Positions 1 through 64,000 of a stretch of DNA of 64,000 bases are shown here, one piece after another. Every line of letters starts with the position of its first letter. Position 1 is the stretch's first letter. Origin of the DNA: Flavobacterium sp. KACC 22763 (GTDB taxonomy: Bacteria > Bacteroidota > Bacteroidia > Flavobacteriales > Flavobacteriaceae); NCBI RefSeq assembly GCF_028736155.1, contig NZ_CP117879.1:2294001-2358000 (forward strand). Direction: 5' to 3'. A program made the position numbers and the translations under genes. The notes under the pieces are model-generated. The model had not been told where the DNA came from, ran no database searches, and saw only the letters and a list, made by a program, of their open reading frames with translations.

Positions 1-238
1 CAAAAGAATTTTCGATAATAACAAAAAAAACAATTATCCCTAGGCTTCTTATCAGCCAGGGAAAAAAATCATCTTCGAAATTAATATTGATTAAATCAGA
101 AAAAATAAGAAGTAATAAAATCAATATTGAAACAAAAATAATATGTTGTTTAAACAAATGTTCAAAATACATCTTGTTTATTTTTCTTATTTCAGAAAAA
201 TTTAGCGGAAACTCTAAAGAAAAATTTGTGGTATTCAT
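1..238 (-). CDS. Truncated membrane protein, N-terminal part only
   Basis: An ATG at 236-238 on the minus strand opens a frame that stays free of stops for 79 codons to the window edge, so only the amino end is visible. The translation has a polar stretch of about 30 residues, then two strongly hydrophobic segments separated by an acidic patch (INFEDDFFPW), which suggests an inner-membrane protein. No family could be recognised from this fragment. It is transcribed divergently from the histidine kinase at 571, with a 332-bp spacer. The start codon and membrane character are read directly from the sequence; nothing can be said about function. Confidence 0.55.
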   Translation of the reverse strand, partial: MNTTNFSLEFPLNFSEIRKINKMYFEHLFKQHIIFVSILILLLLIFSDLININFEDDFFPWLIRSLGIIVFFVIIENSF

Positions 239-570
239 GGTTTAGTCTCGGATTAATCTGAATACAAAATTATCTTTAAGATTTCCTATACTGTAGACCT
301 TAAAGTTTTTAAACTATCATAATAAGACTTTTTAAATATTGCTTTGCAACGTTCTATTTTGGAATAAACAAAAAGTACGATTTTTTATATAAAAATTTAA
401 TATTAAAAACAGCTACTAAAAGACAAAAAAGCAATAAAATAAGACACAAAAAATAGCTTTATTTAGTTTATTTTCAAATAGTTACCATAAGACAAAGTTT
501 TATTTTGAGGTTTAAATTATTTAGCTACTTTTGAAATTAATTTATTTTTTTTTGAGAATAATTTCCTACA
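239..570. other. Divergent intergenic region, 332 bp
   Basis: This very AT-rich spacer separates a minus-strand membrane protein from the plus-strand kinase. It contains the likely kinase promoter at 504-533. No other gene, RNA or strong inverted repeat was seen in it. Confidence 0.6.
504..533 (+). promoter_or_regulatory. Predicted Bacteroidota promoter of the kinase operon
   Basis: TTTG at 504-507 and TACTTTTG at 526-533 are separated by 18 bp, close to the Bacteroidota -33/-7 consensus TTTG-N19-TAnnTTTG. The predicted transcript would start about 30 nt before the ATG at 571. No sigma-54 type GG-N10-GC element was noticed here. Confidence 0.5.
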
Positions 571-1662
571 ATGCAGCCACACTCAACAGAAGAGGATTTA
601 AGAGAAAAAATAAAAGAACTTAGCTGTCTTTATACTATCTCGAAAATTATCTCCAAATCGAATTCGATAAATATCCAGACTCTTTACGATATCATTATTA
701 GCGTAAAAAGTGCATGGCGCTACTGTACAGACAATGTGGTAGAACTCCACATAAAAGATTATCATTTATCTACATCTGAACAAATGGAACCCACCATCTT
801 TCAGTCTAGTATCATAATAGTAAACAAAATATATTATGGACACATTAAGGTACACTATCCATCAAAAAAATACAATTTGAGCGATTTTACTGAAGATGAA
901 CAGTTGCTTTTGGATACTATTGCGATAGAAATTGGAAATTATGTTGAAAAATATCAAACCTTAGAAAGAAAAGCAGCACTGAGACGAACTGTTGAACGCA
1001 TGGAGCGACTTTCTTTACTAGGAGAAATGACTGCTGGGATTGCTCATGAGCTAAATACACCTTTGGGCAATATTTTGGGTTTTGCTGAACTGATAAAGGA
1101 ACAAAATTCAGATCCGGAAATTAGTGCTGATATCTCTATTATAATCAATTCAGTCATCTATTCCCGTGAAATTGTTAAAAAACTCATGTTCTTTTCGTGC
1201 GAAATTCCTCAAAAATTAGAACTGCAAGAACTGAAACCTATTATTGTTTTTGCTTTATCATTTTTGAAATCTAATTTTCAAAAAAAAGCAATAAGACATG
1301 AATTATTTTTCAAAGATGATACTATTATGGCAAGAGTAGATTCTGTTCAAATTACCCAAGTCTTATTTAATCTGCTTATAAACGCCATATATGCTTCTCC
1401 AGAAAAAAGCACTATTAAAATAATAATCGATCATGATAAAACCAATTTATATTTGAGAATTGAAGACAACGGAACAGGGGTCCCAGATTCTATAAAAGAA
1501 AAAATATTTGAACCCTTCTTTTCAACCAAGCCTGTCAATTATGGATGCGGACTTGGTTTAAGCGTGGTACACGGAATAATTAAGAATCACAACGGAGAAA
1601 TTATACTTCAAGATAATTTTCCGACCGGATCGATTTTTACTGTTCGAATTCCTTTATCATAA
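571..1662 (+). CDS. Soluble two-component sensor histidine kinase, GAF-like input domain
   Basis: A 363-residue kinase with no signal peptide or membrane helix, so it should sense a cytoplasmic signal. Residues about 10-130 resemble a GAF-type input domain, followed by a short coiled linker (about 130-150). The HisKA dimerisation region carries the motif AHELNTP with the phosphoacceptor His159. The HATPase domain fills the C-terminal half, with the N box (NLLINAIYAS), the G1 box (EDNGTGVPD), the F box (FEPFFSTK) and the G2 region (GCGLGLSVV) all present. The response regulator gene begins 6 bp after the stop, so the two form an operon and presumably a cognate pair. The domain calls are firm; the signal is unknown. 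Confidence 0.9.
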   Translation: MQPHSTEEDLREKIKELSCLYTISKIISKSNSINIQTLYDIIISVKSAWRYCTDNVVELHIKDYHLSTSEQMEPTIFQSSIIIVNKIYYGHIKVHYPSKKYNLSDFTEDEQLLLDTIAIEIGNYVEKYQTLERKAALRRTVERMERLSLLGEMTAGIAHELNTPLGNILGFAELIKEQNSDPEISADISIIINSVIYSREIVKKLMFFSCEIPQKLELQELKPIIVFALSFLKSNFQKKAIRHELFFKDDTIMARVDSVQITQVLFNLLINAIYASPEKSTIKIIIDHDKTNLYLRIEDNGTGVPDSIKEKIFEPFFSTKPVNYGCGLGLSVVHGIIKNHNGEIILQDNFPTGSIFTVRIPLS

Positions 1663-1668
1663 AATAAC

Positions 1669-2997
1669 ATGACTTTTAAAAAAGAAAATATCTTGGTTGT
1701 CGATGACAATAATGACATGCTGGACTTGATTCAAAGACAACTAAAATCTTTCAATTACCGCACTTATAAGGCATCTTCTGTAAATGAAGCCATAGATGTC
1801 TTAAAGAATTCAGAGATAGATTTACTAATAAGCGACTTAAATATGCCAAATATTAATGGCATTGAACTGTTAAAATACGCTGAAGAACATTTTCCCGCAA
1901 TACCAAAACTTGTCATATCAGGCATTCCATCTGTCTACAATATTGTCAATGCAATGAAATCTGGAGCTTTAGATTATTTAACAAAGCCATTTACTAGTGA
2001 AGAACTTCATAAAGCAATTTTAGAGTCACTGAACAAAAAAATGCTTGCTTCCAGAACTTCAACCGATTTTCATCATCGTAATAATGAAAAATCATATGGA
2101 GATTTAACTGGAAAATCAATTCAGTTTAAAGAATTAGTTGAAACAATCGAACGTATTAAAGATACTAAAGCAACTGTTCTTATAGAAGGCGAAAGCGGCA
2201 CAGGAAAAGAATTGATTGCAAGGGCTATTCATTTTACAAGCAAACTTAGAGATAAACCTTTTATTGCTGTAAACTGCGGAAGCATACCCGAAAACTTAAT
2301 AGAATCTGAATTGTTTGGTCATATTAAAGGCTCATTTACAGGTGCAACAGAAAATAGAATAGGCTTGTTTCAGTCTGCTTCTGGCGGTACAATTTTTTTA
2401 GATGAAATTGGAGATGCTCCTATGTCTTTGCAAGTAAAACTTTTACGTGTTATTCAAGAAAAAGAAATTGTACGAGTTGGAGCAGCAAAATCTGAAAAAG
2501 TTGATGTTAGAATTATATCTGCCACAAATAGCAATTTGGAAGAGCAAGTTCTAAAAGGTTCATTTAGAGAAGATCTGTTTTATAGAATAAATGTTATTAC
2601 CATAAAAACTACACCGCTTCGAGATCGCAAAGAAGATTTGCAGACCTTAATAAATGTTTTTATTGAGAAATATTCACTCGAATACAACAAAACCAACATT
2701 CAAATAAATGATAAAGCAATTGAAGTATTACAAAGATACAACTGGCCAGGAAATATTAGAGAGCTTGAAAATGTAATTCACAGATTGGTTATTATGAGTG
2801 ATGATAGCATTACTTTAGACCATATTCCAGAAAATTTAAAATATCATATTCCTTCATCTGATACTATTTTCAAATCTTTAAAAGAATATGAAAAAGAGCA
2901 AATTATAAAAGTCTTAAATGCTGTAAACAATAACAAAACAAAAGCAGCACAAATACTGCAAATTGACAGAAAGACTTTAAATCAAAAAATTCAGTAA
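1669..2997 (+). CDS. NtrC-family sigma-54-dependent response regulator
   Basis: A 442-residue protein of three parts. Residues 1-120 are a receiver domain with acidic residues VDD, phosphoacceptor Asp56 (SDLNMP) and Lys106 (TKPF). Residues about 143-375 are an AAA+ ATPase with Walker A GESGTGKE (174-181), a sigma-54 contact loop written GSFTGA (221-226; the usual form is GAFTGA) and Walker B TIFLDEIGD. The last 40 residues form a Fis-type helix-turn-helix ending KAAQILQIDRKTLNQKI. It is co-transcribed with the kinase just upstream. It should activate sigma-54 promoters when phosphorylated. Targets are not evident in this window. Confidence 0.93.
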   Translation: MTFKKENILVVDDNNDMLDLIQRQLKSFNYRTYKASSVNEAIDVLKNSEIDLLISDLNMPNINGIELLKYAEEHFPAIPKLVISGIPSVYNIVNAMKSGALDYLTKPFTSEELHKAILESLNKKMLASRTSTDFHHRNNEKSYGDLTGKSIQFKELVETIERIKDTKATVLIEGESGTGKELIARAIHFTSKLRDKPFIAVNCGSIPENLIESELFGHIKGSFTGATENRIGLFQSASGGTIFLDEIGDAPMSLQVKLLRVIQEKEIVRVGAAKSEKVDVRIISATNSNLEEQVLKGSFREDLFYRINVITIKTTPLRDRKEDLQTLINVFIEKYSLEYNKTNIQINDKAIEVLQRYNWPGNIRELENVIHRLVIMSDDSITLDHIPENLKYHIPSSDTIFKSLKEYEKEQIIKVLNAVNNNKTKAAQILQIDRKTLNQKIQ

Positions 2998-3479
2998 AAA
3001 CGGGTAGATATTCCCCTATCTGTCCACAATTTACCTATACTATTTGTATATTCCAAATGAGACCCGGATACAATAAGCTGATTTACAAATTAATATAAAA
3101 AAAGGCATATGTTTTGCCTTTAAAAGTCAAAAAAGTATTAAAATAAATCAAATTCATTATTAAAATGATCAAGCTGAAACATAAAAAAAGCCCAATTACG
3201 ATTGCACCTATAAATTACGCAAAAAAATTACGGTTTCTCCTTAATCTCAAATTCTAATCTTACTTCTAGATTATTCCTAAAAAATATATTTAAAATATTT
3301 TCATTACAAAACCCCAAACAAATCTACCCTAATACTAGTCTATTTCTAAGTTTTGTCGCATTACTTGGCGATATAAGTTATCAACAATTAGCACCTTGCT
3401 AATTATCAATAACTTATAAAACAAAAAATGCATTTATTTTCTTAAAAAACTTAACTTTATAACACAAATCCACATTTCC
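2998..3479. other. Intergenic region, 482 bp, with a palindrome and a minus-strand hairpin
   Basis: No convincing open frame lies between the response regulator and the first AraC gene. A small hairpin, AAAGGCA/TGCCTTT at 3101-3107 and 3115-3121, is followed by a T tract only when read on the minus strand. A TAGATTTG element (minus strand, 3319-3326) could be a -7 box pointing toward that hairpin. A 45-bp imperfect palindrome sits at 3373-3417, listed separately. Confidence 0.4.
3373..3417. promoter_or_regulatory. Imperfect 20-bp inverted repeat upstream of the AraC pair
   Basis: Arms at 3373-3392 and 3398-3417 (outer part ATAAGTTAT/ATAACTTAT, inner part AATTAGC/GCTAATT) match at 17 of 20 positions around a 5-nt centre, ACCTT. 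It lies 62 bp before the ATG of the first AraC gene. It may be an operator for these regulators or a structured leader. No T tract follows on either strand, so a terminator is unlikely. Confidence 0.5.
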
Positions 3480-4460
3480 ATGAAAATAATTAAACATTAT
3501 TATGACGCAAATCTTTCCTGGGTAGAGCATTACGCTGCACAAATTGGAGGAAAAATTGAAGGAAATTTTATCATACTGCCTGAAGACTCCCAAACAGGAA
3601 TTCGTTATTTTTTAGACTGCGGAAATGGTATTTTCGCCTATTATATAAATGTAGAATATAAAAGGAATTTCCAGTTAATACAGCAGAATCTCAATCAGGA
3701 TTTTATTGGTTTCTATTACAATCTCACAGAAGGTGAAGCTACAGTAAGCACGGATTTTATCGTTTACAATGTCGGCAGATGGAACTATAATTTAGCGGTC
3801 ATCGACGGATCTTTAGATTCGGAATATAATGTAACAAAAGGAAGCAAAACTTTTGCTTTATGCATTTTTATTAAAAAAAGCATGTTAAAAGCCTTTACTG
3901 AGAAAAACAATATAGTTATTCAGAATATTGATGCGGTACTTGATCCAAAAGAAAATACCATAATTCGTTTTGACAGAATGAGTAGCGATAGCTTTCATAT
4001 ATTAAATGATCTAAGGAAATTAGAAGTCGGTGGAGCCATTTTCGATCTGCATTTAAAAGGCACTGTACACTTATTAATTTCAAACTATCTAAAAAAATTA
4101 GCTACTAGAAAAATCATTATCCACACGGTTAACAAAAAAGACTTAGATCGAATTATTTCGATTCAAATGTATTTAATTGAGCATATTAAAGATCATTTTC
4201 CTAGTATCACACAAATGGCTAAGATGTCTAATATGTCAGAATCTAAATTCAAAACCTTATTTAAAAAAATAACAGGAGATACAGCAAATGTTTTCTTCAT
4301 GGAAAATAAATTATTACTAGCTAAAGAGCTTCTTGAAAATAAACAATTGACTATTTCTCAAATTTCAGATGAACTAAACTTTACCAACAATTCTTATTTC
4401 GCATCAAAATTTAAAGAACATTTTGGATTATCTCCTAAAGCCTTTTATAAGCAATTGTAA
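3480..4460 (+). CDS. AraC-family transcriptional regulator, first of a tandem pair
   Basis: A 326-residue regulator. The C-terminal 100 residues form the double helix-turn-helix of the AraC family: first helix set PSITQMAKMSNMSESKFKTLFKKITG, second set TISQISDELNFTNNSYFASKFKEHFGLSPKAFY, ending in the conserved FGLSPKAF signature. The N-terminal 200 residues look like a divergent effector-binding beta-barrel and share an opening pattern (lysine, HYY, then a tryptophan about ten residues on) with the next gene. No signal peptide or membrane segment is present, so it is cytoplasmic. The ATG at 3480 is the only good start. The paralogue at 4497 begins 36 bp downstream, so both are probably on one transcript. 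The ligand is unknown. Confidence 0.88.
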   Translation: MKIIKHYYDANLSWVEHYAAQIGGKIEGNFIILPEDSQTGIRYFLDCGNGIFAYYINVEYKRNFQLIQQNLNQDFIGFYYNLTEGEATVSTDFIVYNVGRWNYNLAVIDGSLDSEYNVTKGSKTFALCIFIKKSMLKAFTEKNNIVIQNIDAVLDPKENTIIRFDRMSSDSFHILNDLRKLEVGGAIFDLHLKGTVHLLISNYLKKLATRKIIIHTVNKKDLDRIISIQMYLIEHIKDHFPSITQMAKMSNMSESKFKTLFKKITGDTANVFFMENKLLLAKELLENKQLTISQISDELNFTNNSYFASKFKEHFGLSPKAFYKQL

Positions 4461-4496
4461 GGCAAGTATAAATAAACTATTAGAAAAGATAAGTCT

Positions 4497-5489
4497 ATGA
4501 GAAAAGTTACGCATTATTACAGTTTAACGCCAGAATGGCAATATGATGTAGTGAAACAATTAAATACAGAGCTAATAGACGATAAACTTATCGTTGTACC
4601 CGATGATATAGGAAAAGGCTTTTTTTATTTTTCTCCGGTAATGGACGGTATTTCTGTTGTTTATGCTGAATTAACAACAAATACACCTTTCAAATTAGTA
4701 AGACAAAAATCTGAAAACGAATTGTATATTTTTCATTTTGATTTAAGTGAACATATCAATCTCATCAAAATTAATGATATTAATTACCAAATTGGAGCTT
4801 TTAATCAATTGGATTTAGCAATTTTCGATAACCAATTTGAGAGCACATTTAAGCCTTCAGTTAATGAAAAAACGATTGCTTTAAGAATACTTCTTGACAA
4901 AAAATTACTTCACGATTTTATTCAAAAATTTAAAGAAAAAGAGAACGCTTTAAACTTAAATGAAAACAATAAAAAAGTATTTTATCACTACGGAAATATT
5001 GATAGCAATAGTATACTTCTAATCAAATCTTTGCAAAACAAATCTATTAACGACCTTTCTTTTGATTCGTTTCTAAAAGGGATTTCATTAAAAGTACTTG
5101 GCAATTTTTTTAATAAATTTTATGATTCGAACGAATCGGGCACAGAACTTACCGAAGTTGAAAATGAATTTATAGAGAAAACCAAAGATTATCTGACGAA
5201 TAATTTGTACGGCCCTTTTCCTTCTTTAACCTTTCTTGCAAGTATGGCAGGAATGTCAGCGTCGAAATATAAAACTTTGTTTAAAAAACGCTTTAACAAC
5301 ACGCCAAAAAATTTGTTCATAGAAGAAAAAATTAAACTTGCACAAAAGCTTTTAAAAAGTGGCCAATATACAACCTTGTCTGAAGTTATGTATGAATTGA
5401 ATTATACTAAACTAAATTATTTTACTTCAAAATATTACGAACTGTTAAACAGAAAACCCTCAGATGATTTTATAAAACGGTTTCGCTAA
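4497..5489 (+). CDS. AraC-family transcriptional regulator, second of a tandem pair
   Basis: A 330-residue paralogue of the preceding gene. Both N-terminal domains begin with the HYY pattern and have similar predicted barrel spacing. The C-terminal AraC helix-turn-helix is recognisable (PSLTFLASMAGMSASKYKTLFKKRF), but the final recognition region is degenerate: the usual FGxSPKxF signature is replaced by LNRKPSDDF. That could mean altered DNA specificity, or a partner-modulating role with the first copy. The gene ends 22 bp before a hairpin shared with the convergent OmpA gene. The family assignment is firm; functional divergence is inference. Confidence 0.85.
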   Translation: MRKVTHYYSLTPEWQYDVVKQLNTELIDDKLIVVPDDIGKGFFYFSPVMDGISVVYAELTTNTPFKLVRQKSENELYIFHFDLSEHINLIKINDINYQIGAFNQLDLAIFDNQFESTFKPSVNEKTIALRILLDKKLLHDFIQKFKEKENALNLNENNKKVFYHYGNIDSNSILLIKSLQNKSINDLSFDSFLKGISLKVLGNFFNKFYDSNESGTELTEVENEFIEKTKDYLTNNLYGPFPSLTFLASMAGMSASKYKTLFKKRFNNTPKNLFIEEKIKLAQKLLKSGQYTTLSEVMYELNYTKLNYFTSKYYELLNRKPSDDFIKRFR

Positions 5490-5511
5490 GATAAAATACA
5501 GTTAATAAAAA

Positions 5512-5544
5512 AGCCACTGTCCAATAAAAACATGAACAGTGGCT
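5512..5544 (-). terminator. Rho-independent terminator of the surface-protein trio
   Basis: AGCCACTGT (5512-5520) pairs with ACAGTGGCT (5536-5544), a 9-bp stem. Read on the minus strand it is followed by TTTTTTATT, a proper U tract, 20 bp after the stop of the OmpA gene. The plus strand lacks a T run, so it mainly serves the minus strand. Confidence 0.75.
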
Positions 5545-5564
5545 GAATAAAAGTAAGGTGATTG

Positions 5565-7541
5565 TTATTTAAAACTTATTATAAACTCTGAACGTCTATT
5601 AAGCTCGTGTTCTTTTTCAGAACATGCAACTCCATTTGAACAATGGTTTAATAGGTGTGTTTCTCCAAAGCCTTCTCCATTAATTCTATCTTTTGAAATA
5701 CCAGCTTTTATGATATAATCTACTGTAGCTTTAGCTCTATTTTTAGAAAGCTTCATGTTAAATTCGTCTCTTCCTCTACTGTCTGTATATGAATTTACTT
5801 GTATCGAAATATTTGGACGATCTTTCATTAAGGCTACAACTTTATCTAATTCTTTTTGAGAGGATTGTCTAATATTAAAACCATTAAAATCAAAATAAAT
5901 TGGGCTTAGCTTTAACTTATCTGTCAAATCATCTCCTTCTTTAATTTTTACTTTTTCGCCTTCTACAACAACCTCCATTTCACGGGTTATTTCAAAGCTT
6001 ATTTCTTTTTTCTCAAGAGGTTTAAGCAATTCTGTGTTGATCGTTTTTTCAGCATACTCCTGTTTTGTAAACACTATTTTATAATCCTGATATGGATCTA
6101 GCACAATTTCATAAAATCCTTTACTATCTGTTTTAAGCGTAGCAACGCTTTCGCCTTTTGAATTAAACAACTCGGCATTAAAGTCTGAAACTGGCTGGCC
6201 ATTTTCGGTTATAGTACCAAAAACAGTTGATCTATAATCAAAATCAAAAGTTACAGGTCTGCTTTCTGTAAAACTATAAATATCATCATTACCACTTCTG
6301 TCTGATGAGAAATAACCTTTTTTATTCTCACAATTGAAAGTATAGGCAAAATCATCTGATGCGCTATTTACACCATCCCCTAAGTTTACTACATGGTATT
6401 TTCCGGTGTTATCTTTAATTGCTGCAAATATGTCTAATCCGCCTAGCCCAGGATGTCCATCAGATGCAAAATATAAGATTCCGCAACTGTCCATAAAGGG
6501 GAATGTTTCTCGTCCAGGAGTATTAATCTCTTCTCCTAATTTTACTACATCATTACTAACCAGTTTACCATTCTTTAAATTTACCACATACAGATCAGAG
6601 TTTCCAAAACTATTATTACGATCAGAGACAAAAAATAGTTGTGTTTCATCTGGACTAAGGGCTGGATGTGCAGAAGAAAAACCATCACTGTTAATTGGAT
6701 ATTGTAATTCTTTTACATTTTCCCATTTGCCATTAACATTTTCAGCTGTATAAATTTTCAAATAAGTTGTCCCTTTTTTATCTTCTCCAAGCTTTCCATC
6801 AATGTAATTATTTCTCGTAAAAAACATAGTTTTACCATCTTTGGTAATTGCTGGCGTACTTTGATGGTACTTTGTATTTACATCACCTTTTAACAATACT
6901 GGGTTCTGGAGTCCTCCATCAACTGTTACATCAGCCGAATACAATTTTAAAAATGCTTTTTCGTTCCAACTGTGTTTACGTTTGATAACAATTCCCGTAT
7001 CTTTCGCAGATGCATATATTACCTTGTCTGTACCATAAAAAGCACTTCCAAAATCTGAAAACGGAGTATTAATTTCTACAGGCTTAAAAGTGTAACGGCC
7101 TGACTGCTCTTTAATTGCTTCTATTAGTTTAGATTCGCCCCAGTTTGCGCTAAGATCATTTTTTCCCACATTAGAATAATAGGTTTTCATAACCTTTTCC
7201 GCTTCATTATAGTTTTGCGTATTGTTTAATGCCTGAGCATATCTAAAATAATATTCAGAATCCAGTTTTACTTTAGTTTCTAAAATTTTAGAATAGCATT
7301 TTACTGCTCTAGGGTAATTTCCGTTATAATAGTAACAATCTCCAAGTTTGGTATAAATCTCACGTGTATTAACACCTTTATTAACTTGCTCTTCGTATAA
7401 TTTCGCTGCTTCTATAAAGGCGAATTTATCATAAGCTTTATTTGCTTTTTCTAATCTTTTATCTTGAGCAATAACCCTTCCTGACTGTACTAAACAAATA
7501 CAAAGTAAAACCAACGCTATTTTAATCTTTTTAAATATCAT
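5565..7541 (-). CDS. PorE-like outer-membrane OmpA protein with TPR and PD40 repeats
   Basis: A 658-residue exported protein with a signal peptide (residues about 1-25, ending VIAQ). The domains in order are TPR helices (about 30-130), a PD40/WD40-like beta-propeller (about 150-420, repeats such as ALSPDETQLFFVSDR), a carboxypeptidase-regulatory-like fold (about 440-520), and an OmpA C-terminal peptidoglycan-binding domain (about 545-655, motif YTDSRGRDEFNMKLSKNRA). This order matches PorE of the Porphyromonas type IX secretion system. It lies 21 bp after a PorP/SprF gene, which is after a type B CTD protein, a standard flavobacterial arrangement. It probably anchors the neighbouring outer-membrane complex to peptidoglycan. 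Whether it is core T9SS or one of many accessory paralogues cannot be told. Confidence 0.88.
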   Translation of the reverse strand: MIFKKIKIALVLLCICLVQSGRVIAQDKRLEKANKAYDKFAFIEAAKLYEEQVNKGVNTREIYTKLGDCYYYNGNYPRAVKCYSKILETKVKLDSEYYFRYAQALNNTQNYNEAEKVMKTYYSNVGKNDLSANWGESKLIEAIKEQSGRYTFKPVEINTPFSDFGSAFYGTDKVIYASAKDTGIVIKRKHSWNEKAFLKLYSADVTVDGGLQNPVLLKGDVNTKYHQSTPAITKDGKTMFFTRNNYIDGKLGEDKKGTTYLKIYTAENVNGKWENVKELQYPINSDGFSSAHPALSPDETQLFFVSDRNNSFGNSDLYVVNLKNGKLVSNDVVKLGEEINTPGRETFPFMDSCGILYFASDGHPGLGGLDIFAAIKDNTGKYHVVNLGDGVNSASDDFAYTFNCENKKGYFSSDRSGNDDIYSFTESRPVTFDFDYRSTVFGTITENGQPVSDFNAELFNSKGESVATLKTDSKGFYEIVLDPYQDYKIVFTKQEYAEKTINTELLKPLEKKEISFEITREMEVVVEGEKVKIKEGDDLTDKLKLSPIYFDFNGFNIRQSSQKELDKVVALMKDRPNISIQVNSYTDSRGRDEFNMKLSKNRAKATVDYIIKAGISKDRINGEGFGETHLLNHCSNGVACSEKEHELNRRSEFIISFK

Positions 7542-7562
7542 TTTTATCCTAGTTTATGTTTG

Positions 7563-8480
7563 TTAAAAGAATCTTGGAGTAACAAGTCTATATTTGGTTC
7601 CAGAAAACAGGTCAAAACGAAGAAAAATTTCATGAGATCCTGAATTATAATTTCCAATTTTTTGAGTATCGTAATCATACGCATAGCCGATATTCATTCC
7701 TGGAGAAACTTGAAATCCTGCCATTGCACTAACCGCAGCATCCCATCTATAAGCTGCTCCTAAAGTCAATTTTTCATTAAAGAGAAAGTTTGCAGACAAA
7801 TCAACAGCCAATGGAGCTCCATTAACCATTTTTACCATGGCAGCAGGCTTAAATTTAAGGTTTTCGTTAAGATCAAATACATAACCTCCCATTGCATAAA
7901 AATGCATTTTATGATCGGCTACCGATACTTTAACATCATCAAAAAACTTAGTTTCCAAAATCATTGGTACGGAAACACCAGCGTACCATTTTGATGAGTG
8001 AAAATAAATCCCTGCACCAAAATTTGGAGAAGTTTTCGATATAACACCAGTAAGGTAAGGGTCATACAAATCTTCGATTGATGCTTTAGTATAATCTACC
8101 TGTGAAAAATTTCCCGATCCGCTAATCCCTAAAGAGAGATGAAGATCTGCCGAAAGCTGAATTGGATACGCATAACTTACACTAACTGTAGTTTCTTTAG
8201 TAAATCCGATCTGATCGTTTATAACTGACAATCCAAATCCTTGTCCGCTTTCAGTAATTGGTGCCTCAATAGAAAAATTTGCCGTTTGAGGAGCTCCTTC
8301 TAATCCGACCCATTGGGTTCTATATAGCCCGAAAACACTTGGCAAACCACGAGTTCCGGTATATGCTGGATTTATTGTCAGAGTATTATACATATACTGC
8401 GTATACTGTGACTGCTGCTGCGCGGAGATTTCAAAAAATCCGATAAACAGCATGATTAATAAATATAAAATCTTTTTCAT
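7563..8480 (-). CDS. PorP/SprF-family type IX secretion outer-membrane protein
   Basis: A 305-residue predicted outer-membrane beta-barrel with a signal peptide (residues about 1-20, ending ISAQ). It starts with the family-typical QQSQYTQYMYNTLTINPAYTG and continues with alternating amphipathic strands to an aromatic C-terminus. PorP/SprF proteins partner with adhesins carrying type B sorting domains and help attach or export them. Here the gene lies 19 bp downstream of such an adhesin and 21 bp upstream of the PorE-like gene, so the three form an operon. The family is clear; the partner assignment comes from context. Confidence 0.92.
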   Translation of the reverse strand: MKKILYLLIMLFIGFFEISAQQQSQYTQYMYNTLTINPAYTGTRGLPSVFGLYRTQWVGLEGAPQTANFSIEAPITESGQGFGLSVINDQIGFTKETTVSVSYAYPIQLSADLHLSLGISGSGNFSQVDYTKASIEDLYDPYLTGVISKTSPNFGAGIYFHSSKWYAGVSVPMILETKFFDDVKVSVADHKMHFYAMGGYVFDLNENLKFKPAAMVKMVNGAPLAVDLSANFLFNEKLTLGAAYRWDAAVSAMAGFQVSPGMNIGYAYDYDTQKIGNYNSGSHEIFLRFDLFSGTKYRLVTPRFF

Positions 8481-8499
8481 TTGTTCTAATTTCTTTAAA

Positions 8500-9813
8500 T
8501 TATTGATTATTGATATACAGGTATCCTGCTTTCTCCCTCACTTGTTTACCATTATTATATTTCAATATGTAGAAGTAAGTTCCAGTAGGAAGTTTTTCGC
8601 CTCTATTAATTGTAGCGCGTCCATCAGAGTAACCTGCAAACATTCTATCTGATTCGTTATATCCTTTTGCATCGTACACTTTTACACCCCATCTGTTATA
8701 AATCTCTAATGTATTGTCTGGAAAATTATCCAAACCTTTAATATGGAAAGTATCGTTTAGACCATCACCATTAGGAGAAACTGCATTGTACACAATCAAT
8801 CCGTCGTCTTCAATAGTTCCCGTATCTTTTACAATAGCCATCGTAAATAATCCGTAACCACTTACCTGACTTGTCAGCAGATGTGAATATGCTTCTCCCG
8901 AAATAGGTTGGCTAAGTTTTCCATTTTCATTTACCCAAAGCTTCTTAGTTTCATCCCAACGAACGATTGCTAATTTTGTATTAGGCGGTAAATTGTAATA
9001 ATCAGCTGGAGTTGTATCATAATCAAGAGTAAGGCTTAAAATGATTTTGTCTGCTCCTTTATCTTGTCTTACTTCCCAGTATTCTTCTGGATTGATTTTA
9101 AGAATCGACTCGTCTCTATCATCGTAAGAGTGCTGATAATCATCATTAGCTCCTTTGTGGAAATATTGCGTAGTATATATATTATCCCCAGCGGCTTCAT
9201 GCTCAGAAGGTCTGAAGAATTTACCTGCACCTACTGGAAACTGAAACTGTTTTTTTCCTATTTTTTGAACTTTACCATCAACAAAAGACTGGTCTCCTGC
9301 TTTTTCGTGTCGTCCGTTTTCATTAAATATTACCAAAGCTCCAGGTAAAGTAACAGCATCCACAATTCCTTGCTTGAATTCGGCCTTATCACTAACTGAA
9401 ATTTTTGTTCCTAAATAGAACGGTGCTGCTTCAAATGAATTATCAAACTGAATGTTTTGAAAATCTGACTGCTTCGTTCCTTCAATAAACTGGCCATCCA
9501 GACCATTAAAAAATGTTGTTCCTTTACTTGTTGAACCCGAAAAACTAACAATACCGTCATTATTCCAGTTTTTAAAAATATAGACATTCCCGTCATTGAT
9601 AAAACTTCCCAAGGCAGTATTATCATAATCTTCATAAACTGATAATGTTGTATTGCTATCAACTTTTACATCACCTTCATTATAAAACTGCGCATGTCCT
9701 TCTTGGCAAGCCAGTAAACCTGTTAAAAGTAAAAATCCATAAAATGATCTTTTTTTAAGCTCCTGATTTACATCATTTTGCCTACTCACTTTACATAAAG
9801 TATTGTTTTTCAT
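8500..9813 (-). CDS. Secreted T9SS cargo with type B gliding-motility C-terminal domain
   Basis: An exported surface protein of 437 residues from the ATG at 9811-9813. A longer frame opens at 9876, but the extra 21 residues precede the natural signal peptide (RSFYGFLLLTGLLACQEGHAQ), so the shorter start is preferred. The C-terminal 100 residues form the type B sorting domain (gliding-motility-associated C-terminal domain). It has the hallmark AVSPNGDGLNDTF, then EIYNRWGVKVYD, and a final lysine- and tyrosine-rich strand. The central 300 residues have no recognised fold. It is first in an operon with the PorP/SprF and PorE-like genes, its likely partners for export and anchoring. Confidence 0.88.
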   Translation of the reverse strand: MKNNTLCKVSRQNDVNQELKKRSFYGFLLLTGLLACQEGHAQFYNEGDVKVDSNTTLSVYEDYDNTALGSFINDGNVYIFKNWNNDGIVSFSGSTSKGTTFFNGLDGQFIEGTKQSDFQNIQFDNSFEAAPFYLGTKISVSDKAEFKQGIVDAVTLPGALVIFNENGRHEKAGDQSFVDGKVQKIGKKQFQFPVGAGKFFRPSEHEAAGDNIYTTQYFHKGANDDYQHSYDDRDESILKINPEEYWEVRQDKGADKIILSLTLDYDTTPADYYNLPPNTKLAIVRWDETKKLWVNENGKLSQPISGEAYSHLLTSQVSGYGLFTMAIVKDTGTIEDDGLIVYNAVSPNGDGLNDTFHIKGLDNFPDNTLEIYNRWGVKVYDAKGYNESDRMFAGYSDGRATINRGEKLPTGTYFYILKYNNGKQVREKAGYLYINNQ

Positions 9814-10222
9814 ATTTATATATTTTTTGGTATAAATCATTTTCAAATTATGCTGTAAAATTACTTTGCTCTCCAAACATCAATAACCTGTCAAAGTCAT
9901 TAGTGTATTAAAATAGGATTAAATATCAGCGCTCTTTTTTAAGCCGTTTTTTGCTAACAAATTCATAAACAACCAATTATCAAACATCTAATTGTTTTTA
10001 CGCTGCAAAATTCGGATATACATAATTTAGCGACCGCCTCAAAAAGTTTTTAGAATTGTAGATTAGGACATTTATGTACTAGAGAGAAAGGGAAATAAGT
10101 GTAGAAAATACTACAGTCTAAACATTAAATAGTGCTTTTTGAAGAAATACTGTTTCAAAAAATCATAAACAAAAGAATAAGTAATGCATAAAAAAACTAT
10201 AGCGTTTGAAGCAAAATAAAAA

Positions 10223-10244
10223 AGAGGAAGCCGAAACTTCCTCT
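10223..10244 (-). terminator. Candidate minus-strand terminator
   Basis: AGAGGAAG (10223-10230) pairs with CTTCCTCT (10237-10244) around a 6-nt loop. On the minus strand it is followed by TTTTTTATTTT. It lies about 400 bp beyond the stop of the thioredoxin-like gene, so it would end a long 3' untranslated tail or an unrecognised small RNA. Confidence 0.5.
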
Positions 10245-10603
10245 CTTAAGAAAAACAATTACCAAAAAGATTATTTTACTCCCTTGAAGAGTAATGAAAA
10301 ATAATATTGCAAATATCCGTGATTAGTATTTCAATAAGTGCCTGTAAAAGCCTAACATATTATAAATTAAGGCATTCTAATGCTAAATTTGAGCATTTTT
10401 ATTTTTTGAGATTAATAACTGCATTTCATATTTTTATCAATCTTAAGCTTCTCTTGCGAAGATCTTTTTTGCTTAATCACACTGAATAATGAAAAATCAC
10501 ACTCGTTGATCATAAAGATTATATAGCTATATCGTTTCACATAGAAACCCGACCGTCCCAATACCGATACTTCGGTAAGCGATCGCTCAGAGAGACGAAA
10601 CAA

Positions 10604-10638
10604 TTGATAATTGACAATTATGAATTGTCAATTATCAA
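10604..10638. repeat. Perfect 16-bp inverted repeat at a stop codon (REP-like)
   Basis: TTGATAATTGACAATT (10604-10619) and its exact complement (10623-10638) flank ATG. The element ends 7 bp from the TAA stop (10646-10648) of the thioredoxin-like gene. A closely related palindrome, sharing CAATTGATAATT, follows another minus-strand stop at 26899-26932. The placement suggests a REP-type 3' end element. Confidence 0.65.
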
Positions 10639-10645
10639 CTATCAA

Positions 10646-11956
10646 TTATTTAAGGATTTCGGTATCGATAAGTCTTGCGTATTTGCCTGTTATTATTCCT
10701 TTTTCGTTTATGGTGAAAAAAGTTGGGGTTCCTATTATGGCATAGGTTTGGAAGTTAGGCCCTGCAAAACCTTTGAAATCGCATAACTGTTCCTTCCATG
10801 GGAATGTGTGATCGTGGCCATCTCCGGCATCTTTGGTCATATCTGCGGCAATGCTTATAATTTCGTAGCCTTTGCTTTTTACGATTTCGTAATTGCCCAA
10901 CAGCTGATGAATCTCATTCTCGCAGTTGTTACAGCCCGATTCGTAAAAAAACAGCAATGTCTTTTTATTGATCATTTTTTTGCCTGCTGCAGTTTGCAGA
11001 GCAGGAGCCGAACCGCCAATTACAGGGGCATTAATTACACTTGCCAATTTTTTGCCAGGTTTTTCCAGTCTCCCTGATTTTGTGGCATATTCACTTATCG
11101 CCGCTACCATCTCATCTTTTCCGGCTTTGGTGAATAATGCAACTGCTTTTTCTGTAAAAGCAGTATAGATTTCATTATTTTTTATGCGGGATAAGATTTG
11201 TTTTGTATCGGCCAGCCAGACAGCATCGTCTTTAATAACGGCTTGCTGCAGCTGCATCCAGCCTTCAATAAGGTTGCTCCACTGGCCGCTGTTGTACAGT
11301 ACAGCCATATCAAGTTTATCTTTTACAAAAAGGTTAATTTCTTTTGCCCTTTCTTCTTCTGACTGATTAATGCGGCTTCCCATTCCCATTAAAACATCAT
11401 AGATTTCTGCCAGTCTTGCCGCATATAGTTTGCTTTGAGCCGTACTGCTTTTCAAAACACCCAATTCCTGATTAAGGTTCTGCTCTTCAGCTACAAGAGC
11501 ATTGTATAAAGCTTCCTCCTTAGTATAAATGGTAAGGCCGTACTGTACCATACCTGCTTTCTGGAAAAACTGATTTTGCTTTTTCTGCCTGCTGTTTAAA
11601 AATTCATTCTCTGGTGAGCCTGTATATTTGGTATTCTCAAAATTGGGCTGTTCTTCAAGACAGGCAATAGAAAAATTTTCATTGTTTACAATAAAATCCA
11701 TACCGCCGCCGTCTGTAAGCACAAAATGCGAAATGCCGGCATATCCTTTTTTTGCAGCAGGAAGCACCAATGCCACTTTTCCTGACGAATCGAGTTTTCC
11801 TGTGGCAATAGTATCTTTTTTATCGCCTCTTTCCAATACATAAACATATTGTTTTCCTCCATAATGAGAAAAATGAACGTTTATGGTTTGTGCTTGTGCA
11901 GATACCAGCAAACTAAAAAAAGCAAGCCCTGCCATGATTATTTTTTTTGTACTCAT
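10646..11956 (-). CDS. Exported thioredoxin-fold protein (TlpA/DUF4369-like)
   Basis: A 436-residue periplasmic protein with a signal peptide (residues about 1-22, ending SAQA). The N-terminal part (about 23-120) resembles the DUF4369 beta-sandwich found in Bacteroidota TlpA-like proteins. A helical middle section follows. The last 130 residues form a thioredoxin fold with the redox motif CNNC in FYESGCNNCENEI and the cis-proline loop IGTPTFF. It probably reduces or isomerises periplasmic disulfides. A predicted -7 box TAGGTTTG (minus strand, 12016-12023) lies about 60 bp upstream, inside a large inverted repeat. It faces the same way as the Ig/FISUMP gene, 182 bp away, but probably has its own promoter. 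Confidence 0.82.
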   Translation of the reverse strand: MSTKKIIMAGLAFFSLLVSAQAQTINVHFSHYGGKQYVYVLERGDKKDTIATGKLDSSGKVALVLPAAKKGYAGISHFVLTDGGGMDFIVNNENFSIACLEEQPNFENTKYTGSPENEFLNSRQKKQNQFFQKAGMVQYGLTIYTKEEALYNALVAEEQNLNQELGVLKSSTAQSKLYAARLAEIYDVLMGMGSRINQSEEERAKEINLFVKDKLDMAVLYNSGQWSNLIEGWMQLQQAVIKDDAVWLADTKQILSRIKNNEIYTAFTEKAVALFTKAGKDEMVAAISEYATKSGRLEKPGKKLASVINAPVIGGSAPALQTAAGKKMINKKTLLFFYESGCNNCENEIHQLLGNYEIVKSKGYEIISIAADMTKDAGDGHDHTFPWKEQLCDFKGFAGPNFQTYAIIGTPTFFTINEKGIITGKYARLIDTEILK

Positions 11957-12001
11957 TTTTTTTATAGCTTTTTTATTGTTAATTAAAAAATTTAATAAAA
12001 T

Positions 12002-12057
12002 GAAGATACGCTTTTCAAACCTATCTTATGACAGTGAATGAAAAGCGCAATATCTTC
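12002..12057 (-). promoter_or_regulatory. Inverted repeat spanning the thioredoxin-like gene promoter
   Basis: GAAGATACGCTTTTCA (12002-12017) pairs with TGAAAAGCG (12039-12047) and, after a 3-nt bulge, TATCTTC (12051-12057), giving 16 paired bases. A minus-strand TAGGTTTG (12016-12023) resembles the Bacteroidota -7 box and overlaps the inner arm. The arrangement fits an operator over a promoter, or a cruciform. The regulator is unknown. Confidence 0.45.
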
Positions 12058-12138
12058 TTTGTAAAATTTATTGTTTAGCTCGTCATGGCAATAAAGAAAA
12101 TTATTTTCCTGAAAACCAATTTCCGAACATTAAATCTC

Positions 12139-15100
12139 TTATTTGTCAGCTATACAGCGTATTGGCATTCCACTATTCTGATCAGATAAGGCAATCCTAT
12201 TCTGGTAAAGGACGAAGGACGAAGATTGACCACCGCTACCACTATAAGCACTAGTTTGATACGTTGTAGTGCTATTGAATAGCCCCGAAGAAGACTTAAT
12301 CCCAGTTGTTGGCAGCATTAATGAGGTGCCATAAAATATACCACCTAACCCAGGCGATGTACCGCTACCAACAGTCTTTTTCAAAGCAGAATTAGTAGTA
12401 TAATAATCTATAAGCCCTTGCCATTCGGCTTTTGTAGGTATATGGTAGCCTGGATCGCAAGGATCGTTTGCTGTTTTTTTACCGCTAGCATCAACCCATG
12501 TGGTAGCACTTCTAAATGCAGGACTGTTAAAATTCACATAAGAAACTGCAGGAGTAGATGTTCCCCACTGATAATATGATCCTACTAATCCGGTATTTAA
12601 AGTAAAAGGGTCTAAGGTTTTATCAGCGCCTAAGTTATGACACATGAAGCCTCTCCATTCTGTAGGACTAATCATAGCCCCGCAGCACATGCAGTCTTTT
12701 ATTTCTGCCGTAAGATTTACTGCTTTCTCTGCGCCGGTTCCGTCATTAAATATGGCATATATAGTGAGTTTAAATGCATCTGCAGCAGCCAGTCCTTTTG
12801 CTGTATTGTATAAATCTGATTTATACTTCACTGTTACTGTGCTGTTTTTATTGTCAGTGAAAGTCTCAACAATTTTTCCAGCACCCGCAGCACTTTCTAC
12901 ATATTGAAAATGAAGATTAGTTACTGTGCCATTTGGAGTAAAAGTATATATGTAAGTTGTTGCAAAATCTGCCTTCTGGCTAGAACGGGATGCTATTGAA
13001 CCGCAACTGTCGCCACCTTCAGTTTGTACAACATCAAAACAGGTCTTACCGCTTAAGGTGCCGCTACCTAGAGCTATATCGGCTGGATTTTTAGTTACCG
13101 TAATCTTGGCTGTTTGCGATGTTGCTTTAGGATTGCCCGTACAGCCATTTGTTACAATACAGTAAAAATAATAGGTACCTTCTGTAAGATCTGCCGTAGT
13201 ATATGATATGGCATTTCCTACAGGTGTTCCTCCTGTTGTACTGTCAGAGGTATTGCGGAACCACTGATATGTTTCTGTATTGGTGCCGCTCGCCGCTATT
13301 TTTACTGTAACACTTGTTTTTGCTGTTATAGACTGCGAAGCAGGCTGTGTAGCAATAACAGGTGTAGGGCATGCATTATTTAATGCTATATCCTGTGAAA
13401 TCGTTTGTTCTCCACAGTCGTTTTTAGCCGTCACCCCAATTTTTACAGAACTTCCTGTGCTTGGAAGCGTAATTGTTGCGGTCTGTCCAGTATTATTTGG
13501 TATTACAACGCCATCCTTAGTCCATACATAAGAGGTAGGATTGAATGCAGTGGTAAGAGAAAAATCAACTACGGAGCCATAAGTAGCCTGAGCAGGAGGA
13601 GCCGGGTTCCACGAAATGACTGGTGCGCTTGAATTTCCTAAAATTGTTTTTACTGCCATAGGGCTTGTACAGCCGCTTGCGTTGGTTATGGTTACTCCAT
13701 AAGTGCCGTCTTCTGTAACCGTAATTTCTTTAGTGGTTTCACTCATTTTAACGTTATCCTTATACCAAGTGTAAGTGCCCGTTTCTAAGACAGTTAAAAC
13801 TGCCGAGCCGCTGCAGCGTGTACTGTTGCTGCTGCTGTTTATTGTTGGTTTTGAAGGTGTATTGCCGCTTGTAATATTCTTATCTATTACATGCGCTTCT
13901 GCAGGGCATTTTGCATCGGTGTTGTCAGTAGCAATCATACGAAGCGATATGGTACTCTGAGAAGCCGGCACTATAAATGGGTTAACCGTTATAACGTCAT
14001 TGCCGTTGTACCAAGTATAGGTGATTCCGCTCTGCTTATTAGCGATGCTTAAATCCAGACTTCCGCCAGCACAGAATGACGTAATGGTGTTTAACGGTTT
14101 TCCGTTCACCAAAATATCAGTGTCAGGAACAGCTACCTGTCCGCTAGCCGCACTTTTTGTCACATTAATAGTATTAGACTGTTTAGAATAGCAGCTTCCG
14201 TCTTTTACCGCTGCAAACCAATCGCCCACGCTGCTATCGCCGCTAATGTTAACGGTTAATCCTGATTTTTCTTCAACTCCATTATGGAACCAAACTACAC
14301 TACTTGCAGTTCCAGATGCTGAAAGTGTGACTGAATTTGTACCGCAAAGCACACCATTATTCGAAGCTAAAGCTGTAATGCTGGCTGGTGCCACTGTAGC
14401 AGATTCTGTAATGTTTTTTTCATTCCCTGCGTTTGTGTTACAGCCTACAGCCCCCATAGAAATATTGTATTTTCCTTTTTGTGTAGCGATATAATAATTA
14501 ACGCCGCGGGCAACCTCAATACCGTTACGGGTCCAGATTAACTTATCAAGATTTGCCGTATTGGCGGGAACAGATAAATATACCGAACCGCCAGCGCATA
14601 AAGCTGTTCCAGATGCTGTTAATGTAGGCACTGCATACGACATAGAGCTGCAGTCTACCCCATTTTGAGAGAATAAAAACTCTTTATATAAACTTGTACA
14701 GGTGCTGGTAACGCGTACCAATACCGTATGCAGATTTATAGTCTCATTTGGAAAAAAGTTAATTTTAAAACTTCCATTAGCATTATCTGCATCAACTAAA
14801 GATGCATATTCACCTCCAGCAACAATACTGATATTAAATGGCCCATTAGGACAGTCAGGATCTGTAATGTTAAATGTCTGGTCACAGCCTGTTCCATCAG
14901 CCGCAACATTTACACAAGGCTGCGGGCTTATTGAAGCCTGAGATGTACCCTCACATAAACTTACCCAGCGTGTCGCATTCCAATACTCCACACAATTGGT
15001 TGTTTTATTATAAATGGTAAGTCCATTACCTTTATCGTTATTTTTTACTGCAAATGCATTGCGCTCTGCAGTTGTCATTTGAGGCAGTCTAAGTCCGCCT

Positions 15101-15231
15101 TTGTTAAGGAGTTCGAGCACTGAGAAAGCTTCAGGCTCTTTTTTGCCCCCTATGGTCATTTGGGCCTCCATATTTACTGAAAATAATATGACCAGAAGCA
15201 TTAGCCATATACAGAATAGATTTTTCTTCAT
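12139..15231 (-). CDS. Large exported Ig-like/FISUMP surface protein
   Basis: A 1030-residue protein with a signal peptide (about 1-23, ending MEAQ). Residues about 25-80 form the short N-terminal module common in Bacteroidota surface fibres (VLELLNKGGLRLPQMTTAERNAF then LTIYNKTTNCVEYWN). The middle (about 90-700) is a chain of Ig/PKD-like beta domains with repeated patterns such as TYTWYKDN and YQWFRNT. The last 190 residues match the FISUMP domain: EWRGFMCHNLGAD, YQWGTSTP, DPCDPGYHIPTKAEWQGL, and a final MPIRCIADK. Cysteines are frequent, so disulfides are likely. No type IX sorting domain is visible. It probably acts at the cell surface; its ligand is unknown. It is the same strand as, and lies 432 bp downstream of, the collagen-like gene. 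Confidence 0.82.
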   Translation of the reverse strand: MKKNLFCIWLMLLVILFSVNMEAQMTIGGKKEPEAFSVLELLNKGGLRLPQMTTAERNAFAVKNNDKGNGLTIYNKTTNCVEYWNATRWVSLCEGTSQASISPQPCVNVAADGTGCDQTFNITDPDCPNGPFNISIVAGGEYASLVDADNANGSFKINFFPNETINLHTVLVRVTSTCTSLYKEFLFSQNGVDCSSMSYAVPTLTASGTALCAGGSVYLSVPANTANLDKLIWTRNGIEVARGVNYYIATQKGKYNISMGAVGCNTNAGNEKNITESATVAPASITALASNNGVLCGTNSVTLSASGTASSVVWFHNGVEEKSGLTVNISGDSSVGDWFAAVKDGSCYSKQSNTINVTKSAASGQVAVPDTDILVNGKPLNTITSFCAGGSLDLSIANKQSGITYTWYNGNDVITVNPFIVPASQSTISLRMIATDNTDAKCPAEAHVIDKNITSGNTPSKPTINSSSNSTRCSGSAVLTVLETGTYTWYKDNVKMSETTKEITVTEDGTYGVTITNASGCTSPMAVKTILGNSSAPVISWNPAPPAQATYGSVVDFSLTTAFNPTSYVWTKDGVVIPNNTGQTATITLPSTGSSVKIGVTAKNDCGEQTISQDIALNNACPTPVIATQPASQSITAKTSVTVKIAASGTNTETYQWFRNTSDSTTGGTPVGNAISYTTADLTEGTYYFYCIVTNGCTGNPKATSQTAKITVTKNPADIALGSGTLSGKTCFDVVQTEGGDSCGSIASRSSQKADFATTYIYTFTPNGTVTNLHFQYVESAAGAGKIVETFTDNKNSTVTVKYKSDLYNTAKGLAAADAFKLTIYAIFNDGTGAEKAVNLTAEIKDCMCCGAMISPTEWRGFMCHNLGADKTLDPFTLNTGLVGSYYQWGTSTPAVSYVNFNSPAFRSATTWVDASGKKTANDPCDPGYHIPTKAEWQGLIDYYTTNSALKKTVGSGTSPGLGGIFYGTSLMLPTTGIKSSSGLFNSTTTYQTSAYSGSGGQSSSFVLYQNRIALSDQNSGMPIRCIADK

Positions 15232-15525
15232 TATCTAATTTTTTAAATTGTTTTAAAAATTGAAATTTCTTAATCAAAAAAAACACAGTTAAAAAACTTG
15301 AATTTTGTTTTCTTTTTCTAATAGTAGTTGACCAAAATGTTTCTAAAATTGAAACTGCTTAATCAAAAAAATAGACTGATTAAAAAATTATTAATGAATA
15401 TCTTATAAAGATAATATTATTTAACTGATATTCAATACCTTAAAAAGCAACTTATTTTACTTACTCTTCAATATTACTTTAAACCTTATTTTTGAAAAAC
15501 TTAATATTATAGGCTGCTTTATAAT

Positions 15526-15559
15526 TTCCACACAAAGCGATTTAAAACTTTGTGTGGAA
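15526..15559. repeat. 12-bp hairpin, first copy
   Basis: TTCCACACAAAG (15526-15537) and CTTTGTGTGGAA (15548-15559) form a perfect stem with a 10-nt loop, followed on the plus strand by TTTTAT. A close copy (TTCCACACAG/CTGTGTGGAA) stands at 15625-15654. They sit just past the collagen-like gene and may protect or end its mRNA, although no T tract follows on the minus strand. Confidence 0.6.
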
Positions 15560-15624
15560 TTTTATAATTATCAAGATGAAACTTGTTGCATTTTCATCTT
15601 CTTATTTTAAAATTTGGTTATTAT

Positions 15625-15654
15625 TTCCACACAGCGTTTTAAGTCTGTGTGGAA
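15625..15654. repeat. 10-bp hairpin, second copy of the TTCCACACA stem
   Basis: TTCCACACAG (15625-15634) pairs perfectly with CTGTGTGGAA (15645-15654) across a 10-nt loop. It lies 9 bp past the stop codon of the collagen-like gene (minus strand). It is homologous to the stem 99 bp away at 15526 and has the same downstream TTTTATAA, so the pair arose by duplication. Confidence 0.6.
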
Positions 15655-15663
15655 TTTTATAAA

Positions 15664-18600
15664 TTATATAGATGAAATTACATACCACTTTTTATTGTGA
15701 GCTTGTAACGTAATTTTAAGTGTTCCACTACCTGAAGAAACGAATGGCGCTAATATCTCTTTAGCTGAAGTCTTAGATGAATAAACTATATCAACATTAA
15801 ACTTCACTGTTAGGTCATCACCATTTGTATTAGTAAGATCATTTTGGTTGATCACTAAAATTCTGCCTTCATTACTTTCTGCATCTGGTAAAGTAATTGT
15901 AATATCAGTAGTTATGCCATTAGTAATAATTGTATAATCATCAGCCGTTACAGCATAATTACCTTCAATAAGTTGAACATTCATTACATTATTAGACTTA
16001 GGATCTTGCCATTTTACTACTTTAGTTGTACCATCAGTATCTAAAGTTGTAGTTAATACCTGACCTTCTTTAGTTGCAGGTACAATATCTACCGTAGCAG
16101 CGGCTAAGGTTGCATCAGTTCCTATAACTTGCAATACTGTAGCAGGAGTTGTACTTGTTAAACTAGCTTTCGTTTGCGCCACAGCATCCTTCCATACAAC
16201 GGTAGTTCCGTCAGTTGTCAATATTTGTCCAGTTGTCCCAGGAACTAATTCTACCGAAGCAGCTTTCAATAATACATCATCACCTGTATTTACCTTTATA
16301 ACAGTTGGTGAGTTCGAAGTAAGAGCCTGTCCTCCTGTAATGTTTTCTGCATTTTGTGGATTAGCAGAAATAACTGTTCCGCTAATAGTTATTCCATTTC
16401 CTGCTGAATAATTGATTGCAGGTGTTCCTGGTGCTCCTGCTGGACCTTGTTCTCCAGTATCTCCCTTGTCCCCTTTTAAGGCCAACTTATCAGAATCGCT
16501 CAGGTCGTCGAAAGTCAGTTTGTCTCCTTTCTCACCCTGGTCCCCCTTGTCCCCTTTTAGGGCCAACTTATCAGAATCGCTCAGGTCGTCGAAAGTCAGT
16601 TTGTCTCCTTTCTCACCCTGGTCTCCCTTGTCCCCTTTTAGGGCCAACTTATCAGAATCGCTCAGGTCGTCGAAAGTCAGTTTGTCTCCTTTCTCACCCT
16701 GGTCTCCCTTGTCCCCTTTTAAGGCCAACTTATCAGAATCGCTCAGGTCGTCAAAAGTCAGTTTGTCTCCTTTCTCACCCTGGTCTCCCTTGTCCCCTTT
16801 TAAGGCCAACTTATCAGAATCGCTCAGGTCGTCGAAAGTCAGTTTGTCTCCTTTCTCACCCTGGTCTCCCTTGTCCCCTTTTAGGGCCAACTTATCAGAA
16901 TCGCTCAGGTCGTCGAAAGTCAGTTTGTCTCCTTTCTCACCCTGGTCTCCCTTGTCCCCTTTTAAGGCCAACTTATCAGAATCGCTCAGGTCGTCGAAAG
17001 TCAGTTTGTCTCCTTTCTCACCCTGGTCTCCCTTGTCCCCTTTTAGGGCCAACTTATCAGAATCGCTCAGGTCGTCGAAAGTCAGTTTGTCTCCTTTTTC
17101 ACCCTGGTCTCCCTTGTCCCCTTTTAGGGCCAACTTATCAGAATCGCTCAGGTCGTCGAAAGTCAGTTTGTCTCCTTTTTCACCCTGGTCTCCCTTGTCC
17201 CCTTTTAAGGCCAACTTATCAGAATCGCTCAGGTCGTCGAAAGTCAGTTTGTCTCCTTTTTCACCCTGGTCTCCCTTGTCCCCTTTTAGGGCCAACTTAT
17301 CAGAATCGCTCAGGTCGTCAAAAGTCAGTTTGTCTCCTTTCTCACCCTGGTCTCCCTTGTCCCCTTTTAGGGCCAACTTATCAGAATCGCTCAGGTCGTC
17401 GAAAGTCAGTTTGTCTCCTTTTTCACCCTGGTCTCCCTTGTCCCCTTTTAGGGCCAACTTATCAGAATCGCTCAGGTCGTCGAAAGTCAGTTTGTCTCCT
17501 TTTTCACCCTGGTCTCCCTTGTCCCCTTTTAAGGCCAACTTATCAGAATCGCTCAGGTCGTCGAAAGTCAGTTTGTCTCCTTTTTCACCCTGGTCTCCCT
17601 TGTCCCCTTTTAGGGCCAACTTATCAGAATCGCTCAGGTCGTCGAAAGTCAGTTTGTCTCCTTTTTCACCCTGGTCTCCCTTGTCCCCTTTTAGGGCCAA
17701 CTTATCAGAATCGCTCAGGTCGTCGAAAGTCAGTTTGTCTCCTTTCTCACCCTGGTCTCCCTTGTCCCCTTTTAAGGCCAACTTATCAGAATCGCTCAGG
17801 TCGTCGAAAGTCAGTTTGTCTCCTTTTTCACCCTGGTCTCCCTTGTCCCCTTTTAGGGCCAACTTATCAGAATCGCTCAGGTCGTCGAAAGTCAGTTTGT
17901 CTCCTTTTTCACCCTGGTCTCCCTTGTCCCCTTTTAGGGCCAACTTATCAGAATCGCTCAGGTCGTCGAAAGTCAGTTTGTCTCCTTTCTCACCCTGGTC
18001 TCCCTTGTCCCCTTTTAGGGCCAACTTATCAGAATCGCTCAGGTCGTCAAAAGTCAGTTTGTCTCCTTTATCACCTTTATCACCTTTGTCTCCTTTCGCA
18101 TTTCCTGCACTTGAAGTGCTTCCGTCTGTATATGTGATAGTCATTTCTCCAGTCGTAGGATCAATTGACGTAGAAGCAATGCCTTTTCCGTCTGCTCCCT
18201 GTGCTCCAGCAGAACCATTAATCTTAATCCAATTTGTACCGCTATTCCATTCTTCAGTACGTTTCTCTGGAGTATCAGCGGAGCCTATATATGCATAAAT
18301 ATCATTTCCATATTTTATAATAGCATCAAGGGTAGTAATCTTTCCATCTACACCTTTCTCTCCTGTCGGACCAGCAAGACCGTCTTTACCATTTAACCCA
18401 TTGATTTTAACCCAATCAGTAGATTTATTTTTCCAAGCTAAAGCACGTCCTGCAACTGTATTATCACTTCCTATGTAAGCATAAATATCTCCATTAGTAT
18501 CTTTTACAATTGCATCAAGAGTAGTAATTGCTCCATCTGTTCCTGGAGGCCCTGGTACACCTTGAATACCATCAATACCGTTTTTACCAGTCAAAGGAAT

Positions 18601-20007
18601 CCAATTATCACGATTTTCAGGATCTCTTACATATACAACTCCAGTATCATAATTAATCCACATTTCAATACTGGCATCAACACCAGGCACACCATCAACT
18701 CCAGGTATTCCTTTACCTCCTGCAATACCGTTTTTACCGTCAATTCCTTTTATTCCATCAACACCATCTTTACCACTAATTTTAACCCAATTTGGAGATT
18801 CAGCAGCCCACTCCGCATCGCGACCTTTAACAGTCATATCTTTCCCTGTATAAGCCCAGATATCGCCATTGCCATCTTTTAAAATAGCATTCAGTGTAGT
18901 AATTGAACCTGCTTCACCTGGTTTTCCATCTGTTCCAGGAATACCATCCATACCGTCTTTACCATTAATTGGAATCCAATTACTTGGATCTAATGGATCT
19001 GTTCCTGGTGTTAAAATATAAATCGTACCAGTCTCAGTATCAACATAAATAGTACTGTCTTTATTGATTCCGTTAGCTCCAGGCGTACCAGGTGCTCCGG
19101 TACCACCAACCATACCATCTTTTCCGTTATTTCCTGCCGCTCCATCTTTACCGCTAATTTTAACCCAATTTGGAGATTCAGCAGCCCACTCCGCATCGCG
19201 ACCTTTAACAGTCATATCTTTCCCTGTATAAGCCCAGATATCACCATTACCATCTTTAATGATTGCGTTAAGTGTAGTAATTGAACCTGCTTCACCTGGT
19301 TTTCCATCTGTTCCAGGAATACCAGTTGCACCATCTTTACCATTAATTGGAATCCAGTTATTTGGATCTAATGGATCTGTTCCTGGCTTAACAATATAAA
19401 CTGTTCCAGAGTCTGCATCAATATATATAGTACTGTCCTTGTTGATTCCTTCTGCTCCAGGTGTACCTGGTGCACCAGTACCGCCAACCATACCATCTTT
19501 ACCGTTATTTCCGGCTGGTCCATTTAACGGAATCCAATTATTCTTATTTTGAGGATCTCTTACATAAACAATTCCTGTTGTGTAATTGATATACATTTGA
19601 ATTGTCCCATCTAAGCCAGCAGTACCAGGCTCTCCGTCTCCTCCAGCAACACCATTGTTGCCTGTTCCAGAACCTGCTTCACCAGCAGCTGCTAATCTCA
19701 TCCATCTGTCAACATACCAATAGTAGTAACCTGGTGTAACATCTCCAGCTGTATTGGTATTAAAAACTAACAAACTATTAGTTGGTGTACCAACAATTGG
19801 CGCATAAACAGTAGTACTTGTTAATTTAACCCTAGGGATCAATATACCCTTGGTACTTGCACCGTATCTATCTAATTCAGAACCACCCAAAGTCGTGACC
19901 TCAAACTGGGTTGATTCAGTAGATGTTGTTTTCGCTCCAACAACAACCTGTGAACGGGCTGAGAAGGTAGCCAAAATAACAAATAAAGGGAGTAATCTAT
20001 TTTTCAT
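15664..20007 (-). CDS. Giant exported collagen-like repeat protein
   Basis: A 1447-residue protein with a signal peptide (about 1-19, ending SARSQ). The N-terminal module (about 20-115) ends in YYYWYVDRWMRLAAAGE, a fold also seen in the Ig/FISUMP neighbour. Residues about 115-640 alternate Gly-X-Y collagen-like blocks (GIPGTDGKPGEAG) with a repeated globular unit that contains WAYTGKD and ends in WVKI(S/N)G. Twenty 27-residue repeats follow, encoded by 16477-18096, each with KGDKGD, EKGDK and the linker LTFDDLSDSDKLAL. The C-terminal 240 residues form a beta-rich tail ending KWYVISSI. It probably makes a fibrous surface stalk. No cysteine-rich or T9SS domain was seen. Confidence 0.85.
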   Translation of the reverse strand: MKNRLLPLFVILATFSARSQVVVGAKTTSTESTQFEVTTLGGSELDRYGASTKGILIPRVKLTSTTVYAPIVGTPTNSLLVFNTNTAGDVTPGYYYWYVDRWMRLAAAGEAGSGTGNNGVAGGDGEPGTAGLDGTIQMYINYTTGIVYVRDPQNKNNWIPLNGPAGNNGKDGMVGGTGAPGTPGAEGINKDSTIYIDADSGTVYIVKPGTDPLDPNNWIPINGKDGATGIPGTDGKPGEAGSITTLNAIIKDGNGDIWAYTGKDMTVKGRDAEWAAESPNWVKISGKDGAAGNNGKDGMVGGTGAPGTPGANGINKDSTIYVDTETGTIYILTPGTDPLDPSNWIPINGKDGMDGIPGTDGKPGEAGSITTLNAILKDGNGDIWAYTGKDMTVKGRDAEWAAESPNWVKISGKDGVDGIKGIDGKNGIAGGKGIPGVDGVPGVDASIEMWINYDTGVVYVRDPENRDNWIPLTGKNGIDGIQGVPGPPGTDGAITTLDAIVKDTNGDIYAYIGSDNTVAGRALAWKNKSTDWVKINGLNGKDGLAGPTGEKGVDGKITTLDAIIKYGNDIYAYIGSADTPEKRTEEWNSGTNWIKINGSAGAQGADGKGIASTSIDPTTGEMTITYTDGSTSSAGNAKGDKGDKGDKGDKLTFDDLSDSDKLALKGDKGDQGEKGDKLTFDDLSDSDKLALKGDKGDQGEKGDKLTFDDLSDSDKLALKGDKGDQGEKGDKLTFDDLSDSDKLALKGDKGDQGEKGDKLTFDDLSDSDKLALKGDKGDQGEKGDKLTFDDLSDSDKLALKGDKGDQGEKGDKLTFDDLSDSDKLALKGDKGDQGEKGDKLTFDDLSDSDKLALKGDKGDQGEKGDKLTFDDLSDSDKLALKGDKGDQGEKGDKLTFDDLSDSDKLALKGDKGDQGEKGDKLTFDDLSDSDKLALKGDKGDQGEKGDKLTFDDLSDSDKLALKGDKGDQGEKGDKLTFDDLSDSDKLALKGDKGDQGEKGDKLTFDDLSDSDKLALKGDKGDQGEKGDKLTFDDLSDSDKLALKGDKGDQGEKGDKLTFDDLSDSDKLALKGDKGDQGEKGDKLTFDDLSDSDKLALKGDKGDQGEKGDKLTFDDLSDSDKLALKGDKGDQGEKGDKLTFDDLSDSDKLALKGDKGDQGEKGDKLTFDDLSDSDKLALKGDKGDTGEQGPAGAPGTPAINYSAGNGITISGTVISANPQNAENITGGQALTSNSPTVIKVNTGDDVLLKAASVELVPGTTGQILTTDGTTVVWKDAVAQTKASLTSTTPATVLQVIGTDATLAAATVDIVPATKEGQVLTTTLDTDGTTKVVKWQDPKSNNVMNVQLIEGNYAVTADDYTIITNGITTDITITLPDAESNEGRILVINQNDLTNTNGDDLTVKFNVDIVYSSKTSAKEILAPFVSSGSGTLKITLQAHNKKWYVISSI
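16477..18096 (-). repeat. Coding tandem array, 20 copies of 81 bp
   Basis: The unit is exactly 81 bp (27 codons), counted from the first and last copies of its LTFDDLSDSDKLAL segment, which are 19 x 81 bp apart. Nineteen units give identical protein; the first copy has KGDK in place of QGEK. Nucleotide differences between units fall at a few third positions only: Leu CTA/TTA, Glu GAG/GAA, Phe TTC/TTT and one Gly GGG/GGA. The array is expected to expand and contract. Confidence 0.95.
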
Positions 20008-20357
20008 AACCTTAATTATTATGTGTTTTAATTATTTTCTTAAGTCCTTACAATTCAAACATCTAGATTTGAAAGTGCAAAGTTCTTCTGAAAATAGATT
20101 TATTTTTGCCCGTAGAAGTTTTAAAACTTATAGATTAAGGTTATATTAAAATATTTGTTAAATCACAGAGAAGAAACCTGACATTGACCACAGCGATTAT
20201 TAGCCGGGAGAAAAAAGAATACATAAATAACTAACAAACAACTTATTAATATAAAAACAAAAGAGAGAAAACTTATGCTTTCTCTCTTTTGTTTAGTATT
20301 CTATTTGTTTACTTAAATAGATTTTTTTTAAATCCCGCTATATTTTGAATCCTCCTT
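20008..20357. other. Intergenic region, 350 bp
   Basis: The promoter of the collagen-like gene should lie in the first 150 bp, but no exact TAnnTTTG box with a matching TTTG was recognised. The far end holds the terminator of the pectin gene block at 20255-20294. Nothing else was seen. Confidence 0.5.
20255..20294 (-). terminator. Strong terminator at the end of the pectin locus
   Basis: A perfect 16-bp stem (20255-20270 with 20279-20294, core AAAAGAGAGAAA/TTTCTCTCTTTT) has an 8-nt loop. On the minus strand it is followed by an AT-rich tail. It lies 64 bp past the stop of the CE12 gene and separates the pectin genes from the collagen-like gene. Confidence 0.75.
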
Positions 20358-21101
20358 TTACTTTATTGCTTTTTTTAAGTTTCCTAAAGATTTATCCTCT
20401 AAAACCTTAATTTGGTTTATTACTATTTGTGCAATTGTCTGGGCACCTAATAAAGAAAGGTGTGTGTCATCAGCTTTATCTTTATCATAATAAGCATTTT
20501 CACCAGCTTTAAAATGCAAGTGCAGCTGTTTTGACTTTTCAGGACCATAAGACTGTTCTAGTAATTCTGTATAATACTCCAAATCTATAAAAGGAACATT
20601 ATATTCCTGTGCCACCAAACGGGTTTCTAAAGGATAATCGCCATGTGTTGGCACTAAAACTCCTTTCTCGTTAAAGTTGCGTCTGCTAATAGAGGTCAAC
20701 AATACAGGAATTGCGCCTCTATCTCTGCTTTCTTTTACAAAACGAATCAAATTATATCTATAAGCTGTATGTGGATTGGTGTAACGTGTTGAGTCTTCTA
20801 TTTTTTCGTCATTGTGACCGAATTCAATAAATACATAGTCTCCTTTTTTCAGTTTTTGATATATTGAATCCCAGCGTTTTTCTGCGATGAAGCTTTTAGT
20901 ACTTCTTCCGTTTACGGCTTTGTTGATTACTGTAATGTTTTCGTTGAAAAATGGCTGCAATACTTGCGCCCAACCATGTTCTGGATTTTTTTCAGGATCT
21001 TTTTTATTGGCCATTGTAGAGTCGCCTATACAATATAAGGTAGTCTTTTGTGCGAAACTAAATGTCGTAATTAGAAGTGTTAGAATGATATATTTTTTCA
21101 T
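20358..21101 (-). CDS. Rhamnogalacturonan acetylesterase, SGNH/GDSL family CE12
   Basis: A 247-residue hydrolase with a signal peptide (about 1-17, ending SFAQ), so periplasmic or secreted. The SGNH blocks are all visible: GDST with nucleophile Ser28, the oxyanion glycine in VNGRS, GHND (95-98), and the DDTH pair with Asp211 and His214. Length and motif spacing match rhamnogalacturonan acetylesterases of family CE12, which remove acetyl groups from galacturonic acid residues so that lyases and hydrolases can act. It is the last gene of the pectin block, 218 bp after a GH28 gene. That gap is filled by a palindromic repeat, so co-transcription is uncertain. Confidence 0.88.
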   Translation of the reverse strand: MKKYIILTLLITTFSFAQKTTLYCIGDSTMANKKDPEKNPEHGWAQVLQPFFNENITVINKAVNGRSTKSFIAEKRWDSIYQKLKKGDYVFIEFGHNDEKIEDSTRYTNPHTAYRYNLIRFVKESRDRGAIPVLLTSISRRNFNEKGVLVPTHGDYPLETRLVAQEYNVPFIDLEYYTELLEQSYGPEKSKQLHLHFKAGENAYYDKDKADDTHLSLLGAQTIAQIVINQIKVLEDKSLGNLKKAIK

Positions 21102-21126
21102 TTTCTTTTGTTATTTATTGCTGCGT

Positions 21127-21318
21127 TTTTTACTGCAAAGTTTTTTTTACCGCAAAGTTCACTAAGTTTATTTTTGTTTCTCTTTTTTGTCCAATGAACA
21201 CAAAGATTTGTCGATTCTCTTTGTGTAGACGCACTGCAGTGCGTCTCTACGGAAAAAATCTTTGCTAACTTTGCGCTTTCTTTGTGCACTTTGCGGTAAA
21301 AAAACTTTGCGGTAAAAA
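21127..21318. repeat. Nested palindromic intergenic element
   Basis: The outer arms TTTTACCGCAAAGT (21145-21158) and ACTTTGCGGTAAAA (21288-21301, repeated at 21304-21317) face each other. The centre holds a perfect 20-bp palindrome at 21227-21246, AGACGCACTGCAGTGCGTCT. The element fills almost the whole gap between the CE12 and GH28 genes. It has no coding capacity and resembles a non-autonomous or REP-type element. Confidence 0.65.
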
Positions 21319-21319
21319 T

Positions 21320-22675
21320 TTAATGTTTAGAAACCGCCGTTGGAACTGTTGCTCGTTGCCCTATAAATACATCTGTCATCAAGACGTTTTCTGCGTTTTC
21401 GTTTGATAGCGCGTTCTTCGCTTCTTTAATTTCTATGTTTTTAAAAGAGATATTTTTAATTTTTTTATCCGCAAATCCCTGAATGACAATTCCAGATTCT
21501 GATGCTTTATTGCAGGTAATATTCGAGAAATATACATTTGATATATCCGACTGATACCCTTTGCCTTCTCCGTGATAATTTGCCGTGATGTATAAACAGT
21601 CTTCTACTTGGTCTAATTCAATATCTCTAACAAATATATTTTTAATATAACCTCCACGATCAGCATTCGTTTTTAAATAAATGCCTCTTTTTAAATATCC
21701 TACCGTTTTGCAGTTTTCTACAAAAACATTCTGGACTCCAGCTGACATTTCACTGCCGATTACTACTCCGTGAAGTCCTTTAAAATTACAATTTCTGATA
21801 ATAATATTTTGGCTTGGTGTTGCTGTATTGGCTCTTCCTTCATGATCTCTTCCTGCTTTTATGGCAACATTATCATCACCGTTGTCAAAAGTGACATTCT
21901 CAATTAAAACGTCCTTTGCATATTCTGGATCTATTCCGTCGTTGTTATGATTTAGCGATTTATAACTTATGCCGCGAACGGTTATACTTTCTGATTTTAA
22001 AAGATGCAGACACCAGAATGGCGAATTTTCGATTCGAATATTCTCGACCAAAATATTTTTACAATTTAAAAACTGAATCATTTGTGGTCTTAAAAAAAAG
22101 CCTTCTCCAAATTTTCTTTCGTTTAATGGCGTATTGTTGTGATTCATGTCACGGCTTCGGTTTTTACCTTCATTCTCTTTTGCTTTAAAGGTTTTCCATG
22201 TCTTTCCTCCTTCTCCGTCAATAGTACCATCGCCAGAAATGGCAATATTGGTGCAATTGTTAGCATAAATAAGCGGACTATAATTGTACAGCATTGTGCC
22301 CTCCCAGCTCGTTAAAACCATTGGCAAATAATCTTTTGGATTATCACTGAATTTGATTTTTGCGCCTTTCTCTATCTTGAGATTGACATTGCTAACAAAA
22401 TGAATTGGCCCATTAACTTTGTAAATCCCTTTGGGTACAATAATAGTTCCGCCGTTATTTTTTTTACACAAAGCCATTGCTTTATCAAAAGCTTTTTTGT
22501 TATCTGTAATCGAATCTCCTTTTGCTCCTAATTTCTGTACATTGATTTGAAAAGAAGGAATTTCTGGAAGCTGAATTCTTTTTACAATAGAATCGACTTT
22601 TGCTAAAGGAAAATCTCCGTTTTGTGCAAAACAAGTGCTGCAAACAAGTACTAAGAACAGATATTTTAGATTCAT
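21320..22675 (-). CDS. Polygalacturonase-type glycoside hydrolase, GH28
   Basis: A 451-residue right-handed beta-helix enzyme with a signal peptide (about 1-18, ending CFAQ). The GH28 active-site set is complete: NNDGID (244-249), GDD (266-268), the HG pair (302-303) and the substrate-binding RGIYLKT (330-336). GH28 enzymes hydrolyse alpha-1,4-galacturonide links of pectin or related rhamnogalacturonan. The exact mode (endo, exo, or unsaturated-product specific) cannot be read from the sequence. It resembles the other GH28 in the window (37735-39174) at every motif, so the two are probably paralogues at opposite ends of the locus. Confidence 0.92.
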   Translation of the reverse strand: MNLKYLFLVLVCSTCFAQNGDFPLAKVDSIVKRIQLPEIPSFQINVQKLGAKGDSITDNKKAFDKAMALCKKNNGGTIIVPKGIYKVNGPIHFVSNVNLKIEKGAKIKFSDNPKDYLPMVLTSWEGTMLYNYSPLIYANNCTNIAISGDGTIDGEGGKTWKTFKAKENEGKNRSRDMNHNNTPLNERKFGEGFFLRPQMIQFLNCKNILVENIRIENSPFWCLHLLKSESITVRGISYKSLNHNNDGIDPEYAKDVLIENVTFDNGDDNVAIKAGRDHEGRANTATPSQNIIIRNCNFKGLHGVVIGSEMSAGVQNVFVENCKTVGYLKRGIYLKTNADRGGYIKNIFVRDIELDQVEDCLYITANYHGEGKGYQSDISNVYFSNITCNKASESGIVIQGFADKKIKNISFKNIEIKEAKNALSNENAENVLMTDVFIGQRATVPTAVSKH

Positions 22676-22697
22676 TTTTCTAATATTGTGTTTTTTT

Positions 22698-22950
22698 ATT
22701 TCACGCAGATTCTGCTAATTTTAGCAGATTTGCGCAGATTTAATTCTAAAAAAATCTTTTAAATCTGCTTTGATCTTTTTAAATCTGCGTGAAATTTTTT
22801 CTCTCGCTGATTTAGCAGATTTCGGAGATTTATTTTTTGTTTGTTTTTGTTTGTTTTTGTTTGTCGTCTTACTTTAGTTTTCGATCTCACTTTTCAGTGC
22901 AAACTGTGACCGAATACTGAGACTGCAAACTGAGACTGCAAACTGAGACT
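22698..22950. repeat. Inverted repeat, T/G microrepeat and 13-bp tandem repeats
   Basis: ATTTCACGCAGATT (22698-22711) faces AATCTGCGTGAAAT (22782-22795). Within it TCTGCTAA/TTAGCAGA (22711-22718, 22721-22728) forms a small hairpin. A TTTTTGTTTG microrepeat follows at about 22834-22864. Two full copies of TGAGACTGCAAAC (22918-22930, 22931-22943) and a partial third run into the TAG stop of the PL10-CE8 gene. Confidence 0.6.
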
Positions 22951-24946
22951 AAAAATACCAATTAGACACTTTATCACTAAGAACGTTCTCTATCGAATAC
23001 TGCGCTGCCTCTTTCTTGGAAAGCTGATGCGACCATTTTACTCTTTTTGATGGCTGAAAGCCTTCTCCTATGCAATTGTATTCGGCATAAAAGGCATTTT
23101 TTTCTGCTTCGGGTTTTGACCAGTTTTCCCAGCCTTCGGGTTTAATCTGATTGCCCATTTCGCAGTTTATAAAAACCGTTTTGGCATAAATGCGCCATGG
23201 TCTTCCTAAATAAACATCTTTTGCCTCTGGATTTGCCGTGAGTTTACAGTTTTTAAAAACGAATCCAAACTGCGTTCCTTCTGGCGTTGACGCTGCTGTG
23301 ATATAGGAACTTTTGATGCTGTGAATGGTGCAGTTCTCAAACAAAGCTGTTGCGCCTCCAAAGATAAAATCGGTTGTGCCTTCTATATAACAGTCTTTAA
23401 AATACTGTTTGGCCTCTTTTCCTGATAAGTACAAAGTATCCTGATTTCCTAAAAGATTACAGTTTGTTATTTTGGCTCGATTGGCTGTAACTGACAATGC
23501 AATAGCCTGTCCGTTTTCTCCTGAAGTATTTTTAATGGTTATGTTTGATGCCGAAAAATCATCTCCTTCAACCAAAAGCGTATAGGTATAAAAGGTGCTG
23601 TTTCTTCCCAGAGCAATTTTCGAGAAATTATCATCAAAAGTAATAATGGTGTTTTCTTTGCTTTCACCTTGTAAGACAACATTAGTATTCCATTCTGGGA
23701 TTCGCACTTTTTCGTTATACGTTCCGTTTTTTACAAAGATTGTCACTTTTTCATAAGGAAAAGCAGGAGTTGCATAAACAGCATCCTGAATTTTGGTATA
23801 ATCTCCAGAACCGTCTTGTGCTACTGTAATATAGTTTACATTTTTCTTTTCTGAAGCACCTACTTTAGTGCCATTTTTAACTGCCCAATCTGGAAATTTT
23901 TTTAAAACTTCTTGTGGAGCATCTGAGTACCAAGAATAACCGTTTCTTCTTTCTGATCCTATTTGGTCCAATGATTTTTTCTTGATTCCATCGCGATCGC
24001 AAAAGAAAGGCTCATTGGTTTCTAAATCCATAAATCTCGCCCAAATTGGTTTAGCATTTGCTGTTGGAATCATTTTTTTATCTACAATTTTCCCAGCGTC
24101 GTTTAAAACTCTTTTTTCTTCTAAATTGGTGATTTTTGTTTTTTCAAACCAAGCTACAGCACTTTTTACAGCCGTTACAATTTCTCTTGAAGGCTTATCA
24201 ATAGACATTAAAAGCAATACTATTTTTGCCGATTCGTAACCGCTTAGCGAAGCCAATTCAAAAGCCCTTGCATTTGCAGGAGCCAACGTAACTTCGTCAT
24301 GCTGTGCACACCACGCGGTCAAAACTCCGTTTTGTTTATATTGTGTTTTTAAAATACAGTTGATTCCCTTATCAAAAGATTTTTTACATTTTTCTACAAC
24401 CTCTTTTGATGGTTTAATGCTGTAATAATCCGATTCGTCTGCTATTGCTTTTATTACATTCATAATATTCACCATAGAATCGTCATTGTAAGTAATATGC
24501 GTATAATATCCTTTTTTTAACGGATAAAACTGTGGCCAACCGCCATTTGCATATTGTGCTTCTAGCAGATAATTCAATCCTTTTAAGAAAGATTCTCGGT
24601 AACGCTCGTCTTTAACCTGTGCATACATTCTAGACATAAAAAGCATTTCCTGACAGGTTGCTCCATTATCTGTAGTAGTTTCTACCGCTGTTTTTTTGAG
24701 TGCAATTAAATCTTTCTTCTGCTTTTCGGTCAGCTCATCCTGCATTTGAATATTCTTTGGCCAACCTCCAATATCTCTTTGATAGAGCAATACATTTTCG
24801 GCTATTCTCTTTGCATCTTCTGTTGCAAACCAAGTGGCATCATTCTTACGAATAATGTCTGGCCATCTTTTGTAAGCGGTTTGAGCATGAATTCCAATGC
24901 TTAAAAATAGAATAAGCATTAGAGCTGTTTTTTTTAATCGCATCAT
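22949..24946 (-). CDS. Two-domain pectate lyase (PL10) fused to pectin methylesterase (CE8)
   Basis: A 665-residue exported protein with a signal peptide ending IHAQ. Residues about 22-340 match family PL10 pectate lyases: the family pattern IGGWPKNIQM, the TTDNGATCQEM segment, ANGGWPQFYPL and TAWCAQHDEVTLAPANARAFE. Residues about 372-660 match CE8 pectin methylesterases: GSGDYTKIQDAV, LLGNQDTLY, catalytic aspartates around GTTDFIFG, and the substrate arginine in YLGRPWR. Together they would demethylate pectin and cleave the freed polygalacturonate by beta-elimination, yielding unsaturated oligomers. This fits the GH105 and KduI/KduD genes nearby. The 240-bp gap before it may carry its own promoter. 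Confidence 0.93.
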   Translation of the reverse strand: MMRLKKTALMLILFLSIGIHAQTAYKRWPDIIRKNDATWFATEDAKRIAENVLLYQRDIGGWPKNIQMQDELTEKQKKDLIALKKTAVETTTDNGATCQEMLFMSRMYAQVKDERYRESFLKGLNYLLEAQYANGGWPQFYPLKKGYYTHITYNDDSMVNIMNVIKAIADESDYYSIKPSKEVVEKCKKSFDKGINCILKTQYKQNGVLTAWCAQHDEVTLAPANARAFELASLSGYESAKIVLLLMSIDKPSREIVTAVKSAVAWFEKTKITNLEEKRVLNDAGKIVDKKMIPTANAKPIWARFMDLETNEPFFCDRDGIKKKSLDQIGSERRNGYSWYSDAPQEVLKKFPDWAVKNGTKVGASEKKNVNYITVAQDGSGDYTKIQDAVYATPAFPYEKVTIFVKNGTYNEKVRIPEWNTNVVLQGESKENTIITFDDNFSKIALGRNSTFYTYTLLVEGDDFSASNITIKNTSGENGQAIALSVTANRAKITNCNLLGNQDTLYLSGKEAKQYFKDCYIEGTTDFIFGGATALFENCTIHSIKSSYITAASTPEGTQFGFVFKNCKLTANPEAKDVYLGRPWRIYAKTVFINCEMGNQIKPEGWENWSKPEAEKNAFYAEYNCIGEGFQPSKRVKWSHQLSKKEAAQYSIENVLSDKVSNWYF

Positions 24947-25186
24947 TTAATCGTTTTTTAATGCTTTATTTTAAGAAACTATTTCTATCTTCTAAAAATG
25001 AAAAATTAGGCTCATTTTTAATCAAATTGTAAGAAAAATCATTAAAACACATGTTTAAGAAATCTTTTTCTTATTAAATATACTTTGATATCACTTTTAA
25101 AATTTCGTTCGACAGAATCAAATTATGAAAGCTGTTTTTTTGAAAAAAATTAAAAATTTTACTTTTTCTCCTTATTTTATATTTTT

Positions 25187-26776
25187 TTACTTCGCGATTC
25201 GAAACCAATCGACTTCAACATTTCCCGAATCATTCTTTATTTCTTCGCCTAAAGCAAAAAGTCCGACTTTGGCACCAATCCATTTTCCTTCTCTTGATTT
25301 GAAATCATTTCCTATAGTTTGATAACTTTTATCGTCTAAGCTGTAAAAGAAACTACATATTCCGTCTTTTTTAACTTGAACTCTTAGATAAATGGTACTG
25401 TTTTCAATTGCTATTGGTTTTGTTCCTGTTTCTGAAACACTTTTATCAAAAGTTCCTGTTTTCTGATTCAGATATAGTTTTCCATCAATATTTTTAAAAC
25501 ACAGAAAACTGTAATCTAATCCCATTACAATCAAACCTGTAGATTCGCCTTTAAGTCTCGAATTGAAAGTCAGTTTTGTTGTAGCGGTAAATTCTTCTGC
25601 TGGAAATTTTTGTAATAGTAAATTTGGCGCATTAAAAATGTTTGTCGTTGTGGTATTACAAAACAGATTCAGATATCCTAAACTAGTCGGAAACCCAAAA
25701 TTGGTTTGTTTGTTGGCCTGCCATTGCCATTGCAATCCCAATTTAGGTTCGTTAAATTCATCTGAAGTTGCTGGAACTTCTATTGGGTATTTTTTGCCAA
25801 CATTTGGCTTTCTATAAGTTGTGACAGGCTCACCAATTCCGTTTCTATCAAAATCTTCTCCCATAACCGGCCAGTCGTTTACCCATTTCATTGGCTGAAG
25901 ATGAACTATACGCCCGTAAGCGCCTTTATCCTGAAAATGAAAAAACCAATCTTCTCCTGTCTGCGTCGTAACCCAAGCACCTTGATGCGGACCGTTTATT
26001 GTGGTCGAACCTTGTTCTAGAACCTTTTTCTTCTCGTAAGGTCCGAAAACATTTTTCGATCTTAAAACCGTCTGCCAACCTGTTGGAACTCCTCCTGCTG
26101 GAGCAAAAATGTAGTAATATCCATTTCGTTTGTAAAATTTAGGCCCTTCAATAGTTTCTTCGCCCTTATGTCCGTCAATTACCATTATTTCGTCATGGTT
26201 TATAACGGTTCCTTCTGGATTCATAGTACAAACCACTAACAAACTTTTAATCTGCGCTCGACTTCCTGCAAAAGCATGAGTCAGATAAGCTTTTCCATCT
26301 GTATCCCAAAGTGGACTAGGATCGATCAATCCTTTTCCTGCTTTAACCAAAAGCGGTTCAGACCAAGGCCCTTCTGCTTTTTTGGCTTTTATCATATAGA
26401 TTCCGAAATCGGGATCTGGGTAATAAATATAAAATTCGTTTTTATGAAAGGTAATGCTTGGCGCCCAAACTCCGTTTCCGTGCTGTACGCTGTCGTACGT
26501 TTCAAATGGTGGCTGTTTTACCAAAGCATGACCAATAATTTTCCAGTTTACCAAGTCTTTTGAATGTAAAATGGGCAAACCAGGAATACAGTTAAAAGAT
26601 GAAGCTGTCATATAATAATCATCGCCAACGCGAACAACATCCGGATCCGAATAATCGGCATGAATAACAGGATTAGTGTAAGTTCCATCTCCATTATCTG
26701 GCGTCCAGACTTGAGCTATATTCTTTTGAAAAGGAATAATCCAGAAGAGGAATAGGATGATTTTTATGTTTTTCAT
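25187..26776 (-). CDS. Glycoside hydrolase family 43 with C-terminal beta-sandwich
   Basis: A 529-residue exported enzyme with a signal peptide (about 1-22). Residues about 30-320 form a five-bladed GH43 propeller with the expected triad: Asp44 in YSDPD, Asp152 in LIDPSP and Glu210 in TIEGPKF. Residues about 340-529 are a concanavalin-like C-terminal domain, as in GH43 beta-xylosidase/arabinofuranosidase types. In a pectin locus it most likely trims arabinose, xylose or galactose from rhamnogalacturonan side chains; the exact sugar cannot be told. It lies 159 bp downstream of the first GH105 gene, with palindromes between, so it may be separately transcribed. Confidence 0.88.
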   Translation of the reverse strand: MKNIKIILFLFWIIPFQKNIAQVWTPDNGDGTYTNPVIHADYSDPDVVRVGDDYYMTASSFNCIPGLPILHSKDLVNWKIIGHALVKQPPFETYDSVQHGNGVWAPSITFHKNEFYIYYPDPDFGIYMIKAKKAEGPWSEPLLVKAGKGLIDPSPLWDTDGKAYLTHAFAGSRAQIKSLLVVCTMNPEGTVINHDEIMVIDGHKGEETIEGPKFYKRNGYYYIFAPAGGVPTGWQTVLRSKNVFGPYEKKKVLEQGSTTINGPHQGAWVTTQTGEDWFFHFQDKGAYGRIVHLQPMKWVNDWPVMGEDFDRNGIGEPVTTYRKPNVGKKYPIEVPATSDEFNEPKLGLQWQWQANKQTNFGFPTSLGYLNLFCNTTTTNIFNAPNLLLQKFPAEEFTATTKLTFNSRLKGESTGLIVMGLDYSFLCFKNIDGKLYLNQKTGTFDKSVSETGTKPIAIENSTIYLRVQVKKDGICSFFYSLDDKSYQTIGNDFKSREGKWIGAKVGLFALGEEIKNDSGNVEVDWFRIAK

Positions 26777-26797
26777 TTTTAACTATACTTTTTATTT

Positions 26798-26830
26798 AAA
26801 CCCGACAGATTTTGAAAACCTGTCGGGTTT
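26798..26830. repeat. 11-bp hairpin AAACCCGACAG
   Basis: AAACCCGACAG (26798-26808) pairs perfectly with CTGTCGGGTTT (26820-26830) around an 11-nt loop. It lies 22 bp before the GH43 start on the minus strand. No T tract follows, so it is not an obvious terminator. It could be a REP-type repeat or a leader stem. Confidence 0.55.
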
Positions 26831-26898
26831 GTAACTTATATTTTCTTTGAGTGAGTTTCTTTGCGATGCTTTGACTCCGCTCAGCAAGACAAACATTA

Positions 26899-26932
26899 CA
26901 ATTGATAATTAACAATTAATAATTATCAATTG
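26899..26932. repeat. REP-like palindrome at the GH105 stop codon
   Basis: CAATTGATAATTA (26899-26911) and TAATTATCAATTG (26920-26932) surround 8 nt. The element ends 3 bp before the TAA stop of the minus-strand GH105 gene. It shares its core with the palindrome at 10604-10638, which has the same placement next to a minus-strand stop. Confidence 0.65.
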
Positions 26933-26935
26933 TAT

Positions 26936-28159
26936 TTATCTATTCAATTCAATCGCAGCCAAAATAAATGGCCCTGTTGCTTTAGGATCGTTGTCTTTTT
27001 TTCTTTCGTTTACGTAATATTCGTAAGATCCGTCACGATATGGGTTTCCACCTAAACCTGCCACTTGACAGCAGTTTGTTAAAGTGATTCCGCCATCTTC
27101 ATCCACTTTTTTGATTAAAACTGTAGTTAATCCGTCAAAAGCTTTGTTAGCTGCTTTTTTAAATTTAGCTGGCAGATAGCCTTTGTTTGCTCCTTTTGCA
27201 TACGCGTAAGCAAACATAGCTGAACCAGAAGCTTCTAAATAGTTCCCTTTTTCACCGCCTTTGTCTGTAACCTGATACCATAAACCAGATTTGCTATCCT
27301 GAAATTTAAGTATTGCCTCAGAAGCGTTGTTTAAATACTTAATTAACTCTTTTCTTTTTGGATGGTTTTTTGGCATATAATCTAAAACATCAACCAAAGC
27401 CATTACATACCAGCCCAAAGATCTAGACCAGAAGTTTGGAGAGTTTCCTGTTTCTTTATTTGCCCAAGGCATTTGTTTGCTTTCGTCCCAACCGTGATAC
27501 AATAATCCCGTTTTTGGATCTGTAGCTTTAAGCTGAATCACTTCAAATTGTTTTGCGATATCATCAAAACTTTTTCCGTTTTCAAATTTTGCTGTGTATT
27601 CTGCATAAAATGGTTCTCCCATGTACAAACCATCTAGCCACATTTGGTTTGGATAAATTTGTTTGTGCCAGAATCCGCCGCTTTGAGTTCTTGGCTGTTC
27701 TGCCAACTGTTTGCGAATTAATTGTAAAGCTTTTAAATATTTTTCATCTTTTGAAGTTTCATAAACATCAAAAAGCAAACGTCCTGGCAATACTAAATCA
27801 ATATTGTATTTATCAAACTCATACGTTGTAATGCTTCCGTCTGTTTGCACAAACTGATCTACATAACTTCTTACGTAATTTTTGTATCTAGCATCAGGAT
27901 TCTTTTTGTACAATTCTTCTATTGAATGCAGCACTAAAGCATGAACATAATCCCACTTTGGCTTTTTAGCATCGTCAATCATATACGATTCTGGATGGCG
28001 TTTCATCAAGGTCAAGGCCATTTTATCAGACCATTTCGCATTTTTACCAATCACGATATCTTTTGCAGGTTCCTGTGAGGTTACTTTACAACTTGTAATG
28101 GTCATAAAACAAGCCATCAAAATCGACATAAAATAACTTTGCTTTCTACTATTTTTCAT
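26936..28159 (-). CDS. Unsaturated glucuronyl/rhamnogalacturonyl hydrolase, GH105, copy 1
   Basis: A 407-residue (alpha/alpha)6-barrel enzyme. The N-terminus carries a lipoprotein-like signal (MTITSC), suggesting a membrane-anchored periplasmic enzyme. The GH105/GH88 landmarks are FWHKQIYPNQMWLDGLYM, with the likely catalytic aspartate in WLDG, and the C-terminal CCQVAGLGGNPYRDGSYEYY. It would remove the 4,5-unsaturated galacturonyl end left by pectate or rhamnogalacturonan lyases. The usual WGRGxGW motif is changed to WSRSLGW. It is the third and last of three tandem paralogues (22 bp after copy 2), so it arose by local duplication. Substrate preference is unknown. Confidence 0.88.
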   Translation of the reverse strand: MKNSRKQSYFMSILMACFMTITSCKVTSQEPAKDIVIGKNAKWSDKMALTLMKRHPESYMIDDAKKPKWDYVHALVLHSIEELYKKNPDARYKNYVRSYVDQFVQTDGSITTYEFDKYNIDLVLPGRLLFDVYETSKDEKYLKALQLIRKQLAEQPRTQSGGFWHKQIYPNQMWLDGLYMGEPFYAEYTAKFENGKSFDDIAKQFEVIQLKATDPKTGLLYHGWDESKQMPWANKETGNSPNFWSRSLGWYVMALVDVLDYMPKNHPKRKELIKYLNNASEAILKFQDSKSGLWYQVTDKGGEKGNYLEASGSAMFAYAYAKGANKGYLPAKFKKAANKAFDGLTTVLIKKVDEDGGITLTNCCQVAGLGGNPYRDGSYEYYVNERKKDNDPKATGPFILAAIELNR

Positions 28160-28181
28160 TTCAAAATATATTTAAATTCTA

Positions 28182-29387
28182 CTATTTTTCTAATTCAATT
28201 GCAGCTAAAATAAAAGGGCCTAATCCATGCGAATTATCCACTTTAATTTTTTCGCTTATATAATATTCATAAGAACCATCACGATAAGGATTTCCTCCTA
28301 ACCCTGCACTAGCACAAACTTGAGTAATATGTATTTCTCCATCTGGATCTACTGTAACAAGTTTTTCTGTAATTCCGTCAAATCCTTTTTCTGCTAACTT
28401 TTTATAGCTTTTTGGCAAATACCCTTTTTTTACTCCTTTTGCAAATGCATACACAAACATTTCAGAACCTGATGCTTCAAGGTAATTTCCTTTTCTATTT
28501 CCAGCATCTGTAACTTGATACCATAATCCTGATTCATCTTGATATTTTGCAACGGCTTTCGAAACCTCATTCAAATACTGGATAAGTTCTTTTCTTTTCG
28601 GATTTTCTTTTGGCATAAAATCTAAAACATCAACCAAAGCCATCATGTACCAGCCTATAGATCGAGACCAAAAATTGGGTGAGGTTCCAGTTTCTTTATT
28701 CGCCCAATCCATTTTTTTACTTTCATCCCAAGCATGAAAAAGAAGACCCGTTTTTTGATCTAAAGTATGCAGGTGAATCTGCTCAAACTGTTTTACAATA
28801 TCATCGAAGCTTTTTCCTTGTTCAAACTCGGCTGTATATTGTGCATAAAATGGAGTTCCCATATACAATCCATCTAGCCACATCTGATTTGGGTAAATCT
28901 TTTTATGCCAAAATCCTCCCGAATTTGTTCTCGGATGCGTTTCCAATTGTTTTCTTAAAAGCTGCAACGCTTTAAGATAACGATCATCTTTGGTTTGTTT
29001 ATAAACTTCAAAAAGTCCTTTGCCAGCATTTATATAATCAATATTGTAATCTTCTAGTTTATAATTTAGAATATCGCCAGAATTGTTTATTACTGTTTCG
29101 TAATACTCTTTAACGTAATTGAAATAAATCGGATTCTGTGTTTTATTGTTCAGATTCTCAAAAGCGGTCATTATAAGACCTAGCTTATAATCCCATTTTG
29201 GTTTTTCGTTATTATCAATTTGCCAGGCTTTTGGGTCACGCTTCATAATAGAAAGAGCCATTCTTTCAGACCACTTCAAGTCTTTAGAAATAACAATTGT
29301 CGTTTCTTGAGCTATTGCATTCATAAATGAAAACAGAAGGCCAATAACCATGAGTGGTAATCCAAAATATTTTCTCTTTTTATTCAT
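28182..29387 (-). CDS. Unsaturated glucuronyl/rhamnogalacturonyl hydrolase, GH105, copy 2
   Basis: A 401-residue exported paralogue with a signal peptide ending AIAQ. It keeps FWHKKIYPNQMWLDGLYM with the catalytic aspartate and the C-terminal ASAGLGGNPYRDGSYEYY. As in copy 1, the family WGRGxGW motif reads WSRSIGW. Copies 1 and 2 are the closest pair. The gene lies 10 bp after copy 3 and 22 bp before copy 1, all on the minus strand, so the three share a transcript. Its role is to hydrolyse unsaturated uronic acid ends of imported oligogalacturonides or rhamnogalacturonan fragments. Confidence 0.88.
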   Translation of the reverse strand: MNKKRKYFGLPLMVIGLLFSFMNAIAQETTIVISKDLKWSERMALSIMKRDPKAWQIDNNEKPKWDYKLGLIMTAFENLNNKTQNPIYFNYVKEYYETVINNSGDILNYKLEDYNIDYINAGKGLFEVYKQTKDDRYLKALQLLRKQLETHPRTNSGGFWHKKIYPNQMWLDGLYMGTPFYAQYTAEFEQGKSFDDIVKQFEQIHLHTLDQKTGLLFHAWDESKKMDWANKETGTSPNFWSRSIGWYMMALVDVLDFMPKENPKRKELIQYLNEVSKAVAKYQDESGLWYQVTDAGNRKGNYLEASGSEMFVYAFAKGVKKGYLPKSYKKLAEKGFDGITEKLVTVDPDGEIHITQVCASAGLGGNPYRDGSYEYYISEKIKVDNSHGLGPFILAAIELEK

Positions 29388-29397
29388 TAAAAAACAT

Positions 29398-30597
29398 TTA
29401 TTTATCTAGTTCGATTGCACTTAGTAAAAAAGCGCCCAATCCTATTGCACCATTTTCTTTTGTTTTGGAAGACAAATAATAATTGTTTGTTCCATCACGG
29501 AATGGTTTTCCGCCCAAACCTACATTCGATGAAACATTCAAAACATTAACTTCTCCTTTTTTGTCCACTTTTACAAATTCTTTTACAAAACTGTCAAATG
29601 ATTTTTTTGCTGCTGTTTTGTAGCTTGACGCTAAATAACCTTTATTGGCTCCTTTTGCAAAAGCATAAATAATCATTCCAGAAGCAGATGGTTCTACATA
29701 ATTTCCGTACAATTCTGGTTTATCAGCAACTTGATACCATAATCCTGAATCACTTTTGTACTGATTTACACTTTTTGAAATCTGATTCAAGTACTCTACC
29801 AAAACTTTATATTTTGGATGCGATTTTGGAAAATAATCTAACGTTTCCACCAATGCCACCATGTACCAGCCAATTCCTCTTCCCCAGATCGTTGGCGATG
29901 TTCCTGTTTGTTTATCTGCCCATGCGATTTCTTTACTTTCGTCCCAAGCTTGGTAAACCAAACCTGTTTTTTTGTCTACAATATGATTTTGAACCAATTC
30001 AAATTGTTTTGCAATATCATCTAAGCTTTTTCCTTTTTCGTACTTCACCGTAAACTGTGCATAAAAAGGTTCTGCCATGTACAAACCATCAATCCACATT
30101 TGGTTTGGATAAATCTGTTTGTGCCAGAATCCTCCGCTTGGTGTTCTTGGCTGGCTTTCTAACTGATTTCTCAATTTCCCGATAATCTGCAGATAGCGGG
30201 AATCTTTTGTAACATCATATAAATTAAACAGCAGTTTCCCCGGATTCAAACAATCGATATTGTATTCTTTAATATCATATTTTTTAATGTTTCCTGTACT
30301 GTCAATCATTCCATCAACATACTCTTGGATATAATTCAGGTATTTTTTATCGTTTGTCTTTTGATATAATTTTTCAAAACCAGACAATACAAAACCCATT
30401 TTATAATCCCATTTTGGTTTGTCGTTTCCATCGAGCTGCCATGCATTCGGATACTTGCTTAAAATAGAGAGTGCTGTTCGTTCTGACCATTTTAAATTGT
30501 ACGGAATGACATTATCTGATACTTCAGCTTGATTTTGTGCAATTGCAAAAACACTAAAAAACAGAAATAACAATAGGACTGTTTTTTTATACTTCAT
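29398..30597 (-). CDS. Unsaturated glucuronyl/rhamnogalacturonyl hydrolase, GH105, copy 3
   Basis: A 399-residue exported paralogue with a signal peptide ending AIAQ, the first gene of the three-gene GH105 run. It keeps FWHKQIYPNQMWIDGLYM with the catalytic aspartate, and unlike the other two it has the canonical WGRGIGW motif. Its C-terminal segment has drifted instead: the CxxAGLGGxPYRDGSYEYY pattern became SSNVGLGGKPFRDGTNNYY. The three copies therefore diverged at different active-site walls, which may mean different substrates. Just upstream lies a 274-bp nested palindrome that separates the run from the DUF4861 gene. Confidence 0.87.
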   Translation of the reverse strand: MKYKKTVLLLFLFFSVFAIAQNQAEVSDNVIPYNLKWSERTALSILSKYPNAWQLDGNDKPKWDYKMGFVLSGFEKLYQKTNDKKYLNYIQEYVDGMIDSTGNIKKYDIKEYNIDCLNPGKLLFNLYDVTKDSRYLQIIGKLRNQLESQPRTPSGGFWHKQIYPNQMWIDGLYMAEPFYAQFTVKYEKGKSLDDIAKQFELVQNHIVDKKTGLVYQAWDESKEIAWADKQTGTSPTIWGRGIGWYMVALVETLDYFPKSHPKYKVLVEYLNQISKSVNQYKSDSGLWYQVADKPELYGNYVEPSASGMIIYAFAKGANKGYLASSYKTAAKKSFDSFVKEFVKVDKKGEVNVLNVSSNVGLGGKPFRDGTNNYYLSSKTKENGAIGLGAFLLSAIELDK

Positions 30598-30615
30598 ACT
30601 TATGTTTTTTTTTTT

Positions 30616-30889
30616 GCCACTCCCGATAGCTATCGGGATAATGGATTATTTGGATTATTCTATGGCTGTTTTTTTAACACATAGATACATAGTTTAGAAA
30701 ACTTAATAATAGGCGTTTCACTTGCAGTAACAAACATAGTGCGCTATGTGTAAGAAGCAAGCTTCTTTTTATATTCTTTTAAAGTATAGTAAATTCTATG
30801 TTTCTATGTGTTAAAATTATTCTCACGCAGATTTGGCAGATTTTTTTAAATCTTTTTAATCCTGTATCCCGATAGCTATCGGGAGTGGC
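30616..30889. mobile_element. 274-bp MITE-like element with perfect 25-bp terminal inverted repeats
   Basis: The left end 30616-30640 and right end 30865-30889 are exact inverted copies over 25 bp. Each end contains the palindrome CCCGATAGCTATCGGG. Inside, AACACATAGATACATAG (30676-30692) faces CTATGTTTCTATGTGTT (30796-30812) with one mismatch, and the centre has ACATAG/CTATGT and AAGAAGC/GCTTCTT stems. There is no coding capacity. It fills the gap between the GH105 run and the DUF4861 gene and looks like a non-autonomous mobile element or a large REP structure. No target-site duplication could be confirmed. Confidence 0.65.
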
Positions 30890-30899
30890 AAATAACAAT

Positions 30900-31865
30900 T
30901 TACATTTTCCCTTTTTTATTCAGCACTTCCAATTGCTTATCTAAATATTGCGCAAATTGTTCTTTTGTTTTGATTCCGTTTACTTCTTGTTCCCAAGCTC
31001 CTAAAAGGTAAAAAGTCACCGCTTTTGTAGTTGGTTTAAAAACTAAAAGATAATCTAAATCAGTATCTGCAATATTTTCGATAGTACTAATTTCATAAAA
31101 AATTGCCATTCCTAACTTATCTGGAACCAAAGATTGCTCTCCATAAGTTGCCAGATACGCCCATTTTTTGTTTTTGCTTTCTTTTTTAAGCAATTCAGCT
31201 GTTTTCTGTTTTACAATTCCAGTACAGATTCCTTTGATTGCTTGTGAAGCTTTAATAGTATGTTGCGTATATAATTGATCTGGTTTAATGGTCAATTCTG
31301 AAGTAAAATCAATTTTATCTGAAGCCGTTTTCCATCCATAATAATTCACTTTTACTGTAGATTCGTTCGATTTATTAGCTACTGTTGCAATAGTTGAATC
31401 TACTTCACGGAAGTGTAATTTTTCATTGTTTAAATAACGATCGATAGAACCAATTCCGATTCCTTTTCCTGCTTTTAAAATATCGGCTCCCCAATCGCTC
31501 ATTTCATGGTACGAATCGAAACCGTCCTGTCCTACTTTTGGCAAAATATTTTCAAATGTCTTTTTTCCGAAGATATCAATTGCATTTCTCCAATCTAAAT
31601 ACAAACGATATCCAATTCTATTACTTTCCCAACCTGGGCCTTCGTAACGAATGTCAAAAGAATGATCGGTATGCTCTGGAGCTAGCTTCAATCTGTCCAC
31701 ATTTTTAAAAACAGTACCGCCTTTATACTTTCTTCCTTCCCATTTTCCGTCTGTTTTAGCAGATATTTCGGCATACGTTTTATTGGTTTTGATATCATAC
31801 TTCTGCGCATTTATGGCTGTTAGACCTGCGAAAAATAAAACTGCTGTGGTGATTTTTGCTTTCAT
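30900..31865 (-). CDS. DUF4861-family exported protein
   Basis: A 321-residue protein with a signal peptide (about 1-20, ending INAQ). It matches my knowledge of the DUF4861 family: an early RxYxGxxGxESNRxGYRLYLDWR-like stretch (GWESNRIGYRLYLDWRNAID), a DGFDSYHEMSDWGADIL segment, and a C-terminal FYLLGAWEQE region. The fold is probably an all-beta sandwich. DUF4861 genes are common in Bacteroidota polysaccharide loci, but I do not know a proven activity. It follows the esterase gene by 12 bp, so it belongs to the GH28-SusC-SusD-esterase transcript. A lyase, a hydrolase or a binding role are all possible. Confidence 0.7.
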   Translation of the reverse strand: MKAKITTAVLFFAGLTAINAQKYDIKTNKTYAEISAKTDGKWEGRKYKGGTVFKNVDRLKLAPEHTDHSFDIRYEGPGWESNRIGYRLYLDWRNAIDIFGKKTFENILPKVGQDGFDSYHEMSDWGADILKAGKGIGIGSIDRYLNNEKLHFREVDSTIATVANKSNESTVKVNYYGWKTASDKIDFTSELTIKPDQLYTQHTIKASQAIKGICTGIVKQKTAELLKKESKNKKWAYLATYGEQSLVPDKLGMAIFYEISTIENIADTDLDYLLVFKPTTKAVTFYLLGAWEQEVNGIKTKEQFAQYLDKQLEVLNKKGKM

Positions 31866-31877
31866 TTGTATTCTAAA

Positions 31878-32816
31878 TTATTTAAAAATTGTATCTAAAA
31901 ATCGTACGCTGTACGAGATTGTCTGTGTAAACCAAGGTTCGTAAAACCAAAATGAATGTGGCGAATCTGGAATGGTCTGCACTTCATTATAGATTTTATA
32001 TTGATTCAAAATCTGAATCATATCGTCTCTTCCTGCATGAAATCTCGGAATGCTGCTGCAGATGTACAGGACAGGTGGTGTATTTTTGTCTGTATGACTC
32101 AATGCCGAAGCGTTTTTCCAGTTTTCAGGAATCTCATCTGATTTTCCTCCTAACCAAAATGCCGCCATATCTCCTTCTGAAGATTCTGGATGCTTGAATG
32201 CTAAAACACCGTCTACATCTATTATGGCGTGAACTTTTGACGAAGAACGGCTTTTAAAATTTTTATCTTCAAAAAACGGATCATTACTTGTTGTACCAAT
32301 CAAAGCTGCCATTTGCCCTCCCGAAGAACATCCTAAAACCGCAATTTTGTTTGGATCTACATTAAATTTTTCCGCATTGTCTTTTATAAATTTTATAGCA
32401 TTCTTTACATCAATAACTCCCGTTGGATATTTTGCTTCCAATGACAATCTGTATTCGATAGCAAAACAAGAATAGCCTTTTGCAGCTATTTCTTTTCCTA
32501 TAAACTGCATTTGGTTTTTATTTCCCGATCTCCATCCTCCGCCATGAATCATAATTACGGCAGGATTCTTTCTCTTTTTAGTATTGATAAAAGCATCAAA
32601 ATGCAAAACACGATCTTGTTCTTTATTATAAACTAAATCAAATATTTCTTTAACATCTGAATTTGCTTTTATTTCTGGAATTGTGATAAACGGATATTTC
32701 TTAATTAATTTAGCATAAGTGCTTTTAATGGTATACGATGTGTCGACCTTGTACTGCTGGCTTTGCATTACAATTACATTAAAAAACAACACTAAGATTA
32801 ATTTAAAATTTCGCAT
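31878..32816 (-). CDS. Exported alpha/beta-hydrolase carbohydrate esterase
   Basis: A 312-residue hydrolase with a signal peptide (about 1-20). The oxyanion motif HGGGW (91-95) and nucleophile elbow GCSSG with Ser164 are clear. The acid is probably in the RFHAGRDD segment and the histidine in DSPHSFWF. The family includes esterases that remove acetyl or feruloyl groups from plant polysaccharides. Its place in the SusC/SusD operon, 12 bp before DUF4861, suggests it deacetylates pectin fragments in the periplasm. The gap to SusD contains a hairpin at 32834-32879. Confidence 0.85.
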   Translation of the reverse strand: MRNFKLILVLFFNVIVMQSQQYKVDTSYTIKSTYAKLIKKYPFITIPEIKANSDVKEIFDLVYNKEQDRVLHFDAFINTKKRKNPAVIMIHGGGWRSGNKNQMQFIGKEIAAKGYSCFAIEYRLSLEAKYPTGVIDVKNAIKFIKDNAEKFNVDPNKIAVLGCSSGGQMAALIGTTSNDPFFEDKNFKSRSSSKVHAIIDVDGVLAFKHPESSEGDMAAFWLGGKSDEIPENWKNASALSHTDKNTPPVLYICSSIPRFHAGRDDMIQILNQYKIYNEVQTIPDSPHSFWFYEPWFTQTISYSVRFLDTIFK

Positions 32817-32833
32817 TTCTACTCTTTACTTTT

Positions 32834-32879
32834 TAGTTAAGAAAGGAGTTCAACCTATAGTCAAACTCCTTTTTAACTA
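32834..32879. promoter_or_regulatory. Hairpin between susD-like and esterase genes
   Basis: TAGTTAAGAAAGGAGTT (32834-32850) pairs with AACTCCTTTTTAACTA (32864-32879), with one bulged G and a 13-nt loop. On the minus-strand transcript it follows the SusD stop by 37 nt and lacks a U tract. It may stabilise the SusC-SusD mRNA or act as a partial attenuator before the enzyme genes. Confidence 0.5.
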
Positions 32880-32915
32880 CTTCAAAAAACATAGTTCTCA
32901 AAAAACTACCAATTA

Positions 32916-34589
32916 CTAATAACCAGGATTTTGAGGAAAATCTTTATTTTGATTTAAATCCAAAGCAGATTGCGGTATTGGTCTTAAAATTTTAAGCTTA
33001 CCATCAACACCAACAAAATTTGCTTCTTTAATTTTATAATTATAAGCTGAAGCTCTCGCTACCAATGTTCCTGTACGTTTTAAATCGAACCAACGTTTGT
33101 ATTCGCCCAATAGTTCTCTTCCTCTTTCGTCAAGAATATAATCGATATTAAATTGAGCTAAAGTCGCATTGGCTACACCTGCTCTTCTTCTCACTTCATT
33201 TAAACGAGCTAAACCTGTTCCTGCATTTCCTGCTTTTAAATACGCTTCTGCCGCAATCAAATACGTTTCTCCAAGTCTTGAAACAATGATATCTCTTGTG
33301 CTTACAGGCCCTGTGCTTGATGGCGTCGTTGGGTCTGGATCGTCAAATTTCTTAACTGGAATAGTATAACAGTCTAAGTTTTTAATTAATGTATGTGCAG
33401 CAGAATATTCTCCCCAAGGATGATATACAAATGTTGCTGATAATCTAGAAGCGTTAGCTGTCATCCAAGTAGTTTTATCTGCCGCTGTAAACCATTTTGG
33501 TTCGTAAAAATGTCTCACTTTTAACGAAGCTGGATTTGAGCTTCTGTAATACGGATAATATAAAATAGTCTTTGTAACTCCGTTTGTTGTTTCTGGTCCT
33601 TCTACAATTTCAGTCATAAAAGTCGCATTCCATCTTGCATCACCTTTTTCGTATAAACCTAAAGCATAATCTGTCGGACATAAATTATAACTTCTTAATG
33701 GCGCTCCTGTTTCTGCTCCTCCTAAATAAGAACTGAAATAATAGAACTGGTTATTTCCTAATGTTGTAGGACTTGTACTTGTTGAAGCCTTATCATATTG
33801 TACAGAAAAAATCGTTTCTGCATTTAAATCGTTTCCTGGCTTAAACAATTGATCATAAGCTAATGCTAAAGTTTGTCCAGCAATTGCAGCATCTGCATAA
33901 GTGGCAGCTTTTGAAAAATCGTCTGCTTTACCAAAAGTTTCGTATCCTCTTGTTAAGTATACTTTTGCCAATAAATCGTTTACTGCTCTTTTATTTACTT
34001 TTCCAGATGTGTTGTAAGCAGCCGTTCCAACATTAGCCAAAGCAAAATCTAAATCTGCTATAATTTGCGTATATACTTCTTCAGCGCTGTTTCTCGTAAA
34101 AGACAAAACTGGACTTGTAATATTCTCGCTCACAATTGGCACGCCTCCATAAGTCTGAACCAATAAGAAATAAGCATTTGCTCTAAGAAATCTAGCCTCG
34201 CCTACTAATGTGTTAAGATTTGAAGTCTGTTCTGTTACTGTAGAATAATACACCGTTTTGTTTACAGACTGAATTAGCTGATAACATGAATTATACAAAT
34301 CGGCAACATTATCTGAAGATGGAATTAAAAGCGCGTACTGACTTAAACCAGCTGGTTCTGGAGTTCTTCCTTCTGCATACATATCCGTACCTGCTTCAAA
34401 AAGCCATGGATTTCCGCCATAAATTCCTTTTAACCAAGCATAATTGGTATTAACTAGCAATTGAAAACCAGATGCTGTTTTATAAGTCCCGTCAGCAGGA
34501 ACATTCGACAAGCTTTCCTCTTCAATATAATTGCTGCAAGAACTTAAGGTTCCTACTATGATTCCTAATAATATGATGAATTTTTTCAT
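32916..34589 (-). CDS. SusD/RagB-family outer-membrane glycan-binding lipoprotein
   Basis: A 557-residue lipoprotein with lipobox LSSC (Cys18). It has the SusD features: an N-terminal TPR-like helical scaffold (LVGEARFLRANAYFLLVQTYGGVPIV) and the C-terminal ETYLIAAEAYLKAGN, LNEVRRRAGV and DERGRELLGEYKRWFDLKRTG. It binds oligosaccharides at the cell surface and closes over the SusC barrel. It is 12 bp downstream of the SusC gene, the invariant order for this pair. In this locus the ligand is most likely a pectic oligosaccharide. Confidence 0.95.
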   Translation of the reverse strand: MKKFIILLGIIVGTLSSCSNYIEEESLSNVPADGTYKTASGFQLLVNTNYAWLKGIYGGNPWLFEAGTDMYAEGRTPEPAGLSQYALLIPSSDNVADLYNSCYQLIQSVNKTVYYSTVTEQTSNLNTLVGEARFLRANAYFLLVQTYGGVPIVSENITSPVLSFTRNSAEEVYTQIIADLDFALANVGTAAYNTSGKVNKRAVNDLLAKVYLTRGYETFGKADDFSKAATYADAAIAGQTLALAYDQLFKPGNDLNAETIFSVQYDKASTSTSPTTLGNNQFYYFSSYLGGAETGAPLRSYNLCPTDYALGLYEKGDARWNATFMTEIVEGPETTNGVTKTILYYPYYRSSNPASLKVRHFYEPKWFTAADKTTWMTANASRLSATFVYHPWGEYSAAHTLIKNLDCYTIPVKKFDDPDPTTPSSTGPVSTRDIIVSRLGETYLIAAEAYLKAGNAGTGLARLNEVRRRAGVANATLAQFNIDYILDERGRELLGEYKRWFDLKRTGTLVARASAYNYKIKEANFVGVDGKLKILRPIPQSALDLNQNKDFPQNPGY

Positions 34590-34601
34590 TTGATATCTTT
34601 A

Positions 34602-37600
34602 TTAAAATTTAACACTTAATCCCAATTGTGTAGTCACTGATGCTGGACGGTTTACTCCAAAAGCAGCACCAGCCCATTCAGGATCATATCCATCAAAGTC
34701 TGTAAATACAAATGGGTCTAAAACATTTATATAAATCCTCAAATTACTGATTTTAAGTCTTTTCAATAATTCAGAATCTAATGTGTATCCTAAAGATATA
34801 TTTTTAATTTTCACGTAAGAAACGTCTCTATAGTATCCAAATAAAGAAGTCCAGTATGCTCCAGCTCCTGTTGCTACAGGTCCTGGTCTTGGGTTTTCAT
34901 TATTTGCATTAGCTGCAATTCCTGTTCCGTTTGTTGGAATAAAATAATCCATTGCCAATTTCTGACGTCCTCTATCGCTCACGTCAGCAAAGTTTTGGTG
35001 GAAAGTACTTAAAACTGTTTGTCCTTGACTTGTCAAAACTGAGAAGTTGAAATCGAAATTACCAACAGTTAATTTAGAATATAAACTTCCTTGCCATTCT
35101 GGATTTGCATTACCAATTACAGTTCTATCATCTTGGTTGAATTTACCATCTCCATTCAAATCTTTTGGTCTTGCTTGTCCAGGAGCCATTCCATAAGATG
35201 CCGCTTGTGCCGCTTCGCTTTCTTGCCAAACTCCATCATAAACGTAGTTGTAGTTTGGATTTAATTCTGATCCTAAGATTAATTTGTTACCAATATCACT
35301 TACTTGATCCTGATTGTAAATTGACTCTAATTTGTTTACGTTTTTAGTGAATGTAAAAGTAGTTTCCCAGTTTACATTTTTACTTTTAATATTTTTAGTA
35401 GTCAACAATACTTCAACCCCTTTGTTGCTAACTGAACCAACGTTAGCATACGTATTTTTCCAGCCAGTTTCTGCTGGTAATTGCTGTTTGTAAATTAATT
35501 TATCTGATAGTCTGTCGTAAACGTCTACAGAACCTGTAATTCTATTATTCAAGAATCCGTAGTCAAGACCAAAGTTTAACTCACGTGTTTTTTCCCAAGT
35601 TAAATTTTGATTCGCTAAATTTTCAGACTGCCATCCCGCAACCACATTAGCTCCGTTTGCATAAAAAGTCTGCTGGTTTAATAAAGCCTGAGACGTATAA
35701 GGCGCAACATTATCGTTTCCTGTATATCCTAAACTCGCACGAAGTTTTAAATCTGAAACAACTGAGCTATTTGCTAAGAAAGATTCTTTACTAATTTTCC
35801 ATCCTAAAGCTACAGAAGGGAAACTCTGCCATTTATTACCTTCAGATAAAACAGAAGAACCATCCCATCTTGTAGAAGCTGTCAATAAATATTTGTCTTT
35901 AAAAGTATAATTTAAACGAACCGCATAAGAGCTTAAAGTATTCTTTTGATAGCCTGAACTTATGTTGTAACTCGTTTGAACACCTGACCCCATATTATTC
36001 GACCCAACATCAAAAGGCTGATTGTTAGAATATAAATAAGATGTTTCATCTACATTTGAATACAAACTCTGCAATAATAAAACGCTAAAATCATGCACTT
36101 CATTAAATGTGTGCTTTAAATCGATCTGGTTATCCCAAGTATAATTAAAGTTATTGAAGTTTTTAATTGATGCTGAGTTTTTACCATTTAACGTTACACC
36201 TGCATTGGTCTGCGCTTTATAAGCTGCACTGGTAACTGTATTTTCTATACCTCCAGCAAATGTTGTTTTAAATGAAAGCCATTTTAAAGGCTGGTATTGG
36301 AAGAAAACATTTCCGACAGTTTGCCATGTTTTTTCTGTTTGAGAAGAATTAGCAATTTCCATTAATGGGTTAACTGTTGAAGTCTTATTGATAGCCCATG
36401 AACCATCAGGGTAAGTTAATTTTCCTGGAAGGAAAAATAAAGTTCCTACTTTTTCATTTCCTTGTGCATCAACAGCCCAAGGTGACATTAACGGACTTAA
36501 TCTAAAAGCGTCCTGCATTGCTAAATCACTTCCCAATTGTGTGTCAAGACGTGCAACCGTAATATTGGCTCCTGTAGTAAATTTATCGTTGATTTTATGA
36601 TTTAATCCTAGTTTAAAAGAATACTTATCAGTTGAATCATTTTCGATGAGTCCCTCGTCACTCTGAACACCGAATCCTAAGTTGTAGCTCAAACCAGAAT
36701 CTGAACGTCCTGTAACATTTAAATAATTGTTTTGAGTCATACCCGGTTTAAGAACAGCGTCTGTCCAGTCAAAATTATAACCACTGTTAGCGCGAGAAAC
36801 TAATAATGGACTCTGATTTCCTGCTAAAGCTGCTAATTGTGCTGGTGTTTGTGTCAACGGAGTTGCGCTCATATAAGCAACCTGATGAAATTTCCACCAT
36901 TCTTCTCCATTCATCATTTTTGGCATTCTAACGGCAGTTTTATTACCGTAAGAAGTATCAAAAGTCACGTTGATTCCAGATTTTACATTGGCACCGCTTT
37001 TTGTCGTTACGATAATAACACCGCTTGCTCCTCTAGAACCATAAATTGCAGCCGAAGAAGCATCTTTTAAAACGTCCATTCTAGAAATATCCTGTGGGTT
37101 CAAAAAGTCAATATTATCAACTGGAACACCATCTACGATATATAAAGGTGATGATCCAACTAATGAGTTATTTCCTCTGATTACTACTTTGTACCCATCT
37201 CCCGCACGTCCTGAAGCTGATGAAATCTGAACCCCTGGAGTACTTCCTTGAATCGCCTCAAGTGGACTTGTAGTATTTCTTTCTGTGATAGTTGCTGCGC
37301 TGATTGTACTAACAGATCCAGTAAGATCAGTCTTTTTTACAGAACCGTATCCCACAACAACAACTTCGTTTAATGAATTGGATTGTTCTGCAAGAGTCAC
37401 GTTGATTTTAGATTTTCCAGCAACACTTACTTCTTGTGTCTGAAATCCTAAATAGCTAATTATTAAAGTTGCTTTACTGTTTGATACATTAATTTTGAAA
37501 CTTCCTTCAAAATCTGTCGAAGTTCCATTTTTAGTTCCCTTTTCATTAATGTTTACCCCTGGCAGTGACATACCAGTAGCGTCGGTAATCTTCCCTTCAA

Positions 37601-37703
37601 TTGTGGTTGACTGCGCATATATAGAGCTGCACAGTAAAAAATTCAGGAAAAAGAAAAATACAAAGTACTTATCTTTTTTCTCAGATAATTGTTTAATACT
37701 CAT
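34602..37703 (-). CDS. SusC/RagA-family TonB-dependent oligosaccharide transporter
   Basis: A 1033-residue outer-membrane barrel. After a long signal peptide ending IYAQ comes a carboxypeptidase-regulatory-like domain (about 32-110). The plug (about 115-230) follows, with VVVGYGSVKKTDLTGSV and the SusC signature IYGSRGASGVIIVTTKSG, and then a 22-strand barrel to the end. It imports oligosaccharides into the periplasm using TonB energy. The gene starts 31 bp after the GH28 gene, which carries a predicted LacI-type operator at its promoter, so import and cleavage would be induced together. Confidence 0.95.
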   Translation of the reverse strand: MSIKQLSEKKDKYFVFFFFLNFLLCSSIYAQSTTIEGKITDATGMSLPGVNINEKGTKNGTSTDFEGSFKINVSNSKATLIISYLGFQTQEVSVAGKSKINVTLAEQSNSLNEVVVVGYGSVKKTDLTGSVSTISAATITERNTTSPLEAIQGSTPGVQISSASGRAGDGYKVVIRGNNSLVGSSPLYIVDGVPVDNIDFLNPQDISRMDVLKDASSAAIYGSRGASGVIIVTTKSGANVKSGINVTFDTSYGNKTAVRMPKMMNGEEWWKFHQVAYMSATPLTQTPAQLAALAGNQSPLLVSRANSGYNFDWTDAVLKPGMTQNNYLNVTGRSDSGLSYNLGFGVQSDEGLIENDSTDKYSFKLGLNHKINDKFTTGANITVARLDTQLGSDLAMQDAFRLSPLMSPWAVDAQGNEKVGTLFFLPGKLTYPDGSWAINKTSTVNPLMEIANSSQTEKTWQTVGNVFFQYQPLKWLSFKTTFAGGIENTVTSAAYKAQTNAGVTLNGKNSASIKNFNNFNYTWDNQIDLKHTFNEVHDFSVLLLQSLYSNVDETSYLYSNNQPFDVGSNNMGSGVQTSYNISSGYQKNTLSSYAVRLNYTFKDKYLLTASTRWDGSSVLSEGNKWQSFPSVALGWKISKESFLANSSVVSDLKLRASLGYTGNDNVAPYTSQALLNQQTFYANGANVVAGWQSENLANQNLTWEKTRELNFGLDYGFLNNRITGSVDVYDRLSDKLIYKQQLPAETGWKNTYANVGSVSNKGVEVLLTTKNIKSKNVNWETTFTFTKNVNKLESIYNQDQVSDIGNKLILGSELNPNYNYVYDGVWQESEAAQAASYGMAPGQARPKDLNGDGKFNQDDRTVIGNANPEWQGSLYSKLTVGNFDFNFSVLTSQGQTVLSTFHQNFADVSDRGRQKLAMDYFIPTNGTGIAANANNENPRPGPVATGAGAYWTSLFGYYRDVSYVKIKNISLGYTLDSELLKRLKISNLRIYINVLDPFVFTDFDGYDPEWAGAAFGVNRPASVTTQLGLSVKF

Positions 37704-37734
37704 GTGGTTTAATGTTTGGTTAATTGATAGTGTT

Positions 37735-39174
37735 TTAGTTGTTAATAGATTCTACTTTTTTCTCATTGATATAGGTATTTATAAAATTTATGTTTTTGAC
37801 GTTTTTTAATAAATAGAGCGAGTCTACTTTTTGAATTTTTACATTTTTCAGCGTAATATTCTCGACAGGCGATTCTTTGTAACCTTCTGCCCAAACGCTG
37901 TATTTGCCACCGTTTTTTACCGTTACATTCTCTAAACTTACATTTCTGATTGTTGGTATAAAGTTTCCTGTCTGAGATCCGTAGACATTGTAAAACATAT
38001 TCAATTTTAGAACACATTCTTTTACGGTTCCAACTTCCAGATTTCTGACGTAGATATTCTCAATGATTCCGCCTCTTTTTGAATTGGTTTTGATGCGAAT
38101 GGCGCGATCCAAATTTGGACTATCCATTACACAATTTTCAACAAATACATTATTTACTCCAGCCGAAATTTCGCTTCCAATTACAACTCCTCCGTGGCCG
38201 TCAATCATTTTGCAATTTTGCACAATAATGTTTTTACTTGGTATTGCTACTCTTCTTCCGTCTCCATCACGACCTGCTTTAATTGCAATACAATCATCTC
38301 CCGTATTGAAAGTACAGTTTCTAATTACGATATTTTGTGAATATTCAGGATCGCAGCCATCATTGTTCGGACCATGGCTATTAACCGTTACACCGTCAAT
38401 AATCATGTTGTTTGTTTTTATCGGATGTAAAATCCAAAATGGCGAATTGATAATTTTAATGTCTTTTACTAAAGCAGTATTACATTCAAAAAACTCAATA
38501 AAATTTGGTCTTAAATAACGTCCTTCTCCAAAAACTCTTTCAGAAACTGGAATTCCTTTTTCGGCCATATCAACTAAAACTTCACGATTTGTCGGGTCAT
38601 TTTGAGACGGAATGCCTTTCTTCCAGCCGTAGTTTTTTCCTCCAGACCAAATCCACCAGTTTGTGCTGTCGCCTTGACCATTTAAAGTGCCTTTTCCTGT
38701 AACCGCAATATTAGTTTTGTTTTTTGCATAAATAAGCGGAGAATAATTCATCACTTCGGTTCCTTCCCAAGAAGTATGAACAATCGGATAATCTTTCGGA
38801 TTTAAACTGAAGAGAATCTCAGCATGATCCTCTAAATGCAGATTGACATTACTTTCTAAATGAATGGCTCCTGTTAAATATTTTCCATTTGGAACTAAAA
38901 CTTTCCCACCGCCATTTGCTGCACATTCTTTTATAGCTTTCTGAAATGCTAAAGTGTTTAACGTTTTTCCATCAGCAACAGCACCAAAATCGTTGATATT
39001 ATATACTTTATCTGAAAAATGCACCTGTGGAATACTTTTTATAACCAAATCCATTGTTTTCCATGGATTCTCTGAAGAAACCGAAGAAGAATGTCTTGCG
39101 CATGATAGCATTAAAAGCCCTAAAAAGGCTAAAAAAAGAATCTTTTTTATTGTGACTATCTTATTTGTAATCAT
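37735..39174 (-). CDS. Polygalacturonase-type glycoside hydrolase, GH28 lipoprotein
   Basis: A right-handed beta-helix enzyme of 479 residues from the ATG at 39172-39174. A longer frame opens at 39213, but that start leaves almost no leader after the predicted promoter, and the shorter start puts the lipobox LMLSC directly after the signal core. GH28 motifs are complete: NNDGCD, GDDCIAIKAG, GHGGVVIGSE and RAIRIKT. The lipid anchor suggests action at the membrane surface. It heads the SusC-SusD-esterase-DUF4861 operon. A perfect palindrome at 39220-39233 directly follows its -7 box, so LacI repression is predicted. Confidence 0.92.
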   Translation of the reverse strand: MITNKIVTIKKILFLAFLGLLMLSCARHSSSVSSENPWKTMDLVIKSIPQVHFSDKVYNINDFGAVADGKTLNTLAFQKAIKECAANGGGKVLVPNGKYLTGAIHLESNVNLHLEDHAEILFSLNPKDYPIVHTSWEGTEVMNYSPLIYAKNKTNIAVTGKGTLNGQGDSTNWWIWSGGKNYGWKKGIPSQNDPTNREVLVDMAEKGIPVSERVFGEGRYLRPNFIEFFECNTALVKDIKIINSPFWILHPIKTNNMIIDGVTVNSHGPNNDGCDPEYSQNIVIRNCTFNTGDDCIAIKAGRDGDGRRVAIPSKNIIVQNCKMIDGHGGVVIGSEISAGVNNVFVENCVMDSPNLDRAIRIKTNSKRGGIIENIYVRNLEVGTVKECVLKLNMFYNVYGSQTGNFIPTIRNVSLENVTVKNGGKYSVWAEGYKESPVENITLKNVKIQKVDSLYLLKNVKNINFINTYINEKKVESINN

Positions 39175-39219
39175 TTGCACAGATTTTTCTTGTTTTATGA
39201 CCAAAAACATCATGTTTTA

Positions 39220-39233
39220 TGTAATCGATTACA
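39220..39233. promoter_or_regulatory. Predicted LacI operator of the GH28-SusC-SusD operon
   Basis: TGTAATCGATTACA is a perfect 14-bp palindrome with the central CG typical of LacI-family operators. It directly abuts the minus-strand -7 box TACTTTCG (39234-39241), so a bound repressor would block initiation. Near-identical sites stand at 49069 and 52094. Confidence 0.82.
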
Positions 39234-39265
39234 CGAAAGTAGAAAAATAGTTCTGAGACACCAAA
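39234..39265 (-). promoter_or_regulatory. Predicted promoter of the GH28-SusC-SusD operon
   Basis: Read on the minus strand, TTTG (39262-39265) and TACTTTCG (39234-39241) are 20 bp apart. This is one base off the TAnnTTTG consensus, with slightly long spacing. The 14-bp operator begins at the next base. Confidence 0.6.
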
Positions 39266-39383
39266 TTAATTTAGAAAAAAATTATATATTTAATTTTTAT
39301 TACAAATTTTAATTACATTTAATGCAAAAATTTAGATAATTTATTATCATTGTAAAACCTAAAACGTTTGAGTTTTAAATTAT

Positions 39384-39397
39384 GGTAATCGATAACA
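39384..39397. promoter_or_regulatory. Degenerate LacI operator upstream of lacI
   Basis: GGTAATCGATAACA matches the 14-bp operator at 12 of 14 positions and keeps the TAATCGAT core. It lies 66 bp before the lacI ATG, just upstream of a predicted lacI promoter (TTG 39405-39407, 17 bp, TACTTTTG 39425-39432). This suggests weak autoregulation or looping with the site at 39220. Confidence 0.55.
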
Positions 39398-39404
39398 ATA
39401 TTTA

Positions 39405-39432
39405 TTGCGTAATGAAAAAAAATGTACTTTTG
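39405..39432 (+). promoter_or_regulatory. Predicted lacI promoter
   Basis: TTG (39405-39407) and TACTTTTG (39425-39432) are spaced by 17 bp. The transcript would start about 25 nt before the ATG at 39463. Confidence 0.5.
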
Positions 39433-39462
39433 TTTAAAAATAATTCGATAAACTTTTTTTGA

Positions 39463-40491
39463 ATGAGTGAAAAAGTAACTATTTACGATATTGCTGAAAA
39501 ATTAAACATCACAGCTGCAACCGTTTCCAGAGCGTTAAACAATAATCCTAAAATAAAGGAAGCAACGCGTGAGTTGGTTATTAAAACTGCCGCTGCGATG
39601 AACTACAAGCAAAATAAACTCGCGCTAGCTTTAAAGAGTGGCCGAAGTAATAATATCGGAGTTATTGTGCCGCGTATTGACAGCAATTTTTTCGCCTCGG
39701 TTATTCGGGGAATCGAGGAAGAGCTTTATCCGCACGGTTATCAGGTTATTATCTGCCAGACTCACGAAAGCATTAAAAGGGAAAATGAAAACCTCCATAC
39801 ACTTGTAGATGCGCAGGTTGATGGTATCATGATGTCGGTTACTGGTATTTCAGACGAGAATGACAGTGCTTTCAGAAATGTACTGGAGAAAAATGTACCG
39901 CTAATATTTTTTGATAGAAGCAAACACATTGACGGTGTAAGTTCTGTAACTATTAATGACTTTAAAGGCGGTTATTTAGCCACAAAGCATTTAATTGATG
40001 AAGGTTGCAGAAACATTGCTCATTTCTCTGGAGACCAATCGTTAGATATTTTCAAAAACAGGTTTTTAGGATACAAACAAGCCTTATTGGACAACGGACT
40101 TCCTTTTAATGAAGAATATGTTATTTTTACCAAAAGTAGCGTAGATGCTGGTAAAGAGGCTGTCGATAAACTTTTGCAATTGCAAACTCCACCTGACGCT
40201 ATTTTTTCTTCGAGTGATTTTGCAGCACTGGGAGCAATTCAAGAATTAAAAGAGCGAAACATCAGTATTCCAAGTGAGTTTTGTGTTGCTGGTTTCAGTA
40301 ACGAACCTTTTACTAAATTTATGGAATTATCTATTACTTCTGTAGATCAATCGCCGCTTGAAATGGGAAGAATGTCTGCTCGTGTTTTCTTAGAACAGGT
40401 AGATAAAACAGATACTATTAAAATTGAAAAAAAGGTTGTCCTTGCACCAGAATTACATATTCGTAAATCTTCTACGAGAACAAATTTCTAG
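39463..40491 (+). CDS. LacI-family transcriptional repressor of uronate/pectin genes
   Basis: A 342-residue regulator. Residues 4-50 form the LacI helix-turn-helix and hinge (TIYDIAEKLNITAATVSRALNNN). Residues about 60-335 are the periplasmic-binding-like sensor with NIGVIVPRIDSNFFASVIRGIEEE, VDGIMMSV, FDR and SVDQSPLEMGRMSA. It is divergent from the GH28-SusC operon and convergent with uxaB-uxaA. Four copies of a LacI-type palindrome in this window sit at the promoters of GH28-SusCD, kduI, the transporters and near lacI itself. It is therefore the likely repressor of the pathway, released by an intermediate such as KDG, galacturonate or tagaturonate. The inducer is inference. Confidence 0.92.
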   Translation: MSEKVTIYDIAEKLNITAATVSRALNNNPKIKEATRELVIKTAAAMNYKQNKLALALKSGRSNNIGVIVPRIDSNFFASVIRGIEEELYPHGYQVIICQTHESIKRENENLHTLVDAQVDGIMMSVTGISDENDSAFRNVLEKNVPLIFFDRSKHIDGVSSVTINDFKGGYLATKHLIDEGCRNIAHFSGDQSLDIFKNRFLGYKQALLDNGLPFNEEYVIFTKSSVDAGKEAVDKLLQLQTPPDAIFSSSDFAALGAIQELKERNISIPSEFCVAGFSNEPFTKFMELSITSVDQSPLEMGRMSARVFLEQVDKTDTIKIEKKVVLAPELHIRKSSTRTNF

Positions 40492-40503
40492 CAAAAAATA
40501 CAA

Positions 40504-40642
40504 TTTTAAACCATATAAGTTATATAAGATAATTTAAGTTTTATCTAAACATATAATTTATATGGTTTTTCTTTTGCTAAAAAAAAAGTCCATCTAAAAA
40601 GCAAACTTTTAAATGGACTTATATAACTTATATGGTTTAAAA
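40504..40642. repeat. Perfect 25-bp inverted repeat between convergent genes
   Basis: Arms 40504-40528 and 40618-40642 (core AAACCATATAAGTTATAT and its complement) are exact complements. A second partial arm, AATTTATATGGTTT (40555-40568), offers an alternative fold. The element joins the 3' ends of lacI and uxaA and encloses the uxaA terminator. Confidence 0.7.
40586..40620 (-). terminator. Terminator of the uxaB-uxaA operon
   Basis: AAGTCCAT (40586-40593) pairs with ATGGACTT (40613-40620). On the minus strand the stem is followed by TTTTTTTTT-like sequence. It lies 24 bp after the uxaA stop. Confidence 0.7.
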
Positions 40643-40643
40643 A

Positions 40644-42266
40644 TTACAATGAAACTCCTCTTTTCCAAGGAATAAAATCATTCTGATTTAAAATAGCAGC
40701 TTTTGTTTTAATGTTACCGCTGGCAACATCAATAATAAACTCAAGCATTTCGTCTGCCATTTCGTCAATAGATTTTTCGCCTGTAATAATTCCTCCAGTA
40801 TCAATATCGATAATATCAGACATTTTGTTTGCTAATTGTGTGTTTGATGAAATCTTTACAACTGGCGCAATTGGATTTCCTGTTGGAGTTCCTAAACCTG
40901 TTGTAAACAATACCATATTGGCTCCAGAACCCACCATAGCCGTTGTACATTCTACGTCATTTCCTGGCGTACATAACAATGTAAAACCTGGTTCGCTAAT
41001 ATATTCTCCATAATCGTAAACACCTCTAATTGGTGATGTTCCACCTTTTTTAGCAGCACCAGCCGATTTCATAGCATCTGTAATCAAACCGTCTTTGATG
41101 TTTCCTGGAGACGGATTCATATCAAATCCTGAACCTGCATCAACAACTGTTTTTTCGTACCATTTCATTAAGTCTAAGAAACGTTTTCCATCCTTATCAT
41201 CTACACAACGATTTACCAATTCTTGCTCTACTCCACATAATTCAGGGAATTCAGAAAGAATTGTAGTTCCTCCCAAAGCAACTAAATGATCCGATAAAAC
41301 TCCCAATGTTGGGTTTGCAGAAATTCCAGAGAATCCATCAGATCCACCGCACTCTAAACCAATTCTTAATTTAGATAATGGAGCTGGCTCTCTCTTAATC
41401 TCGTTTGCTTTTTTAATTGCTTCAAAAGTGTCTTTTACCACACTGCTCAACATCGTTTCAATTGTTCCGATAGACTGCTGATCGTAGATTAAAACAGGCT
41501 TTTTACTGTTTGGATTAATTGCATCTAAAGCTTCTTTGAAAATTGAAATTTGAAGATTCTGGCATCCTAAACTCAAAACCGTTGCTCCAGCCACATTTGG
41601 ATTGTTTACATAACCAGCCAAAAGCTTAGCCAAACTATGAGAATCCTGACGAATTCCGCCACATCCACCTTGGTGCGTGATGAATTTTACCTCAATATTG
41701 TTGAATAAATTAGCATCGTTTGAAGCTTCTTGATTTCCTGCTCCACCCGTTTCTGATTTCACCAAAGAACGCAACAATAACTGATAATCGTTCTCTTTTG
41801 GTTTCATCAATTCTTTCTCAAAAATATCTTTTAAGATTTCGATGTTTCTGTTTTCACAAAAAACTAATGGAAAAAATAACCATACATTTTCTGTTCCAAC
41901 CTGTCCATCTTCTCTATGATAGCCCTGCCACGTTCTGTCTTTCCATTTATCAACATTTGGAGCGTTCCAGCCAATAGTTTCTGTTTTACCAGTAACTTTA
42001 TCACTTTCGTGTTTTACGTTTGCTGTAGAAAGCAATCCGCCTTTTTCGATTCTAGCGCTTGCTTTTCCAACCAAAACACCATACATAATGATTCTGTCCC
42101 CTACATTAAAAGGAACCATTGCAATCTTATGTTTCATTTTTACATCAGACTCTACGGTAATTGATTGTCCTTCAAAATCAATCACTTCGCCTGCAGTAAG
42201 ATCCACCAAAGCAACCGCAACATTGTCGGTTGGGTTTACTTTTATTAATTTTTTCTGCGTTGCCAT
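40644..42266 (-). CDS. uxaA: Altronate dehydratase
   Basis: A 540-residue cytoplasmic enzyme. The N-terminal 100 residues form the small SAF-like domain (NPTDNVAVALVDLTAGEVI), and the rest is the UxaA catalytic domain with GYHREDGQVGTENVWL, THQGGCGGIRQD, LGCQNLQ, GLECGGSDGFSGISANP and CTPGNDVECTTAMVGSGANM. The conserved cysteines in GGCGG and ECGGSD are metal/active-site candidates. It dehydrates D-altronate to 2-keto-3-deoxygluconate. Both domains are in one chain, as in other full-length UxaA proteins. It lies 40 bp after uxaB, so the two form an operon. Confidence 0.95.
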   Translation of the reverse strand: MATQKKLIKVNPTDNVAVALVDLTAGEVIDFEGQSITVESDVKMKHKIAMVPFNVGDRIIMYGVLVGKASARIEKGGLLSTANVKHESDKVTGKTETIGWNAPNVDKWKDRTWQGYHREDGQVGTENVWLFFPLVFCENRNIEILKDIFEKELMKPKENDYQLLLRSLVKSETGGAGNQEASNDANLFNNIEVKFITHQGGCGGIRQDSHSLAKLLAGYVNNPNVAGATVLSLGCQNLQISIFKEALDAINPNSKKPVLIYDQQSIGTIETMLSSVVKDTFEAIKKANEIKREPAPLSKLRIGLECGGSDGFSGISANPTLGVLSDHLVALGGTTILSEFPELCGVEQELVNRCVDDKDGKRFLDLMKWYEKTVVDAGSGFDMNPSPGNIKDGLITDAMKSAGAAKKGGTSPIRGVYDYGEYISEPGFTLLCTPGNDVECTTAMVGSGANMVLFTTGLGTPTGNPIAPVVKISSNTQLANKMSDIIDIDTGGIITGEKSIDEMADEMLEFIIDVASGNIKTKAAILNQNDFIPWKRGVSL

Positions 42267-42306
42267 AATTAACCTTTGTTCTTTGTTCTTTTTGTTGTGT
42301 TTTTTT

Positions 42307-43752
42307 TTATTTTATTCTTTCTTGAAACTTAGCAAAACCAGCTTCAATTCCGTTTGAATCAATTTCTTCTAATGCAATTGTAATTGCTTTTGTCAACCCT
42401 GGAATTTCAGTTAAATCTTGGTCCCAGAAACCTTTGTTTTGCAATGTCAAACGAGCGATTTTTTCGTAATCATCAGATTTCCATAATCCGTTAAAGAAAG
42501 TTGTGATATCTTCACCATCTTTAACCGGCAAACTTTGACCATTCCAAGTTCCTTTGTAGAAACGAATTAAACTCGCTAATGAAAAAGTCAAGTTAACAGG
42601 CAATTTTTTGTTAGCATTATAATATCCTAATAAACTAGGCAAAACTCTTACTTTGAATTTCGAAACAGAATTTAATGCAATATCAGCAAGTGCATGTTTG
42701 ATAAATGGATTTTTAAATCGGTCCATTACTTCCTCAGAATAGGCCGTAATTTCATTTTTGTCCATATCAAGAGTTTCACTAATTTCACTAATAACGCTAT
42801 TTACAAATTTTCCCGTAAAATCTCCGTTAACAGTTTCCATTACCAGTTTATTACCATGTAAAAGTGAAAAAGGAACCATTGCCGTATGCGCACCGTTTAA
42901 AATACGAACTTTAATCATTTTAAAAGGACGTATATCATCAACGATTTTTACATTCAAATTTGTTTTATGAAAAGGCAATTTTGCTTTTAGATCATCTCCC
43001 CCTTCAATAGCCCAAAGGAAAAAAGGTTCAGCCGCAACAATTAAATTGTCCTGATAATCTAATTTATTATTGTATTCTTCAATTTCAGCTCTTGGATAGC
43101 CAGGAACAATTCTGTCAACCAAAGTGCTATGATAGGTACAAGCCTCTGATACCCACGTTTTAAACGCATCTTCTAATTTCCATAAATCAACATATTGCAA
43201 AATAATTTTTTTAAGCGTCTCAGAGTTATAATCAATTAATTCACAAGGAATTATTGTAACTCCTTTTGAAGCATCTCCATTAAAATGCTTAAATCTTTCG
43301 TATAATAAAACCGTCAATTTTGCAGGAAATGACACTGGCGGCTGCATGTCTGGAGTATCACTTTCAATAAATTCAATTCCAGCTTCTGTAGTATTAGAAA
43401 CAATAAACTGAAGTTCTTCTTCTTTGGCTAAAGCCAAATAATTTGCAAATTCAGTATATGGGTTTATCGTTTTTACAATATTATTAATTAACACAATATC
43501 TTGTATCTTTTCACCCTTTTTAATTCCGTTCATAAACAAGGTATAAAGACCGTCCTGATCATTAATCATATTTACCATACCATCTTTCAAAGGTTGAACT
43601 ACAGCAATACCGGCATTAAAATCAACTTCTTTATTTAATTTGTCAAAAGCATAATCAACAAAGGCTCTTAAAAAGTTACCTTCTCCAAACTGAACTACTT
43701 TAATTGGCTGTAACTTTTCTAATCCTGTATTTATTCTATTTAATTTTTTCAT
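42307..43752 (-). CDS. uxaB: Tagaturonate reductase (altronate oxidoreductase)
   Basis: A 481-residue NADH-dependent dehydrogenase of the mannitol dehydrogenase family. The Rossmann start VVQFGEGNFLRAFVDYAFD, the NTTEAGIEF segment, the ERF..IIPCELIDYN region and the conserved KVRILNGAHTAMVPFS are visible. It reduces D-tagaturonate to D-altronate, the second step of galacturonate breakdown. It follows the KDPG aldolase gene by 220 bp, long enough for a promoter, and is followed by uxaA. Two loosely spaced TGTAA/TTACA half-site pairs lie in that gap, but no copy of the 14-bp operator. Confidence 0.93.
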   Translation of the reverse strand: MKKLNRINTGLEKLQPIKVVQFGEGNFLRAFVDYAFDKLNKEVDFNAGIAVVQPLKDGMVNMINDQDGLYTLFMNGIKKGEKIQDIVLINNIVKTINPYTEFANYLALAKEEELQFIVSNTTEAGIEFIESDTPDMQPPVSFPAKLTVLLYERFKHFNGDASKGVTIIPCELIDYNSETLKKIILQYVDLWKLEDAFKTWVSEACTYHSTLVDRIVPGYPRAEIEEYNNKLDYQDNLIVAAEPFFLWAIEGGDDLKAKLPFHKTNLNVKIVDDIRPFKMIKVRILNGAHTAMVPFSLLHGNKLVMETVNGDFTGKFVNSVISEISETLDMDKNEITAYSEEVMDRFKNPFIKHALADIALNSVSKFKVRVLPSLLGYYNANKKLPVNLTFSLASLIRFYKGTWNGQSLPVKDGEDITTFFNGLWKSDDYEKIARLTLQNKGFWDQDLTEIPGLTKAITIALEEIDSNGIEAGFAKFQERIK

Positions 43753-43972
43753 TTTAAATTTTCTTTAATGCGTTATAAATAACCATTTATAAACCTTATT
43801 TCTTTATTTCTGCCTTTAAAATTGTAAATGAAACATTACACCCGATTGAGTAAAATAAAGCCGGCTGTGAGGAATGGCTAGCTAAATTTTTCAAGCGTAA
43901 TGTTCAATTACAATCTCTAAAAATCTAAAAAAAACTTATAAAATAAGGAGTTAGGCATGATTACCCCTTAAT

Positions 43973-44641
43973 CTATTTTCTAATATCTTTTATAATGTCA
44001 AGAACCTGTTTCACTTTTGCAGTAAGTTCGTCGAAGTCTTTTTGGTCTAATATGTCTTTTGAAATTAACTGTGAGCCCAAACCAACGCAGGTTGCTCCGG
44101 CATTTAACCATGAACTCAAACTTTCTTTTGTTGGATAAACACCGCCTGTAGGCATAATGTTTGTCCACGGACATGGGCCTTTTATCGCTTTAATAAACTC
44201 TGGCCCGTAAGTATCAGCTGGAAATAGTTTTACAATTTCGCAACCTAATTCTTCCGCTCTAGCAATTTCTGTCAAAGTACCGCATCCTGGCGACCAAAGC
44301 ACTTTTCTACGATTACATGCTATAGCTATATCTTCTCTAAAAACTGGAGTTACAATAAAATTTGCTCCCAAGCTCATGTACAAAGAAGCCGAAGCCGCAT
44401 CTGTAATAGAGCCAACTCCTAGAATCATACCTGGCAGTTCTGCCAAAGCATATTTGTTTAAAGCTCCAAAAACTTCGTGAGCAAAATCACCTCGGCTAGT
44501 AAATTCCATTAATCGGGATCCACCGTCATAACATGCTTTTAAAACTTTCTTACTCAGCTCAATATCAGAATGAAAAAACAACGGAACCATACCGTTCTCT
44601 TTCATGGTCTGAGCTACTTCTATTCTTGAATATTTTGCCAT
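43973..44641 (-). CDS. kdgA: 2-keto-3-deoxy-6-phosphogluconate aldolase
   Basis: A 222-residue class I aldolase with a TIM barrel. The Schiff-base lysine is Lys138 in EIVKLFPAD, and Glu46 (RLMEFTSRG) fits the catalytic glutamate. PTGGV near the end binds phosphate. It splits KDPG into pyruvate and glyceraldehyde 3-phosphate, the last step of the pathway. The start ATG at 44639-44641 is 12 bp after the KDG kinase stop, so the two are co-transcribed in pathway order. Bifunctional action on 4-hydroxy-2-oxoglutarate is possible, as in Eda. Confidence 0.92.
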   Translation of the reverse strand: MAKYSRIEVAQTMKENGMVPLFFHSDIELSKKVLKACYDGGSRLMEFTSRGDFAHEVFGALNKYALAELPGMILGVGSITDAASASLYMSLGANFIVTPVFREDIAIACNRRKVLWSPGCGTLTEIARAEELGCEIVKLFPADTYGPEFIKAIKGPCPWTNIMPTGGVYPTKESLSSWLNAGATCVGLGSQLISKDILDQKDFDELTAKVKQVLDIIKDIRK

Positions 44642-44653
44642 TTTTATTTAAAA

Positions 44654-45673
44654 TTATCTTGATACTAATGCAGAACCATCACCATCAATCATATTCTCAA
44701 CTTCTTTTAAAGTAACCAAGTTATAATCTCCTGCAATTGTATGTTTTAGACAACAAGCTGCAACTGCAAAATCTAAAGCTCTCTGGTTATTATTATATTC
44801 CAATAAACCGTAAATTAATCCACCCATAAAGGCATCTCCACTTCCTACACGGTCTACAACTGGCGTAACTTCTTTAACTGCTGCACTATAAATCGCTTTT
44901 CCGTCGTATAAGATTCCTCCGATTCTCTGGTGAGACGCACTAACAGAATAACGAAGTGTCGTTGCTGCAATTTTTAAGCTCGGAATCAATTCAAACAATT
45001 TATCATATACTGCTGGAAGTGATTTTTCGTCCTGATAATTCGGATTTACTTTCGGGATTCCTAACATGAAATAAGCTGTATCTATATCTCCCAAAATCAC
45101 ATTGCTGTATTTTAGCATTTCTGGCATAACCTCACTTGGCGTTTTTCCGTATTGCCAAAGTTTTGACCTATAGTTTAGATCGCATGAAATTTTAATTCCT
45201 TTTTTATGAGCGACTTTAATCGCTTCTAAACAAGCTTCAGCTGCACTTTCTGAAATTGCTGGTGTAATACCACTCCAATGAAACCATTCTGCACCTTCCA
45301 GAACTTTATCCCAATCCACCTGTCCTTTTTCTATCGTTGACATGGCACTGTGAGCACGATCGTAAACCACATTGCTTCCGCGAGTTCCTGCTCCAGTTTC
45401 TAAGAAATAGATTCCTAAACGCTCTCCTCCGTAAACAATGTTTTTAGACTCGACATTCATTTTCCTGATTTCTTTTAAAGCAGAAAAACCAATTTCATTT
45501 TCAGGCAATCTGGTAACAAATTCAGCGTTTACTCCATAATTAGCCAGAGAAACACATACATTAAATTCACCGCCACCATACGTAGCACCAAATGCTGTAG
45601 ATTGCGAAAAACGCAAATGTCTTTCTGTCGATAAACGCAGCATGATTTCTCCAAATGCAACTACTCTACTCAT
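44654..45673 (-). CDS. kdgK: 2-keto-3-deoxygluconate kinase, PfkB family
   Basis: A 339-residue ribokinase-like sugar kinase. It starts with VVAFGEIMLRLS and has the substrate-side GGGEFNVCVSLANYG. The PfkB signature near the C-terminus, RVGSGDAFMGGLIYG, contains the catalytic base Asp280. It phosphorylates KDG to KDPG. Its partner aldolase gene follows by 12 bp. Upstream is a 323-bp repeat-filled gap separating it from uxaC, so it may have its own promoter or rely on read-through. Confidence 0.93.
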   Translation of the reverse strand: MSRVVAFGEIMLRLSTERHLRFSQSTAFGATYGGGEFNVCVSLANYGVNAEFVTRLPENEIGFSALKEIRKMNVESKNIVYGGERLGIYFLETGAGTRGSNVVYDRAHSAMSTIEKGQVDWDKVLEGAEWFHWSGITPAISESAAEACLEAIKVAHKKGIKISCDLNYRSKLWQYGKTPSEVMPEMLKYSNVILGDIDTAYFMLGIPKVNPNYQDEKSLPAVYDKLFELIPSLKIAATTLRYSVSASHQRIGGILYDGKAIYSAAVKEVTPVVDRVGSGDAFMGGLIYGLLEYNNNQRALDFAVAACCLKHTIAGDYNLVTLKEVENMIDGDGSALVSR

Positions 45674-45997
45674 TTCTTATATTTTTAATTTTACCATTAA
45701 GACATTAAGAAAATTAAGCTTCACTTTATGTTCTCTTTGCGATTAAAGGTTAAGTTTATTAAGCCTACTTGCTTAATTATCTTTTATTATTAAGTAACTA
45801 TTTAAACTCAAAACTTAATTTTCTTATTTTTAATTTTACCATTAAGAGATTAAGAAAATTAAGCTTAACTGTGTGCTTTCTTTACTATTAAAGGTTACGT
45901 TTATTAAGCCCACTCGCTTAATTATCTTTATTATTTAAGTAACTAATCTATTACACCAAAAAACTTAATTTTCTTAATGCCTTAATGGTTAAAAAAA
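45674..45997. repeat. 324-bp gap made of direct and inverted repeats
   Basis: A 40-bp segment (TTTTTAATTTTACCATTAAG at its start) occurs at 45682-45721 and again at 45827-45866, 145 bp apart, with similar flanks including GCTTAATTATCTTT. An inverted copy ends the region at about 45963-45996 (ACTTAATTTTCTTAATGCC). No gene was seen between uxaC and kdgK. Confidence 0.65.
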
Positions 45998-47398
45998 TTA
46001 AAACTTAAAATATTCTTTAGCGTTGTTGTATGAAATATCAGAAACTAACTTTCCGATCCATTCCATATCGTTTGGAAGTTCTCCTCTTTTGATTTCGTCT
46101 CCCAAAAGGTTACATAAAATACGTCTGAAATATTCGTGTCTTGGGAACGATAAGAAACTTCTAGAATCTGTCAACATTCCAACAAAACAGCTGATTAAAC
46201 CCATATTTGAAAGCGCATTCAATTGTTTTGTCATTCCATCTTTTTGATCTAAGAACCACCATCCAGAACCAAATTGTACTTTTCCGCGAACGCTTCCGTC
46301 GTTGAAATTTCCAATCATCGTTGCCATAACTTCGTTATCAGCAGGGTTCAAGTTATAAATAATCGTTTTAGTCAATTTATCTTTGCTATCTAAAGCGTTT
46401 AAGAAAGCAGATAATTTTTGCGCTTGCGGATAATCTCCAATAGAATCCCAACCTGTATCTGGGCCTAAGATTCTGTGCATACGAGCGTTATTGTTACGCA
46501 ATGCTCCTAAGTGAAACTGCTGAACCCATCCAAACTCGTGATACGTTTCTGATAAGAAAACTAAAATAGCACTATGGAATTTTAAAACATCTTCTGGAGA
46601 CAATTCGCCATTTTCTCTTTTCTTTTTGAAAATAGCATTTACTTCACTTTCTGTATAGTTCTCAAAATCAATTTGATTTAATCCGTGATCACTTAATTTA
46701 CATCCGTTTGCATTAAAGAATTCGATTCTTTTTCTTAAAGCAGACTGTAAATCAGCATATGTGTTAATTGCAATACCGGACACATCCCCTAATGTGTCCA
46801 GATATGCATTATATCCATCATTAGCAATTAAGATGGCTTTATCAGGTCTGAAAGCCGTACTCATTTTAATTCCTGTCGAATTATTTGCGAATTTTTGGTG
46901 AAATTCTAAAGAATCAATTGGATCTTCTGTAGTACAAACTAATTCAGCATTTACTTTTTTAAGAAGGTTTTGTGTGCTGTACGCCTGAGAATTTATTTTC
47001 TCAGAAGTTTCGATATAAATTTTCTCTGCCGATTTTTCATTCAACAAATCATAAATATCAAAATAACGAGCTAATTCTAAATGCGTCCAGTGATACAACG
47101 GATTACGCATTGTGTAAGGAACTGTTTTTCCCCAGTTTAAGAACTTATCTTTATCTGAACCATTTCCTGTAACAAACTGTTCGTTGATTCCTAAAGTACG
47201 CATTGCACGCCATTTGTAGTGATCACCATTAATCCAAACCTGTGTAATGTTATCGAAGATTTTATCCTCTGCAATAAACTGCGGATTTAAGTGATTGTGG
47301 TAATCAATAATGGGCTGATTTTTAGAGTAATTATGGTATAACTCTTCAGCATATTTATTTTCTAATAAAAAATTATCGTGTATGAATTTCTGGCTCAT
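45998..47398 (-). CDS. uxaC: Glucuronate/galacturonate isomerase
   Basis: A 466-residue TIM-barrel isomerase of the amidohydrolase superfamily. The metal site signature IIDYHNHLNP is at the start, followed by TEDPIDSLEFHQK, the QFHLGALRNNN motif, and the SFVGMLTDSRSFLSFPRHEYFRR segment near the end. It converts galacturonate to tagaturonate (and glucuronate to fructuronate). It is third in the kduI-kduD-uxaC operon, 24 bp after kduD, so both branches of pectin uronate breakdown are induced together under the operator at 49069. Confidence 0.95.
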   Translation of the reverse strand: MSQKFIHDNFLLENKYAEELYHNYSKNQPIIDYHNHLNPQFIAEDKIFDNITQVWINGDHYKWRAMRTLGINEQFVTGNGSDKDKFLNWGKTVPYTMRNPLYHWTHLELARYFDIYDLLNEKSAEKIYIETSEKINSQAYSTQNLLKKVNAELVCTTEDPIDSLEFHQKFANNSTGIKMSTAFRPDKAILIANDGYNAYLDTLGDVSGIAINTYADLQSALRKRIEFFNANGCKLSDHGLNQIDFENYTESEVNAIFKKKRENGELSPEDVLKFHSAILVFLSETYHEFGWVQQFHLGALRNNNARMHRILGPDTGWDSIGDYPQAQKLSAFLNALDSKDKLTKTIIYNLNPADNEVMATMIGNFNDGSVRGKVQFGSGWWFLDQKDGMTKQLNALSNMGLISCFVGMLTDSRSFLSFPRHEYFRRILCNLLGDEIKRGELPNDMEWIGKLVSDISYNNAKEYFKF

Positions 47399-47422
47399 GT
47401 CTTTTAAAATATAATTTGAAAA

Positions 47423-48214
47423 TTATTCTTCGTTTGAAGGTTTTCCTATTGTAGCAAGGATTCCGCCGTCAACATACAAGATGTGACCGTTTACAAAATC
47501 ACTCGCTTTTGATGATAAAAATATCGCTGCTCCAGCCAAATCGCTCGGGTCTCCCCATTTTGCAGCTGGCGTTCTGCTAATGATAAAATCGTTAAACGGA
47601 TGCCCGTCAACTCTAATTGGTTTTGTCTGTTCTGTTGCAAAATATCCAGGACCGATTCCGTTGATCTGAACATTGTATTTTGCCCATTCTGTTGCCATGT
47701 TTTTAGTCAGCATTTTCAAACCACCTTTTGCAGCAGCATAAGCAGAAACTGTATTTCGTCCCAATTCACTCATCATAGAGCAAATGTTGATGATTTTTCC
47801 TTGACGTCTTTCAATCATTCCTTTTGCAACATGCTTAGAAACGATAAACGGACTTACCAAATCAATATCAACTACTTCTCTAAAGTCTGATACTTCCATA
47901 TCAAGCAACGGAATTCTTTTGATAATTCCAGCATTATTGATCAAGATATCGATTGACCCAACTTCGCTTTCAATTTTTGCAACAGCAGCTTTTACTTCTT
48001 GCTCTTCGGTTACATTAAATTTGTATCCTACTGCATTGATTCCTTCACTTTTTAATTCGGCTACGGCATGATCAATTTTTTCTTGAGAAGAATTTCCGTT
48101 CACAACAATTGTTGCACCCGCCTGACCTAATCCTTTTGCCATTGCCATTCCCAGTCCGTGTGTACTTCCTGTTATTAAGGCAACTTTTCCTTTTATATCA
48201 AACAAATTTGTCAT
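47423..48214 (-). CDS. kduD: 2-dehydro-3-deoxy-D-gluconate 5-dehydrogenase, SDR family
   Basis: A 263-residue short-chain dehydrogenase. TGSTHGLG (15-22) binds NAD(P), NNAG follows, and the catalytic set is Ser146, Tyr159 and Lys163 (YAAAK). The family match is strengthened by its place one base after kduI. KduD reduces 3-deoxy-D-glycero-2,5-hexodiulosonate to KDG, which finishes the branch for unsaturated galacturonate ends released by the PL10 and GH105 enzymes. Confidence 0.93.
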   Translation of the reverse strand: MTNLFDIKGKVALITGSTHGLGMAMAKGLGQAGATIVVNGNSSQEKIDHAVAELKSEGINAVGYKFNVTEEQEVKAAVAKIESEVGSIDILINNAGIIKRIPLLDMEVSDFREVVDIDLVSPFIVSKHVAKGMIERRQGKIINICSMMSELGRNTVSAYAAAKGGLKMLTKNMATEWAKYNVQINGIGPGYFATEQTKPIRVDGHPFNDFIISRTPAAKWGDPSDLAGAAIFLSSKASDFVNGHILYVDGGILATIGKPSNEE

Positions 48215-48215
48215 C

Positions 48216-49055
48216 TTATCTTAAATCAGTGATTTTACAAACATCCATATCTCCGTAATCTAAGTTTTCACCAGCCATTCCCCAGATAAAAGTATAATTG
48301 CTAGTTCCAGAACCTGAGTGAATAGACCAAGGCGGAGAAATTACTGCCTGATGATTGTTCATCCAGATATGTCTTGTTTCTTGTGGCTGCCCCATAAAGT
48401 GACAAACTGCCTGATCTTGCGGAATATCTAAATAAAAATATACTTCCATTCTACGATCGTGAACGTGAGCTGGCATGGTATTCCAAACACTTCCTGGTTT
48501 CAATTCTGTCATTCCCATTTGCAATTGGCAAGTGGTAACCACACTTCCAATAATCATTTGGTTTACAGTACGGTGATTTGCCGTTTCCATTGTTCCCAAT
48601 TGTAATTTATTAGCTTCAGCTAAACTTACTTTTTTAGTTGGGTAAGTCGTATGCGCTGGAGCAGAGTTTAAATAGAATTTAGCAGGATTGTTTTTGTCAT
48701 CACTTTTAAAAACCACTTCTTTATTTCCTGCTCCGATATACAAAGCATCTTTAAAACCTAACTCATAAGTTGTTCCTTCTACGACAACAGAACCGCTTCC
48801 TCCAACATTGATGATTCCTAATTCTCTACGCTCTAAAAAATAAGGCGCTTTTAAAGGATCGATCGTTTCTAAAGCTAAATCACCTTTTACAGGAACTGCA
48901 GAACCCGCAATGTATCTGTCGTAATGCGAATAAACCAAAACCACTTCATCTTCCTGCATTAAGTCATCAATTAAGAATTCTTCTCTCAATTGCTGCGTAT
49001 CATACTTTTTTACAGCTTCTGGGCTTGACGCGTATCTTGAACTATATTTTGTCAT
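48216..49055 (-). CDS. kduI: 5-keto-4-deoxyuronate isomerase
   Basis: A 279-residue cupin enzyme. The zinc ligands are His197, His199, Glu204 and His246 (PAHVHDRRMEVYFY and PPWSIHSG), with the same spacing as the known Escherichia coli enzyme. It isomerises 5-keto-4-deoxyuronate to 3-deoxy-D-glycero-2,5-hexodiulosonate. It heads the kduI-kduD-uxaC operon. A predicted promoter with the operator lies immediately upstream, leaving a leader of about 20 nt. Confidence 0.95.
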   Translation of the reverse strand: MTKYSSRYASSPEAVKKYDTQQLREEFLIDDLMQEDEVVLVYSHYDRYIAGSAVPVKGDLALETIDPLKAPYFLERRELGIINVGGSGSVVVEGTTYELGFKDALYIGAGNKEVVFKSDDKNNPAKFYLNSAPAHTTYPTKKVSLAEANKLQLGTMETANHRTVNQMIIGSVVTTCQLQMGMTELKPGSVWNTMPAHVHDRRMEVYFYLDIPQDQAVCHFMGQPQETRHIWMNNHQAVISPPWSIHSGSGTSNYTFIWGMAGENLDYGDMDVCKITDLR

Positions 49056-49068
49056 AATTTTAAATTAA

Positions 49069-49082
49069 TGTAATCGATTGCA
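49069..49082. promoter_or_regulatory. Predicted LacI operator of the kduI operon
   Basis: TGTAATCGATTGCA differs from the perfect palindrome at 39220 by one base and is identical to the site at 52094. It abuts the minus-strand -7 box TAATTTTG (49083-49090) and lies 14 bp before the kduI ATG. Confidence 0.82.
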
Positions 49083-49113
49083 CAAAATTATATTTTTATA
49101 TTTAAATAGCATA
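49083..49113 (-). promoter_or_regulatory. Predicted promoter of the kduI operon
   Basis: The -7 box TAATTTTG (49083-49090, minus strand) fits TAnnTTTG exactly. At 19-bp spacing the -33 position reads TATG (49110-49113), three of four bases of TTTG. The operator follows with no gap. Confidence 0.65.
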
Positions 49114-49153
49114 ATTGAAACGAAAAAAATATTTCAATTCTGTTCATTTTTCT

Positions 49154-50470
49154 TTATAATTCGACTTTTTTCATTCGAGGAACCAGAATATGCATTATCA
49201 GCCAAGCCAATAAATATGAGGCTCCACAAATACAGAACATAATAAAATAACCTGTTTCTACTTTTCCAAGTTTAGTATAGTAAACAAACATGTTTTTCTG
49301 AACTAGCAATGTCAGCAAAATTCCGCCGAGCGCTCCAAACATTCCTCCTAATCCGGTAACAGATGCTGTTGCTTTTTTAGGAAACATATCTGATACTGTT
49401 GTAAAGATATTGGCACTCCACGCCTGATGCGCAGAAACCGCCAATCCGATTACCAAAATTGCAAACCAGATATTTATAGTTCCCAATTGCTGAGCGAACA
49501 AAACCGGCAATACAGCAAATGCATAAAGCAGCATACTAGTTTTACGAGCTTTGTAGGCAGGCCAATTGTTATTTATTAATTTCAAAGGAAGCCATCCTCC
49601 GCCAATGCTTCCAATACTTCCAATCATATAAACTAATGCGCAAGGCCAAATAATCTCTGTTGCATTAAGCTTGTATTGTTTCATCAAGAAATCTGGCAAC
49701 CAGAACAAATAAAACCACCAAACAGGATCTGTCAATAATTTACCAATTGCAAAAGCCCAAGTCTGGCGAAAGGATAATAATTTTATCCAAGAAACCTTTT
49801 CTTTTGACTCTTCTTCTACTTCCTCTACTTGATCTGAAGTAATATATTCTAATTCTGCTTGAGATAAACGTTTTTGCTTCTGAGGCACTTCATATAACAA
49901 AAACCATAAAGCAAGCCAAATAAACCCTACAATCCCTGTTATGATAAATGCCCACTGCCAGCCATAGTTTTCTGCAATATGAGGCACTGTTAAAGGTACG
50001 ATTATAGCACCAATATTACTTCCAGAATTAAAAATCCCTGTTGCAAGAGCTCTTTCTTTCTGCGGAAACCATTCTGCTGTAGCCTTAATTGCTGCCGGAA
50101 AGTTTCCTGCTTCTGTAACTCCTAAAAACACTCGGGCAATTAAAAATCCTCCTGTTCCTGTTGCCAATGCATGTCCAATTGCCGCTAAACTCCATAATCC
50201 TGTTGCAATGGCATAACCTAACTTAGTTCCCAACTTATCAATAATTCCTCCCGCAACCAGCATTCCGAGCGCATATGCAATTTTAAATGCCAGTTCGATA
50301 TTCGAGTAATCTATAACCTCCTGTTCGGGAGTCCAGTGAAACGCTTCTGCCAAAAAAGGCCGAAGGTAACTTATTACATTTCTATCCAGATAATTGACAG
50401 TTGTAGCAAAAAAAACTAAACTGCAAATAGTCCAACGGTATTTTCCTATTGCTGCATTAGCTTGGTTCAT
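49154..50470 (-). CDS. MFS hexuronate transporter (ExuT-like), copy 1
   Basis: A 438-residue inner-membrane carrier with twelve predicted helices. It belongs to the anion:cation symporter branch of the major facilitator superfamily: RWTICSLVFFATTVNYLDRNVISYL at the first helix, RVFLGVTEAGNFPAAIKATAEWFP in helices 4-5, and NSGSNIGAIIVP. Family members carry galacturonate or glucuronate with protons. It lies 47 bp after its paralogue, in one transcript under the promoter at 52108. A second carrier next to it suggests different substrates, for example galacturonate and unsaturated or oligomeric uronates. Confidence 0.88.
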   Translation of the reverse strand: MNQANAAIGKYRWTICSLVFFATTVNYLDRNVISYLRPFLAEAFHWTPEQEVIDYSNIELAFKIAYALGMLVAGGIIDKLGTKLGYAIATGLWSLAAIGHALATGTGGFLIARVFLGVTEAGNFPAAIKATAEWFPQKERALATGIFNSGSNIGAIIVPLTVPHIAENYGWQWAFIITGIVGFIWLALWFLLYEVPQKQKRLSQAELEYITSDQVEEVEEESKEKVSWIKLLSFRQTWAFAIGKLLTDPVWWFYLFWLPDFLMKQYKLNATEIIWPCALVYMIGSIGSIGGGWLPLKLINNNWPAYKARKTSMLLYAFAVLPVLFAQQLGTINIWFAILVIGLAVSAHQAWSANIFTTVSDMFPKKATASVTGLGGMFGALGGILLTLLVQKNMFVYYTKLGKVETGYFIMFCICGASYLLAWLIMHILVPRMKKVEL

Positions 50471-50517
50471 GATGTGGTTGTGGTTTAGGTTGGTTAGTTA
50501 GTTTTTGAGAAATCTCT

Positions 50518-51984
50518 TTAGAGATCTGTAATCGGACTGTATTTTGGAACCAATGTTTTCATTACAATCCAGCCTGTTAAATAACAAACTGCGCAAATAG
50601 AAAATATGATAAAATATCCAGCTTCAATTCCTTTAAATCCCATAAAAGCCATATTGGTATCTTTTGCATAATCAAACAATACTCCAGATCCTTTATTAAT
50701 CAACGTTGAACCAACTCCACCTGCTAAACCTCCAATTCCTGTAATAGTTGCAATTGCTTTTTTAGGAAACATATCTCCTACTGTTGTAAAAATATTTGCC
50801 GACCAAGATTGGTGAGCCGCACCAGCAATTCCGATGATAATTACCGGAACCCAATAACTGATGTATCCTAATGGCTGTGCAATCAAGGCTAATAATGGGA
50901 AAAATGCAAATATTAACATTGCTCTCATTCTTCCTTCGTACGGATTCATTCCTTTTTTCTCTACGAAATACGTTGGCAACCAGCCTCCAATAATGGATAA
51001 TAATGTAATCATGTAAAGCACAAATAAAGGTAATGCCGCTTCTGTAGAATCCATTCCATACACAGAACTTAAATACGCTGGAGTCCAGAATAAAAAGAAC
51101 CACCAAACGCCATCTGTCATGAATTTACCAAATGCAAAAGCCCAAGTTTGTTTGTATTTGAAGCAATCTGCTAAAGACACTTTTCCTCCAGCTTCAGGCT
51201 TAAAACCAATCTTGCTGTCTTCAATATCATCTTGCTGAATATAAGCCAATTCTTCTGGAGAAACTCTTGAATGTTTTTCTGGTTTATCGTACATAAACAT
51301 CCAAAATCCCATCCAAACAAAACCTAAAGCTCCGATAATGATAAATGACATTTCCCATCCAAAAGATTTTGCGATAAACGGAATTGTAATGGGCGCTGCC
51401 AAGGCTCCAACTGTCGCTCCAGCGTTGAAAATACTAGTTGCAAAAGCTCTGTCTTTTTTAGGAAAATATTCTGCTGTAGTTTTAATTGCCGCAGGGAAGT
51501 TTCCTGCTTCTCCAACTGCTAGAACAAAACGAGCAAAAATAAATAAAGCAACACTCACATTGATAACCAACGCTGTATCGCTTATTGTACTGATTATTTC
51601 TTTTGAACCATGAAAGCCCACTAACCATTCTCCTGCAATAATTCCTGAAGTTGCAATACCGCAGAAAGCATGAAGACAGGCTCCTACTGACCAGATTCCG
51701 ATTGCCCAAAGAAATCCTTTTTTAGTATCCAACCAATCTACAAATCGTCCTGCAAACAATAATGACACTGCATAAAAAATAGAAAACAAAGCAGTGATAT
51801 TTCCGTAGTCGTTATTGGTCCAGTGAAATTCTGGCGCGATAAAATCGCTCCATGTTAACGACAATACTTGTCTGTCTAGGTAATTGATTGTAGTTGCAAA
51901 AAACAGCAATGCACAAATACTCCAACGGTATTTTCCTGTGGTTTTGACACTCTGGTTTACTGCAACGGTCTCGGTTTGATTCAT
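50518..51984 (-). CDS. MFS hexuronate transporter (ExuT-like), copy 2
   Basis: A 488-residue paralogue of the downstream carrier with the same signatures (RWSICALLFFATTINYLDRQVLSL, VGEAGNFPAAIKTTAEYFPKK). It has an extra stretch of about 30 residues between helices 3 and 4 (region GIIAGEWLVGFHGSKEIIS), which explains the greater length. The promoter and operator at 52094-52138 lie 110 bp upstream and should control both carriers. A role in galacturonate uptake is inferred from family and context. Confidence 0.88.
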   Translation of the reverse strand: MNQTETVAVNQSVKTTGKYRWSICALLFFATTINYLDRQVLSLTWSDFIAPEFHWTNNDYGNITALFSIFYAVSLLFAGRFVDWLDTKKGFLWAIGIWSVGACLHAFCGIATSGIIAGEWLVGFHGSKEIISTISDTALVINVSVALFIFARFVLAVGEAGNFPAAIKTTAEYFPKKDRAFATSIFNAGATVGALAAPITIPFIAKSFGWEMSFIIIGALGFVWMGFWMFMYDKPEKHSRVSPEELAYIQQDDIEDSKIGFKPEAGGKVSLADCFKYKQTWAFAFGKFMTDGVWWFFLFWTPAYLSSVYGMDSTEAALPLFVLYMITLLSIIGGWLPTYFVEKKGMNPYEGRMRAMLIFAFFPLLALIAQPLGYISYWVPVIIIGIAGAAHQSWSANIFTTVGDMFPKKAIATITGIGGLAGGVGSTLINKGSGVLFDYAKDTNMAFMGFKGIEAGYFIIFSICAVCYLTGWIVMKTLVPKYSPITDL

Positions 51985-52093
51985 AGTAAGTGGGTATTAT
52001 AGTTTTTGTAATTTTTGGTAATCTTAAAAGACTATGTTTACTGCTTTCTAAAAATAGTATAATCAATAAATTAACACCTTAAAAGAAAAATAA

Positions 52094-52107
52094 TGTAATC
52101 GATTGCA
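52094..52107. promoter_or_regulatory. Predicted LacI operator of the transporter operon
   Basis: TGTAATCGATTGCA is identical to the kduI site. It touches the -7 box of the transporter promoter. Flanks are also alike (AATG before, CACAAA around the box), so the two promoter modules may share ancestry. Confidence 0.82.
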
Positions 52108-52138
52108 CAAATATAGTTTTTAATCTGTACAATCCAAA
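52108..52138 (-). promoter_or_regulatory. Predicted promoter of the transporter operon, consensus match
   Basis: On the minus strand TTTG (52135-52138), exactly 19 bp, then TATATTTG (52108-52115). This is a full match to the Bacteroidota consensus, with the operator beginning at the next base. Confidence 0.75.
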
Positions 52139-52392
52139 TAATATTGTGTAAAAAATTATTTTAGCCTATCAAATAAACATATTACTTAAAAAAAAGAATT
52201 CAAAATTACACATTAAACAATATATTTGTTAAAAGCCAATGGGTGAAATTCATCCTTTTTTGGGGTAAAATTGTCCTGAAATTTAAGATTAAAAAGAGTA
52301 TTCTTCGTCAGCTTTGATTAATTTAGCCCATCAGTTGTATTTTTTGAACCAAAAAACATATACCATTACAAACCAAATAATTATATATCAAA

Positions 52393-53331
52393 TTGAAAAC
52401 TACAAGAACACAATCTTCAAGAGGAATTACGTTGAGTTTTCTTCTTTTCTCAGGACTATTTTCTATGAATGCACAAGATCAAGTAATTCCGTTATGGGAT
52501 AAAATTCCAGATGAAATAAAAGCAGTCAATTATAAAGAAAAACCAGAGTTAAAAGATGGAAAGATGCAAAGTACAAGTCAGGTTTCTGTGCCTACTTTGA
52601 GTATTTTTATTCCGAAAGAAGCAAAACCAAATCAAACGGCGGTAGTTATTTGTCCAGGGGGCGGTTATACGCATTTGGCCTTTGACAAAGAGGGAACAAA
52701 AGTCGCTGAATGGTTTAACAGCTTAGGAATTGCAGCTTTTGTACTGAAATACAGAATGCCAACTGATTTGACCATGAAAAACAAAAATATCGGACCCTTG
52801 CAAGATGCTCAAGAAGCGATTCGCTACGTGAGACAAAATGTATCAAAATGGAATATTGACCCTAATAAAATTGGAATTTTAGGTTTTTCTGCTGGTGGAC
52901 ATTTGGCTTCGACTGCTTCAACACATTATGACGATAAAGTGTATGACTCAACATACAAAGTAAGTGCACGCCCTGATTTTTCGTTGCTGATTTATCCTGT
53001 AATTTCTATGGAAAATGAAATCACACATAAAGGTTCGCAGACCAATTTACTTGGAAATAATCCTTCAAAAGAGCTAATAAATAATTATTCAAACGAAAAG
53101 AGAGTGACTTCTAAAACACCTCCTACTTTCTTAATTCATGCTACAGATGATACTGTGGTTATTCCAGAAAACAGTATTAATTACTATTTGGCATTAAAGA
53201 AAAAAGGGGTTTCTGCAGAATTACATATATATGAAAAAGGTGGTCACGGATTTGGATTAGGCGTTGCTGACACAAGCAAATATTGGACTAGAGATTGCGA
53301 AGAATGGCTTAAATCAAACGGATATAACTAG
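52393..53331 (+). CDS. Exported alpha/beta-hydrolase, putative carbohydrate esterase
   Basis: A 312-residue esterase. No in-frame ATG precedes the signal peptide, and the only start that keeps it is TTG at 52393; the next ATG (52465) would remove the export signal. The signal ends SMNAQ. PGGGYTH forms the oxyanion loop, Ser166 sits in GFSAGG, the aspartate in HATDDTVV and the histidine in GGHGFGL. The family includes acetyl- and feruloyl-esterases acting on plant cell-wall sugars. It is divergent from the uronate carriers and shares their regulatory region, so it probably deacetylates pectin or xylan fragments. Confidence 0.85.
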   Translation: MKTTRTQSSRGITLSFLLFSGLFSMNAQDQVIPLWDKIPDEIKAVNYKEKPELKDGKMQSTSQVSVPTLSIFIPKEAKPNQTAVVICPGGGYTHLAFDKEGTKVAEWFNSLGIAAFVLKYRMPTDLTMKNKNIGPLQDAQEAIRYVRQNVSKWNIDPNKIGILGFSAGGHLASTASTHYDDKVYDSTYKVSARPDFSLLIYPVISMENEITHKGSQTNLLGNNPSKELINNYSNEKRVTSKTPPTFLIHATDDTVVIPENSINYYLALKKKGVSAELHIYEKGGHGFGLGVADTSKYWTRDCEEWLKSNGYN

Positions 53332-53338
53332 AAAAAAG

Positions 53339-53368
53339 AAAGGCAAAACTTTTACAAGTTTTGCCTTT
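53339..53368 (+). terminator. Bidirectional terminator between convergent genes
   Basis: A 13-bp perfect stem (53339-53351 with 53356-53368, core AGGCAAAACTT/AAGTTTTGCCT) has a TTAC loop and a T run after it on the plus strand. The minus strand also has a T-rich tail, so it can end both the esterase and PepSY transcripts. Confidence 0.85.
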
Positions 53369-53418
53369 TTTCAAAAAAAAAAAAACAAAAAGGAATTATA
53401 AAAACCAATTTTATATGT

Positions 53419-54861
53419 TTAAGCAGTAACTTCTTGTTCTGCTGTTTTTTTCAATTTAGAAACAGGAATTGCTTTAGTTGCCACTTTTGGTTTTGCTACA
53501 GGTTTCTTTTTACCAAATTTCTGTTTTCCCCACCAGATAATAAATCCAGTAATAGGCAAACTGGCAGAAATTAAGCTCGCCAAAAACGCAATAATTTTCC
53601 CTGTTAGCCCGAGAACACTTCCTACGTGAATATCGTAATTCATACGTCTGATTTTGTCTGGAATATTTGCTTCTACATATTTACCTGAAAATGGTGTTTT
53701 AATCGAAATTTCTTTCAAGCTTTGCTGATCAAAACTATAACGATCCATGTTATAAAAAGTGTGTCTTTGCTTGTAAACAAAAGCACCAATCGGATCTGCA
53801 GGTTTCGCAGGAATACTGATTAAAATTCCCGCTGCCTGAGGATTCTCTTTTCTTAAATTCAACAAAACTTTATCTGCTGTTGTAATATTAAACTCTTTTA
53901 CATGAGTTGTATCTGATTTTGGAGATTCACGGTTTTCAACCAATGGTTTTCCACCAGAAGTAACCCAATACAAAGATTTACTCCACCATCCAAAACTCCA
54001 TACTAAGCCTGTTACGGCAATAAAAAACAGGAAAATGCAGCTGTAAAAACCAAATACATTGTGCATGTCATAATTGACACGTTTAAAGCTGGCATCCCAT
54101 TTTATTTTAAAACTTTTATCAATAATAGATTTAATCCATTTTGTCGGCCACCACAAAACGATGCCTGAAATTAATAAGACGATAAAAATTAAAACTGCAA
54201 CTCCAACAATTGGTCTTCCAATATCATAAGGAAGCCATAATGCGCGGTGTCCGTTTAAAATCCATCTGAAAAAGTCTGGAGAATCTCCTCTAGAAAAGGT
54301 TTTCACATTTAATACATCTCCCGTGTATGGATTCATATAAACGCTAATGAATGTTCCTTGACGTCTTCCGCCTTTACGTTTTTCATCCTTCCCTTTGCCC
54401 TTTCCTCTTTCTTTTCCTTTTTCATTCGGCTGAACTTTTAGTTCTGATTTTGCATTTTCATTTTTAGCAAAATCTTTCCTTCCTCTTTTATGCTCTCCTT
54501 TTTCTCCACGTCCTCCCCTTTCTCCTTCTTCTTTTTTCTCTACAAAATAACCCACAATCGCAGCTTCATCTTTTGCTCCAAAAGTCACGCTGGTTGCTTT
54601 TTTGTCTTTCATTTTTTTATCTGCAATCGAAACCAATTGAGACGGCAATAAAAATGCTTTTTCCTGAGGTTCTACAAAACGCCAGTCTTCGATAAAATCT
54701 TTTATTTCATTTTCAAAAACATAAATACAGCCTGTAAGACTGACAATGACCACAATGATTCCAGATGCTAAACCAAGCCACAAATGCAGCCAGGCCATAA
54801 TGCGCTTAAAAAGCGACTTTTTACTTTTTTTCTTGTTATTTGGTTTTGAAGAAGAAAACAT
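53419..54861 (-). CDS. PepSY-associated membrane protein of the siderophore operon
   Basis: A 480-residue inner-membrane protein with four predicted helices. The first is IMAWLHLWLGLASGIIVVIVSLTGCIYVFE, the family hallmark. PepSY-like periplasmic regions follow helix 1 and helix 3. GHRALWLPYDIGRPIVG and HNVFGFYSCIFLFFIAVTGLVWSFGWW belong to the later helices. Members sit beside TonB siderophore receptors and are thought to reduce or release iron from siderophores. Residues 109-168 form an unusual insertion rich in Lys, Arg, Glu and Gly. It is last in the operon, after a terminator-like stem at 54894-54924. Confidence 0.87.
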   Translation of the reverse strand: MFSSSKPNNKKKSKKSLFKRIMAWLHLWLGLASGIIVVIVSLTGCIYVFENEIKDFIEDWRFVEPQEKAFLLPSQLVSIADKKMKDKKATSVTFGAKDEAAIVGYFVEKKEEGERGGRGEKGEHKRGRKDFAKNENAKSELKVQPNEKGKERGKGKGKDEKRKGGRRQGTFISVYMNPYTGDVLNVKTFSRGDSPDFFRWILNGHRALWLPYDIGRPIVGVAVLIFIVLLISGIVLWWPTKWIKSIIDKSFKIKWDASFKRVNYDMHNVFGFYSCIFLFFIAVTGLVWSFGWWSKSLYWVTSGGKPLVENRESPKSDTTHVKEFNITTADKVLLNLRKENPQAAGILISIPAKPADPIGAFVYKQRHTFYNMDRYSFDQQSLKEISIKTPFSGKYVEANIPDKIRRMNYDIHVGSVLGLTGKIIAFLASLISASLPITGFIIWWGKQKFGKKKPVAKPKVATKAIPVSKLKKTAEQEVTA

Positions 54862-54893
54862 AATTGGATAGATAAATAGGATAAATAAAAAAA

Positions 54894-54924
54894 CCGTAAG
54901 TCCTCATCAAGTAAGGACTTACGG
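54894..54924 (-). terminator. Terminator or attenuator between the DUF4374 and PepSY genes
   Basis: CCGTAAGTCCT (54894-54904) pairs with AGGACTTACGG (54914-54924). On the minus strand a T tract follows. It lies 11 bp past the DUF4374 stop, inside the apparent operon, so it probably lowers expression of the PepSY gene. Confidence 0.75.
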
Positions 54925-54934
54925 CAAAAAAATA

Positions 54935-56167
54935 TTAGTATTTTAATTTTTGAATTGCAGTAATTTGTCCACCTTCAACTTTCATACCTTTTGTTGCAAC
55001 AGCAGTTGTACCGTTGATTGAGTAAATCCAGTTTCCGTCAGGAGTATTGATACCTACAATTGCAGAACTTCCATCTTCTGAAGTAATATTGTAACGGCTA
55101 GTTACAGAAGTTAATGTTTCTGGAGCATTTGTTACCCATGTAAATGTTTGGTTGTAAACATCTGCGATTGCCATTTTAACAGCACCATTGTTTTTACCCA
55201 CATTTCCATACATTAACAATAAGAATTTACCTTTTGAAATATAAGTAGTAGACGAAATTTTATATCCTCCAGATTTTTCTTGAACATTAAAGAAATACGT
55301 TTTGTCAAATTCTGTAGTACCTTTTTTAATTTTCACAATTGCAGAAGGTTTTGTAGAAGTCATTACAGAGTTGCTAGTAGCAATTGCTCCAGAGAAACCG
55401 TAGGCATCTCCATTTTCGTCTTGGAATAATCCGTTTGTGAAATAAGCTCCTAAATAACTAGTACGGTTATCTTTGATTACTTTTTCTAATTTCAACTCTG
55501 GATAGTTGTAAACCGCTACCCAAGTACTATCTGGATTTGCAGTACCAAAGTTGTCTACTCCATCTCCTTTAATACTCATATAAGGCATATACACTTTATC
55601 TCCAACTTGAGTCGCCCAAGTATAAAAAGCTCTTTCTCCGTTTCCAGCCAATTTCTTAGTATCTTGTTGAGCTTCACCTGTAATAAGTGACTTTTCTGCA
55701 TCAATTTTGTACATAGATGCGATAGAAGCACCACTTCTTGGCACTTTTACCGTTAAGATATCTTTATTGATTGCAGCAAATACATGTACCGTTTCTGCTT
55801 GGAAATCAGATTTTTTAACCAATTTCCCCTCAGCATTTAAGTTATAAGTGGTTACAGCTCCAGGATTTCCTTGTCCGTAAAGCAAACTAAAGAAGTTATT
55901 TTGTGCTGTAATATAGTAACGGTAAGTTCCGTCTTGCTCCAATCCATTTCCTGTAGTAGTAATAGATCCTGTAGAAACATCGTCTGCAGTTAGCAAATAA
56001 TCTGCAATTCCTGCTGCCCCTGTTGTTGCAGTAATAATATATTTTGTTTTTCCTGTATCTGTTCCTCCGCCAGTTTCTCCTCCTGATTTATCAGAATCAC
56101 TGCTGCAAGAAAAAGCTGTAAAAGCTAAAACAGCTGAAAATAATGCTAATGTGGTACTTTTCTTCAT
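54935..56167 (-). CDS. DUF4374 lipoprotein of the siderophore operon
   Basis: A 410-residue protein with lipobox FSCS after a short signal peptide, followed by a flexible serine/glycine-rich linker (SDKSGGETGGGTDTGK). The rest fits DUF4374, a seven-bladed-propeller-like family seen beside TonB receptors in Bacteroidota. Typical stretches are KYIITATTGAAGIADYLLT and GERAFYTWATQVGDKVYMPYMS. It is probably an outer-membrane-facing or periplasmic binding protein for a siderophore or iron complex. It is 25 bp after the receptor gene. Confidence 0.83.
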   Translation of the reverse strand: MKKSTTLALFSAVLAFTAFSCSSDSDKSGGETGGGTDTGKTKYIITATTGAAGIADYLLTADDVSTGSITTTGNGLEQDGTYRYYITAQNNFFSLLYGQGNPGAVTTYNLNAEGKLVKKSDFQAETVHVFAAINKDILTVKVPRSGASIASMYKIDAEKSLITGEAQQDTKKLAGNGERAFYTWATQVGDKVYMPYMSIKGDGVDNFGTANPDSTWVAVYNYPELKLEKVIKDNRTSYLGAYFTNGLFQDENGDAYGFSGAIATSNSVMTSTKPSAIVKIKKGTTEFDKTYFFNVQEKSGGYKISSTTYISKGKFLLLMYGNVGKNNGAVKMAIADVYNQTFTWVTNAPETLTSVTSRYNITSEDGSSAIVGINTPDGNWIYSINGTTAVATKGMKVEGGQITAIQKLKY

Positions 56168-56192
56168 TGTATTATAGTGTTTGTATTAAAAT

Positions 56193-58583
56193 TTAATTAT
56201 TTGATTTACTGAAGTAATATCTCAATTTGATATAGAAAGCGCGACTTGGTTTTTGCAGCGAAAAATTATCGTAAAGCTTATTGTCTAATAGATTTTTGCA
56301 TTCTAAAGCAATATTGTATTTTCCGTTTGCCATTGTATAAACAGCATTTAAATCATGGCTAAACTGCTGCGGAATTTCTAACTTGCTATCCTTGCTTCCC
56401 ATACTTGGCCATGACAAATAATAAGTATGAACATATAGCAGATTATAGCCTACAGATAAGTTGTTGCCTTTTTTCCAAACATCATTAAAGAACACCGTAG
56501 CATCTGCACTTCCGAATAAATAAGGCATATTTGGAATTCTGTCATTATAAAAAGGAGATACATAATTTTGATTTGGCTCGTACATAGTTTTGTTTCTAAT
56601 GTTCTGGTACGTTGCGTTGAAACCAGCCGTAAAACGATTGCTGTATGAATATCTAATCTCGCCATCAATACCATAATTGGTTACTTTTCCTTGATTGACA
56701 TTCGTAGTCATAGTTTGATTATTATTTAATGTCGGACGAATAAAATCGACTGCATTTCTATGCAAAAGATTTACATCAAAAGACAAAGCATTTTTTTCGC
56801 GGAAACTGGTCTGAAAACTTGCTCCTAAATTGTAATTGTTACTAGATTCAGGTTTTAAAGAAAGGTTTCCTTCTAAATTATCATTGACATTACCAAAGAT
56901 TTCCTCTGGACTTGGCAATCTATAAGTCTTTTCGTAAGAAGCTTTAATTTGAAGATTATGCCTCAAATAATAACTCGTAGCCGCTCCATAACCCGTTGTA
57001 GAAGTATGATCTACATATTTCTGATACGCAATATCGCCAGTAGCTCCCGACGGATTGTAGCTTCTTGAATAAGTAGTTTTTAATGAATAATCTTTTAGGA
57101 AAACAGAAGTACTCCATTTTTCATTATAATCTAATTTATAACCCAATCCTAAAACATTCTTTTGTGTTTTTTTAGGCTGTTTATAAACCAAAGATTCTGG
57201 AACCAATTCGTCACTTTCTTTACGGTCGAACGTGTTAAACGTGTTATTGACCATAAATGAATGTCTATCATTTAGCGTATAAGTTGCATTCGCTGTAGCA
57301 ATACCATTGTTATTATAAAACTTACGCAACGTTCGGCTTCTTTCTCCTCCTGCGCCCTCATATTGTTTGTAATCGCCAAACCAATTGTATCTTCTAAAAA
57401 CGGTATCAATATTCTGTTCGTAACCAAAATTGTAATTCCCCGTTACATTCACATTAAGACCTTTGGTAAATAAATCTTTAACCTGATATTTTAAAGTTGG
57501 CATTACAATGCTTCCTTTTCTATAAATCTGTCCAAATACGCTAACCATTCTGGCACCAGTCTGTATGTCGGCTTTGTTTTCTCCGCCGGTAAAACCGATC
57601 ATTAATTTATCAGCATATTTTTTACCGGTAATACCCACATTCAAAATCACGGCTTCATTGCGGTATTTATCATGAAAACGTCTCACTCTCTGATTTGGAA
57701 AATAAGCTCCCGTATTTAAATCGGCCACATCTACATTTACCCAATAATTATTATCAGAATAATTCTGGAAAGCATTGATTTCTGTAGTAAAACCGCTCTT
57801 AGCAGTATAACCAGCATTGATGCTTGAACGATGCGTATTAAAAGATCCGAACGAATACGAAGCATCTACAAAAGTTCTCGGTTTGCTGTTCGTAACGATA
57901 TTTATTGCTCCTCCCAAAGCATCTCCACCAAGCCAAATTGGCACAACACCTTTGTAAACTTCTACGCGATCGGCAAGATTAATTGGGATATTATTCATTT
58001 GGAAAGAAGAACCAAAATTATCCATTGGCACTCCGTCTATAAAAACCTTAATCTGATTTCCTGAGAATCCGTTGATCGAAAGTTCTGATCTCGAACCTAC
58101 TCCACCCGCTTCACGGTTACGAACACCAGAAACTCGGTCTAAAGCATGCGATAAATCTAAAGTTGAATTGTGCAGTTTTTTAGCATCGATAGCCGTTACA
58201 CTATAAGCTTGTTTATTTACTTTATCAGTTTGAGATCTTCCAAGAACCGTTACACTTTCTAATTCCTGTAACTCGCTTTCCATTTTAATTGAAACCTCTA
58301 AATTGCCTGAAACTTCAATCTGTTTTTTTTGGACTGCAAATCCCAATGCTGAGATTTTTAAAGTATGTTTTCCTGAGGGTACATTTTTTAAAATATAATT
58401 CCCGTTTTCATCCGACATAGTGCTTAAACCTGTTTTTTCGACAACAACAGTTGCAAACGGAATTGTTTCTCCAGAATTTTCAACAACTTTTCCAGATACT
58501 GCGAAGCCTTGATTTTGCTGGGAAAATAATAAGAACGTAGTTAGAAAAAATAAACTGGCAAATAAAAATTTTTGAGTTGACAT
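56193..58583 (-). CDS. TonB-dependent siderophore receptor
   Basis: A 796-residue outer-membrane receptor. Residues about 27-105 form a carboxypeptidase-regulatory-like domain. The plug (about 110-240) has SRSELSINGFSGNQIKVFIDGVPMDNFGSSF and GDALGGAINIVTN, and then a 22-strand barrel ends in an aromatic terminus near YYFS. The neighbours DUF4374, PepSY and an AraC activator mark it as an iron-siderophore or heme-type uptake system rather than a sugar importer. A -7 box TACTTTTG (minus strand, 58619-58626) precedes it, and two AraC-like direct repeats lie just upstream. Confidence 0.92.
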   Translation of the reverse strand: MSTQKFLFASLFFLTTFLLFSQQNQGFAVSGKVVENSGETIPFATVVVEKTGLSTMSDENGNYILKNVPSGKHTLKISALGFAVQKKQIEVSGNLEVSIKMESELQELESVTVLGRSQTDKVNKQAYSVTAIDAKKLHNSTLDLSHALDRVSGVRNREAGGVGSRSELSINGFSGNQIKVFIDGVPMDNFGSSFQMNNIPINLADRVEVYKGVVPIWLGGDALGGAINIVTNSKPRTFVDASYSFGSFNTHRSSINAGYTAKSGFTTEINAFQNYSDNNYWVNVDVADLNTGAYFPNQRVRRFHDKYRNEAVILNVGITGKKYADKLMIGFTGGENKADIQTGARMVSVFGQIYRKGSIVMPTLKYQVKDLFTKGLNVNVTGNYNFGYEQNIDTVFRRYNWFGDYKQYEGAGGERSRTLRKFYNNNGIATANATYTLNDRHSFMVNNTFNTFDRKESDELVPESLVYKQPKKTQKNVLGLGYKLDYNEKWSTSVFLKDYSLKTTYSRSYNPSGATGDIAYQKYVDHTSTTGYGAATSYYLRHNLQIKASYEKTYRLPSPEEIFGNVNDNLEGNLSLKPESSNNYNLGASFQTSFREKNALSFDVNLLHRNAVDFIRPTLNNNQTMTTNVNQGKVTNYGIDGEIRYSYSNRFTAGFNATYQNIRNKTMYEPNQNYVSPFYNDRIPNMPYLFGSADATVFFNDVWKKGNNLSVGYNLLYVHTYYLSWPSMGSKDSKLEIPQQFSHDLNAVYTMANGKYNIALECKNLLDNKLYDNFSLQKPSRAFYIKLRYYFSKSNN

Positions 58584-58618
58584 ATCTTTAATTAGACTAA
58601 TTATAAATAACTTTGCTG

Positions 58619-58626
58619 CAAAAGTA
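58619..58626 (-). promoter_or_regulatory. -7 box of the siderophore operon
   Basis: TACTTTTG on the minus strand matches TAnnTTTG exactly. No good TTTG is found at -33, which fits a promoter that needs an activator. The direct repeats at 58654-58693 would sit at about -41 to -80. Confidence 0.6.
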
Positions 58627-58653
58627 CCATCAACGTCTTCAAAAAAGATAGGG

Positions 58654-58693
58654 AAAAACGGATTATTATTTTGTAAAAACGGATTATATTTTG
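58654..58693. promoter_or_regulatory. Two direct repeats, likely AraC-type activator sites
   Basis: AAAAACGGATTATTATTTTG (58654-58673) and AAAAACGGATTATATTTTG (58675-58693) are direct repeats with a 21-bp start-to-start distance, two helical turns, as expected for AraC-family binding. The second copy includes the TTG start of the AraC gene, so binding could also limit its expression. Confidence 0.65.
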
Positions 58694-59722
58694 AAAATCA
58701 ACGCCACCCTTTTAACGTCAGAAACACCTATAATTAAAATTCAAATTGGAGATAAATATTATCCAAAAAGCATTTTAACCGAAGAAAATGTCAACATTCA
58801 AAATGGAGATTCAGAAAAAATAATAAGCCATCATCTTATAACCGAAGGATTAGTTCTACTTGATACTCAGATGTATTATTCAGAGCCAAGAACCGTAACA
58901 TTTGAGATTGATGAAGAATCGGTTGTGATGAATTTTATCTACAGCAGCAATGTAGAAACCCATATTGACCAATTGGAAAGCGAAAAATATTCTAAAAAAA
59001 ACACGCATAATATTTTCTACACTAATAGTTTTAAAGCAACGTTTAACATTCCGCCTTTTACAGAAATCAATTATTTGTCAATTATTCTTTCTAAAGAGTT
59101 TTATTATAACATCATAAATGAAGACTGGCAGTTGCACGAAAAATTTTCAAAGAAAATCCTTGACAAACAATCCAGTTATTTAACATCAAAATATCTTCCT
59201 TTTACACCTGCTATTCAATGGGTAACGTCTGAAATTAAAAACTGTGCTCGCGAAGGTGTTCTGAAAAGAATTTATATCGAAAGTAAAATTAAAGAACTTC
59301 TTATTCATCAGCTTGAGACATTAATTATCAAACCTTTAGAAGCAGAAAACATAAACGAAGAAGATTATAGCAAGCTTTTAGAAGCAAAAAAAATACTAGA
59401 AGACGATTATAGAAACACGCCTACTCTACCTGAACTTTCGAGACTTATTTCGCTAAACGAGTTTAAACTAAAAAAAGGCTTTAAAGCTTGCTTTGGAACC
59501 ACTGTCAAAAGTTATATCATTAAACTGAGAATGGAACATGCCAAAGAATTATTTCAAAACAAAAAAGCTACAGTAAGCGAAGCGGCATATAAGTGCGGAT
59601 ACAAAGACGTTTCGCATTTTTCGGCGGCTTTTAAAAGCTATTACGGATTTTCACCTCAAAAGTTCAAAATCAATACCGATATTATTCAGTTCTGGCTGAT
59701 TGGCTTTTCATTATTGTGGTAA
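58691..59722 (+). CDS. AraC-family regulator of the siderophore operon
   Basis: A 343-residue regulator starting with TTG at 58691; no in-frame ATG lies upstream in the gap. The N-terminal part (about 1-230) is a PchR-like sensor region of unclear ligand. The C-terminal 100 residues are the AraC double helix-turn-helix: PTLPELSRLISLNEFKLKKGFKACFG, then TVSEAAYKCGYKDVSHFSAAFKSYYGFSPQKFK. It is divergent from the TonB receptor, the usual place for PchR-type activators that sense an iron-siderophore. A pair of direct repeats fills the shared promoter region. Confidence 0.88.
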   Translation: MKINATLLTSETPIIKIQIGDKYYPKSILTEENVNIQNGDSEKIISHHLITEGLVLLDTQMYYSEPRTVTFEIDEESVVMNFIYSSNVETHIDQLESEKYSKKNTHNIFYTNSFKATFNIPPFTEINYLSIILSKEFYYNIINEDWQLHEKFSKKILDKQSSYLTSKYLPFTPAIQWVTSEIKNCAREGVLKRIYIESKIKELLIHQLETLIIKPLEAENINEEDYSKLLEAKKILEDDYRNTPTLPELSRLISLNEFKLKKGFKACFGTTVKSYIIKLRMEHAKELFQNKKATVSEAAYKCGYKDVSHFSAAFKSYYGFSPQKFKINTDIIQFWLIGFSLLW

Positions 59723-59788
59723 AAAAAAAAGGGTCTTAAAATTACGTCCGTCGACTTAATCTTAAAACCCTAAAAAAATTAGACATTA

Positions 59789-59962
59789 ATGTATATTGCA
59801 AACTTATATACAAGTACCCACGATCAAATGAATATGTCAAAATTCAATGTAAAAACGTTTCTCCAAAAACAGTTTTCTGTAGAAATTTTAATGATACCCA
59901 AAAAGGTAAAGGCTACCATCTTTTCAAATTTCTACAGGCCAAAATTAGAATTCACATTATAG
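59789..59962 (+). CDS. Possible small protein, 57 residues, weak evidence
   Basis: ATG at 59789 opens 57 codons ending in TAG at 59960-59962. The product is basic and hydrophobic-rich, with no recognised motif or signal peptide. A perfect 12-bp inverted repeat lies inside it, which suggests structured RNA at least as much as coding. No good promoter was found upstream. It may be a chance frame. Confidence 0.2.
   Translation: MYIANLYTSTHDQMNMSKFNVKTFLQKQFSVEILMIPKKVKATIFSNFYRPKLEFTL
59877..59947. repeat. 12-bp inverted repeat with a 47-nt loop
   Basis: CTGTAGAAATTT (59877-59888) and AAATTTCTACAG (59936-59947) are exact complements. The loop has a small GGTA/TACC stem. It could be a small RNA, a leader structure or a repeat remnant. 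Confidence 0.45.
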
Positions 59963-60047
59963 ATAACCTTACGGTTTTCCTCATTGTGTGAAAAAATTAA
60001 CATTCTTAACTTTAATTTAAAACCTTAAGTAATTGTATCGCAAAACA

Positions 60048-60076
60048 TTGTAAAAATCTTCTTTAACGTAAATTTG
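60048..60076 (+). promoter_or_regulatory. Predicted promoter upstream of the 104-residue protein
   Basis: TTG (60048-60050), 18 bp, TAAATTTG (60069-60076) fits the Bacteroidota consensus. The transcript would have a leader of about 200 nt before the ATG at 60284. Confidence 0.5.
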
Positions 60077-60283
60077 TGAAAGGAAATACTAGATTCTTCT
60101 TCATGTATGTCTAAAAAAGACTCGAAAAAACTCATTTCTTGTCCTAGATTAAGCCGTTTTTCTTAAAATCCTCCCTACATTTGTCAATGATTTTAATTAG
60201 AAAATGAGATAATCAGGACAATTAGATAATTAAATGAGAAATTAATAAACTTAGTATCTTAGAACCTTAGAAGCTTAAAAAAA

Positions 60284-60598
60284 ATGAAACAGTTGCAATT
60301 TTTATTACTCGGAAAAAATGAAGCCATTTTAGCTATTTTACTTCGTCTTGTTAATGCTGATGAAAACTGGCACGGAGTTGCTTTTAATAACGAAAAAGAA
60401 GCCCAAGAATATTTTCAAAACAATAAAATCGATATTGTTCTTTTAAGTTCTGCAATCGAAGATCATGTAGAGAAAGAATTCACTTCTTTCTGCTTACAAC
60501 ACAATCCAGACGTTGAAGTCATTGAACATTTTGGAGGCGGAAGCGGATTACTAAAATCTGAGATTCTTCATCGATTATATCTAAAAGGAAAAATTTAG
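60284..60598 (+). CDS. Unknown 104-residue protein with receiver-like pattern
   Basis: I do not recognise a named family. The sequence begins MKQLQFLLLGKNEAILAILLRLVN and has a central strand KIDIVLLSSAIED, then an alternating helix and strand ending VEVIEHFGGGSGLLKSEI. This order resembles the Rossmann-like receiver fold, with SSAIED where a phosphoacceptor Asp would sit, but the acidic pocket at the start is missing. It has no signal peptide. It is followed after 105 bp by the CocE-type hydrolase, on the same strand. A signalling or stand-alone pseudo-receiver role is only a guess. Confidence 0.65.
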   Translation: MKQLQFLLLGKNEAILAILLRLVNADENWHGVAFNNEKEAQEYFQNNKIDIVLLSSAIEDHVEKEFTSFCLQHNPDVEVIEHFGGGSGLLKSEILHRLYLKGKI

Positions 60599-60703
60599 CT
60601 ATTACATTTTTATCTTTAAAAATCGCTTGTCGATTATAAGAAATTTATGCTACTTTTGAGAAGACAAATTTAAACCAATACCTCAAAAAGTAAGTTTCTT
60701 AAG

Positions 60704-62965
60704 ATGAAAAAAAGCATTGCTCTATTATTAATTTGTTTTTCCTTTCAAATAGGAACTTCACAAAAAATCTATTTCGAAAAAAGCAACTACAAAGACAGTT
60801 TAACTCTCAGCAAAAGCATGCCTCTTCTTGCCAAAAAGATACTGTCACTTTATAAAAATCCCAGCAGAGCTTCCTATTTAGATAATTATGCCAGGATACA
60901 AGCCGTTGCGGGAGATTTAAAAGGAATGCATCAGACTTTTGTAACCTATTCGCAGGAAATTTTAGGAGACAGTATTGCCAACAAGCCTCTAGGGTTCATT
61001 TATAAAACTTATGGAAATACAGCCTTAAAAGAGCCCAAAACAAAATCTGATTTTGAAAAAGTCTATACATCTGAGTTTTACAAATTATACAATACTTTCA
61101 ATCCAGATGGAAAAAGCTGGGCCGAAGGGTATTATGAATTAAAACTTTCCGACATTAAAAATGATTTTGAAGAAAAGCTTAAACTTGTTCAAGATAATGA
61201 CAGCATTAGCTTAGAAAATGCTGCACAATTATGCCGACAATATTCACGCTATTTTATTTTAAGCAAAACTCTTTCAATTGCTCAGAAAATAATTGCAAAA
61301 ATTGAAGCTGATACTTATATAATAGACCGCGATATCATTATTACATTGCCAAACGGAAGCACAATTTCTGCCACTATGGTCAGACTTAAAAATGTATCCG
61401 AACCGCAGCCTGTTGTAATGAAATATAATATCTATGCAGGAAACGAAGTTAGCGACTGCAAAGAAATTGCGAATATGGGTTATGTGGGTTTTGTTGCCAA
61501 TACACGAGGCAAACGTTTAAGCAATGATCCAATAGAACCTTACGAACATGATGGCGATGATGCCTATCATATTCTGGACTGGGTTAGCAAACAGTCGTGG
61601 TGTAATGGTAAAATTGGATTATACGGCGGCAGTTATTTAGGTTTTAGCCAATGGAGCGCTGTAAAAAAAGTGCACCCTGCTTTAAAAACAATTGTACCGT
61701 TAGTTTCTGTTGGTGCCGGAATTGATTTTCCGATGCAAAACGGCATTTTTATGAGTTATGCATTAAAGTGGATTCATCTGGTTGCCAATACAAAACTAAC
61801 CGATCTCAACAGCTTTTTGAACAGCAAAAAATGGGATGAAGTTTTTACTCAGTACTATAAAACTGGAGCGAGTTTTCGTTCTTTAGACAAAATTGAAGGC
61901 AATCCTTCTCCTTTATTTCAAAGATGGCTAGAGCATCCTGCTTACGATAGCTATTGGCAGAATATGACACCTCAAAAAGAAGCATTTGCTAATATTAATA
62001 TTCCAATTTTAAGCACAACAGGCTATTATGATGATGATCAGCTTGGAGCAATGTACTATTACAATCAGTATCAAAAATACAATAAAAGTGATAATTATTA
62101 TCTCATAATCGGGCCTTACGATCATGGCGGTTCGCAAGGAGCTCCTCGAAAAGAATTAGGCGGTTATACCATCGATGAAGTAGCAAATATTCCAATTAAT
62201 GCCATTATTTTTCAATGGTTTGATCATATTTTGAAAGGTGCAAAACGTCCTGAAATTTTGAAGGATAAAGTAAACTTTGAAATTATGGGTAAAAATGAGT
62301 GGAAAAGCGTTTCTTCTTTAGACAAAATGCACAATGAAAACCTAACCTTTTATTTAAGCAAAAGCAATTCGAAATATTCATTACAAAAAACAGCTCCAAA
62401 AAAGGCCGTTTCTATTAATCAAACTGTTGATTTGAAAGATCGATCTGAAATTAATATTTATAATGATGATTATGTAAATGGTTTCCCTAAATTAATAGAT
62501 TCGATTTTTAAACCCGAAAAACATCTATTGGTTTTTGAAAGTGATCCTCTTGAAAATTCAACCATAATCAGCGGTTCATTAAAAACATCGTTAAAAATAA
62601 GCACCAACAAAAAAGACATTGATGTCGAAATACAGCTTTACGAAAAAACAGCAAAAGGTCAATATTTTGCTTTAACCAACAATTTACAAAGAGCTAGTTT
62701 TGCAAAAGACAGAACCAAAAGGCAATTATTGACTCCTAATAAAATAGAAACAATTGACATTGAACAAACTTTTATAATTTCAAAAGAATTAGAAAAAGGA
62801 AGTTCAATTATAATCGTATTAGGAGCCAATAAAAACCCAAACTGGGAAGTTAACTACGGTACTGGTAAAAATGTTAGCGACGAAACCATTGACGATGCGA
62901 AAGAACCTTTACAAATAAAATGGTATTCTGACAGTACCATTACAATTCCAATTTTAAAATTGTAG
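60704..62965 (+). CDS. Exported CocE/NonD-family hydrolase (X-Pro dipeptidyl-peptidase S15 type)
   Basis: A 753-residue exported hydrolase with a signal peptide (about 1-19, ending GTSQ). An N-terminal helical region (about 20-200) precedes the alpha/beta-hydrolase core. That core has YVGFVANTRGKRLS, HDGDDAYHILDWVSKQSWCNGKIG and the nucleophile Ser310 in GGSYLG. The histidine is probably in GPYDHGG. A beta-jelly-roll domain forms the last 220 residues. The family includes cocaine esterase, glutaryl acylases and X-Pro peptidases. The substrate is unknown. The RNA-ligase-like gene follows after 11 bp, so the two may share a transcript. Confidence 0.85.
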   Translation: MKKSIALLLICFSFQIGTSQKIYFEKSNYKDSLTLSKSMPLLAKKILSLYKNPSRASYLDNYARIQAVAGDLKGMHQTFVTYSQEILGDSIANKPLGFIYKTYGNTALKEPKTKSDFEKVYTSEFYKLYNTFNPDGKSWAEGYYELKLSDIKNDFEEKLKLVQDNDSISLENAAQLCRQYSRYFILSKTLSIAQKIIAKIEADTYIIDRDIIITLPNGSTISATMVRLKNVSEPQPVVMKYNIYAGNEVSDCKEIANMGYVGFVANTRGKRLSNDPIEPYEHDGDDAYHILDWVSKQSWCNGKIGLYGGSYLGFSQWSAVKKVHPALKTIVPLVSVGAGIDFPMQNGIFMSYALKWIHLVANTKLTDLNSFLNSKKWDEVFTQYYKTGASFRSLDKIEGNPSPLFQRWLEHPAYDSYWQNMTPQKEAFANINIPILSTTGYYDDDQLGAMYYYNQYQKYNKSDNYYLIIGPYDHGGSQGAPRKELGGYTIDEVANIPINAIIFQWFDHILKGAKRPEILKDKVNFEIMGKNEWKSVSSLDKMHNENLTFYLSKSNSKYSLQKTAPKKAVSINQTVDLKDRSEINIYNDDYVNGFPKLIDSIFKPEKHLLVFESDPLENSTIISGSLKTSLKISTNKKDIDVEIQLYEKTAKGQYFALTNNLQRASFAKDRTKRQLLTPNKIETIDIEQTFIISKELEKGSSIIIVLGANKNPNWEVNYGTGKNVSDETIDDAKEPLQIKWYSDSTITIPILKL

Positions 62966-62976
62966 AACAGTATCTG

Positions 62977-63537
62977 ATGGAAAAAACCTATTCAATTGTC
63001 TTTTATTCTAACACGCTGGTTGAACCCGTTAAGAAATTGAAAGACTTTTTAAAAAGCAAAATCAATTGGTACAACAGCTGCAATTCTGAAGCACATATTA
63101 CGATTTGTGAGTTTACAATTGAGGAATCTGAGTTCGATTTAATCAAACAAAAGCTTTCTAAAATTTCAGATACTTTTACGCCTTTCCAAGTATCGTTAGA
63201 CCATTTTGATTCTTTTCAAAATAGCGGTGCTTTTTTTATTGGAGTAAATGAAGGTTCTAAAAATAATCTAGTGCCAATCATGAAAAAGATTCATGAAACC
63301 TTCAAGTTTTTAAAACTCAAAAAAAGTGATAATCCGCACCTGTCGATTGGACGACGATTAACTCCAGAAAACCTTAAAATCGCTTCTGAACTTTTTACCA
63401 CAATTGATCTTCAATTTGAATGTAATGAAATTGTTTTAAGGGAATTTGATCCCAAAGTAAAACAGTTTTTTGTGATTGATGCTTTTCCTTTTGGAAGCAA
63501 TCCAGAGCCTCAATTTGTGCAGGGAAGTTTATTTTAA
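62977..63537 (+). CDS. 2H phosphoesterase, 2'-5' RNA ligase-like
   Basis: A 186-residue cytoplasmic protein with the two HxT/Sx motifs of the 2H superfamily: HITI near residue 48 and HLSI near residue 122, spaced about 75 residues apart. Members hydrolyse or ligate cyclic phosphodiesters in RNA or nucleotides. The sequence opens with YSIVFYSN, the usual first strand. It lies 11 bp after the CocE-type gene. The exact substrate cannot be told. Confidence 0.8.
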   Translation: MEKTYSIVFYSNTLVEPVKKLKDFLKSKINWYNSCNSEAHITICEFTIEESEFDLIKQKLSKISDTFTPFQVSLDHFDSFQNSGAFFIGVNEGSKNNLVPIMKKIHETFKFLKLKKSDNPHLSIGRRLTPENLKIASELFTTIDLQFECNEIVLREFDPKVKQFFVIDAFPFGSNPEPQFVQGSLF

Positions 63538-63578
63538 CCGTAAAGAACGCAAAGAATTTAAAACTTCTAAACACTATG

Positions 63579-63684
63579 TTTGTCATTTCGACGAAGGAGA
63601 AATCTTCGCGAGTAGCTCTACAAAGATTGTCGATTTCGATTGCGGAGTTTCATACGAAGATTTCTCCTTCGTCGAAATGACAAA
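63579..63684. mobile_element. 106-bp element with perfect 30-bp inverted ends
   Basis: The arms 63579-63608 and 63655-63684 are exact complements over 30 bp (each contains CATTTCGACGAAGGAG or its complement). The loop is 46 bp. A second perfect palindrome follows 11 bp later. There is no coding capacity. The structure resembles a small non-autonomous mobile element. Confidence 0.6.
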
Positions 63685-63695
63685 ATTGTACGCTA

Positions 63696-63728
63696 AACTT
63701 TGTCAAAGTTTCAAACTTTGACAAAGTT
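63696..63728. repeat. Perfect 16-bp palindrome
   Basis: AACTTTGTCAAAGTTT (63696-63711) and AAACTTTGACAAAGTT (63713-63728) flank a single C. It sits next to the 106-bp element, between convergently unrelated genes, and could be a REP-type unit. Confidence 0.6.
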
Positions 63729-63823
63729 CTAACGAAACTTGAAACCCGAAACCTCAAACTTGAAACAATCTAAAACCAATCTTTATATTTTTCGTATATT
63801 TGAATTTCGCAATTCATCACGAT

Positions 63824-64000
63824 ATGAAATCCCTAGATTCATTTTACAAAGATATTACCGAAGGTTCAACTGTTGATCCAACTTCCTTATTGCCAAACGA
63901 CATTCAGAAAGAAATCGGCCATTTTAATGTTTTTGATATAAAAGAACTTTTGGAGCGCATGAAAGGAAAACCCGGAATGCCTTACGACAGAAGAGCTTAT
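63824..64000 (+). CDS. Truncated AraC-type regulator, N-terminal part
   Basis: ATG at 63824 opens a frame of 59 codons that runs off the window. The visible part (FYKDITEG, IQKEIGHFNVFDIKELLERM and PYDRRAY) resembles the N-terminus of a flavobacterial AraC-family regulator with a cupin-like sensor domain. A TATATTTG box (63795-63802) lies just upstream. The DNA-binding domain is outside the window, so the family call is tentative. Confidence 0.5.
   Translation, partial: MKSLDSFYKDITEGSTVDPTSLLPNDIQKEIGHFNVFDIKELLERMKGKPGMPYDRRAY

Follow-up and report, generated by a model that had tools for sequence, protein, structure and literature searches.

Regulons of this type are already known in the Bacteroidota, from the LacI-family uronate regulators of Bacteroides. 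Two of these, KdgR (BT0487) and UxaR (BT0824), are predicted members of the LacI family that control glucuronate and galacturonate pathways (PMC3878776), and the Flavobacterium regulator described here resembles them in family, phylum and pathway, as its putative operator precedes kduI-kduD-uxaC and carrier genes and thus marks a regulon for uronate catabolism. Within the relevant sections of that survey, KdgR is listed as one of the regulons that include few periplasmic or extracellular genes, and the pectin and rhamnogalacturonan PULs of Bacteroides are attributed to hybrid two-component systems (HTCS_Rgu); in Flavobacterium, by contrast, one and the same predicted LacI site also precedes pectate lyases and two SusC/SusD pairs. 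Control of SusC/D, extracellular enzymes and inner metabolism by one factor has a parallel in ManR of B. thetaiotaomicron, which differs in belonging to the GntR family and acting on mannosides (PMC3878776). Our literature search returned no paper joining LacI, Flavobacterium, pectin, operator and regulon; PMC9131120, in the part that bears on this subject, deals with a different lacI, one that belongs to a fucoidan/starch-linked cluster, and the one literature match to the motif string is a paper on S. aureus CcpA.

The locus, from a soil-type Flavobacterium, lies in a 64-kb window, by which we mean the whole stretch of DNA analysed (64,000 nucleotides), and comprises the following features:

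32916..34589, minus strand: SusD lipoprotein (NCBIfam SusD-type matches, below curated cut-offs)
34602..37703, minus strand: SusC outer-membrane importer (NCBIfam TIGR04056)
37735..39213, minus strand: GH28 polygalacturonase-type enzyme (Pfam PF00295); the true start may be at about 39174
39220..39233, minus strand: main operator TGTAATCGATTACA of the GH28-SusC-SusD promoter; exact in 80/80 aligned loci, window included
39234..39241, minus strand: -7 box TACTTTCG, adjoining the main operator; TAnnTTCG in 79/79 named loci reaching the -7 box
39384..39397, plus strand: second, weaker operator GGTAATCGATAACA (2 mismatches), just upstream of the lacI promoter; core GTAATCGATAACA in 80/80 aligned loci, window included
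39425..39432, plus strand: likely lacI -7 box TACTTTTG; TAYTTTTG in 80/80 aligned loci
39463..40491, plus strand: LacI-family regulator, 342 aa, of PurR/CcpA length (Pfam PF00356, LacI helix-turn-helix, 46.1 bits; PF13377, periplasmic-binding-type sugar domain, 102.7 bits; both above cut-off)
40644..42266, minus strand: uxaA-type altronate dehydratase (PF20629, PF04295)
42307..43752, minus strand: uxaB, tagaturonate reductase (NF002969)
43973..44641, minus strand: KDPG aldolase (NF005499)
44654..45673, minus strand: KDG kinase, PfkB family (PF00294; specific NCBIfam models below cut-off)
45998..47398, minus strand: uxaC, uronate isomerase (NF002794, PF02614)
47423..48214, minus strand: kduD-type dehydrogenase (best model gluconate 5-dehydrogenase, NF005488, above cut-off; kduD models below cut-off)
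48216..49055, minus strand: kduI, 5-dehydro-4-deoxy-D-glucuronate isomerase (NCBIfam NF002091, above cut-off)
49069..49082, minus strand: operator TGCAATCGATTACA (minus-strand reading) of the kduI promoter; 77/77 named loci reaching kduI
49083..49090, minus strand: -7 box TAATTTTG of the kduI promoter, adjoining the operator
49154..50470, minus strand: MFS carrier 2 (PF07690)
50518..51984, minus strand: MFS carrier 1, uronate-type by context (NCBIfam TIGR00893, below cut-off)
52094..52107, minus strand: operator TGCAATCGATTACA (minus-strand reading) of the MFS carrier promoter; exact match
52108..52115, minus strand: -7 box TATATTTG of the carrier promoter, adjoining the operator

A search of the window placed exact copies of TGTAATCGATTRCA at 39220-39233, 49069-49082 and 52094-52107, and on the minus strand these directly follow TACTTTCG, TAATTTTG and TATATTTG, respectively. 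The preliminary description had reported one operator at three uronate/pectin promoters, starting right after the -7 box; both observations held, the second also at all seven exact places in the genome. At the GH28 promoter, TAnnTTCG carries five of the six consensus -7 letters. When up to three mismatches were allowed the window gave 29 matches to TGTAATCGATTRCA versus 15.66 expected from shuffling, such that only the strong sites within it mean much. The two-mismatch site at 39166 was left uncounted as it overlaps the likely GH28 start codon and is otherwise unconserved in the 80 aligned loci. Separate operators before kdgK-eda and uxaBA were likewise rejected, as neither an exact site nor a 6/6 -7 box is present there; this fits one long kduI-to-uxaA transcript, an arrangement seen in relatives.

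The placement of the operator relative to the -7 box was compared at 70 exact-core intergenic sites from 40 family loci, of which 56 showed, at offset 0, a -7 box matching at least 5/6 letters (background 3.0 %), and there was another peak at the -33 spacing. Register 0 is dominant, not absolute, and in more distant kin the offset is usually, not always, exactly 0; a few exact places in genomes carrying the lacI orthologue have no adjacent -7 box (one before a SusC-like gene in G053, two in G025). Identical placement, as originally claimed, therefore stands as the prevailing register and not as an invariant one.

Genome-wide there are seven exact TGTAATCGATTRCA places, three of them inside the window, which represents 1.2 % of the genome. 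All seven stand upstream of pectin or uronate genes (the three window promoters, two pectate lyases, a GH28 and a SusC/SusD pair), so the motif is not widespread among unrelated genes, and all seven start right after a TAnnTTTG-type -7 box. The backwards TGYAATCGATTRCA control had no exact place in this genome, and, with up to one mismatch allowed, backwards TGTAATCGATTRCA matched twice on the forward and three times on the reverse strand. Four places carry one mismatch: 572814 precedes another pectate lyase, 3703673 falls within a reading frame, and the remaining two are 4405355 and 4457858 (flanks examined). Two-mismatch matches to the -7-plus-operator pattern are also present at 1851753, 2214322 and 2698811, with three for the backwards control.

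The palindrome with its central CG, TGYAATCGATTRCA, is found at the seven targets and at 156 sites in named loci. Across the 80 named loci, with promoters assigned by position relative to lacI, the operator was present at 79/79 GH28 and 77/77 kduI promoters wherever the locus reaches, and thus is not missing before orthologous genes in loci that retain lacI. Among 150 relatives, including the genome itself, the 30 genomes with a lacI orthologue had 161 exact places in total (at least one in 27 of them) versus six in the other 120, with ten for the backwards control over all 150; these co-occurrence counts share ancestry, mainly within the genus. Of the six, the two examined as counterexamples (G024 and G080) lie inside reading frames, and seven genomes with only a LacI paralogue of 34-39 % identity had no exact place. 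Two genomes (G094 and G148) carry the orthologue and have neither an exact place nor a convincing weaker candidate. A scan for the motif with its -7 box, wider than the one of related Flavobacterium genomes proposed at the outset, extended the association to 249 family genomes from 235 genera, where the combined signal was found in 35, all of which encode the LacI orthologue, as against two matches for the backwards control. Conversely, among the matches listed there were 37 orthologue carriers, of which 34 had the signal, two had operator variants in the sequence and so were not counted as exceptions (G375 and G376), and one (G163) had no site in 19.5 kb. A seeming case of signal without orthologue (G307) encodes a 63 % LacI beside its own sites. 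Two genomes of another family (G106 and G117) have one one-mismatch -7-plus-operator match each, with the orthologue absent among the matches listed, and in three genomes outside the family the operator and kduI are retained alongside a LacI of 44-60 % identity. Further sets of 397 and 398 genomes served solely as a source of extra lacI loci, outside the co-occurrence counts.

As the genome encodes eight LacI-type regulators, assignment of the operator to the LacI at 39463-40491 rests on this co-occurrence and on adjacency. The palindrome is very probably its operator, lying over the transcription start in a fixed register, and the geometry is very probably that of ordinary repression, in which cleavage, import and uronate breakdown are controlled together. 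In this scheme a LacI dimer would bind the 14-bp palindrome, which right after the -7 box should cover the transcription start point, and would thereby block RNA polymerase at seven promoters. The repressed set would comprise secreted pectate lyases, GH28 enzymes, two SusC/SusD importers, inner-membrane carriers and the kduI-to-uxaA uronate pathway, with release by a pectin breakdown product (a uronate or KDG-type acid); the weaker site just ahead of the lacI promoter would contribute autoregulation and perhaps cooperativity. Sites, register, target genes and co-occurrence can be read from the sequences themselves, whereas binding and effector are inferred, and repression is deduced from position; taken as a whole, we consider it highly likely that this LacI is a local pectin-use repressor. 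The proposal in the preliminary description that it represses import, cleavage and breakdown as one regulon is thus supported by the seven targets and by orthologue co-occurrence, and neither of the two refuting conditions set there applied. In the relevant part of a study of F. johnsoniae, growth on pectin raised tonB260 and sus73, in a predicted shared operon with a polygalacturonase, by 60-100-fold; one pectate lyase was increased in proteomics and not by qPCR, and in a different assay, that of colony expansion, galacturonate did not reproduce the effect of pectin (PMC8056085).

The 12/14 copy noted earlier before lacI at 39384, with its core kept in all aligned loci, is a real site of a weaker, distinct form, GYAATCGATAAC, and lies 164 bp from the main operator. 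A second site within one mismatch was present in 90 of 91 close loci, which may include the same species twice (as named loci and as additional genomes), and, among 84 distant loci, in 36 of the 66 that possess a main operator, versus 0.1 % of shuffled stretches; the distant share is biased upward, as the tree and spacing sets cover upstream regions with a retrieved protein, which omits 22 of 62 (19 of them distant), and 20 added loci were chosen for already showing two sites. Amongst the 19 omitted distant loci, a lacI-proximal site within one mismatch occurs in two, possibly as main operators. The distance between the two operators falls mostly on a comb of ~10.5 bp (164/174/185/196), ranging over 148-201 bp, with one of 279, between divergent promoters. 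When a single phase is fitted to these data at a period of 10.5 bp, 128 of the 133 spacings deviate from it by no more than a quarter turn; the exceptions measure 148 (three cases), 180 and 201 bp.

The second site may serve only to autoregulate lacI, with the comb reflecting shared ancestry, a reading to which we give about even chances. In seven tandem-lacI loci, five of the second copies retain a second site of their own (at most two mismatches) with no main operator upstream, and 14 path-independent tree pairs carry no phasing signal (p = 0.27; p = 0.20 for 13 pairs when the minimum difference is raised). Against this reading stand the clustered tests, together with control distances that are phased less strongly: grouping into 49 clusters gives an R(10.5) of 0.645 and grouping into 19 gives 0.579 (p about 0.002), values that exceed those of three control distances whichever cut is used, although these also reach p 0.0005-0.005 with 49 clusters, meaning that the cluster p-values are inflated. 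Traits simulated on the tree reach the observed phasing in 0-1 of 2000 runs.

Alternatively, dimers on the promoter and lacI-proximal operators might join in a helically phased DNA loop of ~164-196 bp that locks both divergent promoters. The recurrence of the second site, the single phase, the excess over controls and the tree simulations favour such a loop; the null pair test, the inflated p-values, a best period drifting to 11.7-11.8 in thinned sets and the lack of a visible second site in many genus members at ~65-68 % LacI identity weigh against it, and we regard it as possible but rather unlikely. E. coli LacI tetramerizes through a C-terminal helix at ~340-357. The regulator here aligns with it only to residue 304 of 360, and its length and C-terminus suggest that it may have no lac-type tetramer helix, a further point against looping. 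E. coli GalR loops without that helix at gal, in a phase-sensitive manner, between two operators ~113 bp apart; in Flavobacterium the spacing is longer, the promoters are divergent and the loop is a candidate, with nothing on a Bacteroidota LacI loop among the literature matches listed. Slightly more doubtful still is the fuller version, in which, across Flavobacteriaceae, a phased loop between the strong GH28/SusC start-site operator and a deliberately weaker lacI-promoter operator (usually with a GATAAC half) would shut the pectin locus, its spacing evolving by whole turns (164, 174, 185, 196 bp). Looping was demoted from the main finding as the independent-pair test was not significant.

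A quite improbable explanation is that a different global regulator, CcpA-like or Crp-like, uses the palindrome for catabolite control. CcpA and PurR, dimeric LacI-family repressors of similar length, bind palindromes with a central CG; the sequence fits the CcpA cre form, and CcpA structures are the nearest solved ones to this LacI. A global regulator, however, is at odds with just seven exact sites, all at pectin or uronate genes, and with a motif whose presence tracks one lacI orthologue; unlike CcpA/PurR, this LacI would govern a local pectin regulon, with no PTS co-repressor implied. Chance, or a conserved promoter sequence without regulator binding, is conceivable for a short AT-rich palindrome in an AT-rich genome, yet the backwards-pattern controls and the conservation from genus to family make it highly improbable.

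The preferred reading, local repression by LacI 39463-40491, yields a testable regulon rule in which one start-site operator marks the pectin genes that a genome places under this repressor, and this rule can flag unnamed ones, such as a DUF5123/DUF4957 lipoprotein at 3425 kb. It also provides a promoter-operator design ready for use in Bacteroidota genetics, whilst the spacing comb makes repressor looping in Bacteroidota directly testable. The predicted repressor-operator pair is widespread in Flavobacteriaceae, and pectin use is a trait linked to plant-surface colonization in Flavobacterium.

The 14-bp palindrome TGTAATCGATTRCA, the inferred target of the LacI-family regulator encoded at 39463-40491 (+) (342 aa; CcpA nearest among solved structures), occurs in three exact copies in the window, each at the promoter end of a gene set on the minus strand. 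This bears out the preliminary description, which had placed an identical operator at three uronate/pectin promoters; the gene sets it had named were also confirmed, and at all three promoters the operator does begin at the base right after the -7 box (a TAnnTTTG-type promoter element), as claimed.

Operators in the window
39220: directly after TACTTTCG; minus-strand set of GH28, SusC and SusD
49069: directly after TAATTTTG; minus-strand set of kduI, a kduD-type dehydrogenase and uxaC
52094: directly after TATATTTG; minus-strand set of two MFS carriers

A scan of the whole 5.56 Mb genome, as the preliminary description had proposed, found seven exact places, all directly preceded by a -7 box, and none for the backwards control (the operator pattern read in reverse). 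The four outside the window lie at pectin-type genes.

Exact operators elsewhere in the genome
780 kb: before a pectate lyase with a T9SS tail
2189 kb: before a GH28
3425 kb: before a SusC/SusD pair and a DUF5123/DUF4957 lipoprotein
4513 kb: before a pectate lyase with both a T9SS tail and a CBM77 module

Four further places have one mismatch, including 572814, upstream of another pectate lyase and with a poor -7 box, and 3703673, within a reading frame. Searching for the -7 box plus operator with ≤2 mismatches added the lacI-proximal site and three more places. At locus L016 (6736-6904), a one-mismatch operator with a poor -7 box separates a pectate lyase from a cyclic-nucleotide-binding-domain protein.

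Conservation at orthologous promoters in related Flavobacterium, the other expectation of the preliminary description, was also found. In 80 named Flavobacterium loci there were 156 exact operators near lacI, and the operator was kept at 79/79 GH28 and 77/77 kduI promoters (assigned by position, in loci reaching that far), with the -7 box at offset 0 (operator starting at the next base) in all named-locus sites, as TAnnTTCG for GH28 and TAnnTTTG for kduI. Among 150 relatives, this genome included, the 30 with a LacI orthologue (identity of ~60% or more, or long fragments >70%) held 161 exact places and the remaining 120 held six; the backwards control gave 10 across all 150. The exact operator was absent from three of the 30: G061 instead carries the variant CGTAATCGATTACG at kduI and GH28, and in G094 and G148 no operator sites were found despite the orthologue. 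The LacI orthologues of these last two (L180, L181; 60%) are each listed with one in-frame TAA, and UxaA-type genes are still nearby. Seven genomes whose only LacI relative is a distant paralogue had no exact operator; a one-mismatch signal was seen in one of them, G106, and in G117.

As these counts share ancestry, more weight falls on the family scan (249 genomes, 235 genera), in which 35 genomes had the signal of -7 box plus operator, 37 a listed orthologue (E ≤ 1e-100) and 34 both, with two matches for the backwards control. Inspection of individual loci showed a LacI orthologue in G307 after all (63%), operator variants in G375 and G376, and no operator site within 19.5 kb in G163. Across the phylum the signal occurred in 17/247 genomes, four of them outside the family; in three of these it lay just upstream of kduI with a LacI of 44-60% nearby, and in the fourth, G461, no reference genes were found in 12 kb. 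In G480, one of the three, the in-register -7 box points away from kduI.

With regard to register, 56 of 70 exact-core intergenic sites (40 family loci) had a -7 box of at least 5/6 at offset 0 (6/6 at 23), and offsets +1 to +25 had 0-5 boxes each (background 3.0% per offset). The boxes at offsets -2 (23) and -1 (6) are largely an echo of the offset-0 box read into the operator's TG, and box-like octamers peak again at +26 to +28 (11, 12 and 6), matching the expected -33 distance. True exceptions exist at kduI (offset -2 in G005, G031 and G051) and GH28 (offset -1 in G078), and exact operators in G053 and G025 lack an adjoining -7 box; the fixed placement originally described therefore stands as a strong preference, dominant at offset 0, but is not absolute. 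Start-site occlusion is a classical repressor position, and it is what this placement predicts. Twin operators 17 bp apart precede a pectate lyase in G302 (L263:9510-9540), and in G025 (L170:2780-2816) a near copy accompanies an exact operator before a small protein, judged by eye to be secreted.

The lacI-proximal site (39384-39397), 164 bp from the main operator at 39220, has a core, GTAATCGATAACA, that is identical in 80/80 aligned loci. Rule-based detection (≤1 mismatch) found this second site in 90/91 close loci. Of 84 distant loci, a set enriched for two-site loci, 66 have a main operator, and 36 of these also carry the second site, compared with a rate of 0.1% for shuffled stretches. 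A weak half of GATAAC type is shared by 26 of these 36 distant sites. Seven loci (L331-L337; G060, G066, G926, G864, G841, G891 and G972) carry tandem lacI duplicates, whose second copies kept their own lacI-proximal site in 5/7 cases (≤2 mismatches) and had the main operator upstream in 0/7. Upstream of the GH28 promoter, an AT-rich block (39262-39330) that may contain a binding site of a different regulator is highly conserved in 80 loci, in contrast to the drifted GH28 leader.

Helical phasing of the two operators is suggestive only. Their spacings (148, 154, 163-165, 173-176, 180, 183-187, 195-198, 201 and 279) gave R = 0.645 (49 clusters) and 0.579 (19 clusters; p ~0.002) at a period of 10.5, exceeding three control distances; as these controls themselves reached p 0.0005-0.005 with 49 clusters, the cluster p-values are inflated by relatedness. 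Brownian and OU traits simulated on the tree matched the observed phasing in 0-1/2000 runs. Two results speak against phasing: 14 path-independent tree pairs showed no significant phase (p = 0.27), and thinned sets favoured a period of 11.7-11.8.

No literature describing the present LacI pectin regulon was found, in a search that covered few subscription papers. In the accessible part of one study, the LacI-family uronate regulators KdgR and UxaR are predicted in Bacteroides, and pectin PULs are assigned there to hybrid two-component systems (PMC3878776); on that reading KdgR and UxaR control the same kind of regulon, whereas that of the LacI described here reaches wider. In F. johnsoniae, proteomics showed an 18-gene cluster to be more abundant on pectin, and the cluster's tonB260 and sus73, in a predicted operon shared with a polygalacturonase, rise 60-100-fold (PMC8056085). 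We presume that this cluster is orthologous to the present locus. A gene at 15664-20007 encodes a 1447 aa protein with ~20 near-identical collagen-like repeats (KGDKGDQGEKGDKLTFDDLSDSDKLAL), whose open antisense frames are probably a mere by-product of the repeat. From GH28 downstream to ~20358, the pectin-type genes of the minus strand run collinearly, no gap exceeding ~300 bp (CAZyme nature judged by eye outside the genes scanned), and thus the single GH28 operator may govern much of the pectin cluster.
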